From Zygnema cylindricum (taxonomy: Eukaryota; Streptophyta; Zygnematophyceae; Zygnematales; Zygnemataceae): a stretch of 64,000 nt of DNA. Positions 1 through 64,000 of the stretch are shown here, in pieces; position 1 is the stretch's first letter; each line of letters opens with the position of its first letter. The stretch lies in the NCBI GenBank assembly GCA_037447655.1, contig JBBHKE010002260.1, positions 25,437-89,436 on the forward strand, given 5' to 3'. Below the pieces are notes generated by a model. That model was given only the letters and a program-made list of their open reading frames with translations. It searched no databases and was not told the origin of the DNA. The position numbers and the translations under genes are program-made.

Positions 1-1755
1 GTACTATCTAAAATAGTGAGAGCTTCAACCACAATTGAGGAAGCTCTTTCTTGTATAGGAGAGAGAGATTCTTTCTCGAAAGAAAGTGGAATACGGGAAA
101 TCTGTAATTTACCATCCCGATTGTGATCAGGCGAGCCCTTATCAAAAGTAGCTGCCCGTTGTTGGACAATAGAATCCCGAAGGATTCGGCCGGCCAACGA
201 TGACATGTGGATGACTCTCCTTGCCATCCTCGTGAATTGGGGTTTCATTTCGGCCATGAAGGCATTAAATTGCTCCTTCATCATAACGCCCATCATGATT
301 TGTAACTCGGCCTTTTCCCTCTCTCTTCGAGAGATTTTAGGCGGAGTCGCCTCTTTCTCGGTCTCGGTAGGAGGAGTGACCTGTTTGGCAGAACGGGTAA
401 GAATTCTTTTGTTCTGGATCTGATTCTGATATGAGAAATTAGGTTCTTTAACATGACAATGGTGGATATAATGTCCTTTCTGGTTGCAATGGGTGCATGT
501 GTCCGACTTATCCGGGCACATGCGGGCATCGTGCCCTGTTTTTCCACATCGGAAAAACACAATCGGTCTACGGAATTTAATGGCGGATTTCCCATGGCCG
601 ACGTCTTTGGAGGCCTATAGAAAGCCACAGGTTCTTCGGAGGTGGTGGGGATTGGTAAAATTGGTTTTTTTAAGATTCGGGATTGTCACGAGCATCCCAT
701 CACGACGATTGCATCTCATAACTAACCCCATATTCAGCCGCTTGCTCAAAGGTAAATTTCAGTCCGTATGTTTGACTGAGATGAGTCTAAATGAATATTT
801 TCGATTGAGGAGGAAACTGTGCCACGAATTTTTGGAGAGCCTCTGCATCGGACATAAGGTTCGGTAATGCTTCCCGAAGGGTTTTTATTCTAGCTCGTAA
901 AGCAGGGGCATCTCACTCGGCCTACGTTTCAAGTTCATCAATTCCTTAACTTGATCTGGATTTTGCATCCGGTATTTTTTTTGGAGAAGATCGAACATGA
1001 CCGATAGCGGCTCACGTAAAGTAATTAATCTTCCTTGTCTAGCTGGAATTGCCGCACGGGCAACCAATGCATAGAGCTGAGGAATCTCGAGATGGCTGGA
1101 TAACGCTCATCCCCATTAACGTCCAATACTGCTAGAACACCTGCCTGGTAGGGAATTTCTACCTGGCCAAAAATGGCTGGAAGTCCTACAAAGGGTGGAG
1201 AGTACTCTGTCATTTGACAAATACTCTCATACTTCCGTGTGTATAAAGTGAGAGTCGAATCCCGAAGGTATCAGCCGAGGAGAGAGAAAGCGACCCTAAG
1301 GTCAAACTGGTCTTGAAAACGAAATGCCAAGTCACGCATTTCGGTATCATAAAACATACGAAAATGGGAAAGAGACATGGTGTCTTTCATTCCTGAGAAA
1401 CAAAATTGCATCTTCCCTATGTCCCCCTCTGAAGAGAAAGTCATGTCGTCAAAGGAAGAATGCGTTGGTGGTTCCAAATTTGGAGTAACCGGAAATTGAA
1501 ATGTGAGACGATAGGAAAATTTTCCTTTGAAAAGTCCCCTTTGGATCTATCCAGGTATGACCTCGAGGAAACCGGTGATAATGAAGAGACTGTGGTCAAT
1601 ACTGACCGAACTGACGGAGATTCAAGGACCGCAACCGAAAATGGTGCCTCCTTAGACTCGGAGAAACTGGAAAGATCTAACTGCAGTTGAAAGAAAGTTG
1701 TCCCGCTGCGGGTAGATCCGGATTGATAACGTAAGTTATCCCAATCCGTGGGCAT
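1..1755 (-). pseudogene. gag remnant of DNMT-type retroelement copy I (partial)
   Basis: Decayed capsid/nucleocapsid gene of a retrotransposon, cut by the left edge of the window. It begins at 1755 with MPTDWDNL, the same start as the copy II gag at 8176. A block at 1271-1477 contains DTEMRDLAFRFQDQFDLRVAFSLLG-type capsid sequence (DTEMRDLAFR shared with copy II), followed at 1025-1213 by a segment matching copy II. The nucleocapsid region at about 440-560 keeps traces of CCHC knuckles and the PPK-SAMGNP linker. Several frameshifts and stops break the frame, so no full protein is made. Pairwise similarity to the copy II gag is clear but far from identical, so the two belong to different subfamilies. 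Protease, DNMT and polymerase parts, if present, would lie left of the window. Confidence 0.8.
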
Positions 1756-2773
1756 AAACGAAGAGAGAACCTTCGATTACGACTATGAAAGCATGGAACG
1801 GCCTAATCGAGGTGCGTCAAATGGAAGGCCAAACCACACAAGACAAGTCAACACACAAAGTCTCTATCAAGACCCGTGGTCAGATCTAGCAAAAAGTCGT
1901 AATACCAAAACCTCTACTTGCAAACAATGGAGCAAGGCCGAAGGGCCAGATCTATAAAAACAAACAGAGAACTATCCAAGCACCTTTCGGTGCATATCTA
2001 CAGTGACACAGATAGAAAATTGTCTAAACAGTGCCACCCACGGCAAGATCTATGAATGAAAATCCAATCCAGATAGTCACAGGGAAACTCAAGGCCACTC
2101 ACGGCCAAGTAGCATGCAAGGAAAGCAAAGAAAATGCAAATGCTCAAAAAGAAAGGTTCGTAATATAACCAATCCACACCGATCCCCTACACGAGTATCG
2201 ACACTTTATCGTAACGCTCCTGCACCCAAAAGGAATCGGGATACTTAAAAACATCTTTAATCCTCTGGTGAGTATTAAAAGTGAACCGGACTTGGTTGAA
2301 ACAAGTCGGATTTTGCAGAGTCCTCAAGAACGTGATCCGCCTCGGTTCCGAATAATCGTACCCAGGACCACCACTAAACACCCAGGCAATTAGTATCCTT
2401 CTAGGGTATGCGTATCAGCGCTATGCCACGCTATACCCAACTATAAAGCAATGATAATAATATGTTATAATTCGTGCAAATCTAATTTATATGAATATAT
2501 ATTTTTACTTTGCTAGGTTTTATGAATGATTAAATTTGGCAAAGGATAAAGAAAGAGAATATCAAATCCACCACAGACTAAACATCAACTAGCGAGCAAA
2601 TGAAGTTGCACTAAAGAAAAGAAAGATAAGAAATATTGAGAAAAGCTCAAAATAAAACACAAAGTATTGTAAAATTGGGACAAAATGTTTCCCAAACCCT
2701 AATACCACGCTGCAAAAATCAAAAATCTGCGACCAAGGAATGGTAATATGCTGACCTAGGGTTAAGAATTCCA

Positions 2774-2870
2774 AAAAATAAACTCTAAATCCGCCCAAAC
2801 CCTAAATTTGCGGCCCAAACCCTAAATCTGCGGCCAAACCCTAATTCGGCAGATTAACCCTAAAAATCTG
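2774..2870 (-). repeat. About four degenerate ~20-bp repeats carrying a telobox-like AAACCCTAA core
   Basis: Successive units of the form CCCAAACCCTAAATNTGCGG occur in the copy I leader, drifting towards the right end. The AAACCCTAA core resembles the plant telomere repeat and the telobox promoter motif, but the unit is about 20 bp and not a 7-bp telomere array. Confidence 0.6.
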
Positions 2871-4135
2871 ACACAAAATCAGACCTAAATCTGCGCAGAC
2901 TAGAAATAGAGTGGCAACAAGATAGAAAGAAAAGATTGCAAGAAAGAAAGAAAAAGAACAAAACAAAATGTTTTTTTTTTCTTTTTTATAAAATAAAATT
3001 TATAAATTTATTTATTTTTATAATATTTTCTTCAAAGGCAAAACTGAAAGCAAAAGCAATAATGGAGAGAAAGTAGAATGAAGCTTGTAGAAAAATAAAG
3101 CAAAGTCAAAAGGAAAAAACCAACTCAAAAATAGGTGGGAGAAAATCTAGAAATGAAAAAAATAGATTTTCTATTGAAAATAATTTAATTTTTATATTTT
3201 TCTTCCTCCAGATTTATTTTATCACACAAAACTGAGAAGTACAACTGAAAATGAAAGGTAAATAGGCAGGAAAATAGAAAGACAAAAACAAGAATAAAAA
3301 CCGGATATGAAAGGTAATATTTTTTTAATGAAATAAAATTTATATTTTTAATAATTTAATATTAAAAAAATAGACTTTTAGAAAATGTGATTTTGAAAAG
3401 TGGAGCTTTTGGACAAGAATGCTAAGCCAGGAGGTAGCCACTAGGCTCTCTGGTCTTTATCACATTCTCTACAAGAGTTATCTCGTTACGACAGCAAAGC
3501 AAGAAATATTCCAACCGGAACAAGGGAAAATCCAAATCCGATCAAAAATACACTCCTTTCAAGCCAACCGAAATACAAACAAGACACACACAACACAACC
3601 AAACCGTCAAGTTGTCCGAGGAAAGCACAGCAAGGTCCAGATGTGCTCCCTCACGATCTCCAATCTCACACTTCCACCAAATGACAAACTTTGGAGGGAA
3701 ACCTTCCAGACGTGGCCTTAGGCCGTGTGGATTAAAAACGAAGGCAAAAAAACAAGGAGAATAGTCTTACTCTATTTAGCCTCTATAGCTAGCTAGCAAG
3801 GAGAAGAAAGACACGTGGGCAATCGGTGAGAGTGAGAGCAAGAGAAAAGCTCCGCTGCCAAGAGAAAATTCTTGTCCAAAAGCTAAATTCTCTAAGTTTG
3901 AGAATTAGGCTAAGTAAAAGCTACGCTAGGCCTAAGCAAAATTAGCCTACGTCTAGTCTACTTTACATGCATCAAACTACTTAAGATGTTGGCCAATAGG
4001 CGGCCAACATCGTCTGCCGTACGCTTGACAAAATCCACCTTCCGAGGGTAAAAACCCTCCCTAACTACATGTATGCGCGAACCTACATGGGTTCGCGACT
4101 TAAATAAATAGATATATCGAAGCGTCGCTCGGAAA

Positions 4136-4345
4136 TCGCGATACGCCTCCAAACGATACTTCGCGTCGATACTCCCGAAATCGCGTGCATACGCACAAAA
4201 CGATAAATACCGCACGAAACGAAACATATCGCACGAAATATTCCCAGAATCGCGATGCGTCGCCCAAACGATATATCGCGTCCATACTTCAGAAATTGTG
4301 TACCTACGCACGAAATGAAAGGTATCGCATGGAATTAGTACTATA
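4136..4345. repeat. Two degenerate copies of a ~116-bp direct repeat in the copy I LTR
   Basis: The block beginning ATCGCGATACG at 4136 recurs as ATCGCGATGCG at 4252. Both are followed by CCAAACGATA, CGCGTC and TACGCACRAAA at matching spacing. It lies in what should be the U3 part of the LTR. Confidence 0.6.
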
Positions 4346-4400
4346 CAGCCAAACATGAAAATAAATGAATCGACGTGAAATTGCATGTGCGACGAAACAA

Positions 4401-4564
4401 CATGAAAACGTGTGTGCATGCATAAAATCGTGCGTGCATGCAAGATACCGTGCGTGCGTGCAAAATATCGCGCGTGCATTTAAAATACAGCGCGTGCGTA
4501 CATTATATCGTGTGCACAAGGCAAATATCGCGCGTGCGGGCATGATATCGTGCGCGCGGGCAAC
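4401..4564. repeat. About eight imperfect copies of a 20-bp tandem repeat (CRTGCAAAATATCGYGCGTG type)
   Basis: Units of exactly 20 bp start at 4417, 4437, 4457, 4477, 4497, 4517 and 4537, preceded by a 16-bp unit at 4401. Each unit contains CGTGCG or CGCGCG separated by an A/T-rich core. It lies within 200 bp of the outer LTR end, an enhancer-like position. Confidence 0.8.
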
Positions 4565-4584
4565 AGACACGATGCGGCATGACA

Positions 4585-5655
4585 GGGTCTATGACACGAC
4601 CTAATAAAGTGCATCTTTAACGTCCAGTAAGACCATGAGCGACCGTAGTGCCAGGAATGGAAGGCATAAGGTGTTCTCGTTCCGTAGAGGTAGGCTCTTC
4701 GAGCTCAACGGTATGAATGTTTCGGAGCATGCCAGAACCGTCATTAGAGAATGCATGTGAATGTGGGTAAGAAACTAAGGTAGGAAGCACCTTGAGAGGT
4801 TGACCCATGACATTGACATTGAAATTAGGGGGTCAGTCCTTTTGAATGCAAGGCTGCACCTTATAAAAAGGAAGAAGGGCAGCCTCAATGTGTGTAAGAG
4901 GAGGACGAACTAACAAGTTGGCCTCACGGAGTCTACCAATATTGATCAGGTTCGTCCATTTGGAGCGAACCCGGTCTGCTAGTGAACCAGGGGGAGCCGC
5001 GTCAATAATAAGAGGCGGACCAATTAATTGTTCGATCCGTTGATAATCAGCCATGACTGTTGGTCTTCGATCATTATAGGCTGCAACATTTTCCAAGATA
5101 TACCCCATAGGATGATCTAAAGTTTGTAGAAAATGCAGGATTCGAACCAATTCAAGACATAATTTGGTGCGGGGATCGGCTAATCCGAGACCTTTCCCGG
5201 CCCGAGACATTCCTTGGCACTCCAATCCGCCAAAAACTAGATCGATTGGACCAATCTCTATTAAGTGATGGTTGCCCACAATCCGAATATCTTGTGGGAG
5301 GGCAGTATGCATATCCTCGTATGCAGATTTTGGTAACAAATGCCGGTATTGGGAATGCAACATATTACAATGATGTAATTGTGCTTTCCGTGCTAACGGA
5401 TGAATCTCAACTGAATAATAAATTGGATTAATAATTTATTCCGGAAACATGCAAGGAGGGAAGTGCCTATTCCAGCGAAAAGGTCAAAAATCATCAATCC
5501 ATTTGGATGAGGTTTCAATTGGACCGGATTCCAATTAATGGGAAGAAACCCAGAAGAGTCTGTAGGTACTAGGATTGTGGGAGAGACCGGAGAAAGTGGA
5601 ATTGACAAGGTTTGGTTATAGATTCGGTCAAATTCCCTCGTATCTATATGAAAAC
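4585..5655 (-). pseudogene. C5 cytosine DNA methyltransferase carried by a retrotransposon (broken)
   Basis: DNMT domain in the pol position, directly after the protease. Reading along the minus strand I see: motif I (IFDLFAGIGTSLLA) near 5490-5450; a motif II-like VEIHP segment near 5410; motif IV as FGGLECQGMSRAGKG near 5210; motif VI as ILENVAA near 5095; a motif VIII-like DRVRSKWTNL near 4960; and a C-terminal block EEPTSTEREHLM then LLGRVID just before 4585. The nucleophilic Cys is present, but the usual Pro before it is Glu. One frameshift near 5437 separates motif I from motif II, and in-frame stops lie at about 4833 (TGA) and 4617 (TAA). The frame ends exactly where the copy I LTR begins. 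Known family role: transfer of a methyl group from S-adenosylmethionine to cytosine C5. This copy is unlikely to be active. Confidence 0.88.
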
Positions 5656-5660
5656 CTGGG

Positions 5661-6407
5661 TCACTGAAAAAATTCTAGTAAGTAAGAACTATCGGGCATA
5701 ATTTCTTCCGCTGACAATGAATGAAATATTTCGGCCACCACCGAATTCCTTGAAAATGCAGGTATGGATGTGGCCGAATTTGCCATAATAGGCATGGGCT
5801 TCCTAGGGAAAATTAGCGGAATGCAGATTTTCCGTTCCGGGAAGTTAGTGGGTCTATAAGAAAATGTCTGATCATGCATGTCAACAACACCCCCTACACG
5901 AAATTTAACGTCTTGTCCCACTAGGCATTCATAGTCACTACATTTAGTGACTAGAGCGTGAACCGGGATTTCAGCAAAGTCTGTGGTCATTCCGTTTTGG
6001 AACCTGAAAACAAGCAGTTCCTTAGTGATTCCTAAGACTGGCTCAATTGTACCCGTTGAGGTTAACAAGCGAGTAGAAGTGGACTGAAGCTTCTCCGGAG
6101 TTAGACCAAGCTTCAGTGCAAAGCTAGAGCCCAATATCACTGGCTTTGCACCCGTATCCATGAGAGGCAGGGAAGGGGCTATACCGTTGATTAATAATGC
6201 ACCCTTCCCGTTATCCAAAAAACCGATGTGAGGATCAAGGGACTTTCGTTCCTCTATGGAAATAGGCTGAATAGCAACAAGATTTATGTGCAGCTGAAGT
6301 GCTTGTAACGCGGCAGCTGCAGCTGAGCTATCAGGGGTAAAAGAGATAGGGGAGATTTTTGGTGAGTCGGTAATCATAGTGGATAGAATGCACAAGCGTT
6401 CCTTCAC
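5661..6407 (-). CDS. Retroelement aspartic protease region (DTGA) of DNMT-type element copy II
   Basis: Open frame of 248 residues between gag and the methyltransferase. PLMDTGAKPVILG, with the catalytic Asp at residue 84, is the retropepsin active-site motif, and the flanking GALLINGIAPSL and FALKLGL fit the family fold. Such proteases cleave the Gag-Pol polyprotein. The N-terminal ~60 residues include an Ala run and are unrecognised. Its start overlaps the gag end by four bases (ATGA-type). At its end a T6 run (GAATTTTTTCAG) followed by TGA separates it from the methyltransferase frame, which lies +1 relative to it; this may be an indel or a frameshift site. No stop breaks the domain itself. 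Confidence 0.82.
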   Translation of the reverse strand: MKERLCILSTMITDSPKISPISFTPDSSAAAAALQALQLHINLVAIQPISIEERKSLDPHIGFLDNGKGALLINGIAPSLPLMDTGAKPVILGSSFALKLGLTPEKLQSTSTRLLTSTGTIEPVLGITKELLVFRFQNGMTTDFAEIPVHALVTKCSDYECLVGQDVKFRVGGVVDMHDQTFSYRPTNFPERKICIPLIFPRKPMPIMANSATSIPAFSRNSVVAEIFHSLSAEEIMPDSSYLLEFFQ

Positions 6408-8176
6408 GCGGTGTGCCTCGTGTATAGTTCAATCCACCATGTTGAGAGCTTCAACCGCGATGGCTGAAGCGGTTTCGGGCAAGGGAGGAGAAGGCTCTTT
6501 AGTGAATGACAAAGGAATGTTCTGTTAGGGGTTTTACCGTCACGGCTGTGATCGGTCGAACCTTTGTCCAACGTAGCCTCTCGTTGGTGGATGGTGGAAT
6601 CTCGTAAGATTCGACCTGCCAACGTGGGCATGTGTACAACAGTGCGAGCCATGCCAGTAAATTGTGGTTTCATTTTAGTGATGAAGGCTGCGAATTGTTC
6701 CTTCATCATAGCCACCATTTGATCTTGCATTTCTATACGCTCTCTCTCTCTTCGAGATACCTTAAGTGGAGTGGTGTCCTTCTCCGGTTCTTTAATCGGT
6801 TGAACCGGTTTTGCGGATCGAGCGGGAATGCCACCATTTTTAATTTGGTTTTCATAGGAAAATTCTGGGTTCTTTATATAACAACGTTGGACATAGTGTA
6901 TGGTTTGCTTGCAATGTGTACAGGTAACGGTTTTGTCTGGACACATTCGGGCATCATGGCCCGTCTTCCCACATCGAAAACATAATGGGTTTCCAGGAGC
7001 AATAGGTAGGGTTCCCATGGCCGAGACTTTAGGAGGTCGGTTGTTAGGACGAGGATTGTTCCATGGTGGAACAAACAGTTCTTTCGGGACCGCTTTAGGA
7101 CGGTCATGGGCTTCCCACCAACAATTTTGCATTTCGTATTCCACAGCATTCTGACGGCTTGGTTGAAAGTGGACTTCAAGCCGTACATTTGAGTCAGGTG
7201 ACTCTGAATAAATTTATAAGACAGACTCGGAAACTGTCCTATAAATTTCTGAACAGCTTCAGCATCCGACATTAAGTTCGGCAATGCTTCACGAAGAGCT
7301 TCCATACGAGCACGCATGACAGGGGCGGTCTCTCCTAACTTCCGTTCGAAGTTCATTAACTCACGAAATTGGTAAGGGTTTTGCATACGGTATTCCGCTT
7401 GCAACATTTCAAACATGAAAGAGAGCGGATCCAATATAGGGATCGTCATTGCTGGTCGTGCTGGAATTCCAACACGTGCGGCTATAGCGAACTGCTGCGC
7501 TATTCCCACAACTGCTGCTGTAATAACATCACGGTTGAGATCAAGGACTTCCGGAATAGCCGATTGGTAGGGAATTTCTGGTTGTCCTATAATAGCAGGA
7601 ATCCCAGCGAAAGCTGGAAAAAACTTTGTCATCACAAGTACGGAATCATACTTGCGGGAATAAAGAGTAAGGGCTGAACCGCGAAGGTAACGCCCTAAAA
7701 GAGAGAAAGCGACCCGTAGGTCGAACCGATCTTCGTACCGAAATGCAAGATCACGCATTTCGGTATCGAATAGCATTCAAACATGCAATAAAGTCATGGT
7801 GTCCTTCATTCCTAAAAAACAGAAATGAAGGCGACCCCCTCTCTCGGATGTGGAAGCCATTTCCAATAATGGAATGCTTGGGGATTATAATAAATTTGTA
7901 ATTTGTGGAAACCAAAAAGATAATGAATTGGATTCCGACCCGTCAACGGAATCGTGGTCTGATTCCTCTTTGAAAAATGTTGAAGACACTGATGATAGGG
8001 AAGATACTGAGGTGAGAGTAGATCGAACCGAAGGGGAAATTTGACCCGAGATATTTAGGAAAGGATGGTCCAAAAGACTTGATAAAATCAGATGGTCCGA
8101 ATTCCGTTGGCCTAAACGAGGCCGACGATCGAGTGGTTGCGACAAGATAATCAAGATTATCCCAATCGGTGGGCAT
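6404..8176 (-). pseudogene. gag (capsid plus two-knuckle nucleocapsid) of DNMT-type element copy II
   Basis: Starts at 8176 with MPTDWDNL. The conserved capsid part (DTEMRDLAFRYEDRFDLRVA, then a Retrotrans_gag-like helical region ending LTQMYG) is open from 7776 to about 7150. A frameshift near 7144 leads into the nucleocapsid part (6404-7144), which has two classical zinc knuckles: CFRCGKTGHDARMC and CTHCKQTIHYVQRC, both CX2CX4HX4C, at residues 55-68 and 75-88 of that open frame. A basic RRERERIEMQDQM stretch follows. Further stops lie between 8176 and 7776. The two knuckles point to a gypsy-like rather than copia-like element, since the copia elements to the right have one. Confidence 0.85.
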
Positions 8177-8483
8177 AAAAAATGATAACACCAAATGATG
8201 ACCAGATAACAAAACCGATCTATCCGATATGCTTTAAATGCCAGGCCACAACACTCTCTTGTCCAATCAGCCAATCAATCTCTAATAGGGCCTCAATGGC
8301 TTGATCTTTCAGTAAGCCGTATTACCAAAACCTTCTACTCTGCAAACAAGGGGACAAGGGCGAAGGGCCAGATCTATAAAGGCAAATAACTTACTATCCA
8401 AGCACTCCTAAGTGCAGATCTAAAGCGGCACAATCCACAAAAGAGCTAACCAATGCCTCCAACGGCAAGATCTATGGAAGATA
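8177..8483 (-). mobile_element. Copy II untranslated leader, part nearest gag
   Basis: Aligns by eye with 1760-2040 of copy I (ACCAAAACCTNCTACT, GGGCCAGATCTATAAA, CCAAGCAC, CGGCAAGATCTATG). It is interrupted at 8483 by the solo LTR and resumes at 9858. No gene seen. Confidence 0.65.
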
Positions 8484-9857
8484 TGTTGTTTTTGAAGATT
8501 TAGTTTCGTGCGTATGTGAAATTTGATGCGCACGCGACGTTTCGTGCGTATGTATTTACGTTATATACTGTGGAGGTTCGAAAGGATTTGTGGATTGGGG
8601 GAGTAAGTGTACGATCAAAATTAAAGTTACGTGTGAGTGGCGCGAACAAACATTTGAAAATGTACGGCGGATCGCGAAGCGATCCGATATGAAATATGAA
8701 TTTAAGGTGACGAAAAATTACAAATTAAGTGACGCGAAGAAGCGTACGAAAAATACGGAATACGAAATGGAAATGGACGGCGGATCGCTTCGCGATTCGA
8801 TTTGAAATATTCAAAGAATTTGAAAAGTACGCCGGCCATATGAAACATAATGCGACAGACTGCATTTATTAAATGTGACGCCGCCGTTACGGAGCGTCGT
8901 ATTTGACACGCGACATTTATGACGAAGTACGTGATTTCGGTACGGACAAGATTTGTATGGTACGGATTGTTTGACAAGTGATTCGTGGTACACGTGGAAG
9001 GCGGATGGCGTCAGCCGATTTTTTAAGGGACCACATTGTTTTTATGACACATTATCTAGTGGACCGTACATATGCGATGTCGGTTCACTACGTGGACTTA
9101 TCGACAAGTGACTAAGCAAGTTGTCACTTATGACGCGGATTTTTGGATGCGTCGGTGTAAATATTTGAAGCATCAATGTTTTGTCTTATTTGAATTAATG
9201 ATTTAGTGTTGATTAAAATAGTTATATTTTACGTGATTAAAGAGGATATCGACACTTTAATTTATGTGTCGTATTTGCAGACAAGTGTACGCTTACGATT
9301 GCTTGACTTTCAGGTGTACGCTTACGATTAGTTTTATTTAATGACAGTTATGTAATTTACGTTGGTTATTTTGACACTTAGTGATTTGTTAACAGCTCAC
9401 AAGTGTATATATAGGTTTGAGCTTCATTAGAACTTTGATCAATGCTGGTTAGTAAAGTGGGGACCGAAGATGTAGACTTTTAGGGTTGCCGATTAGGTCA
9501 TGCACTTTGAATGATATAATGATTATTTAATTATACTTTGATTATACTTTTGTTTATGTGAAATGCATTTGTCTTTATTATTTATTTATGTTATTTTATA
9601 TATATATGTTTGATATGCATTTTTTCTATGCATTTGTCCTAGGGTTTGTTTATGTCGATTATTCCATCAAACCTTAGATGATGTCATAGGGTTTATTTAT
9701 GTTGATTATTCCATGAAACCCTAAATGTTGTTTGTTGCGTCTGTGTACGCATATGGAGGATGCATTTCATATGATTGTTCGTCGACCTATTTTTGCTTAG
9801 CTTTTTGCATGATAGTTTGGGTCGCTTCTGCGGTCTATTTTAGACTAAAGAACAACA
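8484..9857 (+). mobile_element. Solo LTR (1374 bp) of the non-autonomous family that forms the 38-56 kb array
   Basis: Begins TGTTGTTTTTG and ends AAAGAACAACA. It is flanked by the perfect 5-bp target-site duplication AGATA (8479-8483 and 9858-9862), and removing it restores continuity with the copy I leader. It aligns over its full length with the LTRs at 46727 and onward, including the doubled GTGTACGCTTACGATT, the TATATATAGG box and the AGGGTTT/AAACCCT stem-loops. It is clearly more diverged than the array LTRs are from each other. No interior remains, so it is the product of LTR-LTR recombination. Confidence 0.93.
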
Positions 9858-11859
9858 AGATATCCCACTCCGGACAAAGAAAACTCAACTAAGGCCACTC
9901 AAGGCCAGATAACAAGCTGGGAAAGCTAGACAAATGCAATGCTCAATACAAGTGGATTAACACTAATCCACTCCAAACACAATCCCTCTATACGATCAAC
10001 CGACTACCTTAACACGCGCCTATACCCGCAAGGCATCGTGATACTTACATAACACTCTTAGCAATCAGGTGATTGCCAAGGGTGAACTGCGGTTGTTCGC
10101 TACAACCGAAGTTTTGCAGAGCTCCCAAGAACGGATCCGCTCCACTAACTCCACTCCTTAGTGAAGTATGTCTCAATGTGAGCAAACGATGCCCCTTATA
10201 TATAACAAAGAAAATGGGGAAAACAAAAACCAAATACTTAAGTTAGTGTAGTATATTGTTGGCCGAAAATTGGCCAATAAGACAAAATGCAACTAACAAG
10301 CAAATGGTAATTATATATGTAAAGCTAGTTATAGATTTTTGTAGAAATGTATCTATAAATATATATTTTTGATTTTTTTTAAATGTTTTTGTATTTTTTT
10401 CTTTAGATAAAAAGAAAACCGAAATTGAAATAAAAACAAACAAGCGAGAAAAGAAAATACGACAATTTTCAAGTGCACGAATACTAAGCCGATGGATGAC
10501 CACTAGGCCCCACGGTCTATTTATATTCCTTGCAGGAGTTATCTTATCAACGATAATCTGAATTTTTGACTTAAATAAAACAAATCAAAGCATAAACAAC
10601 CGAGAAAGACAAACAACAAACTGAAAATGACAATATGCCCAACACTTATGATGTTTGAGATAGCCAAACTCAAAAGATGCACATAAGCAAATAGAAATAA
10701 ATACACAATCACAAGAAATAAAAACAACAAATCAATAATCCCAACATGCAACTTCCACACTAATAAAAGCTCAGCCACAGCCGGGAAAAGAAGTTTGTGT
10801 CGTGAGAACGCGGTTGAAATCCACTCAAAAAGACGAGAAAAGTGAAAGGAAACCGTGTAGGTCTTGGCCGAAGCCGAATAGATTAATTTGTAAGGCTTTA
10901 CAAGATATTGATAATGTAATAGAAAACTAGACGCTTCACGCAAAGTCAGAAAATCGCCTCTAAGCTGTCCGAACAATTTTACAAATAAAAAGATCGCTGC
11001 AGAAAATCCTCAATACTGAAAATAAATAATTCCTGCACTTGAAAATTGTGTGCAGGAAATGATCCGAAATGAACTAAGTAACAAAACCTACGCCTAGTGA
11101 AAACAGGCCAATCAGAGTACAGCTTGCTATGTAAGTATTTGCGTCTAGTTTGGATTCAGCCCATAGGAGGCCGAAATCCTATGCCCTACGTTACAAAATC
11201 TATAACCTACGGATTAAAACCCTTCCTATCTTCATGTGAATGCGTGAACCTCCAAATGATTCACGACTTAAAATAGTCCAATCACGTCACTTCGTCAGAA
11301 CTGACAGTCGCTTTGTCTGTCACACGCGTCAACGGTCTAGATGTGATGTTACGAAAAATTGCATGCTCTGCGTCGACGGCCGAGATGCTACTCCACGCGA
11401 AAAAATTAAAATCTGTTGTCTCCCGAAATTCACGGGAATGAAAGTTGGTACGGTACGATTATTTGTACGAGCGCAAATTCGAAAATGAGTCTTCGGCGGA
11501 TATTCCGGGAAATGAGAATAGGTACGGTAGGATCGTAGGTACGGTTCACTTTGTTGTCGCGAAAATTCCGGCAAATGTTAGTCGTACGTTTTACGTGAAA
11601 AATCGAATCCACCGTCGGCGGAAATCACGCAGAATATATACTGTACGGACGACGTGAAATGACGAAATCCACCGTCGTTGGAAATCACGGAAGATGTATG
11701 TCGTACGGTCGAACTCGCCGTCGGCAAAAATTACGAACAACGTAAGTATGTACGGCCCTGCAATACCCAAATACACTCAAATATAAATTAGTGTGGTGGA
11801 TGCCCGTCCTAACACCTAAATATAAACAATTAAAATGACCGACGAGATGCGGCATGACA
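9858..11859 (-). mobile_element. Copy II leader (continued) and 5' LTR
   Basis: Resumes the copy II leader after the solo LTR (AAGGCCACTCAAGGCCA matches AAGGCCACTCACGGCCA of copy I at 2092). The outer end on the minus strand is TGTCATGCCGCATC at 11859, or TGTTGTCATGCC if the border is at 11862. The region is AT-rich and shows no convincing gene. The copy I 20-bp tandem repeats are absent here; instead 11440-11770 holds repeated CCGTCGGCGGAAATCACG-like pieces. Inner LTR border and PBS not resolved. Confidence 0.65.
10517..10525 (-). promoter_or_regulatory. TATA box of the copy II LTR (TATAAATAG on the minus strand)
   Basis: GGAATATAAATAGACCG on the minus strand. The homologous copy I block near 3440-3460 is degraded. 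It would start transcription about 30 bp downstream, towards lower coordinates. Confidence 0.5.
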
Positions 11860-11862
11860 ACA

Positions 11863-12250
11863 ATACTAACTGTTTCTATGTCGTACTATGCCTTTAAATG
11901 AATTAGTCTAATTATTTATGTTTATATATTTATCATACCCAATATACTCTAACATAGTTCCTAGGCTACAAGATAAAGCTATCGGCTATCTTTTCCTTGA
12001 CGGACGGCGGGAACCAAAATCATATCCTGGGTCTATCAAAACAATTTTGGTAAATATACCAAAAGCTACAACCTGTCTCTCTCTCTCTAGGCAACATGGG
12101 TAGCCATGGCTCTAGCTGTTTCCCCAACCTTCAGTGACTACGACAAGTGTGGGGGTTTGGAGAGTGGAGCGAGAGGCATGCTGCTTTTGCAGACTTCCTT
12201 TTAATTAATTTTTCCTTTATTCAAACCTAGAAGACAAATACATTTCAACA
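11863..12250 (-). mobile_element. Fragment of a minus-oriented copia LTR
   Basis: Matches the outer part of the F, G, H and D LTRs: the TTGACGGACGG...CCTGGGTC tRNA-like block, AATTTTGGTAAATATACC, GGTAGCCATGGCTCTAGC and TTCAGTGACTACGACAAG. It ends in CAACA at 12250, the LTR terminus. It is truncated on the left by copy II and abuts the broken E1 5' LTR on the right, so it is probably the visible end of an element inserted in the E1 LTR. Confidence 0.75.
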
Positions 12251-12506
12251 CGCCTCTCTCCCAGAATGCTCCTATATAAAAGGTCATCTTTGACCATTGA
12301 TATTTTAACTGCTCAAGGGAGCATATTCAAGGATTCTTTTTGCAGTAGACTTAGTGGAGTGTGCTCTTCCAAGGGCTACAGTCTGGTCTGTCCGTATTCT
12401 GTCAAGGTGTCAGTAATACTCATTCAAAGCAAAAAGGATTAACGCTATTCAAGGGGCTTCTGGTAAGCTGCCTACTATGAGTACCAATGGAGGTCTCACA
12501 GTTACA
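12251..12506 (+). mobile_element. E1 5' LTR, 3' fragment
   Basis: Starts abruptly at CGCCTCTCTCCCAG, which lies inside the E1 3' LTR copy (near 37850), and ends GTTACA just before the PBS. It contains TATATAAAAG at 12273-12282 followed by GGTCATCTTTGACC, an inverted GGTCA pair also seen in the other copia LTRs. Confidence 0.85.
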
Positions 12507-13643
12507 GGTTATAGGCCCACCCTCTAGGGTGCCCACATTTAACGCAACTGGGTTCATCTACTGGGAGAGTATGATGATATCAGCCCTATGTGAGAAAAGA
12601 TTTTGGGGAATAGTGAGTAGGCGAGTAAAGCGTCCATCCGGTCGTGCAATCCCTCCAATATTTGAAGGAAGCAGATATGCTACGAAACGAGATCCACCGC
12701 CATCAGAGGAATCTGAAGATGGAAAAAGCATCGTGATGGAAAAGGGGAAAGAAAAAGAGAAAACCGCACCTATAACAACCGGTTATCTTTTCATTCTCCT
12801 ATTCCGTGGAATGAGGAGAATGATATCGATACTTGGGACTACATAAATATGGCCGCCAAACACTTTATCTTCCCTCATCTCACACAAGGACTTGCAAGTC
12901 CTCATTTGCAAGTGGAAAGGGCATCCGATCTATGGGATGCGCTTATAGATATGTATCGGAGAGGTATGATTTAAGAACAGAAGCTAGCACAGCAAAAGAT
13001 TAATGGATACTTTCACAAAGGAGAAAAGATGCTCAATTTCTGGAATGAGCTGGCTATACTCTTCATGGAGTGAGAGTGTGCTCGAAAAATAGAAACCGAG
13101 AAGGCAAAAGTTCACTACTTACTCATGAATCTACCCAATGAGTATGAGAACATTGTGAACCTCGTACAGGATCTGCCGGACTCCAAGTGGATAGGGAATT
13201 TGGTAGTTGGTATTATCCTCGTCCGAGAGAAACAATCAAAATCCGGAGAGGAGTTAAGAGTGGACAAGCCTTGGCTGCCGGAGCAAGTTGGAGAAGCAAA
13301 GATTCACGGAAAAACCCTTGCAAGTCATGGAGGGGAAGACCAGAAAAATCAATCTGATGAGTCCGGAACAAGGGGACCTAAGGGGCTTTGTAATTTTTGC
13401 AAAAAACCTAGGCATTACATGGTGGAATATACCAAACTGCCCGAGCTTCGGATAAAGGAGGGGCATACCCGGGGTCAGCCACGAATGAAGAAAAAGGCAC
13501 TTGTAACACAGGTACTTGAGGAAGAATCCGATGAGGAGGACGACGAACTTATTTTGTATCAGGAGTTGGAGGCAAACACAAAAGTCGAAATTCCACGGAA
13601 GCAGAAATGTGCTTTCAGTGGACTGAAAGGTGAAGGGGGCTAG
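12487..13643 (+). pseudogene. E1 gag
   Basis: Begins inside the LTR at 12487 (MEVSQLQVIGPPSRVP) and reads through the PBS, as in F, H and D. The opening frame is intact to about 12846, then shifts. The second half (13125-13643) holds EYENIVNLVQDLPDS, a decayed zinc knuckle CNFCKKPRHYMVEY with the last Cys lost, and an acidic EEESDEEDDEL tract. The frame ends at a TAG (13641-13643) just before the protease motif; F and G have TGG and H has AAG at this codon. A nearly intact homologue is the 383-residue gag of element D. Confidence 0.88.
12507..12521 (+). other. E1 primer-binding site, half-tRNA(iMet) type
   Basis: GGTTATAGGCCCACC directly follows the LTR end. It is complementary, with one change, to the anticodon arm of plant initiator tRNA-Met (GGTGGGCCCATAACC, from memory) rather than to the tRNA 3' end. 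Confidence 0.8.
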
Positions 13644-13672
13644 ATTGTGGATTTAGGTGCCTCCATGCACAT

Positions 13673-14746
13673 TGTAGAAATTGATGGTTAGTTTAGTATT
13701 TTCTAGGTGTAAAATAAAATACAGAAAAGAAGCGAAGGCACTCTGCCTCAAACTTCTCTCTTCAACTCGAACACTTGTTGCAGTCACTGAAAGTCGGAGA
13801 TGAAGCTAGAGCCATGGCTGCCTATGCTATCCTGAGATTTACGGGTAGTAGATTAGTTCACTTATAATAGTAAATTAGTTGATTTACTAATTTACTAAAA
13901 GTAGAGCTGTCGAAACCAGGATTTGATCCTGATACCTACCGGCGGTCAAAGCTGCCGGTAGCCGGTAGCTCTATCCATTTAGTCTATGACAAAGTTAAAT
14001 TATATATAGTTTGATAATTATATAAACATTTCTACGCTAACAAATTCATTTAATGGAAACTATTTACAGGATACATAGATTTGGTTATGTAAATGTACGG
14101 ATTAATGTTTGGACAAGAAAGAAATACTGCGCATTAGTTTCGATTATGAAACGAATACCGCTCAAGTATTTTTACGGCTACGATTTAATCTGCATTTAAA
14201 TCATACGGCCAGAATGAATGCCGAGATCATGGAAGAGGATTTCGGCGGTTTTTGGTCATCGCCACATCGGATGACACGTGGCAGAATGATATTGGATCGC
14301 GGCATCTCCGAGGATTAAGGGAGCAAATCCGGATATACTACGTGTTGACATTTAGGCCATGTCGTACAGTATCTGTACAGAAAGTACACCAATAGCTGTA
14401 CTTCTGTCTACGGAATAGTAATATGATTGGTTCCGTATATTAGTAGATAAAGTTTGTGAGAGAGATAGGACTAAGAAATATTCGTAGATAGGACCCTCTC
14501 TTCAGAGAGCTTCTGTACAAAAGGTCAACTTTGACCCTCCATACCTTACTGCTCAGGGGAGCAAACTCAGAGATTCTTTTTGCTATCGACTCAGGGGAGT
14601 CTTGCCTTCATAAGGGTGAAGGTGCTCAGAGTTTTTGTTTGCCAGGGTGGTAGTAATTCGTGCTGAAAGACAAAGGGGTCAGGGTTATCCTAGAGGCTTT
14701 ATGTGAGTTGCTTACTCTAAGGTCCTATAGAGGTCTCTGAGTTGCA
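13673..14746 (+). mobile_element. Solo copia LTR (1074 bp) inside the E1 protease motif
   Basis: TGTAGAAATTG at the start, GAGTTGCA at the end, flanked by a perfect CACAT duplication (13668-13672 and 14747-14751). Removing it restores GCCTCCATGCACATGTGC, the codons of the conserved ASMHMC segment. It is related to the LTRs of D and H, and contains the tRNA-like block and the GTACAAAAGGTCAACTTTGACC promoter-like segment. Confidence 0.94.
13909..13990 (-). other. tRNA-like module in a copia LTR
   Basis: On the minus strand: an A-box-like TAAATGGATAGAGC, an anticodon-arm-like stem ACCGGC/GCCGGT, then a T-arm-like CAGG-ATCAAAT-CCTG (B-box-like GGATCAAATCC) and TTTCGAC, which can partly pair with GTCATAG at the 5' side. 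About 82 nt in all. It is degenerate and antisense to the LTR. Equivalent blocks sit at the same place in the F, H and D LTRs; G LTRs have a more canonical GTTCGAGTCC. Confidence 0.45.
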
Positions 14747-15344
14747 CACATGTGCAAGGATAAGCATCTATTCACTAAGCTGAGAAAGATTCCTACAGTA
14801 GAGATTGAATATGGGGATGGGAGGGTAGTTACCGCTACTTATGTAGGATCGATAGATCTGAGAGTCATAGTGGAAGGGAAAACCTCAATAGTTACATTCT
14901 CTGATGTATTGTTTATTCCGGAGTTAAAACAAACCTTATCTCTACAAAAACCTTATCTCTATATCTGTATTAAATGATAAAGGTTTTGAAACTAGCACCA
15001 GAAAAGGAGTTTTTGCAGCTAGATTTAAGGAAGATGTGTATTTCACTGCTGAGAAAGGTAGCCAAGGAATGTTCAAGCTTGCTTTAATTAATGAAAAACT
15101 CAGACTTAACTATGGTAGTGTCAATGATATTATGTTGTGGCATAAGAGACTTAGGCATATGAATCTAGAAAAGCTAATAGAAATAAAAAAGATGGGAGTG
15201 GTTGACGGGATACGCACTGGGGAAAATGAGAATTTAAGTGATGGTAGTGGGTGTGCTCAGGGTAAAGCACATAGATTACCATTTCCAAAGGAAGCAACCT
15301 ATAAAGGATAAAAAGTTCTTGATTTGGTACACACGAACATTTGG

Positions 15345-16347
15345 TGCAACTCTAAGACCTCCATTGGTACTTTGAGTAGGTAGCTTACTAAAAGCCCCTT
15401 GGATAACTACAATCCTTTAGTCTTTGTATGAGTATAAATGACACCTTGACAAAATAGAGACCGACCAGACTGTAGCCCTTGGAAAAGCACACTCCCCTGA
15501 GACTACTACAAAAAGAATCCTTGAATTAGCTCCCATGAGCAGGTAATTATCAATGGTCAAAGATGACCTTTTATACAAGAGCTCTCTGGGAGAAAGAGGC
15601 GGCTACCTCTAATTTTCCTAAGTCCTAAACCCCTCTCTAATCCCTGTACTACTGAAGTACCGAGCCAATCAATTCACTATCCAGTACTGAAAGGTACTTG
15701 GCCGGGAGTACTTTCTATACGGCCATTGTACGACATGGCCAAAAAGACGACGCCTGCCATATCGAAGTTTGCCATGGTATGTCCTGGAGATGGCGCTATC
15801 CAATGTCATGTTGCCACGTGTCCCCCGGTGTGGCTCTGACTACAAATTGCCAAATTGTCTATTCCGTGATCCCGGCTTCTTCCTCCGCCGTCTGATTGAT
15901 ATCGACCTTAATTTATAGCCGTTTAAAATACAAGCAGTACTTTTCGATGTAATTCTATCTATTTGTGTCTATGTGATTGTGGTCCGTTTATCGGTTAAAT
16001 GAAATTATATATTTCCACGTCTTTAAGTGACTATTGTACCCTATATACTTCAACACAAGTGTTAGGCTACATGGTAACGACATTAGACTATTTGGACAAA
16101 CAGTTCATACCAGGATCAAATCTTGGATCCGTCAACCTTTTTGGTAAGTTTACCAAAAGGTTGTCTTCTGACTCTAGGGGAAGCATATGTAGCCATGGCT
16201 CTAGCTTCCTCTCCAACCTTCAGCGACTACATCAAGTATGGGGGCTAGAGAGAGAAATTAGAAGCAGGCTGTCTCCGCTTTTTCTTGCTCCTATTTAGAT
16301 CAATTAAGTAACCTAAAAAATACCTAATTAAACCTTTAATTTCAACA
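15345..16347 (-). mobile_element. F 3' LTR
   Basis: 1003 bp. On the plus strand it starts TGCAACTCTAAG and ends TTTCAACA. Next to it on the interior side is the purine tract AGAAAATAAACGGAG (minus strand), the plus-strand priming site. A tRNA-like block lies at about 16060-16137. Confidence 0.92.
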
Positions 16348-16357
16348 CTCCGTTTAT

Positions 16358-19300
16358 TTTCTAGTCACTTATACGCTTAAGTCCACACTTCTCTCTGCAA
16401 AAAAATAATATAGGAGAAGGCACATGCTTTTTCATCATGTCTGCCACCATCTCACTGTCTAGTCTATATTCTAGACTTATTATTTTGTTCTCCACCTTTT
16501 CCCTAACAAAGCTAAGTCTGATATCCATGTGCTTTGATTTAAACTGATGTTTGGGATAAGCAGCAATTGCAATTGTTGCTTGATTATCACATAATATTTC
16601 AGAATTCCACTCTTAAGATGCCCCAATTCACCAAGCAAGGATTTGACCCACATCAATTCCTTCGCAGCAGAGCAAAATGCCATATACACTGCCTCCATGG
16701 TGGACTGAGCAATGACTTTTTGTTGCTTACGGCTCCAGCAAAAAACACCATTCCCCATAAACAACACATATCCAGATGTACATCTTCGCAACGGAGCATC
16801 CCCATAGTTTGCATCACTCCAAGTGGTGATGTCAGAATTTTCCCCACCCAGATGTAGCGATAGATCCCTAGTTCCTATGAGATATCTCACGACCCTCTTA
16901 GCTGCTTCCCAATCCCTTTTGGTTGGAGCATTCAGACTCCTACTTAGAACTCCTACAGCTGCTGCCAAATCCGGTCCGGTACAATTCATAAAATAAATCA
17001 GACTGCCCACTATCTGTCTGTATGGGATAGTCTGCATGAACTTCTTCTCTTCTAGACCTAGTTCATCATCTAGAATTAGGAGGTCTCCTTCCTCACTCCC
17101 CTCACTTCCCTTCTTTAGATCCCTGGGAGTTGTACAACTTTTTGCTTTGTCCATCTGAAATTTTTCCAACATGTTTCCAATAGCCTTTTTATGAGTTAGT
17201 CTAATTATTCTTTTTTCTCTATCACTCTCTACTTATATTCCCATAATATATCTTGCCTCCCCCATGTCCTTCATTTCAAATATTCCCTTTAGATATGTTT
17301 TTAGTTTGTTGATTTTTTTCATTGACTTACTCAAAACAAGCAAATAATCAACGTAAATTAGAATAAAGATGACACCTTGCTCATCTTCAAAAACATAAAT
17401 TAAATGATCATAACTGATCCGAATGTATCGTAGACTGGTAACGAACTCATCAAGTTTCTTGTTCCATTGTCAGGGCGCTTGTTTCAAACCATAGGGAGAT
17501 TTGATCAGCCGGCATACCTTACTTTCCTCTCCTTGTTCCACGAATCCTTTCGCTTGTCGCATGAAGATCTCCTCCTCTAGTTCTCCATGTAAGAAGACTG
17601 TCTTGATATCCATATGGTTTACTTCCATGTCTTCTACAACTGCCAGACTGAGAAGTATCTAGACCGAGGGAAACTAGACGACCGGAGCAAAGGTTTCTTC
17701 GTAGTCAATTCACTCTTTTTGAGTAAAACCTTTTGCCACTAATCGGGCCTTATACCGCTCAATGGTATTGTCCGGATTCAGTTTTAATTTGAAAACCCAC
17801 TTACAATCCAATCGGTTTTTGATCAGGTGGACAGTCCACCAACTCTTATGTATCAGCTGCAATGATTGAAGCCATCACTTCATTGATGGCCGTCTTCCAC
17901 CGGTTCTTTCCTGACAGTTCATTGCCTCTTTATATGTTTGAGGTTCCTCCGGGTGAGACAGTTTAGTTAACCTGATGTTAACTTGTTTCTCTTGAAGCCC
18001 TTTGCTGCTTCTTCTCCCTCCCTCATAATCAGCGGCCGGAATAGATGGTTCACGTGGATTCTTTTGAATCACCACGGCTTCTCCCTTGTCCCTCGGATCG
18101 ATATCCGTATCCACCACGTCTTTCGCTACTGGTATAGGTGTCATTGGTGTTTCCAAGTCAAGGTTTTTCTCGGTCTGTTTTCAATCTACAAGAATATCAT
18201 CCAAATCTGCAAGAGTATCATCTTCTTGGAGACCCAAATAGTTAGGAAGATGAAAGTCATCAGAATTGTCTGACTCAAATACTGATTTTGACTGACTTTG
18301 AGAATTTGAATGGATCTACCGACTTTCATTCATCCATAGCTACCAGGTACTTTACTAGTATTATATCTTCTCTCTTTAGATCATACACTCTATACCGTTT
18401 TACATCCTCATCATATCACAGCAAGTATCACGGTTTCCTTTTAGGATCTAGTTTCGAATTAGATTTACCTGTATCTAAACTAAAGACTTTAGTACCGAAA
18501 ACCTTTACGTGAGATAGATCTAGTTTTCGTCCGGTCCATTTCTCATATGGAGTTTGGCCTTTCATCGCCGAAGTTAGTTCTCTATTTCTCAAATAATTAG
18601 CACAATTCATAGCTTCGGCACAAAATCTTTTTCCTATCCTTTTATCTGACAACATACTCTGAGCACTATCATTCACTGCCCTATTCAATCTCTCGGCAAC
18701 ACCATTCTATTTCGGGTTTTTCGGAACTTTCTTTTGATGTTGCACACCATTCTCTCTTAAGAACTCCTCAAACTAATTGGAGGTATATTCCCTTGTATTG
18801 TCACTTCTTACTCTCTTTATTGAGGTCTCGTGAAGCTTCTCGGCCCACGTTTTTTTTTGTTTGAAACACTCCGGAGTTTTTGATTTTTTTTTCAAAAAAT
18901 ATACCCGAGAGTACCGAGACCAATCATGAGTAATGGTTAGCATAAATCTTTTCCTTCGGGGTGATGGCACTCTTGCCGATCCCCAAATGTGCGTGAGTAC
19001 CAAATCAAGAACTTTTTCTCCTTTATAGGTTCCTTTGGAAATGGTAATCTATGTGCTTTACCTTGAGCACACCCACTGCAATCACTTAAATTCTCATTTT
19101 TCCCAAAGCGTAGCCCGTCAACCACTCCCATCTTTTTCATTTCTATTAGCTTTTCTAGATTCATATGCCGAAGTCTCTTATGCCACAACATAATATCATT
19201 GACACTACCATAGTAAAGTTTGATTTTTTCATTACTTAAAGCAAGCTCGAACATTCCTTGGCTACTTTCTCAGCAGTGAAATACACATTTTCCTTAAAGC

Positions 19301-19599
19301 TAGTTGTAAAAACTCCTTTTCTGGTGCTAGTTTCAAAACCTTAATCATCTAATACATATGTAGAGATAAGGTTTTTGTAGAGATAAGGTTTGTTTTAGCT
19401 CCGGAATAAACAATACATCGGAGAATGTAACTATTGAGGTTTTCCCTTCCACTATGACTCTCAGATCTATCGATCCTACATAAGTAGCGGTAACTACCCT
19501 CCCATCCCCATATTCAATCTCTACTGTAGGAATCTTTCTCAGCTTAGTGAACAGATGCTTATCCTTGCACATGTGCATGGAGGCACCTGAATCCACAAT
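16358..19599 (-). pseudogene. F pol (protease, integrase, RT, RNase H), decayed
   Basis: From high to low coordinates: protease DSGASMHMCKDKHLF at 19596; GAG-pre-integrase and CSGCAQGKAHRLPF at 18937-19254; integrase core with DDE-type segments (HDWSRYSRVYF, RSDN) at 18773-19003 and the C-terminal part at 18428-18688; the linker before RT at 17875-18156; RT at about 17200-17880 with many stops; RNase H at 16480-17172 (TWSDANYGDAP, STMEAVYMAFCSAAKELMWVKSLL). Copia domain order. Frameshifts and stops occur in every domain. Confidence 0.88.
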
Positions 19600-20752
19600 C
19601 CAACCCCTTTCACCTTTCAGTCCACCGAAAGCACATTTCTACATCCGTGGAATTTTGACTTTTGTCTTTGCCTCTAACTCCTTATCCAAAAGAAGTTCGT
19701 CGTCCTCCTCATCAGATTCTTCCTCAAGTACCTCTGTTACAAGTGCCTTTTTCTTCCCTCAACCCCAGGTTGGCCCCTCCTTTAATCGAAGCTCGGTCAG
19801 TTTGGTACATTCCGCCATGTAATGCCCGAGTTTCTTGCAAAAATTACAAAGCCCCTAAGGTCCCCTTATTTCGGACACATCGGATTGATTTTTCTGGTTT
19901 TCCCCTCCATGACTTCCAAGGGTTTTCCCGTGAATCTTTACTTCTCCAACTTGCTCCGGCCGCTAAGGCTTGTCCACTCTTAACTCCTCTCCGGATTTTG
20001 ATTGTATTCTCTCGGAAGAGGATCATAGAAACTACCAAATTCCCTATCCACCTGGAGTCCAGCAGATCCTGTACCAGGTTCACAATGTTCTCATACTCAT
20101 CGGGTAGTTTCATGAGTAAACAGTGAACTTTTGCCTTCTCGGTTTCTGCTTTTCCGGCTCACTCTAACTCCATGAAGAGTATAGCCAGCTCATTGCAGAA
20201 ATCGAGCATCTTCTCTCCTTTGTGAAAGTAACCATTAATCTTTTGCTCTGCAAGCTTCTTTTCCTGAATCGTACCGCTCCGGTATATATCTATAAGCGCA
20301 TCCCGCAGATCAGATGCCCTTTCCACGTGCAAATGAGGACCTCCGAGTCTTTGTGTGAGATGACGGAGGATAAAGTGCTTGGCCACCATGTTGTTATAGT
20401 ACTACGTATTGATGTCACTCTCCTCATTCCTCGGAATACGAGACATGAAAAGATAACCGGTTGTTATAGGTGTGGTTTTCTCTTTTTCTTTCCCCTTTTC
20501 CATCGCGATGCTTTCTCCATCTTCTGAGTCCTCTGATGGCGGTGGATTTTGTTTCCTAGCAAATCTGCTTCCTCAAAATCCTGAAGGGATAGCACGACCA
20601 GATGGACCCTTTACTCGCCCACTTTGTATTCCCCAAATTCTTTTCTCACATAGGGCTCATATCATTATACTCTCCCAGTAAATGAACCTAGTCCCGTTGA
20701 ATGTGGGCACCCTAGAGGGTGGGCCCATAACCTGCAACCTTGAGACCTCCAT
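19600..20752 (-). pseudogene. F gag, decayed
   Basis: Start at 20752 within the LTR (ATGGAGGTCTCAAGG), reading through the PBS. Recognisable capsid pieces are at 20159-20389 (AAKHFILRHLTQRL, RASDLRDALIDIY, AEQKINGYFHKGEKMLDFCNELAILFMELE) and at 19844-20113 (LPDEYENIVNLVQDL). The zinc-knuckle region and an acidic DEEDDEL tract follow at about 19640-19850. Broken by several frameshifts. Confidence 0.85.
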
Positions 20753-21736
20753 TGGTTCTCAGAGAAGGCATCTTACTAGAAGCCTCCAGGATAGCCGCAA
20801 TCCCTTAGTCTTTGTATGAGTATTACTGACACCTTGACAAATTACAGACTGACCAGACTACAGCCTTTGGAATAGCATACTTCTTAGAGTCTAATACAAA
20901 ATGAATCCTTCAATTTGCTTCCCTGAGCAGTTAATTATCAATGGTTAAAGATGACCTTTCATACAACAGGTCTTTGGGAGAAAAAGGCGGCTACCTCTAA
21001 TTTTCCTAAGTCATAAACCCCTTTCTAATCCCTCTACTACTGAAGTACCGAGCCAATCAATTCACTATACATTACTGAAAGGTACTTGACCTGGAGTACT
21101 TTCTGTACGGCCATTGTACGACATGGCCAAGAAGATAACGCCTACCATATCCAGGTTTGCCATGGTATGTCCCGGAGATGCCGCTATCCAATGTCATGTT
21201 GCCACGTATCACCCTATGTGGCTGTGACTGCAAATTGCCAAATTGTTTATTTCGTGATCTCGGCTTCTTCCTCCGCCGTCTAATTGATATCGGCCTTAAT
21301 TTTTAGTTGTTTAAAATACAAGCAGTACTTTTTCGATGTAATTCTATCTAACTATGTCTATGTGATTGTGGTCTGTTCATCAGTTAAATGAACTTCTCTA
21401 TTTCCACGTCTTTAAGTAGTTATCGCACCCTATATACTTCAACACAGGTGTTAGGCTACATGGTAACGACATTAGACTATTTGGAGGGACGGTAAGTTCC
21501 AGGATCAAATCCTGGGTCCGTCAACCTTTTTGGTAAGTTTACCAAAGGGTTGCCTTCTGACTTTATAGGAAACATAGGCAGCCATGGCTCTAGCTTCCTC
21601 TCCAGCCTTTAGTGACTATGGCAAGTATGGGGGCTAGAGAGAGAAGTTAGAAGCAAGTTGCCTCCGCTTTTTCATGCTCCTATTTAGATCAGTTTAGTAA
21701 TCTAGAAAATACCTAAGTAAACCTTTAACTTCAACA
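20733..21736 (-). mobile_element. F 5' LTR
   Basis: 1004 bp, starting TGCAACCTTGAG and ending CTTCAACA on the plus strand, and sharing layout with the left LTR. The tRNA-like block at 21480-21528 shows CCAGG-ATCAAAT-CCTGG, a perfect T-arm-like hairpin. Confidence 0.92.
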
Positions 21737-22867
21737 TTTGGGGACTGGCAAGAGTGCCATCACCCGGAGGGAAAAGATTTATGTTAACCATTACCGATGA
21801 TTTGTCTGGGTACTCCCAGGTATAATTTTTGAAAAACAAATCAGAAACTCCAGAGTATATCAAACAATATAAGTCATGGGCCGAGAAGCTTCACGAGACC
21901 TCAACAAAGAGATTAAGAAGTGACAATGGAGGGGAATATACCTCCAATCTGTTTGAGGAGTTCTTAAGAGAGGATGGTGTGTAACATCAAAAGACAGTTC
22001 TGAAAACCTGGAACAAAATGGTGTTGCCTAGAGATTGATTAGGATATTTAATGATACTGCTCGGAGTATGTTGTCAGATAAAAGGATAGGAAAACGTTTT
22101 TGGGCCAAAGCTATATATGGTGCTAATTATTTGAGAAATAGTGTACTTATTACGGCGGTAAAAGGCCAAACTCCATATGAAAGATGGACCGGCCGAAAAC
22201 CACATCTATCTCACTTAAAGGTTTTTGGTAGTAAAGTCTTCAGTTTAGATACAGATAAATCTAACAAGAAACTAGATCCTAAAGGGAAACAGATACTTGC
22301 TGGGATATGATGAGGATGTAAAAGGGTATAGAGTGTATGATCTAAAGAGAGAACATATAATTCTAGTAAAGCACCTGGTAGCTATAGATGAAGGGAAGTT
22401 GGAAGATCCCTTCAATTTCCTCAAAGCCAATCGAAATCAGATTTGAGTCAAATAATTCTCATGACTTTCATCTTCCTAACTATCCGGGCCTTCAAAAAGA
22501 TGATAATATTGTAGGATCGGATGATATTTTTGTAGGTTCAAAATAGACCGAGAAAGACTTGGCATGGAAACACCGGTGACACCTATACCTGAAGCGGAAG
22601 ACGTGGTGGAAACGGATATGGAAACAAGGGACAAGAGAGAAGCCGTGGTGATTCGAAAGAATCCACCGACCGCAAATTTTGAGGGAGGGAGAACAAGCAG
22701 CAAAAGGCTTCAAGAGAAACAAGTTAACAACATGGTAACTAAACTATCTGACCCGCATGAACCTCAAACATATGGAGAAGCAATGAACTCCCCAGAAAGA
22801 AAAAAGTGGAAGACGGCTATCAATGAAGAGATGGTTTCAATCATGGCGGGTAATACATGAAGTTCGT
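21737..22867 (+). pseudogene. E1 integrase catalytic core, C-terminal region and RT linker
   Basis: Resumes E1 after F with GLARVPSPGGKRFMLTITDDLS, then KSWAEKLHETSTKRLRSDNGGEYTS (second Asp of the DDE triad); the region of the Glu (normally PEQNGVAE) is corrupted near 22010. The C-terminal integrase part is open at 22035-22310 (ARSMLSDKRIGKRFWAKAI, TPYERWTGRKP). The acidic linker is at 22564-22860 (GRTSSKRLQEKQVNN). Interrupted at 22867 by element G just before the RT domain. Confidence 0.88.
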
Positions 22868-23864
22868 TCCAATTCTGTGTCCCCCATTGGACTGCAAAAT
22901 TCAAGAAGCCTCTAGATAACTTTTAACTAACCCACTTTCAACTAGGAGTGCTGCTACCCAAGAAGGCAAATAGACAATATTACTGCACCCCTGTGCAGTT
23001 TGGACTCCCCTGAGTCCACAAGAAGAAGAATCAGTGAAAACGCCCGACCAGGCGATTAATTATCAAGTTGCAAAGATGCCAATATTTATACAAGTTTGTT
23101 GGGAGAGAGGCGGCTACCTCCTCAATCCTCTAAGTCCTAAACCCCTCTCACAACCCCTATCTACTAATGTTCGCACTAATGAGAAGACTGTATAGTACAG
23201 AAAGGTATTAAGGTCGATGTACTTTCAAGACAGCCTGTGTACAACAAGGCCATGGAGAGGACGTTTGTCTCTTTCGGACTCGTTCTCATGTTCTCCGAGA
23301 TTTCCTCTTTTCAATGATACCTTGCGACGTGCCGCTAGGTCATGTCACGTCTAAAAATTGCCAAGGCGGCCATTTCGGGATATCGGCGATGATGCGGGCC
23401 GTCGGATCCAAACCGACTTAAAATGCTCGTCTTTCAAAAACAAATGTCCAGTAAATTTGTTTCGTGGGTACTGAAAGTCAACTAGTTTCTATGTCCACAC
23501 TTTGCTATCTTGTTAATCAGATTAATGATCTAGCTAATGTTTTAAATAGAAATCAAACCATATGTATCCTAACGGACTACTACGAAAGACCGGTAAAAGC
23601 TGACGGCTTTGCCTCGCTTTGCCGGTCGGAGGTTCGCGTCTTCCTGGACTAAACCTTTTGTTGAGAGGTATTTAGGTTACTCTTTAGTCCTGCCTTTGGA
23701 GTTGAGGCTGCCATGGCTCCATCGCCCTCTCTCTCTTTCAATGACTATAACAAGTATAGGGGCTAGAGAGAGAAGGTGGAGGCAGGCTGACCATGCTTTA
23801 CTTTTAGCGATTTTAACTAATTAAGACCTAAAAAATACCTCCCCTAAATCTAGTGATTTCAACA
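22868..23864 (-). mobile_element. G 3' LTR
   Basis: 997 bp. The terminal TG has become TC (TCCAATTCTGTG, against TGCAATTATGTG in the partner LTR). It ends GATTTCAACA. At 23590-23650 it has a tRNA-like block with GAGGTTCGCGTCTTCC near a B-box consensus. Confidence 0.9.
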
Positions 23865-26704
23865 CTCCCTTTATTTTCTAGTCTTATTTTAGTTTCTCTT
23901 TAAAGCCACATTTTTCTTTACAGTATTTTAACTTGGGAGAGGGCAAAGGTTTTGTCATCATATCAGCCACCATTTCCCCATCACCCCTATACACCAAATT
24001 CACAATTTTGTTTTCAACCTTTTCTCTCACAAAACTCAATCTTATATCCATATGCTTAGCCTTGAAATGATGTTTTGGATTGGGTGCAATTGCAATTGCA
24101 GCCTGAGTATCACAAAACATTTCACGCACAACCTTCTTCATATACCCTAGTTCTTGCAATAAAGACTTCACCCACATCAGCACTTTCACAGCAGAACAAG
24201 AAGCCACGTACTCAGACTCTATAGTGGACCTAGCAACCACCTTTTGTTGCTTGCTACTCCAACAGCAAGCACCTTCCCCTACATATAACACATGCCCAGA
24301 AGTGCATCTTCTCATAGGTACATCCCCATAAGTGGCATCACTCCAAATAGTGATGTTAGTGTGCCCCCCTCCCAAATGCAACTATAAATCTCTAGTTCCC
24401 ACCAGGTATCTCATAACTCTCTTGGCTGCCTCCCAATCTCTCTTCCTACGATCATCAAGACTCCGACTGAGGACTCCAACTGCTGCTGCTATGTCTGGTC
24501 TGGTACAATTCATAAAGTAGATTAAACTTCCTACAACTTGTATGTAAGGAATAGATTTCATAAACTGTCTTTTTTCGAGACTCATCTGATATCTAAGATT
24601 ATCACTCCTCCTTCTACACTCCCATCAATTACTTTCTTCAAGTCTATGGGAGTGGTACAACTGTTTGCCTTTTCCATCTGGAATTTCTCAAGCATATTTC
24701 TTATAGCTTCTTTCTGAGTAAGTCTGAAAATCCTCTTCTCCCTATCTCTTTCCATTTGAATTCCCAATATGTATTTTGCCGCCTAAATCCTTCATGTCAA
24801 ATCTGCTTTTAATATCTTTCTTGAGCTTATATATCTTTTCCATAGACTTACTTAACACGTGCAAGTCATCCACATAAATTGCAATGAAAATAACACCATT
24901 TTCATCCTCAAACATGTAAATAAATTGATCGGAACTTATCCGGATATATCCTAGACTGGTGAGAAACTCATCTAGTAGTTATTCCATTGTCTGGGAGTCT
25001 GTTTCAGTCCATATTAGGATATTATGAGTCTGCATAATTTGCTCTCCTCTCCCTCCTCTACAAATCCCTCGATTGCCATATGAAGATTTCTTCCTCTAGT
25101 TCACCGTTGAGGAAGGCGGTTTTAATATCCATCTGGTGTATTTCCATGTCTTCCGCTGCCGCTAGACTAAGGAGAATTCTTACAAATGGGAATCAAACCA
25201 CCAGAGAAAATGTATCCTCATAATCTATTCCCTCTTTTTGAGTGAACCCCTTTGCTACCAACCAAGCCTTATATCTCTTAATGGTATTATTTTGGTTCAG
25301 TTTTAGTTAAAACACCCATTTGCACCAAATGGGTTTTTTGTCTAGAGTACAGTCCACCAGCTCCCAAGTATTGGCTTCCATGATTGAAGCCATCTCATCA
25401 TTTATGGCTTTGACCCATCTATCTTTCTCTGGACTATCCAATTCCTCTGAGTATAATTCAGGCTCATCTGGGTGAGATAGCTTTGTTACCTTGTGAGCAG
25501 CTTGTTTTTCTTGTAGCCTTTTGCTTCTCCTTCGTCCTCCCTCAAAGTCAGAAATTCGGGATGGAGGGAAGTCTTGGATTCCTCCGTAGTGTCTCATCAG
25601 CTCCCCAATCCATTAAAACCGGTTCCGGCTTATCTTCCTCTTTCTCCTCAGAGTGTATAGAAATATGAGAAGATTCCGGTATATCTCCCCTATCTTCGAT
25701 CTCCTCTGAATCTGCAATCATCGTTTCACTTGTGTCCTTTTTGGGAAGATCTGAGTCCTCATCATTTTCGGACTCAAAACTAATGCTTATTTTCTTGTTG
25801 TATTTGAAGTGATTGAATGACTTTCCTTCATCCATGACAACTAGATGCTTTACCAGAATGATATCCTGTTTGTCTAAGTCATATACTCTATATCCCTTGA
25901 CATCCTCATCGTATCCAACAAAATATCTTGGTTTTCCCTTAGCATCTAGTTTCCATTTTTTATTATCTGTTTCAAAACTGTAAACTTGACTACCGAATAA
26001 TTTCAAGTGATAAATATCCGGTTTCCTTCCAACCCATCTCTCATACGGTGTCATTTCTTAAATAGCTGTAGTGAGGACTCTACTGTTAATGTAGTTAGCA
26101 CAGTTCATGGCTTCTGCCCAAAATATTCTTCCTATTTTCTTGTCAGCCAACATAGTATATACACTATCTCCTAGAGTCCGGTTTAGCCTCTCACCTATCC
26201 CATTTTGTTATGGATTATTCGGTATAGTTTTCTGATGCTGAACTCCCTTTTCTTTCAAGTATTCCTCAAACTGGTTAGAGGTGTACTCTCCCCCATTATC
26301 ACTCGTTATTCGCTTAATGGGGGTTTTGCGCAACTTCTCACTCCATGCTTTGTATTCTTTGAAGTATTTTGGTGTTTCAGACTTTGTTTTAAGGAAATAG
26401 ACTCTAGAATATCTGGACTAGTCATCAGTAATTGTCAACATATACCTCTTTCCCCCAACCGAAGGTACTCTTGCTAGTCCCCAGATATTTGTGTGGACCA
26501 GATCAAGTACTTTCTCACCTCTATATGTGGCAGTTTTGGAAAACAGCAGTCTGTGAGCCTTACCTTGGGCATAGCCACTACAATCATCCATCATTTCATT
26601 ATCGCCAAACTAAATGCCTTCTACTACACCAACCTTCTTCATTTCCCTCAACCTATCAAAATTCACATGCCCCAACCGCTTATGCTAGATCATCAAGCTC
26701 GGGG

Positions 26705-27737
26705 TGAAACTCTGAGACCTCCATAGGACCTCAACGTAGGCAGCTCACACGAAGCCTCTAGGATAACCCTGACCCCTTTGTGTTTCAGCAAGAATAACTG
26801 CCACCTGGCAGACAAAAACTCTGACCACCTTCACCCTTGTAAAGGCAAGACTCCCTTGAGTCTATAGCAAAAAGAATCTCTGAATTTGCTCCCCTGAGCA
26901 GTAAGTTATGAAGAGTCAAAGTTGACCTTTTGTACAGGAGCTCTCTGGGAGAGATGGTCTAATCTATCAAAAGTTTCTAAGTCCTATCTCTCTCTAAAAC
27001 TCTATCTACTGAAGTACGGCACCAATCATAAGAGTGTATCGTACATAAAGGTACATGTGCTGATGTACTTTGTGTACGGCCATTGTACAACATGGCCAAC
27101 AAGTCGACACATGTCATTTTTGGATTCGTTCCCGGAATCCCCAGAGATGCCAAAATCCAATGTGATTGTGCCACGTGGCAATTGATGTGACGTCAACCAT
27201 AAACCGCCGAAAACTCATTTCGCGATCTCGGCATGGTTCGTGGCTGTCCGATGAAGTCGGATTACAATCGTGGTCGTCATAAATACTTGCGCTTTATTTG
27301 TTTCGCCTTCGAAACAAAATGCGCGGTATCCGTTTCGGATGTTTCGTGGCCGTACATTACAAGTGTATCTATGTCCAAATATTCCGTTGAATGAAAATAG
27401 GCTACGTGTTAACATCTTAATAATTACGAAACCCTATATGTCCAACCATGATGCTAGGCTAACTGGCTAAAGGCTACCGGCTATGTTGACGGACGGTAGG
27501 TACCAGGTTCAAATCCAGGGTCCGTCAAGTTCTATTTTGGTAAATCTACCAAAATCTACAACCCGTAACTCTATCTCTAATCAGCATAGGCAGCCATGGC
27601 TCTAGCTCCCTCTTCAACCTTCAGTGACTACGACAAGTGTGGGAGCTGAAGAGAGAAGTTAGAGGCAGACTGCCTCGGCTTCTTTTCTGCATTTTGCAAA
27701 ACCTAGAAAATACTAAAATAACCTTTTATTTCTACAC
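26705..27737 (-). mobile_element. H 3' LTR
   Basis: 1033 bp, TGAAACTCTGAG to ATTTCTACA. It contains the strongest outer pairing around the tRNA-like block: TTGACGGAC near 27484 pairs perfectly with GTCCGTCAA near 27530, with GGTTCAAATCC (one base from the Pol III B-box consensus) between them. Confidence 0.92.
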
Positions 27738-27760
27738 TCCCCTTATTTTCTAGTCACTCT

Positions 27761-30700
27761 TTAATTTAATACCACACTTCTCCGGCAGAAAATTAGTTTA
27801 AGGGAAGGAATAGGTTTGGTTATCATATCAGCTACCATTTCACTATCTAGTTTATACTCCAAACTGATTATCTTGTTTTCTACTTTCTCCCTAACAAAGC
27901 TAAGCCTAATGTCTATGTGTTTGGCTTTAAAGTGATGTTTAGGATTGGCAGAAATGGCAATGGCAGCCTGATTATCACAAAACACTTTTTGGACACCACT
28001 TTTAAGATGACCAAGCTCACCAAGCAAAGACTTGACCCACATTAATTCTTTTACAGCAGAGCAAGAAGCCATGTACTCAGCCTCCATGGTGGACTGAGCA
28101 ATGACCTTTTGTTGCTTGCTGCTCCAGCAGCAAGCCCCATCACCCACATACAATACATATCCAGATGTGCATCTCCTCATAGGAGCATCCCCATAGCTGG
28201 CATCACTCCAAGTGGTGATGTCAGTATTGTTACCACCCAAATGCAACCATAGATTCTTAGTCCCTATGAGATATCTAAGGACTCTTTTAGCTGCCTCCCA
28301 ATCTTTCTTAGTGGGAGCATTCAGACTCCTACTTAGTACTCCTACAGCTGCGGCTATGTCCGGACGGGTACAATTCATAAAATATATTAGGCTGCCCACT
28401 ACTTGTCTATAAGGGATGGTCTGCATAAATATTTTCTCTTTCGGGCCTACCTCATCATCTAAGATTATAACTCCCTCTTCCTCACTCCCCTCACTTCCCT
28501 TCTTTAATTCCATAGGAGTGGTACATTTATTAGCCTTGTCCATTTGGAATTTTTCTAACATATTTCCAATGGCCTCTTTTTGAGTTAAGCTTATTACTTT
28601 TCTATCTGTGTCTCTCTCTACCTGAATTCTCCAATATACCTTGCTTCTCTCATATCCTTCATCTCAAATCTTCATTTTAGATCATTTTTCAAATTATTTA
28701 TTTTATCCATAGATTTACTTAAATCAAGCAAATGATCAACATAAATTGCAATAAAAATAATTCCTTCCTCATCCTCAAACAAATAAAATTGCGTGATCTG
28801 AGCTGATCGGAATATATCCCAAACTTGTAAGAAACTCATCGAGCTTTTTGTTCCATTGCCGGGGCGCCTATTTTAGTCTATACAAAGATTTGATCAATCG
28901 GCATACCTTGCTTTCCTCCCCTTGCTCCACAAATCCATTGGGTTGTCGCATAAAAATTTCCTCTTCCAACTCTCCATGCAGAAAGGTCGTCTTGATGTCC
29001 ATCTTATGCACTTCCATGTCTTCGGCTGCCGCAATATTGAGAAGTATGCGAACAGAAGGAAACTTGACGATTGGAGCAAAAGTCTCCTCGTAGTCGATTC
29101 CCTTTTTCTGGGTAAATCCCTTCGCCACTAACCGAGCCTTGTAGCGCTCAATGGTATTATCCGGGTTGAGTTTCAACTTAAATACCCACTTACACCCAAT
29201 TGTCTTCCTGTCATGAGGACAATCCATCAGTTCCCATGTATCGGCAGTTATAATTGGGGCCATCTCCTCATTAATGGCTGTCTTCCACCCGTTTCACTCA
29301 GGACAAGTCATTGCCTCATTATACGTTTGAGGTTCATCAGGGTGAGACAGTTTGGTTACCTTAATGTTAACTAGTTTCTCTTAGAGTATTTTGCAGCTTC
29401 TTCTTCCTCCCTCAAACTCGGTTGCCAGAATAGATGGCTCTCTTGAATTCTTCCAAACATTTTCTTTTTCTCCCCTATCCTTTGATTCCGGGATGATTTC
29501 CACCATATCTTTCGCCTCGGTTGGAGTTAATACTAGGGGTTTCACATTTGGGTCATTCTCGATCTGATCTGTGCCTGCAAGATCATCATCTTCTTAAAAT
29601 CTTGGATAGTTAGGAAGCTCAAAGTCATCAGGATTTTTTGTCTCAAATCTGATTCTGACTGTCTTTGTATGCTTAAGGGATCTATAGATTTTCCTTCATC
29701 CATAACCACTAGATGCTTCACTACGATAATATCCCCTCTTTTGACATCATAGACTTTATATTCTTTTACATCTTCATCATATCCTAGTAGATATCATGGT
29801 TTCCCTTTTAGGTCTAACTTCCAGTTTTACCGATCTGTGTATAAACTGAACACTTGACTACCAAAAACCTTTATGTGTGAAATATCTGGTTTTCGGCCTG
29901 TCCATCTCTCATAGGGTGTTTGGCCTTTTACTGTTGAAGTAAGAACTCTATTCGTGAGATAATTTTCACAATTCATTGCTTTGGCCCATAACTTCTTTCA
30001 TATCTTCTTATCTGACAGCATACTCCTAGCACTATCACTCAATGTTCTATTTAATTTTTCAGCTACACCATTCTGCTTAGGATTTTCATAACTGTGTCTT
30101 TTAGTGTTGCACTCCATCTTCTCTCAAAAAATCCTCAAACTAGTTAGAGGTATACTCTCCACCATTGTCACTCCTTACTCTCTTGATTGAGGTTTCATGG
30201 AGTTTTTCACTCCATGCTTTATATTGTTTAAAACATTCCTGAGCCTCTGACTTATTTTTCAAAAAATACACCTTGGAATACCGCGACCAATCATCAGTGA
30301 TAGTCATCGTAAATCTCTTCCCCCCGGGTGATGGTACTCTGGCCGGCCCCCATATATCTATGTGTACTAAATCTAGAATCTTTTCTTCCTTATAGGTGGC
30401 AGTTTTTGGGAAGGGTAACCAGTGTGCTTTACCTTGAGCACATCCACTACAATCACTTAGATTCTCACTTTCACCGAACTGAATCCCTTCCACTACTCCC
30501 ATCTTTTTCATCTCTCTTAATTTATCTATATTCACATGCCCAAGCCTCTTATTCCACAACATTATATCAAAAATACGAGCATAGTAAAGTTTCTTCTTTT
30601 CATTGCTTAAAATCAGCCTAAACATCCCTTGGCTACGTTTTTCTGCAGTGAAATAAACTTCCTTCTCCAAACTAGCTGTAAAGACTCCTTTCCTAGTGCT

Positions 30701-30973
30701 AGTATCAAAACCCTTATCATGTAATACAGACGTAGAGATGAGGTTTTTGTTCAGCTCCGGAATAAACAACACATCGGAGAATGTAACTGTAGATGTCTTT
30801 CCTTCTACTTACACTTTTAGATCTACCGATCCTACAAGAGTAGTAGTGACTATCCTCCCATCCCCGTACTCTTTCTCTACGGTGGGAATCTTTCTTATCT
30901 TAATGAACAGGTGTTTATCTTTACACATGTGCATGGATGCACCTGAATCTACAATCTTGCCTGCTTCACCTTT
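27761..30973 (-). pseudogene. H pol, decayed
   Basis: Protease/pre-integrase and integrase N-terminus at 30140-30772 (MLFIPELNKNLIS, CSGCAQGKAHWLPF, HIDIWGPARVPSPGG, DDWSRYSKVYF, RSDNGGEYTSN). Integrase C-terminus and linker at about 29300-30130 with stops. RT N-terminal half at 28868-29263 (KWVFKLKLNPDNTIERYKAR, FTQKKGIDYEETFAP). A broken stretch covers the YVDD region near 28700. RT end and RNase H are open at 27761-28561 (TWSDASYGDAPMRRCTSG, TMEAEYMAS, CDNQAAIAI). Copia domain order. At least five frame breaks. Confidence 0.88.
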
Positions 30974-32107
30974 TTATCCACCGAAAGCACATTTCTGCTT
31001 TCGTGGAATTTCGACCTCACTTTTCGCTTCCAACTCCTCATTCAATAAGAGTTCATCGTCCTCGTCCTCGGATTCCGCCTCATGTACCTGTGTCACAAAG
31101 GCCTTTTTATTTCCTCTCGGGGGTCCACCAATCTGCCCCTTCTTTAACCGCAGCTCGGCTAACTTAGTGCATTCAACCATATAGTGCCCGGGTTTCTTAC
31201 AAAAATGGTACAATCCCTTGGGAGTCCTTGGTCCGAATTCCTCGGTCTGATTTTTCTGCACCACCCCTCGATAATTTCCAACCTGTTTTGTAGAATCAGT
31301 GTTTCTCCAATCAGTCCCGGCTGCCAAAGCCTGCCCACTCTTTCCTCCCCTTCGGATCTCAATCGTATTCTCCCGAACGAGAATCATCCCTACCACTGAA
31401 TTCCAAATCCACCTTGAGTCCGCCAAGTCCTGCACACGGTTTACTATGTTCTCCAACTCCTCAGGTAACTTCATCAGTAAACAGTTAACCTTTTCCTTTT
31501 CACTAAATACATTTCCAGCACTTTTTAGTTCCATGAAAAGTGTGGCAAGCTCATTGCAAAAATCCAACATCTTCCCTCCTTTGTATTCATACTCCTTAAT
31601 TTTCTGATCAGCCAACTGTTGTTGCTGAATCGTACCACTTCGATACATCTCTATGAGAGCCACCAAAATATCGGATGCCCTCTCTACCTGCAAATGGGGA
31701 GATGCAAGCCCTTGAGTAAGATGGGGGAGGATGAAGTGCTTAGCCGCCATATTGTTGTAGTCCCAGGTATCGATATCATTCTCCTATTTTCTCGGAATAG
31801 GTGACATGAATGCCGAACCGGTTGCTATTGGTGTGATTATCTCTTTCTCCTTTCCTTTGTCCACCACCTCTCCTTCCTTTGTCTCCTCCATTGAAGATGA
31901 ATCTGCATCTCTAGTAAATCTGCCTCCAATAAACCCTGGAGGTATCCCAAGACTGGATGGACGCCTCACCCGTCCACTCACTATTTCCCAAAACCGTTTC
32001 TCACATAGAGCTCCTGTCATCATACTTTCCCAGTATATGAAGCCAACTCCATTGAATATGGGCACCCTAGATGGTGGGCCCATAACCTGAAACTCTAAGA
32101 CCTCCAT
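30974..32107 (-). pseudogene. H gag, one main frame break
   Basis: Starts in the LTR at 32107 (MEVLEFQVMGPPSRVP). Open to 31784, broken near 31770, then open from 31750 to 30974. It has the capsid blocks AAKHFILPHLTQGLASPHLQ and LPEELENIVNRVQDLADSRW, one zinc knuckle YHFCKKPGHYMVEC with the first Cys lost, and the acidic tract EAESEDEDDELLL. Unlike E1 and D it has a sense codon (AAG) at the junction with the protease DSGAS motif. Confidence 0.87.
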
Positions 32108-33118
32108 AGGACCTCAAAGTAGGCAGCTCACACGAAGCCTCTAGGATAACCCTAACCCCTTTGTGTTTCAGCAAGAATAACTGTCACTCTGGCAGACAAA
32201 AGCTCTGACCACCTTCACTATTGTAATGGCAAGACCCCCCTGAGTCTATAGCAAAAAGAATCTCTGAATTTGCTCCCCTGAGCAGTAAGTTATGAAGAGT
32301 CAAAGTTGACCTTTTGTACAGGAGCTCTCTGGGAGAGATGGTCTAATCTATCAAAAGTTTCTAAGTCCTATCTCTCTCTAAAACTCTATCTACTGAAGTA
32401 CGGCACCAATTATAAGAGTGTATCATACATAAAGGTACATGTGCCGATGTACTTTGTGTACGACCATTGTACAACATGGCCAACAAGTCGACACATGTCA
32501 TTTTTCGATTCGTTCCCGGAATCCCCAGAGATGCCGAAATTCAATGTGATTGTGCCACGTGGAAATTGATGTGACGTCGACCATAAGCCGCCGAAAACTC
32601 ATTCCGCGATCTCGGCATGGTTCGTGGCCGTCCGATGAAGTCGGATTAAAATCGTGGCCGTCATAAATACTTGCGCACTATTTGTTTCGCCATCGAAACA
32701 AAATGCGCGGTATCTGTTTCTGATGTTCCGTGGCCGTACATTACAAGTGTATCTATGTCTAAATATTCCGTTGAATGAAAATAGGCTACGTGTTAACTTG
32801 TAAATAATTACGAAACCATATATGTCTAACCATGATGCCAGACTAACTGGCTAAGGCTACCGGCTATGTTGACGAATTTAGGTACCAGGTTCAAATCCAG
32901 GGTCCGTCAATTTCTATTTTGGTAAATCTACCAAAATCTACAACGCGTTACTCTATCTCTAATCAGCATAGGCAGCCATGGCTCTAGCTCCCTCTTCAAC
33001 CTTCAGTGACTACGACAAGTGTGGGAGCTGAAGAGAGAAGTTAGAGGCAGACTGCCTCGGCTTCTTTTCTGCATTTTGCAAAACCTAAAAAATACTAAAA
33101 TAACCTTTTATTTCTACA
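32088..33118 (-). mobile_element. H 5' LTR
   Basis: 1031 bp. Same layout as its partner, with a few percent mismatches by eye. The tRNA-like block at 32840-32915 has lost part of the TTGACGGAC arm. Confidence 0.92.
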
Positions 33119-33522
33119 CGGGACACCACCATAGTAAGCACTTTTCTTTTCATTACTCAAGTTAACACTAAACAGTCCTTGTCTACCCTTATCAGTTGTG
33201 AAGTAGACTTCATCTCCATACTTAGCTGTAAAGACTCCCTTTCTAGTAAAGGTATCAAAATCCTTGTCATCTAATACAAAATTAGACAAAAGATTTGTAT
33301 TCAACTGAGGAATGTAGAGTACATCTGAAAAGGTGAGTATAGAAGTCTTGCCCTCCATTAAGACATTTAGATCTACCGAGCCCACTAGATCTGTAGTAAC
33401 TACTCTCCCATCCCCTTACTCTATTTGTAAAGTAGGAATCTTTCTTAGCTTAGTGAAAAGGTGTCTATCACGACACATATAAATGGATGCATTTGAGTTG
33501 ATGATCCATCCTTCCTGTGGAG

Positions 33523-34656
33523 CTTCTCGAATGGCTCCAAGACCACGATTTTGTTTCCGATGGATCTCTTTCTCCTCAAGATTTTGTCGAGGAGAAGCTT
33601 CCCATCCTCCTCCTCAAAGGACTCGTTCTCCTCAGCCTCTCCTTTTACTCGAGTGATCACAAGTGCCTTCTTTTTCCCTCTTGAAGAACCCCCTCCACGG
33701 TTTTCTTGGAGCTTCAGCTCCCATAGCTTGGTGCAAACAGCTATGAAGTGTCTCGACTTTTAGCAGAAATGACAAAGACCCTTTGGGGACCTAGGTTCTA
33801 CAGATTGATCTCTTTGTCCTTTGAAATTGTTGTATGGCTTTTTAGGATCCTTCCTTCACCGGTCCGTTCCGGCAGCTAGAGCTTGAACGTTCTTACCTCC
33901 TCTACGGATCTCAATAGTATTGTCATGCACGAGTATCATTCGGTCCACGATGTTCCACTTCCAAGAAATGTCATCCATTTCTTGCACTCGGTACACTATG
34001 TTTTCATACTCCTCAGGCAGCTTCATGATGAGAGTGTTAACTTTCATATTCATTGTGCTTGTCCATCCGGCACTCTCCATCTCCATATATAGGCAAGAGA
34101 GATCATTGCAGTAATCTAACATCTTCCCTCCTTTGTAAGTATAACTCCCCAACCTTTGCTCAGCCAGCTGGAGCTCTTGAATGGTACCAGCTTTATAGAT
34201 CTCCACTAAAGTCATCCACAACTCCTCGACCTTGAACATGTGAAGATGAGAGGTCGCCAAAGCTTGAGTGAGGTGCCTCAAAATGAAATGCCCGGCAGTC
34301 ATTTGGTGTACTCCCAAATTTGAATATCATTTTCCTCAGTCTTTACGGCCACCGCTTTAGGTGCCGCGGAGATAAAAGTGAGAGGTATCTCCTTTCCTTT
34401 CCTCTTTTCGTGCACACTGCTGTCCCTATCATCTGTCTCCTCCGTTGGAGCAGATGCTCCAGCAGAAAAACCTCACTCCACAAAACCCTAGTGAAGTTCC
34501 TTGAGATGGACGTTTCACTTGTCCACTAACAATACCCCAGTATCACTTTTCACACAATGCCCCTATCATCATGGCTTCCTAGTAAATGAACCCAGATCTG
34601 TTGAAGATGGGCACCCTAGAGGGTGGGCCCATAACCTGCAATTATGTGTCTCCCAT
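33523..34656 (-). pseudogene. G gag, decayed
   Basis: Expected start ATG at 34656 in the LTR, but the fifth codon in this LTR is TAA (GAA in the partner LTR), so it is closed. The capsid part is open at 33856-34317 (MTAGHFILRHLTQALATSHL, YTYKGGKMLDYCNDLSCLYM, LPEEYENIVYRVQEMDD). The nucleocapsid is near 33740-33800 with a damaged knuckle, and the acidic tract (EENESFEEEDGKLLLDK) at 33580-33650. Confidence 0.85.
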
Positions 34657-35633
34657 TGGACTGCAAAATTCAGGAAGCCTCTAAATAGCTTTTGACTAAC
34701 CCACTTTTAACTAGGATTGCTGCTACCCAAGCAAGAAAATAGACAATATGATTGCACCCCTGTGCAGTCTAGACTCCCCTGAGTCCACAACAAGAAGAAT
34801 CACTAAAAACGCCCAACCAGGCGATTAATTATCAAGTGGCAAATATGCCAATATTTATACAAGTTTGTTGGGAGAGAGGCGGTTACCTCCTCAGTCTTCT
34901 AAGTCCTGAACCCCTCTCACAACCCCTATCTACTGATGTACGAACTAATCAGAAGACTTAACAGTACAGAAAGTTACTAAGGCCGATGTACTTTCTGTAC
35001 GGCCTGTGTACAACAAGGACAGGGAGGGGACATCTATCTCCTTCCGACTCCTTCTCATGTTCTCCGGGATTTCCTCTTCTCAATGATACCTTGCCACGTG
35101 CCGCCAAGTCATGTCACGTCCAAAAACCGCCAAGGCAACCATTCAAAGATATCAGCAATGATGCGGGCCGTCGGATCCAAACCGGCTTTAAATGCTCGCC
35201 GTTCAAAAACAAATGTCCAGTAAATTTGATTCGTGCGTACTAAAAGTCAACTAGTTTCTATGTCCGCACTTTGTTATCTCGTTAGTCGGATTAATGATCT
35301 AGCTAATATTTTAAATAGAAATCAAACCCTATGTATCCTAACAGACTACTACGACAGACCAGTAAGAGCTGACGACTACGCCTCGCTTTGCCGGTCGAAT
35401 GTTCGAGTCCTGCCAAACTTAACCTTTTGTTGAGAGTGACTTAGGTCACTCTTTAGTCCTGCCTATGGAGCTGAGGCGGTCATGGCTCCACTGCCCTCTG
35501 TCTTTTTCAGTGACTACAACAAGTATGGGGGCTAGAGAGAGAAGGTGGAGGCAGGTTGACTGTCCTTTTCTTTTAGCTATTTTAACTAATTAAGACCTAG
35601 AAAATTCCTCCCCTAATTCTACTAATTTCAGCA
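34637..35633 (-). mobile_element. G 5' LTR
   Basis: 997 bp, TGCAATTATGTG to TTTCAGCA (terminal CA kept). At about 35340-35415 it carries a tRNA-like block with an A-box-like ACCAGTAAGAGC and a canonical B-box core GTTCGAGTCC, the best match among the copia LTRs. Confidence 0.92.
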
Positions 35634-37092
35634 TTGGTGGACTATCCACCTGATCGAAAAACACTTGGATATAAGTGGGTTTTCAAATTAAAACTGAATC
35701 AGAACAATACTATTGAGCGGTATAAGGCCCGGTTAGTGGCAAAAGGTTTTACTCAAAAAGAGGGAATAGACTACGAAGAAACCTTTGCTCCGATCGTCAG
35801 ATTTCCCTCGGTCCGGATACTTCTCAGTCTGGCAGATGCAGAAGACATGGAAATACACCAGATGGATATCAAGTCAGCCTTCTTGCATGGAGAACTAGAG
35901 GAGGAGATCTTAATGCGACAGCCGGAAGGATTCATGGAATAATGAGACGAAAGTAAGGTATGTCGGCTGATCAAATCTCTCTATGGTTTGAAATAGGCGC
36001 CCAGACAATGGAACAAAAAAACTTGATGAGTTCCTTGCCAGTCTGGGATACATCCAGATTAGTTCAGATCATTCAATTTATGTTTTTGAAGGTGAGGAAG
36101 GTGTCATCTTTATTGCAATTTATGTTGATGATTTGCTTGTTCTGAGTAAGTCAATGAAGAATATCAACAATTAAAAAATAGATCTAAAGGGAAGATTTGT
36201 AATTAAGGACATACGGGAGGCAAGAAATATTTTGGGAATAGAAGTAGAGAGAGATAGAGAAAAAAGAAAAATTAGACTAAGTCAGAAAGAGGCAATTAGA
36301 AACATGTTGGAAAAATTTTAGATGGACAAAGCCAACAGTTGTACAACTCCTATGGATCTAAAGAAGGGAAGTGAGGGGAGTGAGGAAGGAGACATCCTAA
36401 TTATAGATGATGAAATACGTCAGAAGAAAAAGAAGTTTATGCAAAATATCCCATACAGACAAGTAGTGGGCAGTTTGATTTATTTTATGAATTGTACCAT
36501 ACTGGATTTGGCAGTTGCTGTAGGAGTGCTAAGTAAGAGCATGAATGCTCCTACCAAAAGGGATTGGGAAGCAGCTAAGAGGGTCCTCAGATATCTCAAA
36601 GAAACTAGGGATCTATGACTGCATCTAGGTGGGGAAAATACTAACATCACCATTTGGAGTGATGCCAGCTTTGGGGATGCTCCGATGCAAAGATGTACAT
36701 CTGTATATGTGTTGTATGTGGGAAATGGTGCTTGTTGCTAGAGCAGTAAGCAGCAAAAGGTCATTGCTCAGTCCACCATGGAGGCAGAGTATATGGCATC
36801 TTGCTTTGCTGTGAAGGAATTGATGTGGGTCAAATCCTTGCTTGGTGAATTGCGACATCTTAAGAGTGGAATTCTGAAATATTATGTGATAATCAAGCAG
36901 CAATTGCAATTGCTGCTAATCTCAAACATCACTTTAAAGCAAAGCACATGGATACCAAACTTAGCTTTGTTAGGGAAGAGGTGGAATATAGAGCAGACAA
37001 TGGATGGTGGTAGACATGATGACAAAGACTGTGCCTTTTCCTAAATTATTTTTTTGCGAAGAGAAGTGTGGACTTAAACGTAAAAGTGACTA
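35634..37092 (+). pseudogene. E1 reverse transcriptase and RNase H
   Basis: Resumes E1 after G: LVDYPPDRKTLGYKWVFKLK and EGIDYEETFAPIVRFPSVRI are open at 35634-35942, ending in a stop after QPEGFME. A frame break follows in SLYGLK. The catalytic IYVDDLLVLSKSM is legible near 36115-36160. RT thumb and connection at 36322-36618, then RNase H (MEAEYMASCFAVKELMWVKS at 36778-37044) with a frameshift before the CDNQAA motif. Non-functional. Confidence 0.9.
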
Positions 37093-37106
37093 GAAAATAA
37101 GTAGAG

Positions 37107-37967
37107 TGTTGAAAATCAAAAGTTTTCTTATGTATTTTCTAGGTTTCTTAATTGATGTAAAATGAAGAGGAAAAAGCAGAGGCAGCTTGCTTCTAACTTC
37201 TCTCTCTAGCCCCATACTTGTCGTAGTCACTAAAGGCTGGAGAGGAAGCTAAAGCCATGGCTGCCTATGCTTCTCCTAGAGTTAGAAGGCAACCCTTTTG
37301 GTAAACTTACCAAAAAGGTTGACGGACCCAAGATTTGATCTTGGTACCTACTATCCTTCTAAGTAGCCTAGTATCGTTACCATGTAGCCTAGCACTTATG
37401 TTGAAGTATATAGGGTACATTAGCTACTTAACAATAAGGAAATACAGAAGCTCATTTAACTGACGAACGGACCATAATCACAAAGAGATAGTTAGATAGA
37501 GTAACGTCGAAAATACCACTTAAATTTTTAACGGCCCTGAATTAAGGCCAATATCAATCAGACAACAGAGGAAGAAGCCAACATCCCGGAATAGACGATT
37601 TGGCGGTTTGCGGTCAGAGCCACACCAGATGACACGTGGCAACATGACATTGGATAATGACATCTTCGGGACATACCATGGCCAACCCGGATATGGCAGG
37701 CGTCGTCTTCTTGGCAATGTTGTACAATAGTCGTACTGAAAGTACTTTGGGCCAAGTACCTTTCTGTACTGTACAGTGATTAGATTGGCTCTGTACTTCA
37801 GTAGTAGAGGGATCACAGAGTGGTTTAAGACTTAGGAGAATTAGAAGTAGCCGCCTCTCTCCCAGAGTGCTCTTGTATAAAAGGTCATCTTTGACCATTG
37901 ATAATTTAGCTGCTCAGGGGAGCATATTTTAGGATTCTTTTTGCAATAGACTTAGAGGAGTTTGCTC
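37107..37967 (+). mobile_element. E1 3' LTR, left part
   Basis: Starts TGTTGAAAATC after the purine tract AGAAAATAAGTAGAG. Contains the antisense tRNA-like block at about 37318-37370 and TATAAAAG at 37876-37883. Interrupted at TGCTC (37963-37967) by the array, and completed by 55803-55947, giving about 1 kb in total. Confidence 0.92.
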
Positions 37968-38888
37968 TGTTGTTTTTGGAAGATTAAGTTTCGTATGTGC
38001 GTACGCATGTTTGCGTGCGTATGTAATTATCCGATATACTGTGGAGGTTCGAAAGGATTTATGGATTGGGGAATTAAATGTACACGTAAAATTAATGGAG
38101 TTATTGAGTGGAGCGAAATGTGATAGAAAATGGACGGCGGATTCCGAAGCGATCCGACGTGAGATAATCGACGATGATTTAAAATATTCGAAGTATTTGA
38201 AAAATGTACGCTCGCCGTACAAAACATAATGCGACAGGTGGGATATATGAAAGGACACCGCCGGTACATAGAATCTTCTTTGGACAGGTGTACTTTATTT
38301 GCGACATGCGTATTTATTGCAAACGACGCAGAGTCAGTACGGAAAATATTTGGAAGGTACGGTTTAATTTTGACAAGTGGAACGTGAATTCACCACGCAA
38401 CATCGTGGGATATTTGACGACTCGCGTGGATTTTGTTTGGTTTTGTGTGACCACGTGGTGCTACATCGAGGGAGCCGATTAAGAGCGACGGACGGCGGAT
38501 ATAGGCCGCCGAGATTTTTTATGTAGTGGTGACGCGAAATCGCGTCAATCACACGATATTTATATTTGGACGTTCCGGATTGTTCGACAAAATTTGAGGA
38601 GTTTCGTTGAGTGACTCAGCATGACTCAGCATACGATTTGGTGTCGGTGTAAATATTTGGAGTAACATTGTTTTGTCTTTTGCATTATTATAAATTAGTG
38701 TTGATTATGATGTTTATATTTAAGTGATCAATTAGGGTTTTGATAGTTTAATTTGTGTGTGTACAATATCATACTTATAGACAAGTGTACGCTTACGATT
38801 GCTTGACTCTCAGGTGTACGCTTACGATTAGTTTGATTTAGTGACAGTTACGTAATTTACTTTGGTTATTTTGACACTTAGTGATTCA
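37968..38888 (+). mobile_element. Array LTR 0, left part (split by D)
   Basis: 921 bp from TGTTG, continuing at 45326-45788 to give 1384 bp. It has several private differences from LTRs 1-3 (for example GTGCGTATG for GTGCTTATG, and ACACGTAAA for ACACATAAA), as expected for the outermost LTR, which escaped later amplification. Confidence 0.93.
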
Positions 38889-39936
38889 TGAAACTCTGAG
38901 ACCTCCATAAGTCCTCAGAGTGGACAGCTTCCAAGAAGCCTCTAGGATAATCCTGACCCCTTTGTGTTTAAGCAAAAATAACTGCCACCCTGGCAGACAA
39001 AAACTCTGACCAACTTCACCCCTGTGAAGACAAGACTCCCCTGAGTCGATAGCAAAAAGAATCTCTGAATTTTCTCCCCTGTGCAGTAAGTTATGGAGGG
39101 TCAAAGTTGACCTTTTGTACAGAAGCTCTCTGGGAGAGAGGGTCCTATCTTCTAATTTTTCTAAGTCCTATCTCTCTCACAGACTCTATCTACTGATGTA
39201 CGGAACCAATCAGAATTGAGTTCCGTACGCAAAAGTACAGCTGCCGGTGTACTTTATGTACGGACATTGTACGACATGGCCAAAATGTCGACACATGTCA
39301 AATCCGGATTCGGTGCCATAATCTCCGGAGTTTCCACAATCCAACGGAATTTTGCCACGCGTCATCCGATGTGGCGATGGCCACAAACCGCCGAAATCTT
39401 CCTCCGCGATCTCGGCGCTAATCCCGGCCGTCCGATCAAATTCGGCTTTAATCGTAGCCGTAATAAATACATGCGCGGTATTTGTTTCATTTACAAAACA
39501 AATGCGCGGTACTGATTTTTGTCCGTACCGTAAGTCGTACATTATATATTACTGGATCTATGTATCCCGTAATCAATTTCAGTTAAATGGTTTATCGCTT
39601 GTATACATATGTAAATAATTATCAAACTATATACTAGGTAACACTACCGCTAGATTAGACGGCTAAGGCTACCGGCTACTTGTGTCTGCCGGCCGGCAGG
39701 TACAAGGATCAAATCCTGCCGCCGGCACATACATTTTAATTAAATATATAAACCCTAATATAAAATTCCCGTAAACCTTAGGATAGCCAAGGTAGCCATG
39801 GCTCTAGCTTCCTCTCCAATTTCTCAGTGACTGCGACAAGTTTGAGAGTTGGAGAGAGAAGTTAGAGATAGACTGCCTCGACTTCTATATTTCTTTTCAG
39901 ACCTAGAAAATACTAATAAAACCATTAGTTTCTACA
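38889..39936 (-). mobile_element. D 3' LTR
   Basis: TGAAACTCTGAG to GTTTCTACA on the plus strand. The tRNA-like block is at 39648-39727 with CTGCCGG/CCGGCAG and AGGATCAAATCCT. On the minus strand GTACAAAAGGTCAACTTTGACC is the promoter-like segment, with back-to-back TTGAC W-box-like cores. Confidence 0.94.
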
Positions 39937-39949
39937 CTCCCCTTATTTT

Positions 39950-42900
39950 CTAGTCAATCTTTAATTTCAGACCACACTTCTCCCTGCAAAAAATTAGCTT
40001 AGGGGAAGGCACAGGTTTGGTCATCATATCTGCTACCATCTCACTATCTGGTCTGTACTCTAAACTGATTATTTTGTTTTCTACTTTCTCTCTAACAAAG
40101 CTGAGTCTGATGTCCATGTGTTTGGCTTTAAAATGGTGTTTAGGATTGGCAGAAATAGCGATTGCTGCCTGATTATCACAAAATATTTTCTGCACACCAC
40201 TCTTAAGGTGACCAAGCTCACCAAGCAAAGACTTGACCCACATCAATTCTTTTACAGCAGAGCAAGAGGCCATATACTCAGCCTCCATGGTGGACTGAGC
40301 AATAACCTTTTGCTGTTTGCTACTCCAACAGCAAGCCCCATCACCCACATATAATACATATCCAGAAGTACATCTCCTCATCGGAGCATCGCCATAACTG
40401 GCATCACTCCAAGTAGTGATGTCAGTATTCTCCCCACCCAAATGCAACCATAGATCTCTAGTTCCTACCAAGTATCTAAGGACTCTCTTAGCTGCCTCCC
40501 AATCCTTCTTAGTGGGAGCATTTAGACTTCTACTCAGCACTCCTACAGCTGCAGCTAAATCCGGCCGGGTACAATTCATAAAATAGATTAGACTTCCCAC
40601 TACTTGCCGGTAAGGAATAGTCTGCATGAACTTCTGTTCTTCAGGAGATAATTCCTCGTCTAAGACTATGACTCCTTCTTCCTCACTCCCCTCACTTCCC
40701 TTCTTCAATTCCATTGGAGTTGTACAACTATTAGCTTTATCCATTTGAAATTTTTCAAGCATGTTCCCTATTGCTTCCTTTTGAGTCAATCTTATAATTT
40801 TTCTTTTTCGGTCTCTCTCTACTTGAATTCCCAAAATATATTTTGCTTCCCCCATATCCTTCATTTCAAATCTCCCCTTAAGATCGGTTTTCAGTTTATT
40901 AATTTTTTCCATTGATTTACTTAAAACAAGCAAATCATCAACATAAATTGCAATAAATATAAAACCTTCCTCATCTTCGAAAACATAGATTGAGTGATCT
41001 GAGCTGATCCGAATATATCCTAGACCGGTAAGAAACTCATCAAGCTTCTTATTCCACTGTCGGGGCGCCATAAAGAGATTTAATCAGCCGGCATACCTTA
41101 CTCTCCTCTCCTTCTTCCACAAACCCTTCGGGTTGTCGCATGAAGATCTCCTCTTCTAATTCTCCATGCAAAAAGGCTGTTTTGATGTCCATCTGGTGCA
41201 CTTCCATGTCTTCCGCCGCTGCTAAACTGAGAAGTATGCGGACGGAGGGAAATCTGACCACCGGGGCAAAGGTTTCCTCGTAGTCAATTCCTTCCTTTTG
41301 TGTAAATCCCTTTGCCACTAATCTGGCCTTGTAGCGCTCGATTGTGTTATCTGGGTTCAGTTTTAGTTTGAAAACCCACTTACAACCGATTGGTTTTCGG
41401 TTAGGTGGACAGTCCACCAGCTCCAAAGTATCGGCTGCCATGATTGAAGCCATCTCCTCATTGATGGCTGTCTTCCACCGGTTTCTTTCTGGACAAGTCA
41501 TCGCCCCTCGATAAGTTTGAGGTTCATCTTGATGAGATAGTTTAGTTACCTTGTTATTAACCTGTTTTTCTTGCATTCTTTTGCTACTTCTCCTCCCTCC
41601 CTCAAAATCTGAGGCCGGAATAGATGGTTCTCGTGGATTCTTTCGAACAAACTCGGCTTCTCCCCTATCCCTTGATTCCGAATCAATTTCCACCACGTCT
41701 TCCGCTTCGAGTAGAGTTGTCACTGGTGTTTCCACAGCCGAGTCCTTTTCAGTCTGATTTGTTCCTGCAAGAATGTCATCGTCTCTAAAACCTGGATAGT
41801 TAGGAAGCTCAAAGTCATCAGAATTTTCTGACTCAAATCTGATTTTTACTGACTTTGTATATTTGAAAGGATCCACAGACTTTCCTTCATCCATAACTAC
41901 TAGATGCTTTACTAAGATTATATCTTCTCTTTTTAGATCATAAACTCTATATCCTTTAACATCCTCATCATATCCTAATAAGTATCCCGGTTTTCCTTTA
42001 GGATCTAGCTTCCAATTGGACCGATCAGTATCTAGACTGAATACTTGACTGCCGAAAACCTTTAAATGAGATAAGTCTGGTTTCCGGCCTGTCCATCTCT
42101 CATAAGGTGTTTGATCTTTTATAGCTGAAGTAAGAACTCTATTTTTGAGGTAATTAGCACAGTTCATTGCTTCTGCCCAAAACCTTTTTCCTATCTTCTA
42201 TCCGACAACATACTTCTAGCACTATCACTTAGTGTTCTATTTAACCTTTCAGCCACCCCATTCTGTTCCGGGTTTTCTGGAATTGTCTTTTGGTGTTGGA
42301 CCCCATCTTCCCTCATAAAATCCTCAAACTGGTTAGAAGCATACTTTCCACCATTGTCACTCCGTATTCTCTTGATTGGAGTTTCATGGAGTTTTTCGCT
42401 CCATGCTTTATATTGTCTAAAACAATCCTGAGCTTCTGACTTGTTTTTCAAAAAATACACCCGGGAATACGGAGACCAATCATCAATCATAGTCATCATA
42501 AATCTCTTCCCCCCCGGTAAGGGCACTCTAGCTGGTCCCCAAATATCTGTGTGTACTAGATCTAGAATTTTTTTCTCCCTTATAGGTGGCTGTTTTAGGA
42601 AAGGGTAATTTGTGTGCTTTACCTTGAGCACATCCACTACAATCACTTATATCATCACTCTCACTGAACTGAATCCCTTCCACCACACCCATCTTTTTCA
42701 TCTCTCTTAACTTATCTAGATTCACATGCCCAAGCCTCTTATGCCACATCATAATTTCATGAACACCACTTTAATAAAGTTTCTTCGTTTCATTACTTAA
42801 GATCAGCCTAAACATCCCATGGCTACCTTTCTCAGCAATGAAATAGACATCCTCCTCAAAACTAGCAGTAAAGACTCCTTCCCTACTGGTAGTGAAAAAA

Positions 42901-43145
42901 CCCTTATCATCTAATATAGATGTAGAAATAAGGTTTTTGTTCAGCTACGGAATAAACAATACATCGGAGAATGTTAATATGGATGTCTTTCCTTCTACTA
43001 ACACTTTCACATCTACCAATCCTACAAGAGTAGTGGTGACTATCCTCCCATCCCCGTACTCTATCTCTACGGTGGGAATCTTTCTTATCTTATTGAACAG
43101 GTGCCTATCCTTACACATGTGCATGGAGGCACCTGAATCTATAAT
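39950..43145 (-). pseudogene. D pol (protease, integrase, RT, RNase H), few breaks
   Basis: Protease DSGASMHMCKD starts right after the gag TAG codon. A TAG in FIP*LNKN lies near 42945. GAG-pre-integrase (MMWHKRLGHVNLDKL, CSGCAQGKAHKLPF) is at 42528-42752, with a frameshift in the T-run near 42570. The integrase core at 42191-42646 has the DDE residues in HTDIWG, RSDNGG and PEQNGVAE. A frameshift lies near 42190. Integrase C-terminus and RT fingers are open at 41049-42167. A deletion of about 10 bp near 41065 removes part of SLYGLKQAP. RT palm through RNase H is open at 39950-41071 with YVDD at residues 43-46, SDASYGD, EAEYM and CDNQAA. Only a few lesions, so recently active. Confidence 0.92.
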
Positions 43146-44297
43146 CTAGCCTGCTTCACCTTTCAATCCACCGTAAACACATTTCTGCCTTCGTGGAATT
43201 TTAACCTCATTTTTCGCCTCCAACTCCTCATCCAAAAGGAGCTCATCGTCCTCGTCCTCGGATTCTGCCTCAAGTACCTGTGTGACAAGGGCCTTTTTCT
43301 TTCTTCTCGGGGTACCACCGGTCTGCCCCTCCTTTAACCGAAGCTTGGTTAGATTAGTGCACTCTGCCATATAGTGCCCCGGTTTGTTACAAAAATGACA
43401 TAAACCTTTGGGAGCCCTTGGTTCGAACTCGTCAACCTCATTATTCTGCTCCCTCCCCCTATAGATTCCGACCGGTTTCCGTGAATCCTTGTTCCTCCAA
43501 TCGGTCGCTGTTGCCAAGGCTTGGCCACTCTTTCCTCCCCTTCGGATCTCAATCGTATTCTCTCGAACGAGAATCATCCCTACCACTGAGTTCCATATCC
43601 ACCTTGAGTCCGGCAAGTCCTGCACACGGTTGACTATGTTCTCGAACTCATCAGGTAACTTCATCAGTAAACAGTTAACCTTTTCTTTTTCACTAAAAAC
43701 TTTTCCCGCACTCTCTAGCTCCATGAAGAGTGTAGCAAACTCATTGCAAAAATCCAACATATTTCCCCCTTTGTATACATACTCGTTAACTTTCTGATCA
43801 GCCAACTGTTGTTGCTGAATCGTACCACTTCGGTACATCTCTATGAGAGCCATCCAAAGATCGGATGCCCTTTCTACCTGCAAATGAGGACATGCAAGTC
43901 CTTGAGTGAGATGGCGTAGGATGAAGTGCTTTGCCGCCATATTGTTGAAGTCCCAGGTTTCAGTATCATTCTCCTCGTTCCTCAGAATAGGTGACATAAA
44001 TGCTGAACCAGTTGCTATTGGTGTGGTCGCCTCCTTCTCCTTTCCTTTGTACACCACCTCTCCTTCTTTTGTTTCCTCCGTTGAAGGTGAATCCTCTTTC
44101 CTGGTGAATCTGCTTCCTTTAAACCCTGGAGGAATTCCAAGACTTGATGGACGCCCCAATCGTCCACTCACTATCCCCCAAAACCTTTTTTCGCATAGAG
44201 CTCCTATCATCCTACTTTCCCAGTATATGAAGCCAGTTCCATTAAAGATTGGTACCCTAGAGGGTGGGCCCATAACCTGAAACTCTGAGACCTCCAT
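43146..44297 (-). CDS. D gag polyprotein, intact (383 residues)
   Basis: The only full-length copia gag in the window. It starts at 44297 inside the LTR (MEVSEFQ) and runs through the LTR end and PBS, which encode QVMGPP. Capsid-type (UBN2/Retrotran_gag family, by similarity of layout) region about residues 115-260, including AAKHFILRHLTQGL and LPDEFENIVNRVQDLPDS. Single zinc knuckle CHFCNKPGHYMAEC at 300-313 for RNA binding. Lys/Arg-rich RRKKK at 331-335, then an acidic tract ESEDEDDELLLDEELE at 345-360. It would assemble the cytoplasmic virus-like particle. The frame ends in TAG immediately upstream of, and in frame with, the protease DSGAS motif. Confidence 0.93.
   Translation of the reverse strand: MEVSEFQVMGPPSRVPIFNGTGFIYWESRMIGALCEKRFWGIVSGRLGRPSSLGIPPGFKGSRFTRKEDSPSTEETKEGEVVYKGKEKEATTPIATGSAFMSPILRNEENDTETWDFNNMAAKHFILRHLTQGLACPHLQVERASDLWMALIEMYRSGTIQQQQLADQKVNEYVYKGGNMLDFCNEFATLFMELESAGKVFSEKEKVNCLLMKLPDEFENIVNRVQDLPDSRWIWNSVVGMILVRENTIEIRRGGKSGQALATATDWRNKDSRKPVGIYRGREQNNEVDEFEPRAPKGLCHFCNKPGHYMAECTNLTKLRLKEGQTGGTPRRKKKALVTQVLEAESEDEDDELLLDEELEAKNEVKIPRRQKCVYGGLKGEAG
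44263..44277 (-). other. D primer-binding site, half-tRNA(iMet) type
   Basis: On the minus strand, GGTTATGGGCCCACC immediately follows the LTR terminal CA. It is complementary to the plant initiator tRNA-Met anticodon arm (GGTGGGCCCATAACC, from memory). The same site occurs at 20718-20732 (F), 32073-32087 (H) and 34622-34636 (G). Confidence 0.85.
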
Positions 44298-45325
44298 AAG
44301 TCCTCAGAGTGGACAGCTTCCAAGAAGCCTCTAGGATAATCCTGACCCCTTAATGTTTAAGCAAAACTAACTGCCACCCTGGCAGACAAAAACTCTGACC
44401 AACTTCACCCCTGTGAAGACAAGACTCCCCTGAGTCGATAGCAAAAAGAATCTCTGAATTTGCTCCCCTGAGCAGTAAGTTATGGAGGGTCAAAGTTGAC
44501 CTTTTGTACAGAAGCTCTCTGGGAGAGAGGGTCCTATCTTCTAATTTTTCTAAGTCCTATCTCTCTCACAGACTCTATCTACTGATGTACGGAACCAATC
44601 ATAATTGAGTTCCGTACGCAAAAGTACAGCTGCCGGTGTACTTTATGTACGGACATTGTACGACATGGCCAAAATGTCGACACATGTCAAATCCGGATTC
44701 GGTGCCATAATCTCCGGAGTTTCCACAATCCAACGGAATTTTGCCACGCGTCATCCGATGTGGCGATGGCCACAAACCGCCGAAATCTTCCTCCGCGATC
44801 TCGGCGCTAATCCCGGCCGTCCGATCAAATTCGGCTTTAATCGTAGCCGTAATAAATACATGGGCGGTATTTGTTTCATTTACGAAACAAATGCGCGGTA
44901 CTGATTTTTGTCCGTACCGTAAGTCGTACATTATATATTACTGGATCTATGTATCCCGTAATCAATTTCAGTTAAATGGTTTATCGCTTGTATACATATG
45001 TAAATAATTATCAAACTATATACTAGGTAACACTACCGCTAGATTAGACGGCTAAGGCTACCGGCTACTTGTGTCTGCCGGCCGGCAGGTACAAGGATCA
45101 AATCCTGCCGCCGGCACATACATTTTAATTAAATATATAAACCCTAATATAAAATTCCCGTAAACCTTAGGATAGCCAAGGTAGCCATGGCTCTAGCTTC
45201 CTCTCCAATTTCTCAGTGACTGCGACAAGTTTGAGAGTTGGAGAGAGAAGTTAGAGATAGACTGCCTCGACTTCTATATTTCTTTTCAGACCTAGAAAAT
45301 ACTAATAAAACCATTAGTTTCTACA
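44278..45325 (-). mobile_element. D 5' LTR
   Basis: 1048 bp. Carries the gag ATG 20 bases before its inner end (minus-strand ATGGAGGTCTCAGAGTTTCA). The tRNA-like block is at 45037-45116. Confidence 0.94.
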
Positions 45326-45788
45326 ATTGACAGCTCACAAGTGTATATATAGGAATGAGCTTTGTTAGAAATTAATCATCAATGCTGGTTAGAAAAGTAG
45401 GGACCGAAGATGTAGACTTTTAGGGTTGCCGATTAGGTCATGCATTTGAGTAATATGTTTATTGATATACTTTTGTTTATCTAATGTTTATGTGAGATTG
45501 CACTCTTTTTGTTATTATTTATTTATGTTATTTTATGTTTGTTTGATATGCATTATTTATGCATTTGTCCTAGGGTTTGCTTATGTTGATTATTCCATCA
45601 AACCTTAGATGTTGTCATAGGGTTTATTTATGTTGATTATTCCATGAAACCCTAAATGTTGTTTGTTGCGTCTGTGTACGCATATGGAGGATGCATTTCA
45701 AATGATTGTTCGTCGACCTATTTTTGCTTAGCTTTTTGCATGATAGTTTGGGTCGCTTCTGCGGTCTATTTTAGACCAAAGAACAACA
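45326..45788 (+). mobile_element. Array LTR 0, right part
   Basis: 463 bp completing LTR 0 after D, from ATTGACAGCTCAC to AAAGAACAACA. Contains the TATATATAGG box and the R/U5-like part. Confidence 0.92.
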
Positions 45789-46726
45789 GGTTATGAGCCC
45801 ACACCCCATCTATCATATGTTAGGTTAAGTCGAGATAGGTTTGTGTCACACGCATTGTAGCAGGTTAATTTTGTTCTTGCTGGTTGTATTGCAGTAATGG
45901 TGTCTGTGTACCCATGAGATCGGCCTTATCATAGTGTTGGTATGTGCCGAGTTTAATCTTGCATCGCCCCAAGGGTTAACTTAGTGACAGTGCCGAAATG
46001 ATTACCCTCAATGAAAATTATTTATTTTGAGAAATGATATTTTATTTTTGGAAAAATACATGTTTATTTTTGATAAAGCATTTCGAAACGTGGAGATTTG
46101 ACGTTTGATGGAGAGATGTGGAAGGTGGAGATTCGACGTTTGGGGGAGAGAGATCCGGAAGGTGGAGTTGTGACATGTGGTGGAGAGATCCAAAATTTGT
46201 GGATCGATGATTGTTAAAAAAAAAAAAAATTGGATTTGTAATGTAGATTTTGAGTTGTTGGAACTTTTTGGGAAATGTGACATTATTATAATTTTTGGGA
46301 AAATACTATTTGTTAAATGTATTTTTAATGGGAAATTTTGAGATCAGATTATTAAATGAAAAAGAAAAAAAATGAAATCTAGATTTGATATGGTTGAGGT
46401 ATAAATTTTGAGTTGGGTTATATTATTAGTGTGATCCTTTAGTTTTAATTTTAGTTGACTTGAGATAGAATTGTAGGAAGTAGAATCGAATTTAGATATT
46501 GTTGAGAAAATAGAAAATTTTGTTGTAATCGGAAAATGAAAATATATATATGTGTATTATGAAATTTGGAAGGTTTAAGGAGGCAGCGGAAGCAGTGATA
46601 GAACAAAATTGCAAATTTTATCGGAAGTATTTTGGCAGATTCAGATGAAGGAGACAGCAGGAGGTGATAGTAGTGACACATAATGACGTGGCATCATGGA
46701 GTTACGAAACTAAATCTTCGGGGGAG
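45789..46726 (+). mobile_element. Array interior 0 (938 bp, non-coding)
   Basis: Begins GGTTATGAGCCCACACC (PBS with one G-to-A change from the other units) and ends CTTCGGGGGAG (polypurine tract). AT-rich, with an A13 run near 46217. No supported coding sequence. Confidence 0.9.
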
Positions 46727-47209
46727 TGTTGTTTTTGGAAGATTAAGTTTCGTATGTGCGTACGCATGTTTGCGTGCTTATGTAATTATCCGATATATTG
46801 TGGAGGTTCGAAAGGATTTATGGATTGGGGAATTAAATGTACACATAAAATTAATGGAGTTATTGAGTGGAGCGAAATGTGATAGAAAATGGACGGCGGA
46901 TTGCGAAGCGATCCGACGTGAGATAATCGACGATGATTTAAAATATTCGAAGTATTTGAAAAATGTACGCTCGCCGTACAAAACATAATGCGACAGGTGG
47001 GATATATGAAAGGACACCGCCGGTACATAGAATCTTCTTTGGACAGGTGTACTTTATTTGCGACATGCGTATTTATTGCAAACGACGCAGAGTCAGTACG
47101 GAAAATATTTGGAAAGTACGGTTTAATTTTGACAAGTGGAACGTGAATTCACCACGCAACATCGTGGGATATTTGACGACTCGCGTGGATTTTGTTTGGT
47201 TTTGTGTGA

Positions 47210-47217
47210 CCACGTGG
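47210..47217. promoter_or_regulatory. G-box CCACGTGG in array LTR U3
   Basis: Perfect palindrome, about 450 bp upstream of the TATA box. It recurs in each complete array LTR. Plant G-boxes bind bZIP or bHLH factors; function here is inferred. Confidence 0.4.
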
Positions 47218-47370
47218 TGCTACATCGAGGGTGCCGATTAAGAGCGACGGACGGCGGATATAGGCCGCCGAGATTTTTTATGTAGTGGTGACGCGAAATC
47301 GCGTCAATCACACGATATTTATATTTGGACGTTCCGGATTGTTCGACAAAATTTGAGGAGTTTCGTTGAG

Positions 47371-47390
47371 TGACTCAGCATGACTCAGCA
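47371..47390. promoter_or_regulatory. Tandem TGACTCAGCA x2 (GCN4/bZIP-type sites)
   Basis: Two exact adjacent copies of TGACTCAGCA in U3, present in every array LTR. TGACTCA is the GCN4/AP-1 core recognised by bZIP proteins. The diverged solo LTR at 8484 lacks the perfect doubling. Confidence 0.45.
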
Positions 47391-47543
47391 TACGATTTGG
47401 TGTCGGTGTAAATATTTGGAGTAACATTGTTTTGTCTTTTGCATTATTATAAATTAGTGTTGATTATGATGTTTATATTTAAGTGATCAATTAGGGTTTT
47501 GATAGTTTAATTTGTGTGTGTACAATATCATACTTGTAGACAA

Positions 47544-47588
47544 GTGTACGCTTACGATTGCTTGACTCTCAGGTGTACGCTTACGATT
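47544..47588. promoter_or_regulatory. Direct repeat GTGTACGCTTACGATT x2 upstream of the TATA box
   Basis: 16-bp repeat at 47544-47559 and 47573-47588, 13 bp apart, ending about 75 bp before the TATA box. It is also conserved in the old solo LTR (about 9283-9330), which suggests selection for promoter function. Confidence 0.5.
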
Positions 47589-47664
47589 AGTTTGATTTAG
47601 TGACAGTTACGTAATTTACTTTGGTTATTTTGACACTTAGTGATTCATTGACAGCTCACAAGTG

Positions 47665-47674
47665 TATATATAGG
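47665..47674 (+). promoter_or_regulatory. TATA box of array LTR (TATATATAGG)
   Basis: In CACAAGTGTATATATAGGAA, at the same place in all LTRs of this family, including the solo LTR and the last partial copy. Marks the U3/R transition roughly 30 bp downstream. Confidence 0.6.
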
Positions 47675-48109
47675 AATGAGCTTTGTTAGAAATTAATCAT
47701 CAATGCTGGTTAGAAAAGTATGGACCGAAGATGTAGACTTTTAGGGTTGCCGATTAGGTCATGCATTTGAGTAATATGTTTATTGATATACTTTTGTTTA
47801 TCTAATGTTTATGTGAGATTGCACTCTTTTTGTTATTATTTATTTATGTTATTTTATGTTTGTTTGATATGCATTATTTATGCATTTGTCCTAGGGTTTG
47901 CTTATGTTGATTATTCCATCAAACCTTAGATGTTGTCATAGGGTTTATTTATGTTGATTATTCCATGAAACCCTAAATGTTGTTTGTTGCGTCTGTGTAC
48001 GCATATGGAGGATGCATTTCAAATGATTGTTCGTCGACCTATTTTTGCTTAGCTTTTTGCATGATAGTTTGGGTCGCTTCTGCGGTCTATTTTAGACCAA
48101 AGAACAACA

Positions 48110-49047
48110 GGTTATGGGCCCACACCCCATCTATCATATGTTAGGTTAAGTCGAGATAGGTTTGTGTCACACGCATTGTAGCGGGTTAATTTTGTTCTTG
48201 CTGGTTGTATTGCAGTAATGGTGTCTGTGTACCCATGAGATCGGCCTTATCATAGTGTTGGTATGTGCCGAGTTTAATCTTGCATCGCCCCAAGGGTTAA
48301 CTTAGTGACAGTGCCGAAATGATTACCCTCAATGAAAATTATTTATTTTGAGAAATGATATTTTATTTTTGGAAAAATACATGTTTATTTTTGATAAAGC
48401 ATTTCGAAACGTGGAGATTTGACGTTTGATGGAGAGATGTGGAAGGTGGAGATTCGACGTTTGGGGGAGAGAGATCCGGAAGGTGGGGTTGTGACATGTG
48501 GTGGAGAGATCCAAAATTTGTGGATCGATGATTGTTAAAAAAAAAAAAAATTGGATTTGTAATGTAGATTTTGAGTTGTTGGAACTTTTTGGGAAATGTG
48601 ACATTATTATAATTTTTGGGAAAATACTATTTGTTAAATGTATTTTTAATGGGAAATTTTGAGATCAGATTATTAAATGAAAAAGAAAAAAAATGAAATC
48701 TAGATTTGATATGGTTGAGGTATAAATTTTGAGTTGGGTTATATTATTAGTGTGATCCTTTAGTTTTAATTTTAGTTGACTTGAGATAGAATTGTAGGAA
48801 GTAGAATCGAATTTAGATATTGTTGAGAAAATAGAAAATTTTGTTGTAATCGGAAAATGAAAATATATATATGTGTATTATGAAATTTGGAAGGTTTAAG
48901 GAGGCAGCGGAAGCAGTGATAGAACAAAATTGCAAATTTTATCGGAAGTATTTTGGCAGATTCAGATGAAGGAGACAGCAGGAGGTGATAGTAGTGACAC
49001 ATAATGACGTGGCATCATGGAGTTACGAAACTAAATCTTCGGGGGAG
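48110..49047 (+). mobile_element. Array interior 1
   Basis: 938 bp. PBS GGTTATGGGCCCAC (48110-48123) directly after the LTR; it matches 14 bases of the complement of the plant initiator tRNA-Met anticodon arm. Differs from interior 0 at a few sites; virtually identical to interiors 2 and 3. Confidence 0.93.
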
Positions 49048-50430
49048 TGTTGTTTTTGGAAGATTAAGTTTCGTATGTGCGTACGCATGTTTGCGTGCTT
49101 ATGTAATTATCCGATATATTGTGGAGGTTCGAAAGGATTTATGGATTGGGGAATTAAATGTACACATAAAATTAATGGAGTTATTGAGTGGAGCGAAATG
49201 TGATAGAAAATGGACGGCGGATTGCGAAGCGATCCGACGTGAGATAATCGACGATGATTTAAAATATTCGAAGTATTTGAAAAATGTACGCTCGCCGTAC
49301 AAAACATAATGCGACAGGTGGGATATATGAAAGGACACCGCCGGTACATAGAATCTTCTTTGGACAGGTGTACTTTATTTGCGACATGCGTATTTATTGC
49401 AAACGACGCAGAGTCAGTACGGAAAATATTTGGAAAGTACGGTTTAATTTTGACAAGTGGAACGTGAATTCACCACGCAACATCGTGGGATATTTGACGA
49501 CTCGCGTGGATTTTGTTTGGTTTTGTGTGACCACGTGGTGCTACATCGAGGGTGCCGATTAAGAGCGACGGACGGCGGATATAGGCCGCCGAGATTTTTT
49601 ATGTAGTGGTGACGCGAAATCGCGTCAATCACACGATATTTATATTTGGACGTTCCGGATTGTTCGACAAAATTTGAGGAGTTTCGTTGAGTGACTCAGC
49701 ATGACTCAGCATACGATTTGGTGTCGGTGTAAATATTTGGAGTAACATTGTTTTGTCTTTTGCATTATTATAAATTAGTGTTGATTATGATGTTTATATT
49801 TAAGTGATCAATTAGGGTTTTGATAGTTTAATTTGTGTGTGTACAATATCATACTTGTAGACAAGTGTACGCTTACGATTGCTTGACTCTCAGGTGTACG
49901 CTTACGATTAGTTTGATTTAGTGACAGTTACGTAATTTACTTTGGTTATTTTGACACTTAGTGATTCATTGACAGCTCACAAGTGTATATATAGGAATGA
50001 GCTTTGTTAGAAATTAATCATCAATGCTGGTTAGAAAAGTATGGACCGAAGATGTAGACTTTTAGGGTTGCCGATTAGGTCATGCATTTGAGTAATATGT
50101 TTATTGATATACTTTTGTTTATCTAATGTTTATGTGAGATTGCACTCTTTTTGTTATTATTTATTTATGTTATTTTATGTTTGTTTGATATGCATTATTT
50201 ATGCATTTGTCCTAGGGTTTGCTTATGTTGATTATTCCATCAAACCTTAGATGTTGTCATAGGGTTTATTTATGTTGATTATTCCATGAAACCCTAAATG
50301 TTGTTTGTTGCGTCTGTGTACGCATATGGAGGATGCATTTCAAATGATTGTTCGTCGACCTATTTTTGCTTAGCTTTTTGCATGATAGTTTGGGTCGCTT
50401 CTGCGGTCTATTTTAGACCAAAGAACAACA
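49048..50430 (+). mobile_element. Array LTR 2
   Basis: Same length as LTR 1, and I saw no differences between them on reading. Confidence 0.94.
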
Positions 50431-51368
50431 GGTTATGGGCCCACACCCCATCTATCATATGTTAGGTTAAGTCGAGATAGGTTTGTGTCACACGCATTGT
50501 AGCGGGTTAATTTTGTTCTTGCTGGTTGTATTGCAGTAATGGTGTCTGTGTACCCATGAGATCGGCCTTATCATAGTGTTGGTATGTGCCGAGTTTAATC
50601 TTGCATCGCCCCAAGGGTTAACTTAGTGACAGTGCCGAAATGATTACCCTCAATGAAAATTATTTATTTTGAGAAATGATATTTTATTTTTGGAAAAATA
50701 CATGTTTATTTTTGATAAAGCATTTCGAAACGTGGAGATTTGACGTTTGATGGAGAGATGTGGAAGGTGGAGATTCGACGTTTGGGGGAGAGAGATCCGG
50801 AAGGTGGGGTTGTGACATGTGGTGGAGAGATCCAAAATTTGTGGATCGATGATTGTTAAAAAAAAAAAAAATTGGATTTGTAATGTAGATTTTGAGTTGT
50901 TGGAACTTTTTGGGAAATGTGACATTATTATAATTTTTGGGAAAATACTATTTGTTAAATGTATTTTTAATGGGAAATTTTGAGATCAGATTATTAAATG
51001 AAAAAGAAAAAAAATGAAATCTAGATTTGATATGGTTGAGGTATAAATTTTGAGTTGGGTTATATTATTAGTGTGATCCTTTAGTTTTAATTTTAGTTGA
51101 CTTGAGATAGAATTGTAGGAAGTAGAATCGAATTTAGATATTGTTGAGAAAATAGAAAATTTTGTTGTAATCGGAAAATGAAAATATATATATGTGTATT
51201 ATGAAATTTGGAAGGTTTAAGGAGGCAGCGGAAGCAGTGATAGAACAAAATTGCAAATTTTATCGGAAGTATTTTGGCAGATTCAGATGAAGGAGACAGC
51301 AGGAGGTGATAGTAGTGACACATAATGACGTGGCATCATGGAGTTACGAAACTAAATCTTCGGGGGAG
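50431..51368 (+). mobile_element. Array interior 2
   Basis: 938 bp, PBS and polypurine tract as in interior 1. No gene. Confidence 0.93.
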
Positions 51369-52751
51369 TGTTGTTTTTGGAAGATTAAGTTTCGTATGTG
51401 CGTACGCATGTTTGCGTGCTTATGTAATTATCCGATATATTGTGGAGGTTCGAAAGGATTTATGGATTGGGGAATTAAATGTACACATAAAATTAATGGA
51501 GTTATTGAGTGGAGCGAAATGTGATAGAAAATGGACGGCGGATTGCGAAGCGATCCGACGTGAGATAATCGACGATGATTTAAAATATTCGAAGTATTTG
51601 AAAAATGTACGCTCGCCGTACAAAACATAATGCGACAGGTGGGATATATGAAAGGACACCGCCGGTACATAGAATCTTCTTTGGACAGGTGTACTTTATT
51701 TGCGACATGCGTATTTATTGCAAACGACGCAGAGTCAGTACGGAAAATATTTGGAAAGTACGGTTTAATTTTGACAAGTGGAACGTGAATTCACCACGCA
51801 ACATCGTGGGATATTTGACGACTCGCGTGGATTTTGTTTGGTTTTGTGTGACCACGTGGTGCTACATCGAGGGTGCCGATTAAGAGCGACGGACGGCGGA
51901 TATAGGCCGCCGAGATTTTTTATGTAGTGGTGACGCGAAATCGCGTCAATCACACGATATTTATATTTGGACGTTCCGGATTGTTCGACAAAATTTGAGG
52001 AGTTTCGTTGAGTGACTCAGCATGACTCAGCATACGATTTGGTGTCGGTGTAAATATTTGGAGTAACATTGTTTTGTCTTTTGCATTATTATAAATTAGT
52101 GTTGATTATGATGTTTATATTTAAGTGATCAATTAGGGTTTTGATAGTTTAATTTGTGTGTGTACAATATCATACTTGTAGACAAGTGTACGCTTACGAT
52201 TGCTTGACTCTCAGGTGTACGCTTACGATTAGTTTGATTTAGTGACAGTTACGTAATTTACTTTGGTTATTTTGACACTTAGTGATTCATTGACAGCTCA
52301 CAAGTGTATATATAGGAATGAGCTTTGTTAGAAATTAATCATCAATGCTGGTTAGAAAAGTATGGACCGAAGATGTAGACTTTTAGGGTTGCCGATTAGG
52401 TCATGCATTTGAGTAATATGTTTATTGATATACTTTTGTTTATCTAATGTTTATGTGAGATTGCACTCTTTTTGTTATTATTTATTTATGTTATTTTATG
52501 TTTGTTTGATATGCATTATTTATGCATTTGTCCTAGGGTTTGCTTATGTTGATTATTCCATCAAACCTTAGATGTTGTCATAGGGTTTATTTATGTTGAT
52601 TATTCCATGAAACCCTAAATGTTGTTTGTTGCGTCTGTGTACGCATATGGAGGATGCATTTCAAATGATTGTTCGTCGACCTATTTTTGCTTAGCTTTTT
52701 GCATGATAGTTTGGGTCGCTTCTGCGGTCTATTTTAGACCAAAGAACAACA
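51369..52751 (+). mobile_element. Array LTR 3
   Basis: 1383 bp, apparently identical to LTR 2 on reading. Confidence 0.94.
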
Positions 52752-53689
52752 GGTTATGGGCCCACACCCCATCTATCATATGTTAGGTTAAGTCGAGATA
52801 GGTTTGTGTCACACGCATTGTAGCGGGTTAATTTTGTTCTTGCTGGTTGTATTGCAGTAATGGTGTCTGTGTACCCATGAGATCGGCCTTATCATAGTGT
52901 TGGTATGTGCCGAGTTTAATCTTGCATCGCCCCAAGGGTTAACTTAGTGACAGTGCCGAAATGATTACCCTCAATGAAAATTATTTATTTTGAGAAATGA
53001 TATTTTATTTTTGGAAAAATACATGTTTATTTTTGATAAAGCATTTCGAAACGTGGAGATTTGACGTTTGATGGAGAGATGTGGAAGGTGGAGATTCGAC
53101 GTTTGGGGGAGAGAGATCCGGAAGGTGGGGTTGTGACATGTGGTGGAGAGATCCAAAATTTGTGGATCGATGATTGTTAAAAAAAAAAAAAATTGGATTT
53201 GTAATGTAGATTTTGAGTTGTTGGAACTTTTTGGGAAATGTGACATTATTATAATTTTTGGGAAAATACTATTTGTTAAATGTATTTTTAATGGGAAATT
53301 TTGAGATCAGATTATTAAATGAAAAAGAAAAAAAATGAAATCTAGATTTGATATGGTTGAGGTATAAATTTTGAGTTGGGTTATATTATTAGTGTGATCC
53401 TTTAGTTTTAATTTTAGTTGACTTGAGATAGAATTGTAGGAAGTAGAATCGAATTTAGATATTGTTGAGAAAATAGAAAATTTTGTTGTAATCGGAAAAT
53501 GAAAATATATATATGTGTATTATGAAATTTGGAAGGTTTAAGGAGGCAGCGGAAGCAGTGATAGAACAAAATTGCAAATTTTATCGGAAGTATTTTGGCA
53601 GATTCAGATGAAGGAGACAGCAGGAGGTGATAGTAGTGACACATAATGACGTGGCATCATGGAGTTACGAAACTAAATCTTCGGGGGAG
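52752..53689 (+). mobile_element. Array interior 3
   Basis: 938 bp, as interiors 1 and 2. Confidence 0.93.
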
Positions 53690-55075
53690 TGTTGTTTTTG
53701 GAAGATTAAGTTTCGTATGTGCGTACGCATGTTTGCGTGCTTATGTAATTATCCGATATATTGTGGAGGTTCGAAAGGATTTATGGATTGGGGAATTAAA
53801 TGTACACATAAAATTAATGGAGTTATTGAGTGGAGCGAAATGTGATAGAAAATGGACGGCGGATTGCGAAGCGATCCGACGTGAGATAATCGACGATGAT
53901 TTAAAATATTCGAAGTATTTGAAAAATGTACGCTCGCCGTACAAAACATAATGCGACAGGTGGGATATATGAAAGGACACCGCCGGTACATAGAATCTTC
54001 TTTGGACAGGTGTACTTTATTTGCGACATGCGTATTTATTGCAAACGACGCAGAGTCAGTACGGAAAATATTTGGAAAGTACGGTTTAATTTTGACAAGT
54101 GGAACGTGAATTCACCACGCAACATCGTGGGATATTTGACGACTCGCGTGGATTTTGTTTGGTTTTGTGTGACCACGTGGTGCTACATCGAGGGTGCCGA
54201 TTAAGAGCGACGGAGGCGGATATAGGCCGCCGAGATTTTTTATTTAGTGGTGACGCGAAATCGCGTCAATCACACGATATTTATATTTGGACGTTCCGGA
54301 TTGCTCGACAAAATTTGAGGAGTTTCGTTGAGTGACTCAGCATGACTCAGCATACGATTTGGTGTCGGTGTAAATATTTGGAGTAACATTGTTTTGTCTT
54401 TTGCATTATTATAAATTAGTGTTGATTATGATGTTTATATTTAAGTGATCAATTAGGGTTTTGATAGTTTAATTTGTGTGTGTACAATATCATACTTGTA
54501 GACAAGTGTACGCTTACGATTGCTTGACTCTCAGGTGTACGCTTACGATTAGTTTGATTTAGTGACAGTTACGTAATTTACTTTGGTTATTTTGACACTT
54601 AGCGATTCGTTGACAGCTCACAAGTCTATATATAGGAATGAGCTTTGTTAGGAATGAATAATCAATGCTGGTTAGCAAAGTGGGGACCAAAGATGTAGTA
54701 TTTTAGGGTTGTCGATTAGGTCATGCACTTTGAATGATATAATGTTTATTTGATTATACTTTGATTATACTTTTGTTTATGTGTGATGCATTTGTTTGTT
54801 GTTATTTATTTATGCTATTTTATATATGTTTGATATGCACTGTTTATGCATTTGTCCTAGGGTTTGTTTATGTCGATTATTTCATCAAACCTTAAATGTT
54901 GTCATAGGGTTTATTTATGTTGATTATTCCATGAAACCCTATATGTTGTTTGTTGCGTCAGTGTACGCATATGGAAGATGCATTTCAAATGGTTGTTCAT
55001 TGGCCTAGCTTTCCTTAGCTTCTTGCATGATAGTTTGGGTGGCTTCTGCGGTCTATTTTAGACCAAAGAACAACA
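53690..55075 (+). mobile_element. Array LTR 4 (mosaic, 1386 bp)
   Basis: Up to about 54600 it follows LTR 3 with only three or so small differences (for example a 2-bp loss at GACGGAGGCGG). From AGCGATTCGTTGACAG (54601) to the end it diverges and instead shares features with the solo LTR at 8484 (TTGAATGATATAAT, GATTATACTTTGATTATAC). A recombination or template-switch point lies just upstream of the TATA box. Confidence 0.9.
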
Positions 55076-55316
55076 GGTTATGGGCCCACACCCCATCTAT
55101 CATATGTTAGGTTAAGTCGAGATAGGTTTTTGTCACACGCATTGTAGCGGGTTAATTTTGTTCTTGCTGGTTGTATTGCAGTAATGGTGTCTGTGTACCC
55201 ATGAGATCGGCCTTATCATAGTGTTGGTATGTGCCGAGTTTAATCTTGCATCGCCCCAAGGGTTAACTTAGTGACAGTGCCGAAATGATTACCCTCAATG
55301 AAAATTATTTATTTTG
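55076..55316 (+). mobile_element. Array interior 4, truncated
   Basis: First 241 bp of an interior, from the PBS to TTATTTATTTTG, then directly joined to LTR sequence. Confidence 0.88.
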
Positions 55317-55802
55317 GTTATTTTGACACTTAGTGATTCATTGACAGCTCACAAGTGTATATATAGGAATGAGCTTTGTTAGAAATTAATCATCAATGCT
55401 GGTTAGAAAAGTAGGGACCGAAGATGTAGACTTTTAGGGTTGCCGATTAGGTCATGCATTTGAGTAATATGTTTATTGATATACTTTTGTTTATCTAATG
55501 TTTATGTGAGATTGCACTCTTTTTGTTATTATTTATTTATGTTATTTTATGTTTGTTTGATATGCATTATTTATGCATTCGTCCTAGGGTTTGCTTATGT
55601 TGATTATTCCATCAAACCTTAGATGTTGTCATAGGGTTTATTTATGTTGATTATTCCATGAAACCCTAAATGTTGTTTGTTGCGTCTGTGTACGCATATG
55701 GAGGATGCATTTCAAATGATTGTTCGTCGACCTATTTTTGCTTAGCTTTTTGCATGATAGTTTGGGTCGCTTCTACGGTCTATTTTAGACCAAAGAACAA
55801 CA
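55317..55802 (+). mobile_element. Array LTR 5, 3' part only
   Basis: Begins GTTATTTTGACACTTAG, about 920 bp into the LTR, and runs to the terminal CAACA next to the TGCTC duplication. The junction shows short TTTG microhomology, so about 1.6 kb (rest of the interior plus the LTR 5' part) was deleted. Confidence 0.88.
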
Positions 55803-55947
55803 TGCTCTTCCAAGGGTTGCAGTTTGGTCAGTCTGTATTCTCTCAGGGTGTCAATAATACTCATACAGAGCAAAAGGGATTGAGGCTATCCTAAAGGCTT
55901 CGGGTAAGCTGTTTACTCTGGGTACCAATGGATTTCTCAGAGTTACA
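55803..55947 (+). mobile_element. E1 3' LTR, right part
   Basis: TGCTCTTCCAAGGGTTGCAG to AGAGTTACA. Matches 12360-12506 of the broken 5' LTR. Marks the right end of the whole nested block; the E1 target duplication cannot be checked because its left end is outside the window. Confidence 0.9.
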
Positions 55948-56985
55948 AAGTTAAGATGGCAATCGGCCGAAACTAGCGGACCGAATTTACAGAAAAACAA
56001 GACAACTGATAGGGTTGATTTGCCCACCAATAGAAAGGTTTTGAAAAATACGTTCTTTAGAGTATCCGCACGCCAAATTTGACGCCAGATACACGAAAAG
56101 ACAGTTAGAAAACCCTAAAAGGAAGTCATGGCCGAAGCTTCTAGAAGGTCGTTGGCGTAATTGGGCTAATAACATGATGAAGAACTTATAAGAAGTGGGA
56201 AATTGGGAAGTCGACGGATCGGGAAGGTTGTGGACACGCGCTACTTTCCCTTCGTGGCAGAGGTTGCAAACGGTTAACTGAAAAGCTTGACCGACCTTTA
56301 AGTGACCGCCCGCGTCGGATCCGGAACGAATTCGGTTGCCAAATTTGGGGGGCCGGACGGATTTGGGCGGTTGATTCTCAGAAAAAAAAAATTTGTTACA
56401 GTCTGGCAAGCAAAAAACGAAAAAATAAGAAAATTTTGTACTTTCCATGCAATCTAACATTATTGTACTTTGTACTTTTGTTATCGTGGAAGGTATACGG
56501 GAGATGTACTACTAATTTTGTACTTATTCGGGTACAGGCGAGTACGATTAGTGGCAAAAAATCAATTTTTGGTTAAACTTGTTTTCTTAAATGCGTTTCA
56601 GGTAACGGTTGACAATTAAGCAACGTGACATAACCTAGTCGGGCGGCGGTTACTCAGATTTTGAAAAATAAAAAACAATCGGTCTTGGTTATCTAAAATT
56701 TTGACTTTTGCGACCTCTGCTTCGTGGGGAGAGGTCGCAAACGGTCAGCCGAAACCGTGAACGACCGTTAACCGACCACCCGCGCCGGATCCGGAACAGA
56801 TTTGGTTGCCAAATTTTGATGGCCGGGTGGTTGCGGTTGGTTGATTCACTAGAAAAAAAAAACGGTCGGTTACGGTCGGTCAACCAAATAACAAAAAAAA
56901 AAGAAAAATTTGTACTGTCCATACAATCCAACATTATTGTACTTTGTACTCTTTGGTATCGTGGAAGTACGTGACATCATGATTA

Positions 56986-57133
56986 GCGTCGCAAATCAGA
57001 CACAGTAGTATCACTCTTTTTTTTCGCAAATCTTAGGGAACGCGACAAAGTGTCGCACATTTGACACTGTAGTAACACTATTCATTTCGCAATCTTAGGG
57101 AACGCGACAAAGCGTTGTAAATCTGACACGGTA
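56986..57133. repeat. Two ~73-bp direct repeats (CGCAAATCTTAGGGAACGCG type)
   Basis: GTCGCAAATC-GACAC-GTAGTA--CACT...TTCGCAA-TCTTAGGGAACGCGACAAAG appears twice in a row, and once more in degraded form at 57340-57430. Confidence 0.55.
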
Positions 57134-57332
57134 CACCGCGAATCGTTATTATACTATATAAATTATTAGAGTAAAGAAAAAAATAGCGTCATTCATTCAA
57201 ATTTAGTGCTAGGAGACGTGGCATATTATGGTCCATGTCCTTAAATAGTGTAATTTGTTCTATTTAAGGTATCAATGTCAAATTTTTGGGGTGCCGATAT
57301 AGAGTACATAAGGCTAATAACGATTCACGGTG
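57134..57332. mobile_element. MITE, TA target site, 199 bp
   Basis: Terminal inverted repeats CACCGCGAATCGTTATTA and TAATAACGATTCACGGTG, flanked by TA on both sides, as for Tc1/mariner-type MITEs. No coding capacity. Confidence 0.7.
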
Positions 57333-57909
57333 TAGTACACTATTCATTTCGCAAGAACGCGACAAAGCGTCGCAAATCTCACACGTTAGTAAACACTATT
57401 CATTTTGCAAATCTAAGGGAACCCGACAAATCGTAATTATTGGCTTATTCATGCGTCGTACATTAGTTAATTTTGTACTTTTTCGGTTACGGGCGGGCAC
57501 GGTTAGTCGCGAGAAATCGAGTTTTGGTTAACTTTAATTTTCGTAAACGCTGGTCGGTTAACGGTTAACAATTTTGGAGCGTGACATAACCCGGTCGGGC
57601 GTCGGTTACTCAGAATTTGAAAAAAAAAAACGGTCGGTTTCGATTATGTAAAATTTTGACTTTTGCGACCTCTGTTCGTGGGCCATCGCCCATGTTAGGT
57701 ACATTGTGAATCGGCGATTCAGTCTGTTGGGTTTCGCTTCATTCATATCGGTTCGCTGTTAAAGTTTGTTTGCGTCAGTTCGCGTCTGTCTTTTCTTTGT
57801 CTATGGCACTGTACTGTACTGTAGTTTGAGTGTTGGAAGTATTTTAGTACTTTTGTTTTAGATGCGTTCTCGCTAGTTGATTGGCGTGGAACATTACAGT
57901 ACTGTAGTA

Positions 57910-58106
57910 CACAAATTTTTTGCCGCTTAAAAACATATTTTCTTCGTACACACTTGTCCAATATTTCAGTTTGAGACCGCCAATCGAAAGCTGAGAATCT
58001 TACCTTTCAATCGCAACCGTCAGATCCACAATCCGACGTGTACCGTTAAAAGATGTTTTAAGTGGTTAAATAAACATGAACACTACAGTAATAGCGATTT
58101 GCGGTG
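57910..58106. mobile_element. MITE, related copy, left end damaged
   Basis: Aligns in inverted orientation with the MITE at 58276-59613 (GAGACCGCCAATCG, CCGTCAGATCCACAATC, GATGTTTTAAGTGG). The right end TAATAGCGATTTGCGGTG is followed by TA; the left TIR is mostly lost. Confidence 0.65.
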
Positions 58107-58275
58107 TACTGTCCTGTACTGTATCCTTGCACACCACGAATATGGTACATCCAAGCGCGATTATGCCGTACGTTCGTACATCAGCATGGACATGTACGCC
58201 GTACATTGTCTGACGGATGAGGACAAGTACGGAGATAAACTATTCGTTCGCCCTACGCTGACATGAACTACAGGA

Positions 58276-59613
58276 CACCGTGAATTGCTATTAGCGTTAA
58301 TGTTTTTTTCCTCATAAAACATTTTTTCTCCGTACACACATGTCCAATTGTGGATCTGACGGTTGCAATTGAAAGTAAAGATTCCCAGCTTCCGATTGGC
58401 GGTCTCAAATTGAAAATTGTAGTGTTGTGTATCGGTAAAAAACTTATCGCGATAACACCGATATCGATAGTTATTGGTTGTCGAACGTCAGAGGTTCCGA
58501 TATATCGGTCGGAGACCAACAAATTCCATATCGGCAATAACTTAAAAAATATATAGTACGCATACTATAGTACTTTGTAATATACTGTTTTACATAATTT
58601 ACATTATATAGCGTGGAATGCCACGTATAGCAATCGGTTCCGTATCTATTTAAGTGATAATTATTACGGAAAGCGCATCAGGTAAACGTAGACAAATTTA
58701 AAATAATACTTTATAGTTCTAAAATATACTACCGAAACAAATTAATAAAATACATTGTAAAATTCGAGAATCAAACTTTTTGAAAAAGAAAACGAACAGA
58801 CGAACAGAGCAGACTGAACCGTCGATGTCCAATTCATACGGATTTTTTTTTTTTTTACGAAAACTACGTAGTATTCGTCTTTTTCATACTTTTCGTAAAA
58901 TTTGTGTAAATTTCACTGTACGGCCATGTACAAAAACGTACGAAAAGCGTAATTTTAGAAAATCCTTAAATATCTTAAAAAGTGCGGAAATTTATCAGAA
59001 ATGTACGAAATTGTATGAAAGTGTACCCTAAAAAACCTACTAGTACGAAATACAACGGCAGCCGTACTAAAATATAAAGAAACGTACGGCATTGTAACTT
59101 GGAAACCCTAAAAAATCCCGTAAAATAGCCCTAAAATGTACGAACAACGACGGACACTTGTACGTATTTGTGATAATATTGTACGGATACAAAGCAAGGT
59201 ACGCATTTTATTTACTTTTCATCATCGTTTGATGCGTACCGTACATAGTATTCGTTAATTTATACCGTGCGTAATATGCGCACGTGACATCTATGGACTG
59301 AACACATTTGTCAGACTGCCGCCATTTACAGCCACCATATTTATCTGTACGGTCCGTACAATTATCGACAATAGTTATCGATATCGGTATTATCGCCAAT
59401 AATAACCGATAATTATCGGTTATTTATCGGCGGTAACACCGATGTCGATATATCGTACCAATGTATCGATTATCGGGTACCCGAAGAAAGGTTCATATCG
59501 GTTATCGGCAAATCCTTACCGATACACAACACTATAAAATTGGACAATAGTGTACGGAGAAAAGATGTTTTAAGTGGAGAAAAAAATATTAACACTAATA
59601 ACGATACACGGTG
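58276..59613. mobile_element. MITE of the same family, split by a hAT-like element
   Basis: Ends CACCGTGAATTGCTATTAGC and TAATAACGATACACGGTG; the right flank is TA and the left GA. After removing 58421-59534 and one target copy it is about 216 bp, the size of its relatives. Confidence 0.7.
58421..59534. mobile_element. hAT-like non-autonomous DNA transposon, 1114 bp
   Basis: Perfect 19-bp TIRs TAGTGTTGTGTATCGGTAA (58421-58439) and TTACCGATACACAACACTA (59516-59534). The 8-bp flanks GAAAATTG and TAAAATTG agree at 7 of 8, fitting the hAT 8-bp duplication. Subterminal CGATATCG and ATCGGTTATC repeats are common. The longest ORFs (83 codons) show no transposase resemblance. Confidence 0.75.
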
Positions 59614-60224
59614 TACCTTCCTAATTTTCTAAGAACTGATATTTTGAACTGGAGTACCGTTTCTAAACAATTTCCGTAGGCGCTAAATTCAGTAATTTGG
59701 CACTGGCAGAATTCAAAACCTTTCCTCGGCTGCCCGAATTATTTGTTTTTACTGCCCGGAATAGTTTTTTTTGGCTGCCCGAAACAGTCCTTAGGGCATA
59801 ATTCTGAGGTTTACACCAATCATTCGCTTCGTTTTGAATGGGTAAAAAATCTCAAATATGTACGTCTATTTTTTTTTCTTTTTTTTGTTTCTGAACTTTG
59901 TCCGTACATTGCCAGGTTCTTCCCTCCTTCCTCTCTCTCTCTTCTCTTATTTTTCCCCCTTTTTCGTCTTCCCCTCTCGTCCTTCTCCCTCGTCTCTTCC
60001 TCCCTCTTCACCTCTTGTCCTTCTATCTCTCTTCAATTTCTCCTCTCTCTGCTACTAACTTGTATCTCTTTCTCGCTCTCTCTCCCTCTCTCTCTCTCTT
60101 CCTCTCTCCCTCTCCCTCTCTCTCCCCCACTCCCTCTCTCTCTCCCCCTCTCTTTTTCTCCCTCTCGATCCCTCTCTCTCCCTCTCTCTATCTCTCTCTC
60201 TCCCTTCTCTCCCTCTCTCCACCA
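59614..60224 (+). promoter_or_regulatory. Putative promoter and 5' UTR of the SPP-family gene
   Basis: Intergenic stretch between the last MITE and the predicted start codon. Three spaced CTGCCCGRA motifs lie at 59730, 59752 and 59775. A pyrimidine-rich tract (59919-60218) probably forms the 5' UTR. No clear TATA box seen. Confidence 0.45.
59919..60218. repeat. CT-rich microsatellite, likely 5' UTR
   Basis: Runs of CTCTCT, CCCTCT and TTCCTC. Creates long spurious Ser/Leu/Pro frames on the plus strand and Arg/Glu frames on the minus strand. Pyrimidine-rich 5' leaders are common in plant plastid-protein genes. Confidence 0.85.
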
Positions 60225-60695
60225 ATGGCATCTCTCGAAAACCTCTCCTTCTCCCCTCTCTCCTCCCTTCCCTCTCTCCCCTTTCCCTCCAAATCCAATT
60301 CTTCCATTTCATTTTCTTTCACAAAAGACAAAAAATTCCGTACCCCCAATAAATCCCAATTTATTTCCTCTTTTCTTTTTAAAACCCAAAATCGAACAAA
60401 AAAATCGGCGATTTCTCCCTTTTCCCGATCCTTTTTTTTCGGCGAATCTTTTTTTCGCGCGTCTTTTTTGAAATTAAAAAATTCTAATAATAGTAATTAT
60501 AATAATTATAAAAATTTATTCTTTAGAAAGATGGGGGGAGTGAGAGGAGTGAGGGAAGATTTATCCACCGGTGACGGTGTTTCAAATTTTGCCATAAACG
60601 ACAAAATTGCTGACGTGGAAAGTGAAAAAGATGACGATTTTTTGTCGAAAACGGATGATTGGCCGAAAGACTGGACGGAAGGCTTGAATCCACAG
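60225..60695 (+). CDS. SPP-family intramembrane aspartic protease, exon 1 (plastid transit peptide)
   Basis: 157 codons from ATGGCA (60225) to CAG before GTTTTT (phase 0). The in-frame upstream sequence is CT microsatellite, so the MASL start is preferred. The first ~100 residues are rich in Ser, Phe, Lys, Pro and Asn with hardly any acidic residues, typical of a chloroplast transit peptide. From about residue 110 the protein turns acidic and soluble (DVESEKDDDF, DDWPKDWTEGL). Exons 2 and 3 supply membrane segments resembling the N-terminal half of plant signal peptide peptidase, an A22B presenilin-like protease that cuts type II membrane segments. The catalytic YD and GLGD motifs should lie beyond the window, so activity cannot be judged. 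Not seen in ordinary ER-located plant SPP: the long N-terminal extension. Plastid location is an inference. Confidence 0.72.
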
Positions 60696-61297
60696 GTTTT
60701 TTGTCTTTTTCTGAAAATTTTATAATCAAATTCTTACACCAATAACAGCAAAATTTCAATCAATTTTGGATTTTTAATTTTGAAATGGAACATATTTTTT
60801 CATAATTTGACTCATAATTTATTAGTTTGGACCCGGAATTCTTGGGTTTTTTTTTCCCTTAAGTTTTTTTTTTTTTTTTTAATATTCTTAACATTTAAAT
60901 ATGGAATTTTTGAATCTGAATTTCATATTTTTTTATTGAAATTTGGATTTTTTTTAAATGCAAAATGTTGAAATTTGCGTGGAATTTATTATTTTTGAAT
61001 TGAAATGTGAGGTTGAATTAAGATTTAAGATTTGAAAATTTAAATAAATGGAAGATGAAAATGTTACACTCAAATTGAGCTTGAAAATGAGGTTTTTTTT
61101 AAAAAATTAATCAATTAACCTTAAGAATTGACATTGAAAATTCAAAATTGAAATTGATAAATTGACATTAAAACTTGACATTATTGTTTTTTTTTTGTGA
61201 AATAGACAATGAAATGGTAATAAGGAAAAGGAAAAGAAATTAATCTACATTAGTATTTTAATTGGAATTCAATTTGAAATAAAAATTGAATTCGACC

Positions 61298-61580
61298 TCT
61301 CCCTCTCCCTCTCCCTGTCCCATTCCCTCTCCCTCCCTCTTTCTCTTCCTCTCCCTCTCCCTCTCCCTCTCCCTCTCCCATTCCCTCTCCCTCTCCCATT
61401 CCCTCTCCCTCTCCCATTCCCTCTCCCTCTCCATTCCTTCTCCTTCTCCCTCTCCCTCTTCCTCTTCCACTCCCTCTCCCTCTCGCTCTCCACTCCCTCT
61501 CCCTCCCATTCTCCATTTCCTCTCCCTCTCCCTCTTCTTTTCCCTCCTCCCTCTCCCTCTCCCTCTCCCTCTTCTCCTCC
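61298..61580. repeat. CTCCCT/CCCATT microsatellite in intron 1
   Basis: Mostly CCCTCT hexamers with periodic CCCATT variants. The long Arg/Glu and Ser/Leu/Pro frames here are artefacts. Confidence 0.9.
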
Positions 61581-61590
61581 GAGATCAGAA

Positions 61591-61681
61591 TAAAGCATTG
61601 TACTTGAGATCGAGGTCGAAATAGAAGTTGAAGTACAAGCAAAAATTTGAAAAATGTATACTTGTAGTTCCTACATGTTTG

Positions 61682-61714
<33 letters not shown>

Positions 61715-61793
61715 GTAGGAGGTACAAGTATACATTTTTCAAATTTTTGCTTGTATTTCAACTTCTATTTCGACCTCGATCTCAAGTACAATG

Positions 61794-61800
<7 letters not shown>
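61591..61800. repeat. Near-perfect ~96-bp-arm palindrome with AT-repeat centre
   Basis: Left arm 61591-61687 and right arm 61704-61800 are reverse complements with about four mismatches by eye (for example AAGCATTGTACTTGAGATCG against CGATCTCAAGTACAATGCTT). The centre is an (AT)n run, and another (AT)n run follows the right arm (61796-61842). As RNA it would fold into one long hairpin. Confidence 0.9.

Positions 61801-61842
<42 letters not shown>
61796..61842. repeat. (TA)n microsatellite
   Basis: Uninterrupted TA dinucleotides after the palindrome. Confidence 0.95.
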
Positions 61843-61845
<3 letters not shown>

Positions 61846-62375
61846 AAAATACACAATATATATTTATATGTATAAATATGGGTGTGTGTGTGTATGTGTG
61901 TGTACATATCAAAGTGGGGTCCAAATTGGAGTCAGAATAAATAAAAAAAAGTCACCTTGAAATCAAAATCGAAACAAGAAACTACAAAAATACAAATAAC
62001 AAACTTGAAAGAGAAAGTCCTCTTCCTTTTTTTTTTTGGAAAATGGTGTTATTTCAACTAAAAAACTGAGGTGAAAAATTGAAAATGAAAGTGAATGTGA
62101 AACTGAAATATATCTTTGCAATTGACATTGTAATTGAAGTTGAAATAGAAATTGAAAGCTGGAATAAATTATTGGATTGAAAATTGGAATTGAAGTTGAA
62201 ATTCAAGCGGAAATTGAAATTGAAAAATAAAAAAAAAGGAATTGAAGCTGAAGCTGAAGTTAAGTTTGAGTTGAAATTTGAAAATTGAAATTTGAAAATT
62301 GAAAATGAAATTGAAATTTTGACTCTGAAATTGAAATAGGAGCTGACTTTGAAATCAGAGTATTTCTGGTTTCAG

Positions 62376-62500
62376 ATTGCCTATGGGATCCTTCTTTTAT
62401 CAATCCCAATTGTACCCATTCTTCCTAAATTTCAATATTCAGCTTCTATTTATTTCACGGCTGTCGCTCTTTGGGGTATATATGTTGGTAGCCATCGCAG
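62376..62500 (+). CDS. SPP-family protease, exon 2 (first two membrane segments)
   Basis: 125 nt, phase 0 in and phase 2 out, TTTCAG acceptor and CGCAG|GTATTT donor. Encodes IAYGILLLSIPIVPIL and SASIYFTAVALWGIYVGSHR, two hydrophobic helices joined by PKFQY. The spacing and the YVGxxRS ending match the start of the conserved SPP membrane domain (plant SPP has YVGCFRS at this point, from memory). The frame is open and joins exon 1 without a shift. Confidence 0.75.
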
Positions 62501-63286
62501 GTATTTCTTTCTTTTCCCTTTTTTTCTCTCTCCCTCCCTCCTCCCTCCCTCCCTCCTCCCTCCCCTCCCTCCCTCCTCCCTCCCTCCCTCCTCCTCCCTC
62601 CCTCCTTTCCTCTCTTCCTTCCATCCCTCACTCTTTCCATTTCTCCCCTCAGACCAATCTCCTCTCAATTCCTTCCTTCCTCGGATCCATTCACATTCAA
62701 AACTCCTCTCCTCTCTCCTCTCCTCTCTCTCATCTCCCCTCCCTCCCTCCCTCGCCTCTCCTCTCTTTGTCGCTCCCTCACTCTTTTCCCCCATTTCTCC
62801 CCCTCGATCCCAGACCCCCTTTCTCTCCCTCTCTCCTTTCAATCTCCCTCTCTCTTTGTCTCTCTTCCTCTCTCACGCGTTCAAATCCATTCACACAATA
62901 ATAATTCTAAGAAAACTTGTTCAAAAATTGTTTTCAACCAAAAAAAAATATTGAGAAAGCCCTAAATAAAAATTGCATCCTCGCAAATGGGTTTTTCTTA
63001 TGTGAAAAGACCTCCCTCCCCCCCAAGTTGATATTGTATGAAAATTGATAAATCTACAGAAGAAAAAAATAAAAATACTGTGAAAACTCGAACTCAGCTT
63101 TTTTTTTTTTAATTGAAAATGTTTTCTGTTATTGTTTTCTTTAACCTTTTCCACTCTAATTCTCCGAAACTTTTTCTTATTTCCCTTTTCACTTCCCACT
63201 CGTTTAACCATTCACTTTGTAAATTTCTCTCTTCATACATATGTTTCTTTTTGAGTTTCCCTCTTTTTACTTTTTTTTATTTGCAG
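62501..63286 (+). other. Intron 2 of the SPP-family gene (786 bp)
   Basis: AG|GTATTT donor and TTTGCAG acceptor. Filled by CCCTCC/CTCTCC microsatellites (62520-62640 and 62700-62880) and AT-rich sequence. Long Ser/Pro/Leu frames across it are microsatellite artefacts. Confidence 0.7.
62520..62880. repeat. CCCTCC/CTCTCC-rich low-complexity DNA in intron 2
   Basis: CCTCCCTCCCTC runs at 62529-62610, then a looser CT-rich tract to 62880. Confidence 0.85.
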
Positions 63287-63522
63287 TTTAAAACGACGAC
63301 AAGCCCAAAAAATTTCTCTTCAACAAAGTTTTGTTGTACCCATTATTTGTTCTATCACTTTATTTGGTTTTTATTGTATTCTTCGATTTTTTCCCGACCT
63401 CGACCTTCGAACTTTTATTTCGTTTTATTTAACATTTGTCGGAGCTCTCGCTGTCGGAAGCAATTTTTCCGATCTTTTTAGTTCGAGTTTACCCCAATTT
63501 AACCAATATTCTCAAAGAATAG
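63287..63522 (+). CDS. SPP-family protease, exon 3 (partial protein, continues off-window)
   Basis: 236 nt. It completes a Ser codon (AG|T) and then reads LKRRQAQKISLQQSFVVPII, FYCILRFFPDLDLRTFISFY and LTFVGALAVGSNFSDLF; it ends ATAG|GTGAGT, a consensus donor in phase 1. The pattern of a polar Lys/Arg-Gln segment (TMSKEHAMRFP in Arabidopsis SPP, from memory), helix, LRFFPDL loop and a second helix ending VGALAV matches SPP transmembrane segments 3 and 4 in order and spacing. No catalytic Asp is expected yet. The next exons lie past 64000, or after 63522 in sequence I could not recognise. Confidence 0.73.

Positions 63523-64000
<478 letters not shown>

What the first reader, a model, noticed from the sequence alone, without database searches (positions are those of the whole stretch)
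4585..8176. LTR retrotransposon that carries its own cytosine-5 DNA methyltransferase
Seen: gag with two CCHC knuckles, a DTGA protease and a DNMT domain with motifs I, IV, VI and VIII plus the C-terminal block, all on one strand in polyprotein order. Known: DNMT capture by retrotransposons has been reported for charophyte algae and dinoflagellates (de Mendoza and colleagues, 2018, from memory), where self-methylation was proposed. Inferred: this is a member of that class, and possibly a distinct lineage because the active-site context is LECQG instead of PPCQG. An element that methylates its own copies would be a way of living with, or exploiting, host silencing.
Basis: partly seen in the sequence, partly recalled or inferred. 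Interest (0 to 1): 0.92.

Follow-up and report, generated by a model that had tools for sequence, protein, structure and literature searches.

The report
Algal retrotransposon carrying a DNA methyltransferase
The sequence is a damaged copy of a numerous jumping element, probably of an alga related to land plants, that carries its own DNA-methylating enzyme and a histone-reading finger, and whose unusual ends suggest how it copies and inserts itself.

Summary
Window 7866-4585 (minus strand) holds gag with two CCHC knuckles, a DTGA protease and a cytosine-5 methyltransferase. It stops at 4585 because a second element is nested there with a 4-bp target duplication; beyond the window the outer copy resumes with RT, RNase H, integrase and a PHD finger. 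The DNMT is Dnmt3-like and under purifying selection. Repeats run A-coding-B-A-B, as published for KnitGypsy-Dnmt3 of Klebsormidium: same kind, new variant. New here: 4-bp duplications (6 of 9), a near-palindromic B/A junction (234 exact genome matches, control 0), and a primer site complementary to an upstream stretch in three co-varying versions (8 of 9). My model: self-primed cDNA closes into a two-LTR circle that integrase opens at the palindrome. CpG is not depleted, so self-methylation lacks support from composition, although older copies show many CpG-type transitions. A second DNMT-RT family (WPCQ) lives in the same genome. The host may be Zygnema cf. cylindricum (inferred, not shown).

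The parts
10484..11859 (-). 5' terminal repeat A1 of the outer element (starts TGTCATGCC at 11859; inner end approximate)
   Evidence: window 10483-11420 is 90% identical to the 3' copy A2 at C1707:17627-18572 and 11447-11859 71% to 18721-19104; end set by the primer site
10462..10477 (-). putative primer binding site of the outer element, next to A1
   Evidence: 16-nt exact complement to a stretch inside A1 (A1 positions 811-826, window 11034-11049); shuffled control at most 10
8490..9860 (.). later insertion in the leader of the outer element (boundaries approximate)
   Evidence: parts are 79-88% identical to units of the tandem array at 45326-55802; the collinear match to the inner copy breaks at 8481 and resumes at 9887
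6404..7866 (-). gag with two CCHC knuckles, outer element (broken frames)
   Evidence: ORFs; zf-CCHC; 60-65% identical to L009 polyprotein 152-600
5661..6428 (-). retropepsin-type protease, LMDTGA
   Evidence: Asp_protease_2 E 6.8e-5, just under cut-off; matches L009 polyprotein 602-888 at 61%
4585..5674 (-). Dnmt3-like cytosine-5 methyltransferase, motifs I, IV (LECQG), VI, VIII and start of X (broken frame)
   Evidence: PF00145 36.1 bits; DNMT3A E 1.4e-7; matches L009 polyprotein 881-1244
4585..4588 (-). 5' copy of the 4-bp target duplication ACCC; the other copy is at C1707:22770-22773, outside the window
3425..4584 (-). 5' terminal repeat A1 of the inner, nested element (starts TGTCATGCC at 4584; inner end approximate)
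   Evidence: 17-nt primer-site complement with the sequence of another subfamily; 3' end of the inner element at C1707:22774
1..2060 (-). leader and gag of the inner element, running off the window; DNMT to INT were not found in it
   Evidence: 64% nt identity to the outer copy; beyond the window L009 residues 633-867 then only 2255-2391 are found

Best explanation
The feature is the 5' part of one damaged copy of a Ty3/Gypsy LTR retrotransposon family whose single polyprotein reads gag-PR-DNMT-RT-RNaseH-INT-PHD. A second, internally deleted member of the same family is nested inside its methyltransferase. Shown here: the polyprotein order, the Dnmt3-like class, purifying selection on the DNMT, A-coding-B-A-B repeats, 4-bp target duplications, a recurrent near-palindromic B/A junction, a run of G at the start of B1, and co-varying complementarity between the primer site and an upstream stretch of A. 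Inferred cycle: (1) the RNA starts inside A at the complementary stretch and folds back to prime its own reverse transcription, as in Tf1 (about 0.8); (2) plus-strand synthesis from the polypurine tract before B1 gives a linear DNA B-A-coding-B-A (about 0.7); (3) its ends are joined into a two-LTR circle, which the DDE integrase cuts at the palindromic B/A junction (GCACGACA-GC-TGTCATGC) and inserts with a 4-bp duplication, yielding A-coding-B-A-B (about 0.5); (4) the DNMT, released from the same precursor as RT, acts de novo on the new cDNA or circle before insertion (about 0.4), with the PHD finger beside integrase guiding the insertion site (about 0.4). The confidence below is for identity and class; the steps carry the odds just given.
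Against: CpG observed/expected is 0.84-1.03 in 10 copies against 0.48-0.51 in two Copia coding stretches of the window, so there is no depletion by chronic CG self-methylation. Motif IV has Glu where C5 methyltransferases nearly always have Pro (recalled), so activity is not assured. The KnitGypsy DNMT tested in yeast gave no methylation, called inconclusive by its authors. 3 of 9 duplications are not perfect; the primer-site match failed in C232, whose A end was ill defined. The G run before B1 is absent in C2526 and two bases away in C232 and C829. No circle was observed. The DNMT is less constrained than RT between subfamilies (pN 0.11-0.16 against 0.03-0.05). The 0.96 column agreement at the junction was measured on 13 loci picked because they hold the motif, so it does not count as independent evidence.
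Confidence: 0.75

Rival explanations
1. A host methyltransferase gene fragment happens to lie among unrelated gag pieces.
For: The window shows no RT of this family, and the DNMT ends abruptly at 4585.
Against: The abrupt end is a nested insertion with a 4-bp duplication, and RT-INT-PHD follows it. The same order is unbroken in L009 and present in most of 20 fetched copies.
Confidence: 0.01
2. A non-autonomous gag-PR-DNMT element that lost RT and integrase and borrows them from other elements.
For: Window gag-PR-DNMT is followed directly by what looks like the next terminal repeat.
Against: The outer copy resumes with the part after the DNMT at C1707:22755. The inner copy is such a deletion derivative but lacks the DNMT as well.
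Confidence: 0.02
3. The DNMT does not methylate the element's own DNA. It acts on host DNA or on RNA, or is kept as a nucleic-acid-binding part without catalysis.
For: No CpG depletion; Glu stands before the motif IV Cys in 21 of 22 distinct copies; no activity seen for the K. nitens DNMT in yeast.
Against: The catalytic Cys (21 of 22 copies) and mostly ENV and RxR stay, and the domain is under purifying selection. The relative P0001 models as a Dnmt3 fold.
Confidence: 0.35
4. The rotated repeats arise as in DIRS/PAT elements, through a single-stranded circular intermediate or template switching, and the palindrome is only a conserved end sequence.
For: A-coding-B-A-B is the published DIRS arrangement; junction conservation is also expected if both sides are integrase end sites.
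Against: No tyrosine recombinase among the Pfam hits of L009, rve integrase instead, 4-bp target duplications in 6 of 9, and a polypurine run before B1 in 6 of 7, which fit LTR-type DNA synthesis.
Confidence: 0.35
5. The methyltransferase was captured from a bacterium or phage and not from a eukaryotic Dnmt3.
For: PHROG profiles score well (phrog_116 E 1.9e-17) and 240 of 50,697 phage records match at 1e-3 or better.
Against: Best solved relatives by sequence are DNMT3A/B/C (1.1e-10 against 2e-3 for HhaI) and the first 33 rows of the fold list are all DNMT3. E-values of profile and single-sequence searches are not comparable.
Confidence: 0.15

Closest known systems
KnitGypsy-Dnmt3 of Klebsormidium nitens (de Mendoza et al. 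2018, PMC5890265)
   Same: Gypsy domain composition, Dnmt3-like non-rearranged DNMT in the polyprotein, DIRS-like repeat structure A-coding-B-A-B, purifying selection on the DNMT; streptophyte host (here inferred)
   Different: PHD finger (word absent from that paper's text; figure and supplement not seen), WECQ motif IV, at least 150 copies, 4-bp target duplications, palindromic junction and self-complementary primer site; whether K. nitens shares any of these could not be checked. Common descent could not be tested: no K. nitens sequence at hand.
SymbioDIRS-Dnmt3 and SymbioLINE-Dnmt of Symbiodinium (same paper)
   Same: retroelement with cytosine methyltransferase; A-coding-B-A-B repeats in the DIRS type
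   Different: tyrosine recombinase or LINE machinery there, rve integrase and LTR-type priming here
Tf1/Sushi and Tcn1 chromoviruses
   Same: predicted self-priming (passages of PMC6317226)
   Different: they carry chromodomains (recalled) and ordinary LTRs, no DNMT; here the match is 15-21 nt (11 nt in Tf1, recalled)
Retroviral two-LTR circle junction cut by HIV-1 integrase in vitro (PMC1905944, abstract)
   Same: a palindromic end-to-end junction cut by a DDE integrase
   Different: there an in vitro reaction; here proposed as the normal route because the integrated form is rotated

Membership tests
KnitGypsy-Dnmt3-like elements | Gypsy order RT-RNaseH-INT (rve) in one polyprotein | tested here: met
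   L009 in one frame; 19 of 20 fetched copies have RT after DNMT on the same strand
KnitGypsy-Dnmt3-like elements | Dnmt3-like DNMT, motif order not rearranged, inside the polyprotein | tested here: met
   fold of relative P0001; motif order I-IV-VI-VIII-X
KnitGypsy-Dnmt3-like elements | repeats A-coding-B-A-B | tested here: met
   7 of 10 examined copies complete
KnitGypsy-Dnmt3-like elements | DNMT under purifying selection | tested here: met
KnitGypsy-Dnmt3-like elements | common descent with the K. nitens element | not testable with these tools
   no K. nitens sequence was retrieved; Closterium relative P0008 with a weak protease match upstream hints at a wider streptophyte clade
KnitGypsy-Dnmt3-like elements | DNMT activity on CG | not testable with these tools
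   needs an assay; not shown for the K. nitens enzyme either
DIRS/PAT order | tyrosine recombinase, no target duplication | tested here: not met
   rve integrase, 4-bp duplications in 6 of 9
Self-priming LTR elements (Tf1 type) | primer site complementary to the RNA 5' end | tested here: inconclusive
   complementarity met in 8 of 9; RNA start not known
DNMT1/CMT/DRM host methyltransferases | closest sequence similarity | tested here: inconclusive
   none listed in the PDB sequence searches, where DNMT3 ranks first; host genes of this genome could not be read

The most novel reading that the evidence does not exclude
A streptophyte-wide lineage of self-priming Gypsy elements inserts from a two-LTR circle opened by its DDE integrase at a conserved palindrome. 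It carries a Dnmt3-type writer with a changed active-site context (ECQ) and a histone H3 reader, so that each new copy is chromatin-marked and placed by the element's own enzymes. Its many copies may also explain part of the published PHD gene-family expansion in its host.
Probability: 0.3. Interest if true: 0.85.

Novelty: new variant of a known kind. Interest (0 to 1): 0.66.

Why it matters
Retrotransposons that carry the kind of enzyme used to silence them were reported from one streptophyte alga and from dinoflagellates. This family adds a host in which they are numerous, with recent insertions (identical terminal repeats, unbroken frame) beside old ones, so the question of what the DNMT does becomes directly testable by methylation calling on copies of known age. 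The rotated repeats with target duplications and a palindromic junction turn an odd published detail into a concrete replication model. The PHD finger is a caution: counts of PHD proteins in such algae may be counting transposons.

Tried and rejected
Tried without result: protein searches with the 200-aa window DNMT and the 300-aa gag (none scored); viral contigs (none confirmed); single-sequence structure of the window piece (mean pLDDT 33, discarded); Rfam at gathering scores and a tRNA scan (none). Foldseek and VIA lists are filled by DNMT3 and bacterial enzymes, so absence of other classes there says nothing.

Considered and rejected: non-autonomous gag-PR-DNMT element; tandem LTR-LTR copies for the 64% identical gag pair (it is a nested insertion); simple LTRs (the B repeat showed); the TGTCATGCC at 11859 as the end of another DNMT (it is the A1 start). 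CpG depletion as evidence for self-methylation: looked for, not found. The PF00628 count of PHD domains in the genome and a dynein search did not complete. Host DNMT genes: the PF00145 search was answered but its loci could not be cut, so a host Dnmt3 comparison is missing.
Full report
Check of the observation. The minus strand of window 7866-4585 encodes gag with two CCHC knuckles, a DTGA protease and a cytosine-5 methyltransferase, in several overlapping frames with frameshifts and a few stops. Pfam DNA_methylase scores 36.1 bits against a cut-off of 22, zf-CCHC 20.9 against 20.8, Asp_protease_2 23.9 against 24.3. The methyltransferase continues, with two in-frame stops, to LLGRVIDP of motif X at 4585.

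Where the rest is. The window is C1707:25437-89436 of an unnamed 352.8-Mb genome in 2689 contigs. The match to the unbroken relative L009 ends at window 4584 (residue 1244). There an inner element begins with TGTCATGCC; it ends at C1707:22774 with GCACGACA, flanked by the duplication ACCC. Right after it the outer copy resumes: L009 residues 1247-1883 at 78% identity, 1884-1973 at 63%, then 1968-2395 (integrase and PHD) at 82%, down to C1707:19316, followed by B1, A2 and B2 to C1707:17437. The inner copy has gag and protease (residues 633-867 beyond the window), then jumps to residues 2255-2391 (26% identity), so DNMT, RT and integrase were not found in it. The outer 3' flank reads TATT; at the 5' end TATT lies two bases away from TGTC, so this duplication is imperfect.

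Family architecture. The search with the window DNMT scored 150 of 1353 first-look candidates; all 150 matched at E 8.0e-82 or better, so 150 is a lower bound. I fetched 20 of them (L009-L028), chosen for long frames or high scores, so they are not a random sample. In L009 one frame of 2395 codons reads gag/CCHC-PR-DNMT-RT-RNaseH-INT-PHD. Among the 20, judged by domain matches and the order of their starts: RT downstream of DNMT on the same strand in 19 (in L022 RT to PHD lie on the other strand); PHD found in 17 (not in L013, L020, L027); gag not found in 3 (L022, L023, L027); protease not found in L023 and only a stub in L027. A complete C4HC3 PHD pattern was found in 12 of 20.

Repeats and ends. 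Of 10 elements with both flanks fetched, 7 show A1-coding-B1-A2-B2 (C1344, C2602, C232, C2526, C829, C1915, C449); C1407 shows one pair that looks like B1/B2, and C2577 and C783 gave no pair. A1/A2 identity ranges from 100% over 931 bp (C1344) and 99.5-99.6% (C829, C1915) through about 97% (C2602) to 78-89% (C2526, C449, C232). Elements start TGTC and end GACA. Counting the two window elements, 6 of 9 have perfect 4-bp target duplications; C449, C2526 and the outer window copy do not. A run of G precedes B1 in 6 of the 7 (two bases away in C232 and C829), not in C2526. The B1/A2 joint GCACGACA-GC-TGTCATGCC is a near-perfect palindrome. It was found in 11 of the 20 fetched loci, in 10 of them with the same 19 nt. 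In 13 loci picked for having the joint, its 20 nt agree at 0.96 per column and neighbouring stretches at 0.51-0.69; the picking makes the first figure partly circular. The independent test is genome-wide: GCAYGACANNTGTCATGCC occurs 234 times, its reversed control 0 times. Of the first 100 listed places, 17 lie 1.5-7 kb downstream, on the same strand, of one of the 65 scored DNMT copies on contigs up to C1147; none lies within 7 kb otherwise.

Primer site. Immediately after A1, 8 of 9 elements hold 15-21 nt exactly complementary to a stretch 460-600 nt upstream in A (shuffled controls at most 12). The three subfamilies have three different sequences, each matched by its own partner; C232 failed, its A end being ill defined. 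This co-variation is the best evidence for self-priming, predicted also for Tf1/Sushi and Tcn1 (passages of PMC6317226).

Reading of the anatomy (inference). A polypurine tract before B1 and a primer site after A1 define an LTR B-A and a linear product B-A-coding-B-A. The integrated form A-coding-B-A-B is that product closed into a circle and opened at B/A. HIV-1 integrase can cut a two-LTR palindrome in vitro (abstract of PMC1905944). The A2/B2 joint in genomic copies joins A-end to B-start directly, as a circle joint would.

Methylation footprint, both ways. CpG observed/expected is 0.84-1.03 in 10 copies (whole 9.9-kb loci), against 0.51 and 0.48 in two Copia stretches; the whole window is at 0.82, its last 8 kb at 1.20 and the tandem array at 1.28. 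So there is no CpG depletion. Between A1 and A2 of the same copy, transitions at CpG-type positions (a loose definition) number 0 of 3 (C829), 3 of 6 (C1915), 8 of 23 (C2602), 46 of 80 (C449), 48 of 160 (C2526) and 14 of 48 (C232). That suggests that inserted copies are CG-methylated and decay there, but not by which enzyme.

A second family. L052 (C544) has DNMT followed by RT and RNase H in one frame, motif IV AGWPCQ, 40% (DNMT) and 50% (RT-RNase H) identical to L009. The PF00145 search lists other places with a similar span of the profile; only L052 was examined. The same order in both families suggests one capture before they split; when Pro and Glu were exchanged is unresolved.

Host. GRAS matches on 12 contigs, split into exons, fit Zygnematophyceae or land plants (recalled). 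Zygnema cf. cylindricum SAG 698-1a has 359.8 Mb, N50 213.9 kb, 29.8% Copia, and a PHD family at least 9-fold larger than in the other Zygnema strains (passages of preprint PMC9915684). Its 3,587 scaffolds differ from the 2689 contigs here. I put the match at about 0.6; it is not shown.

Known or new. de Mendoza 2018 (parts 1-4 of 7 read plus passages; figures and supplement not seen) reports Dnmt3 in a Gypsy polyprotein with DIRS-like repeats in K. nitens. The listings named no other such element with a PHD finger, target duplications, palindromic junction or self-priming; most listed papers were not opened, and the library holds open-licence papers only. PMC12344493 (passages) mentions retrotransposon-embedded DNMT3 in streptophytes and dinoflagellates. 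I therefore rate it a new variant of a known kind.

Noticed in passing
L052 (C544:127300-130500): A second DNMT-RT-RNaseH retroelement family in the same genome with canonical motif IV (WPCQ).
   Followed up: partly
window 45326-55802: Tandem array with a period of about 2321 bp (units 98-99% alike); each unit holds ~920 bp also found at 37968-38889.
   Followed up: no
window 12000-45300: Copia elements in both orientations, apparently nested, with long open RT-RNaseH frames (e.g. 39950-42197 minus).
   Followed up: no
genome-wide; preprint PMC9915684: The reported 9-fold or larger PHD family in Zygnema cf. cylindricum may be caused by the PHD finger of this retrotransposon, if that alga is the host.
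   Followed up: partly
window 4584 to C1707:22774: Inner element lacks DNMT-RT-INT but kept its ends and a target duplication, so it may have been mobilised by relatives, or was deleted after insertion.
   Followed up: partly
L011, L018: CAG/CTG trinucleotides are low (0.71-0.72) in one subfamily and high (about 1.2) in the L009 and L013 copies; possible difference in CHG methylation history.
   Followed up: no
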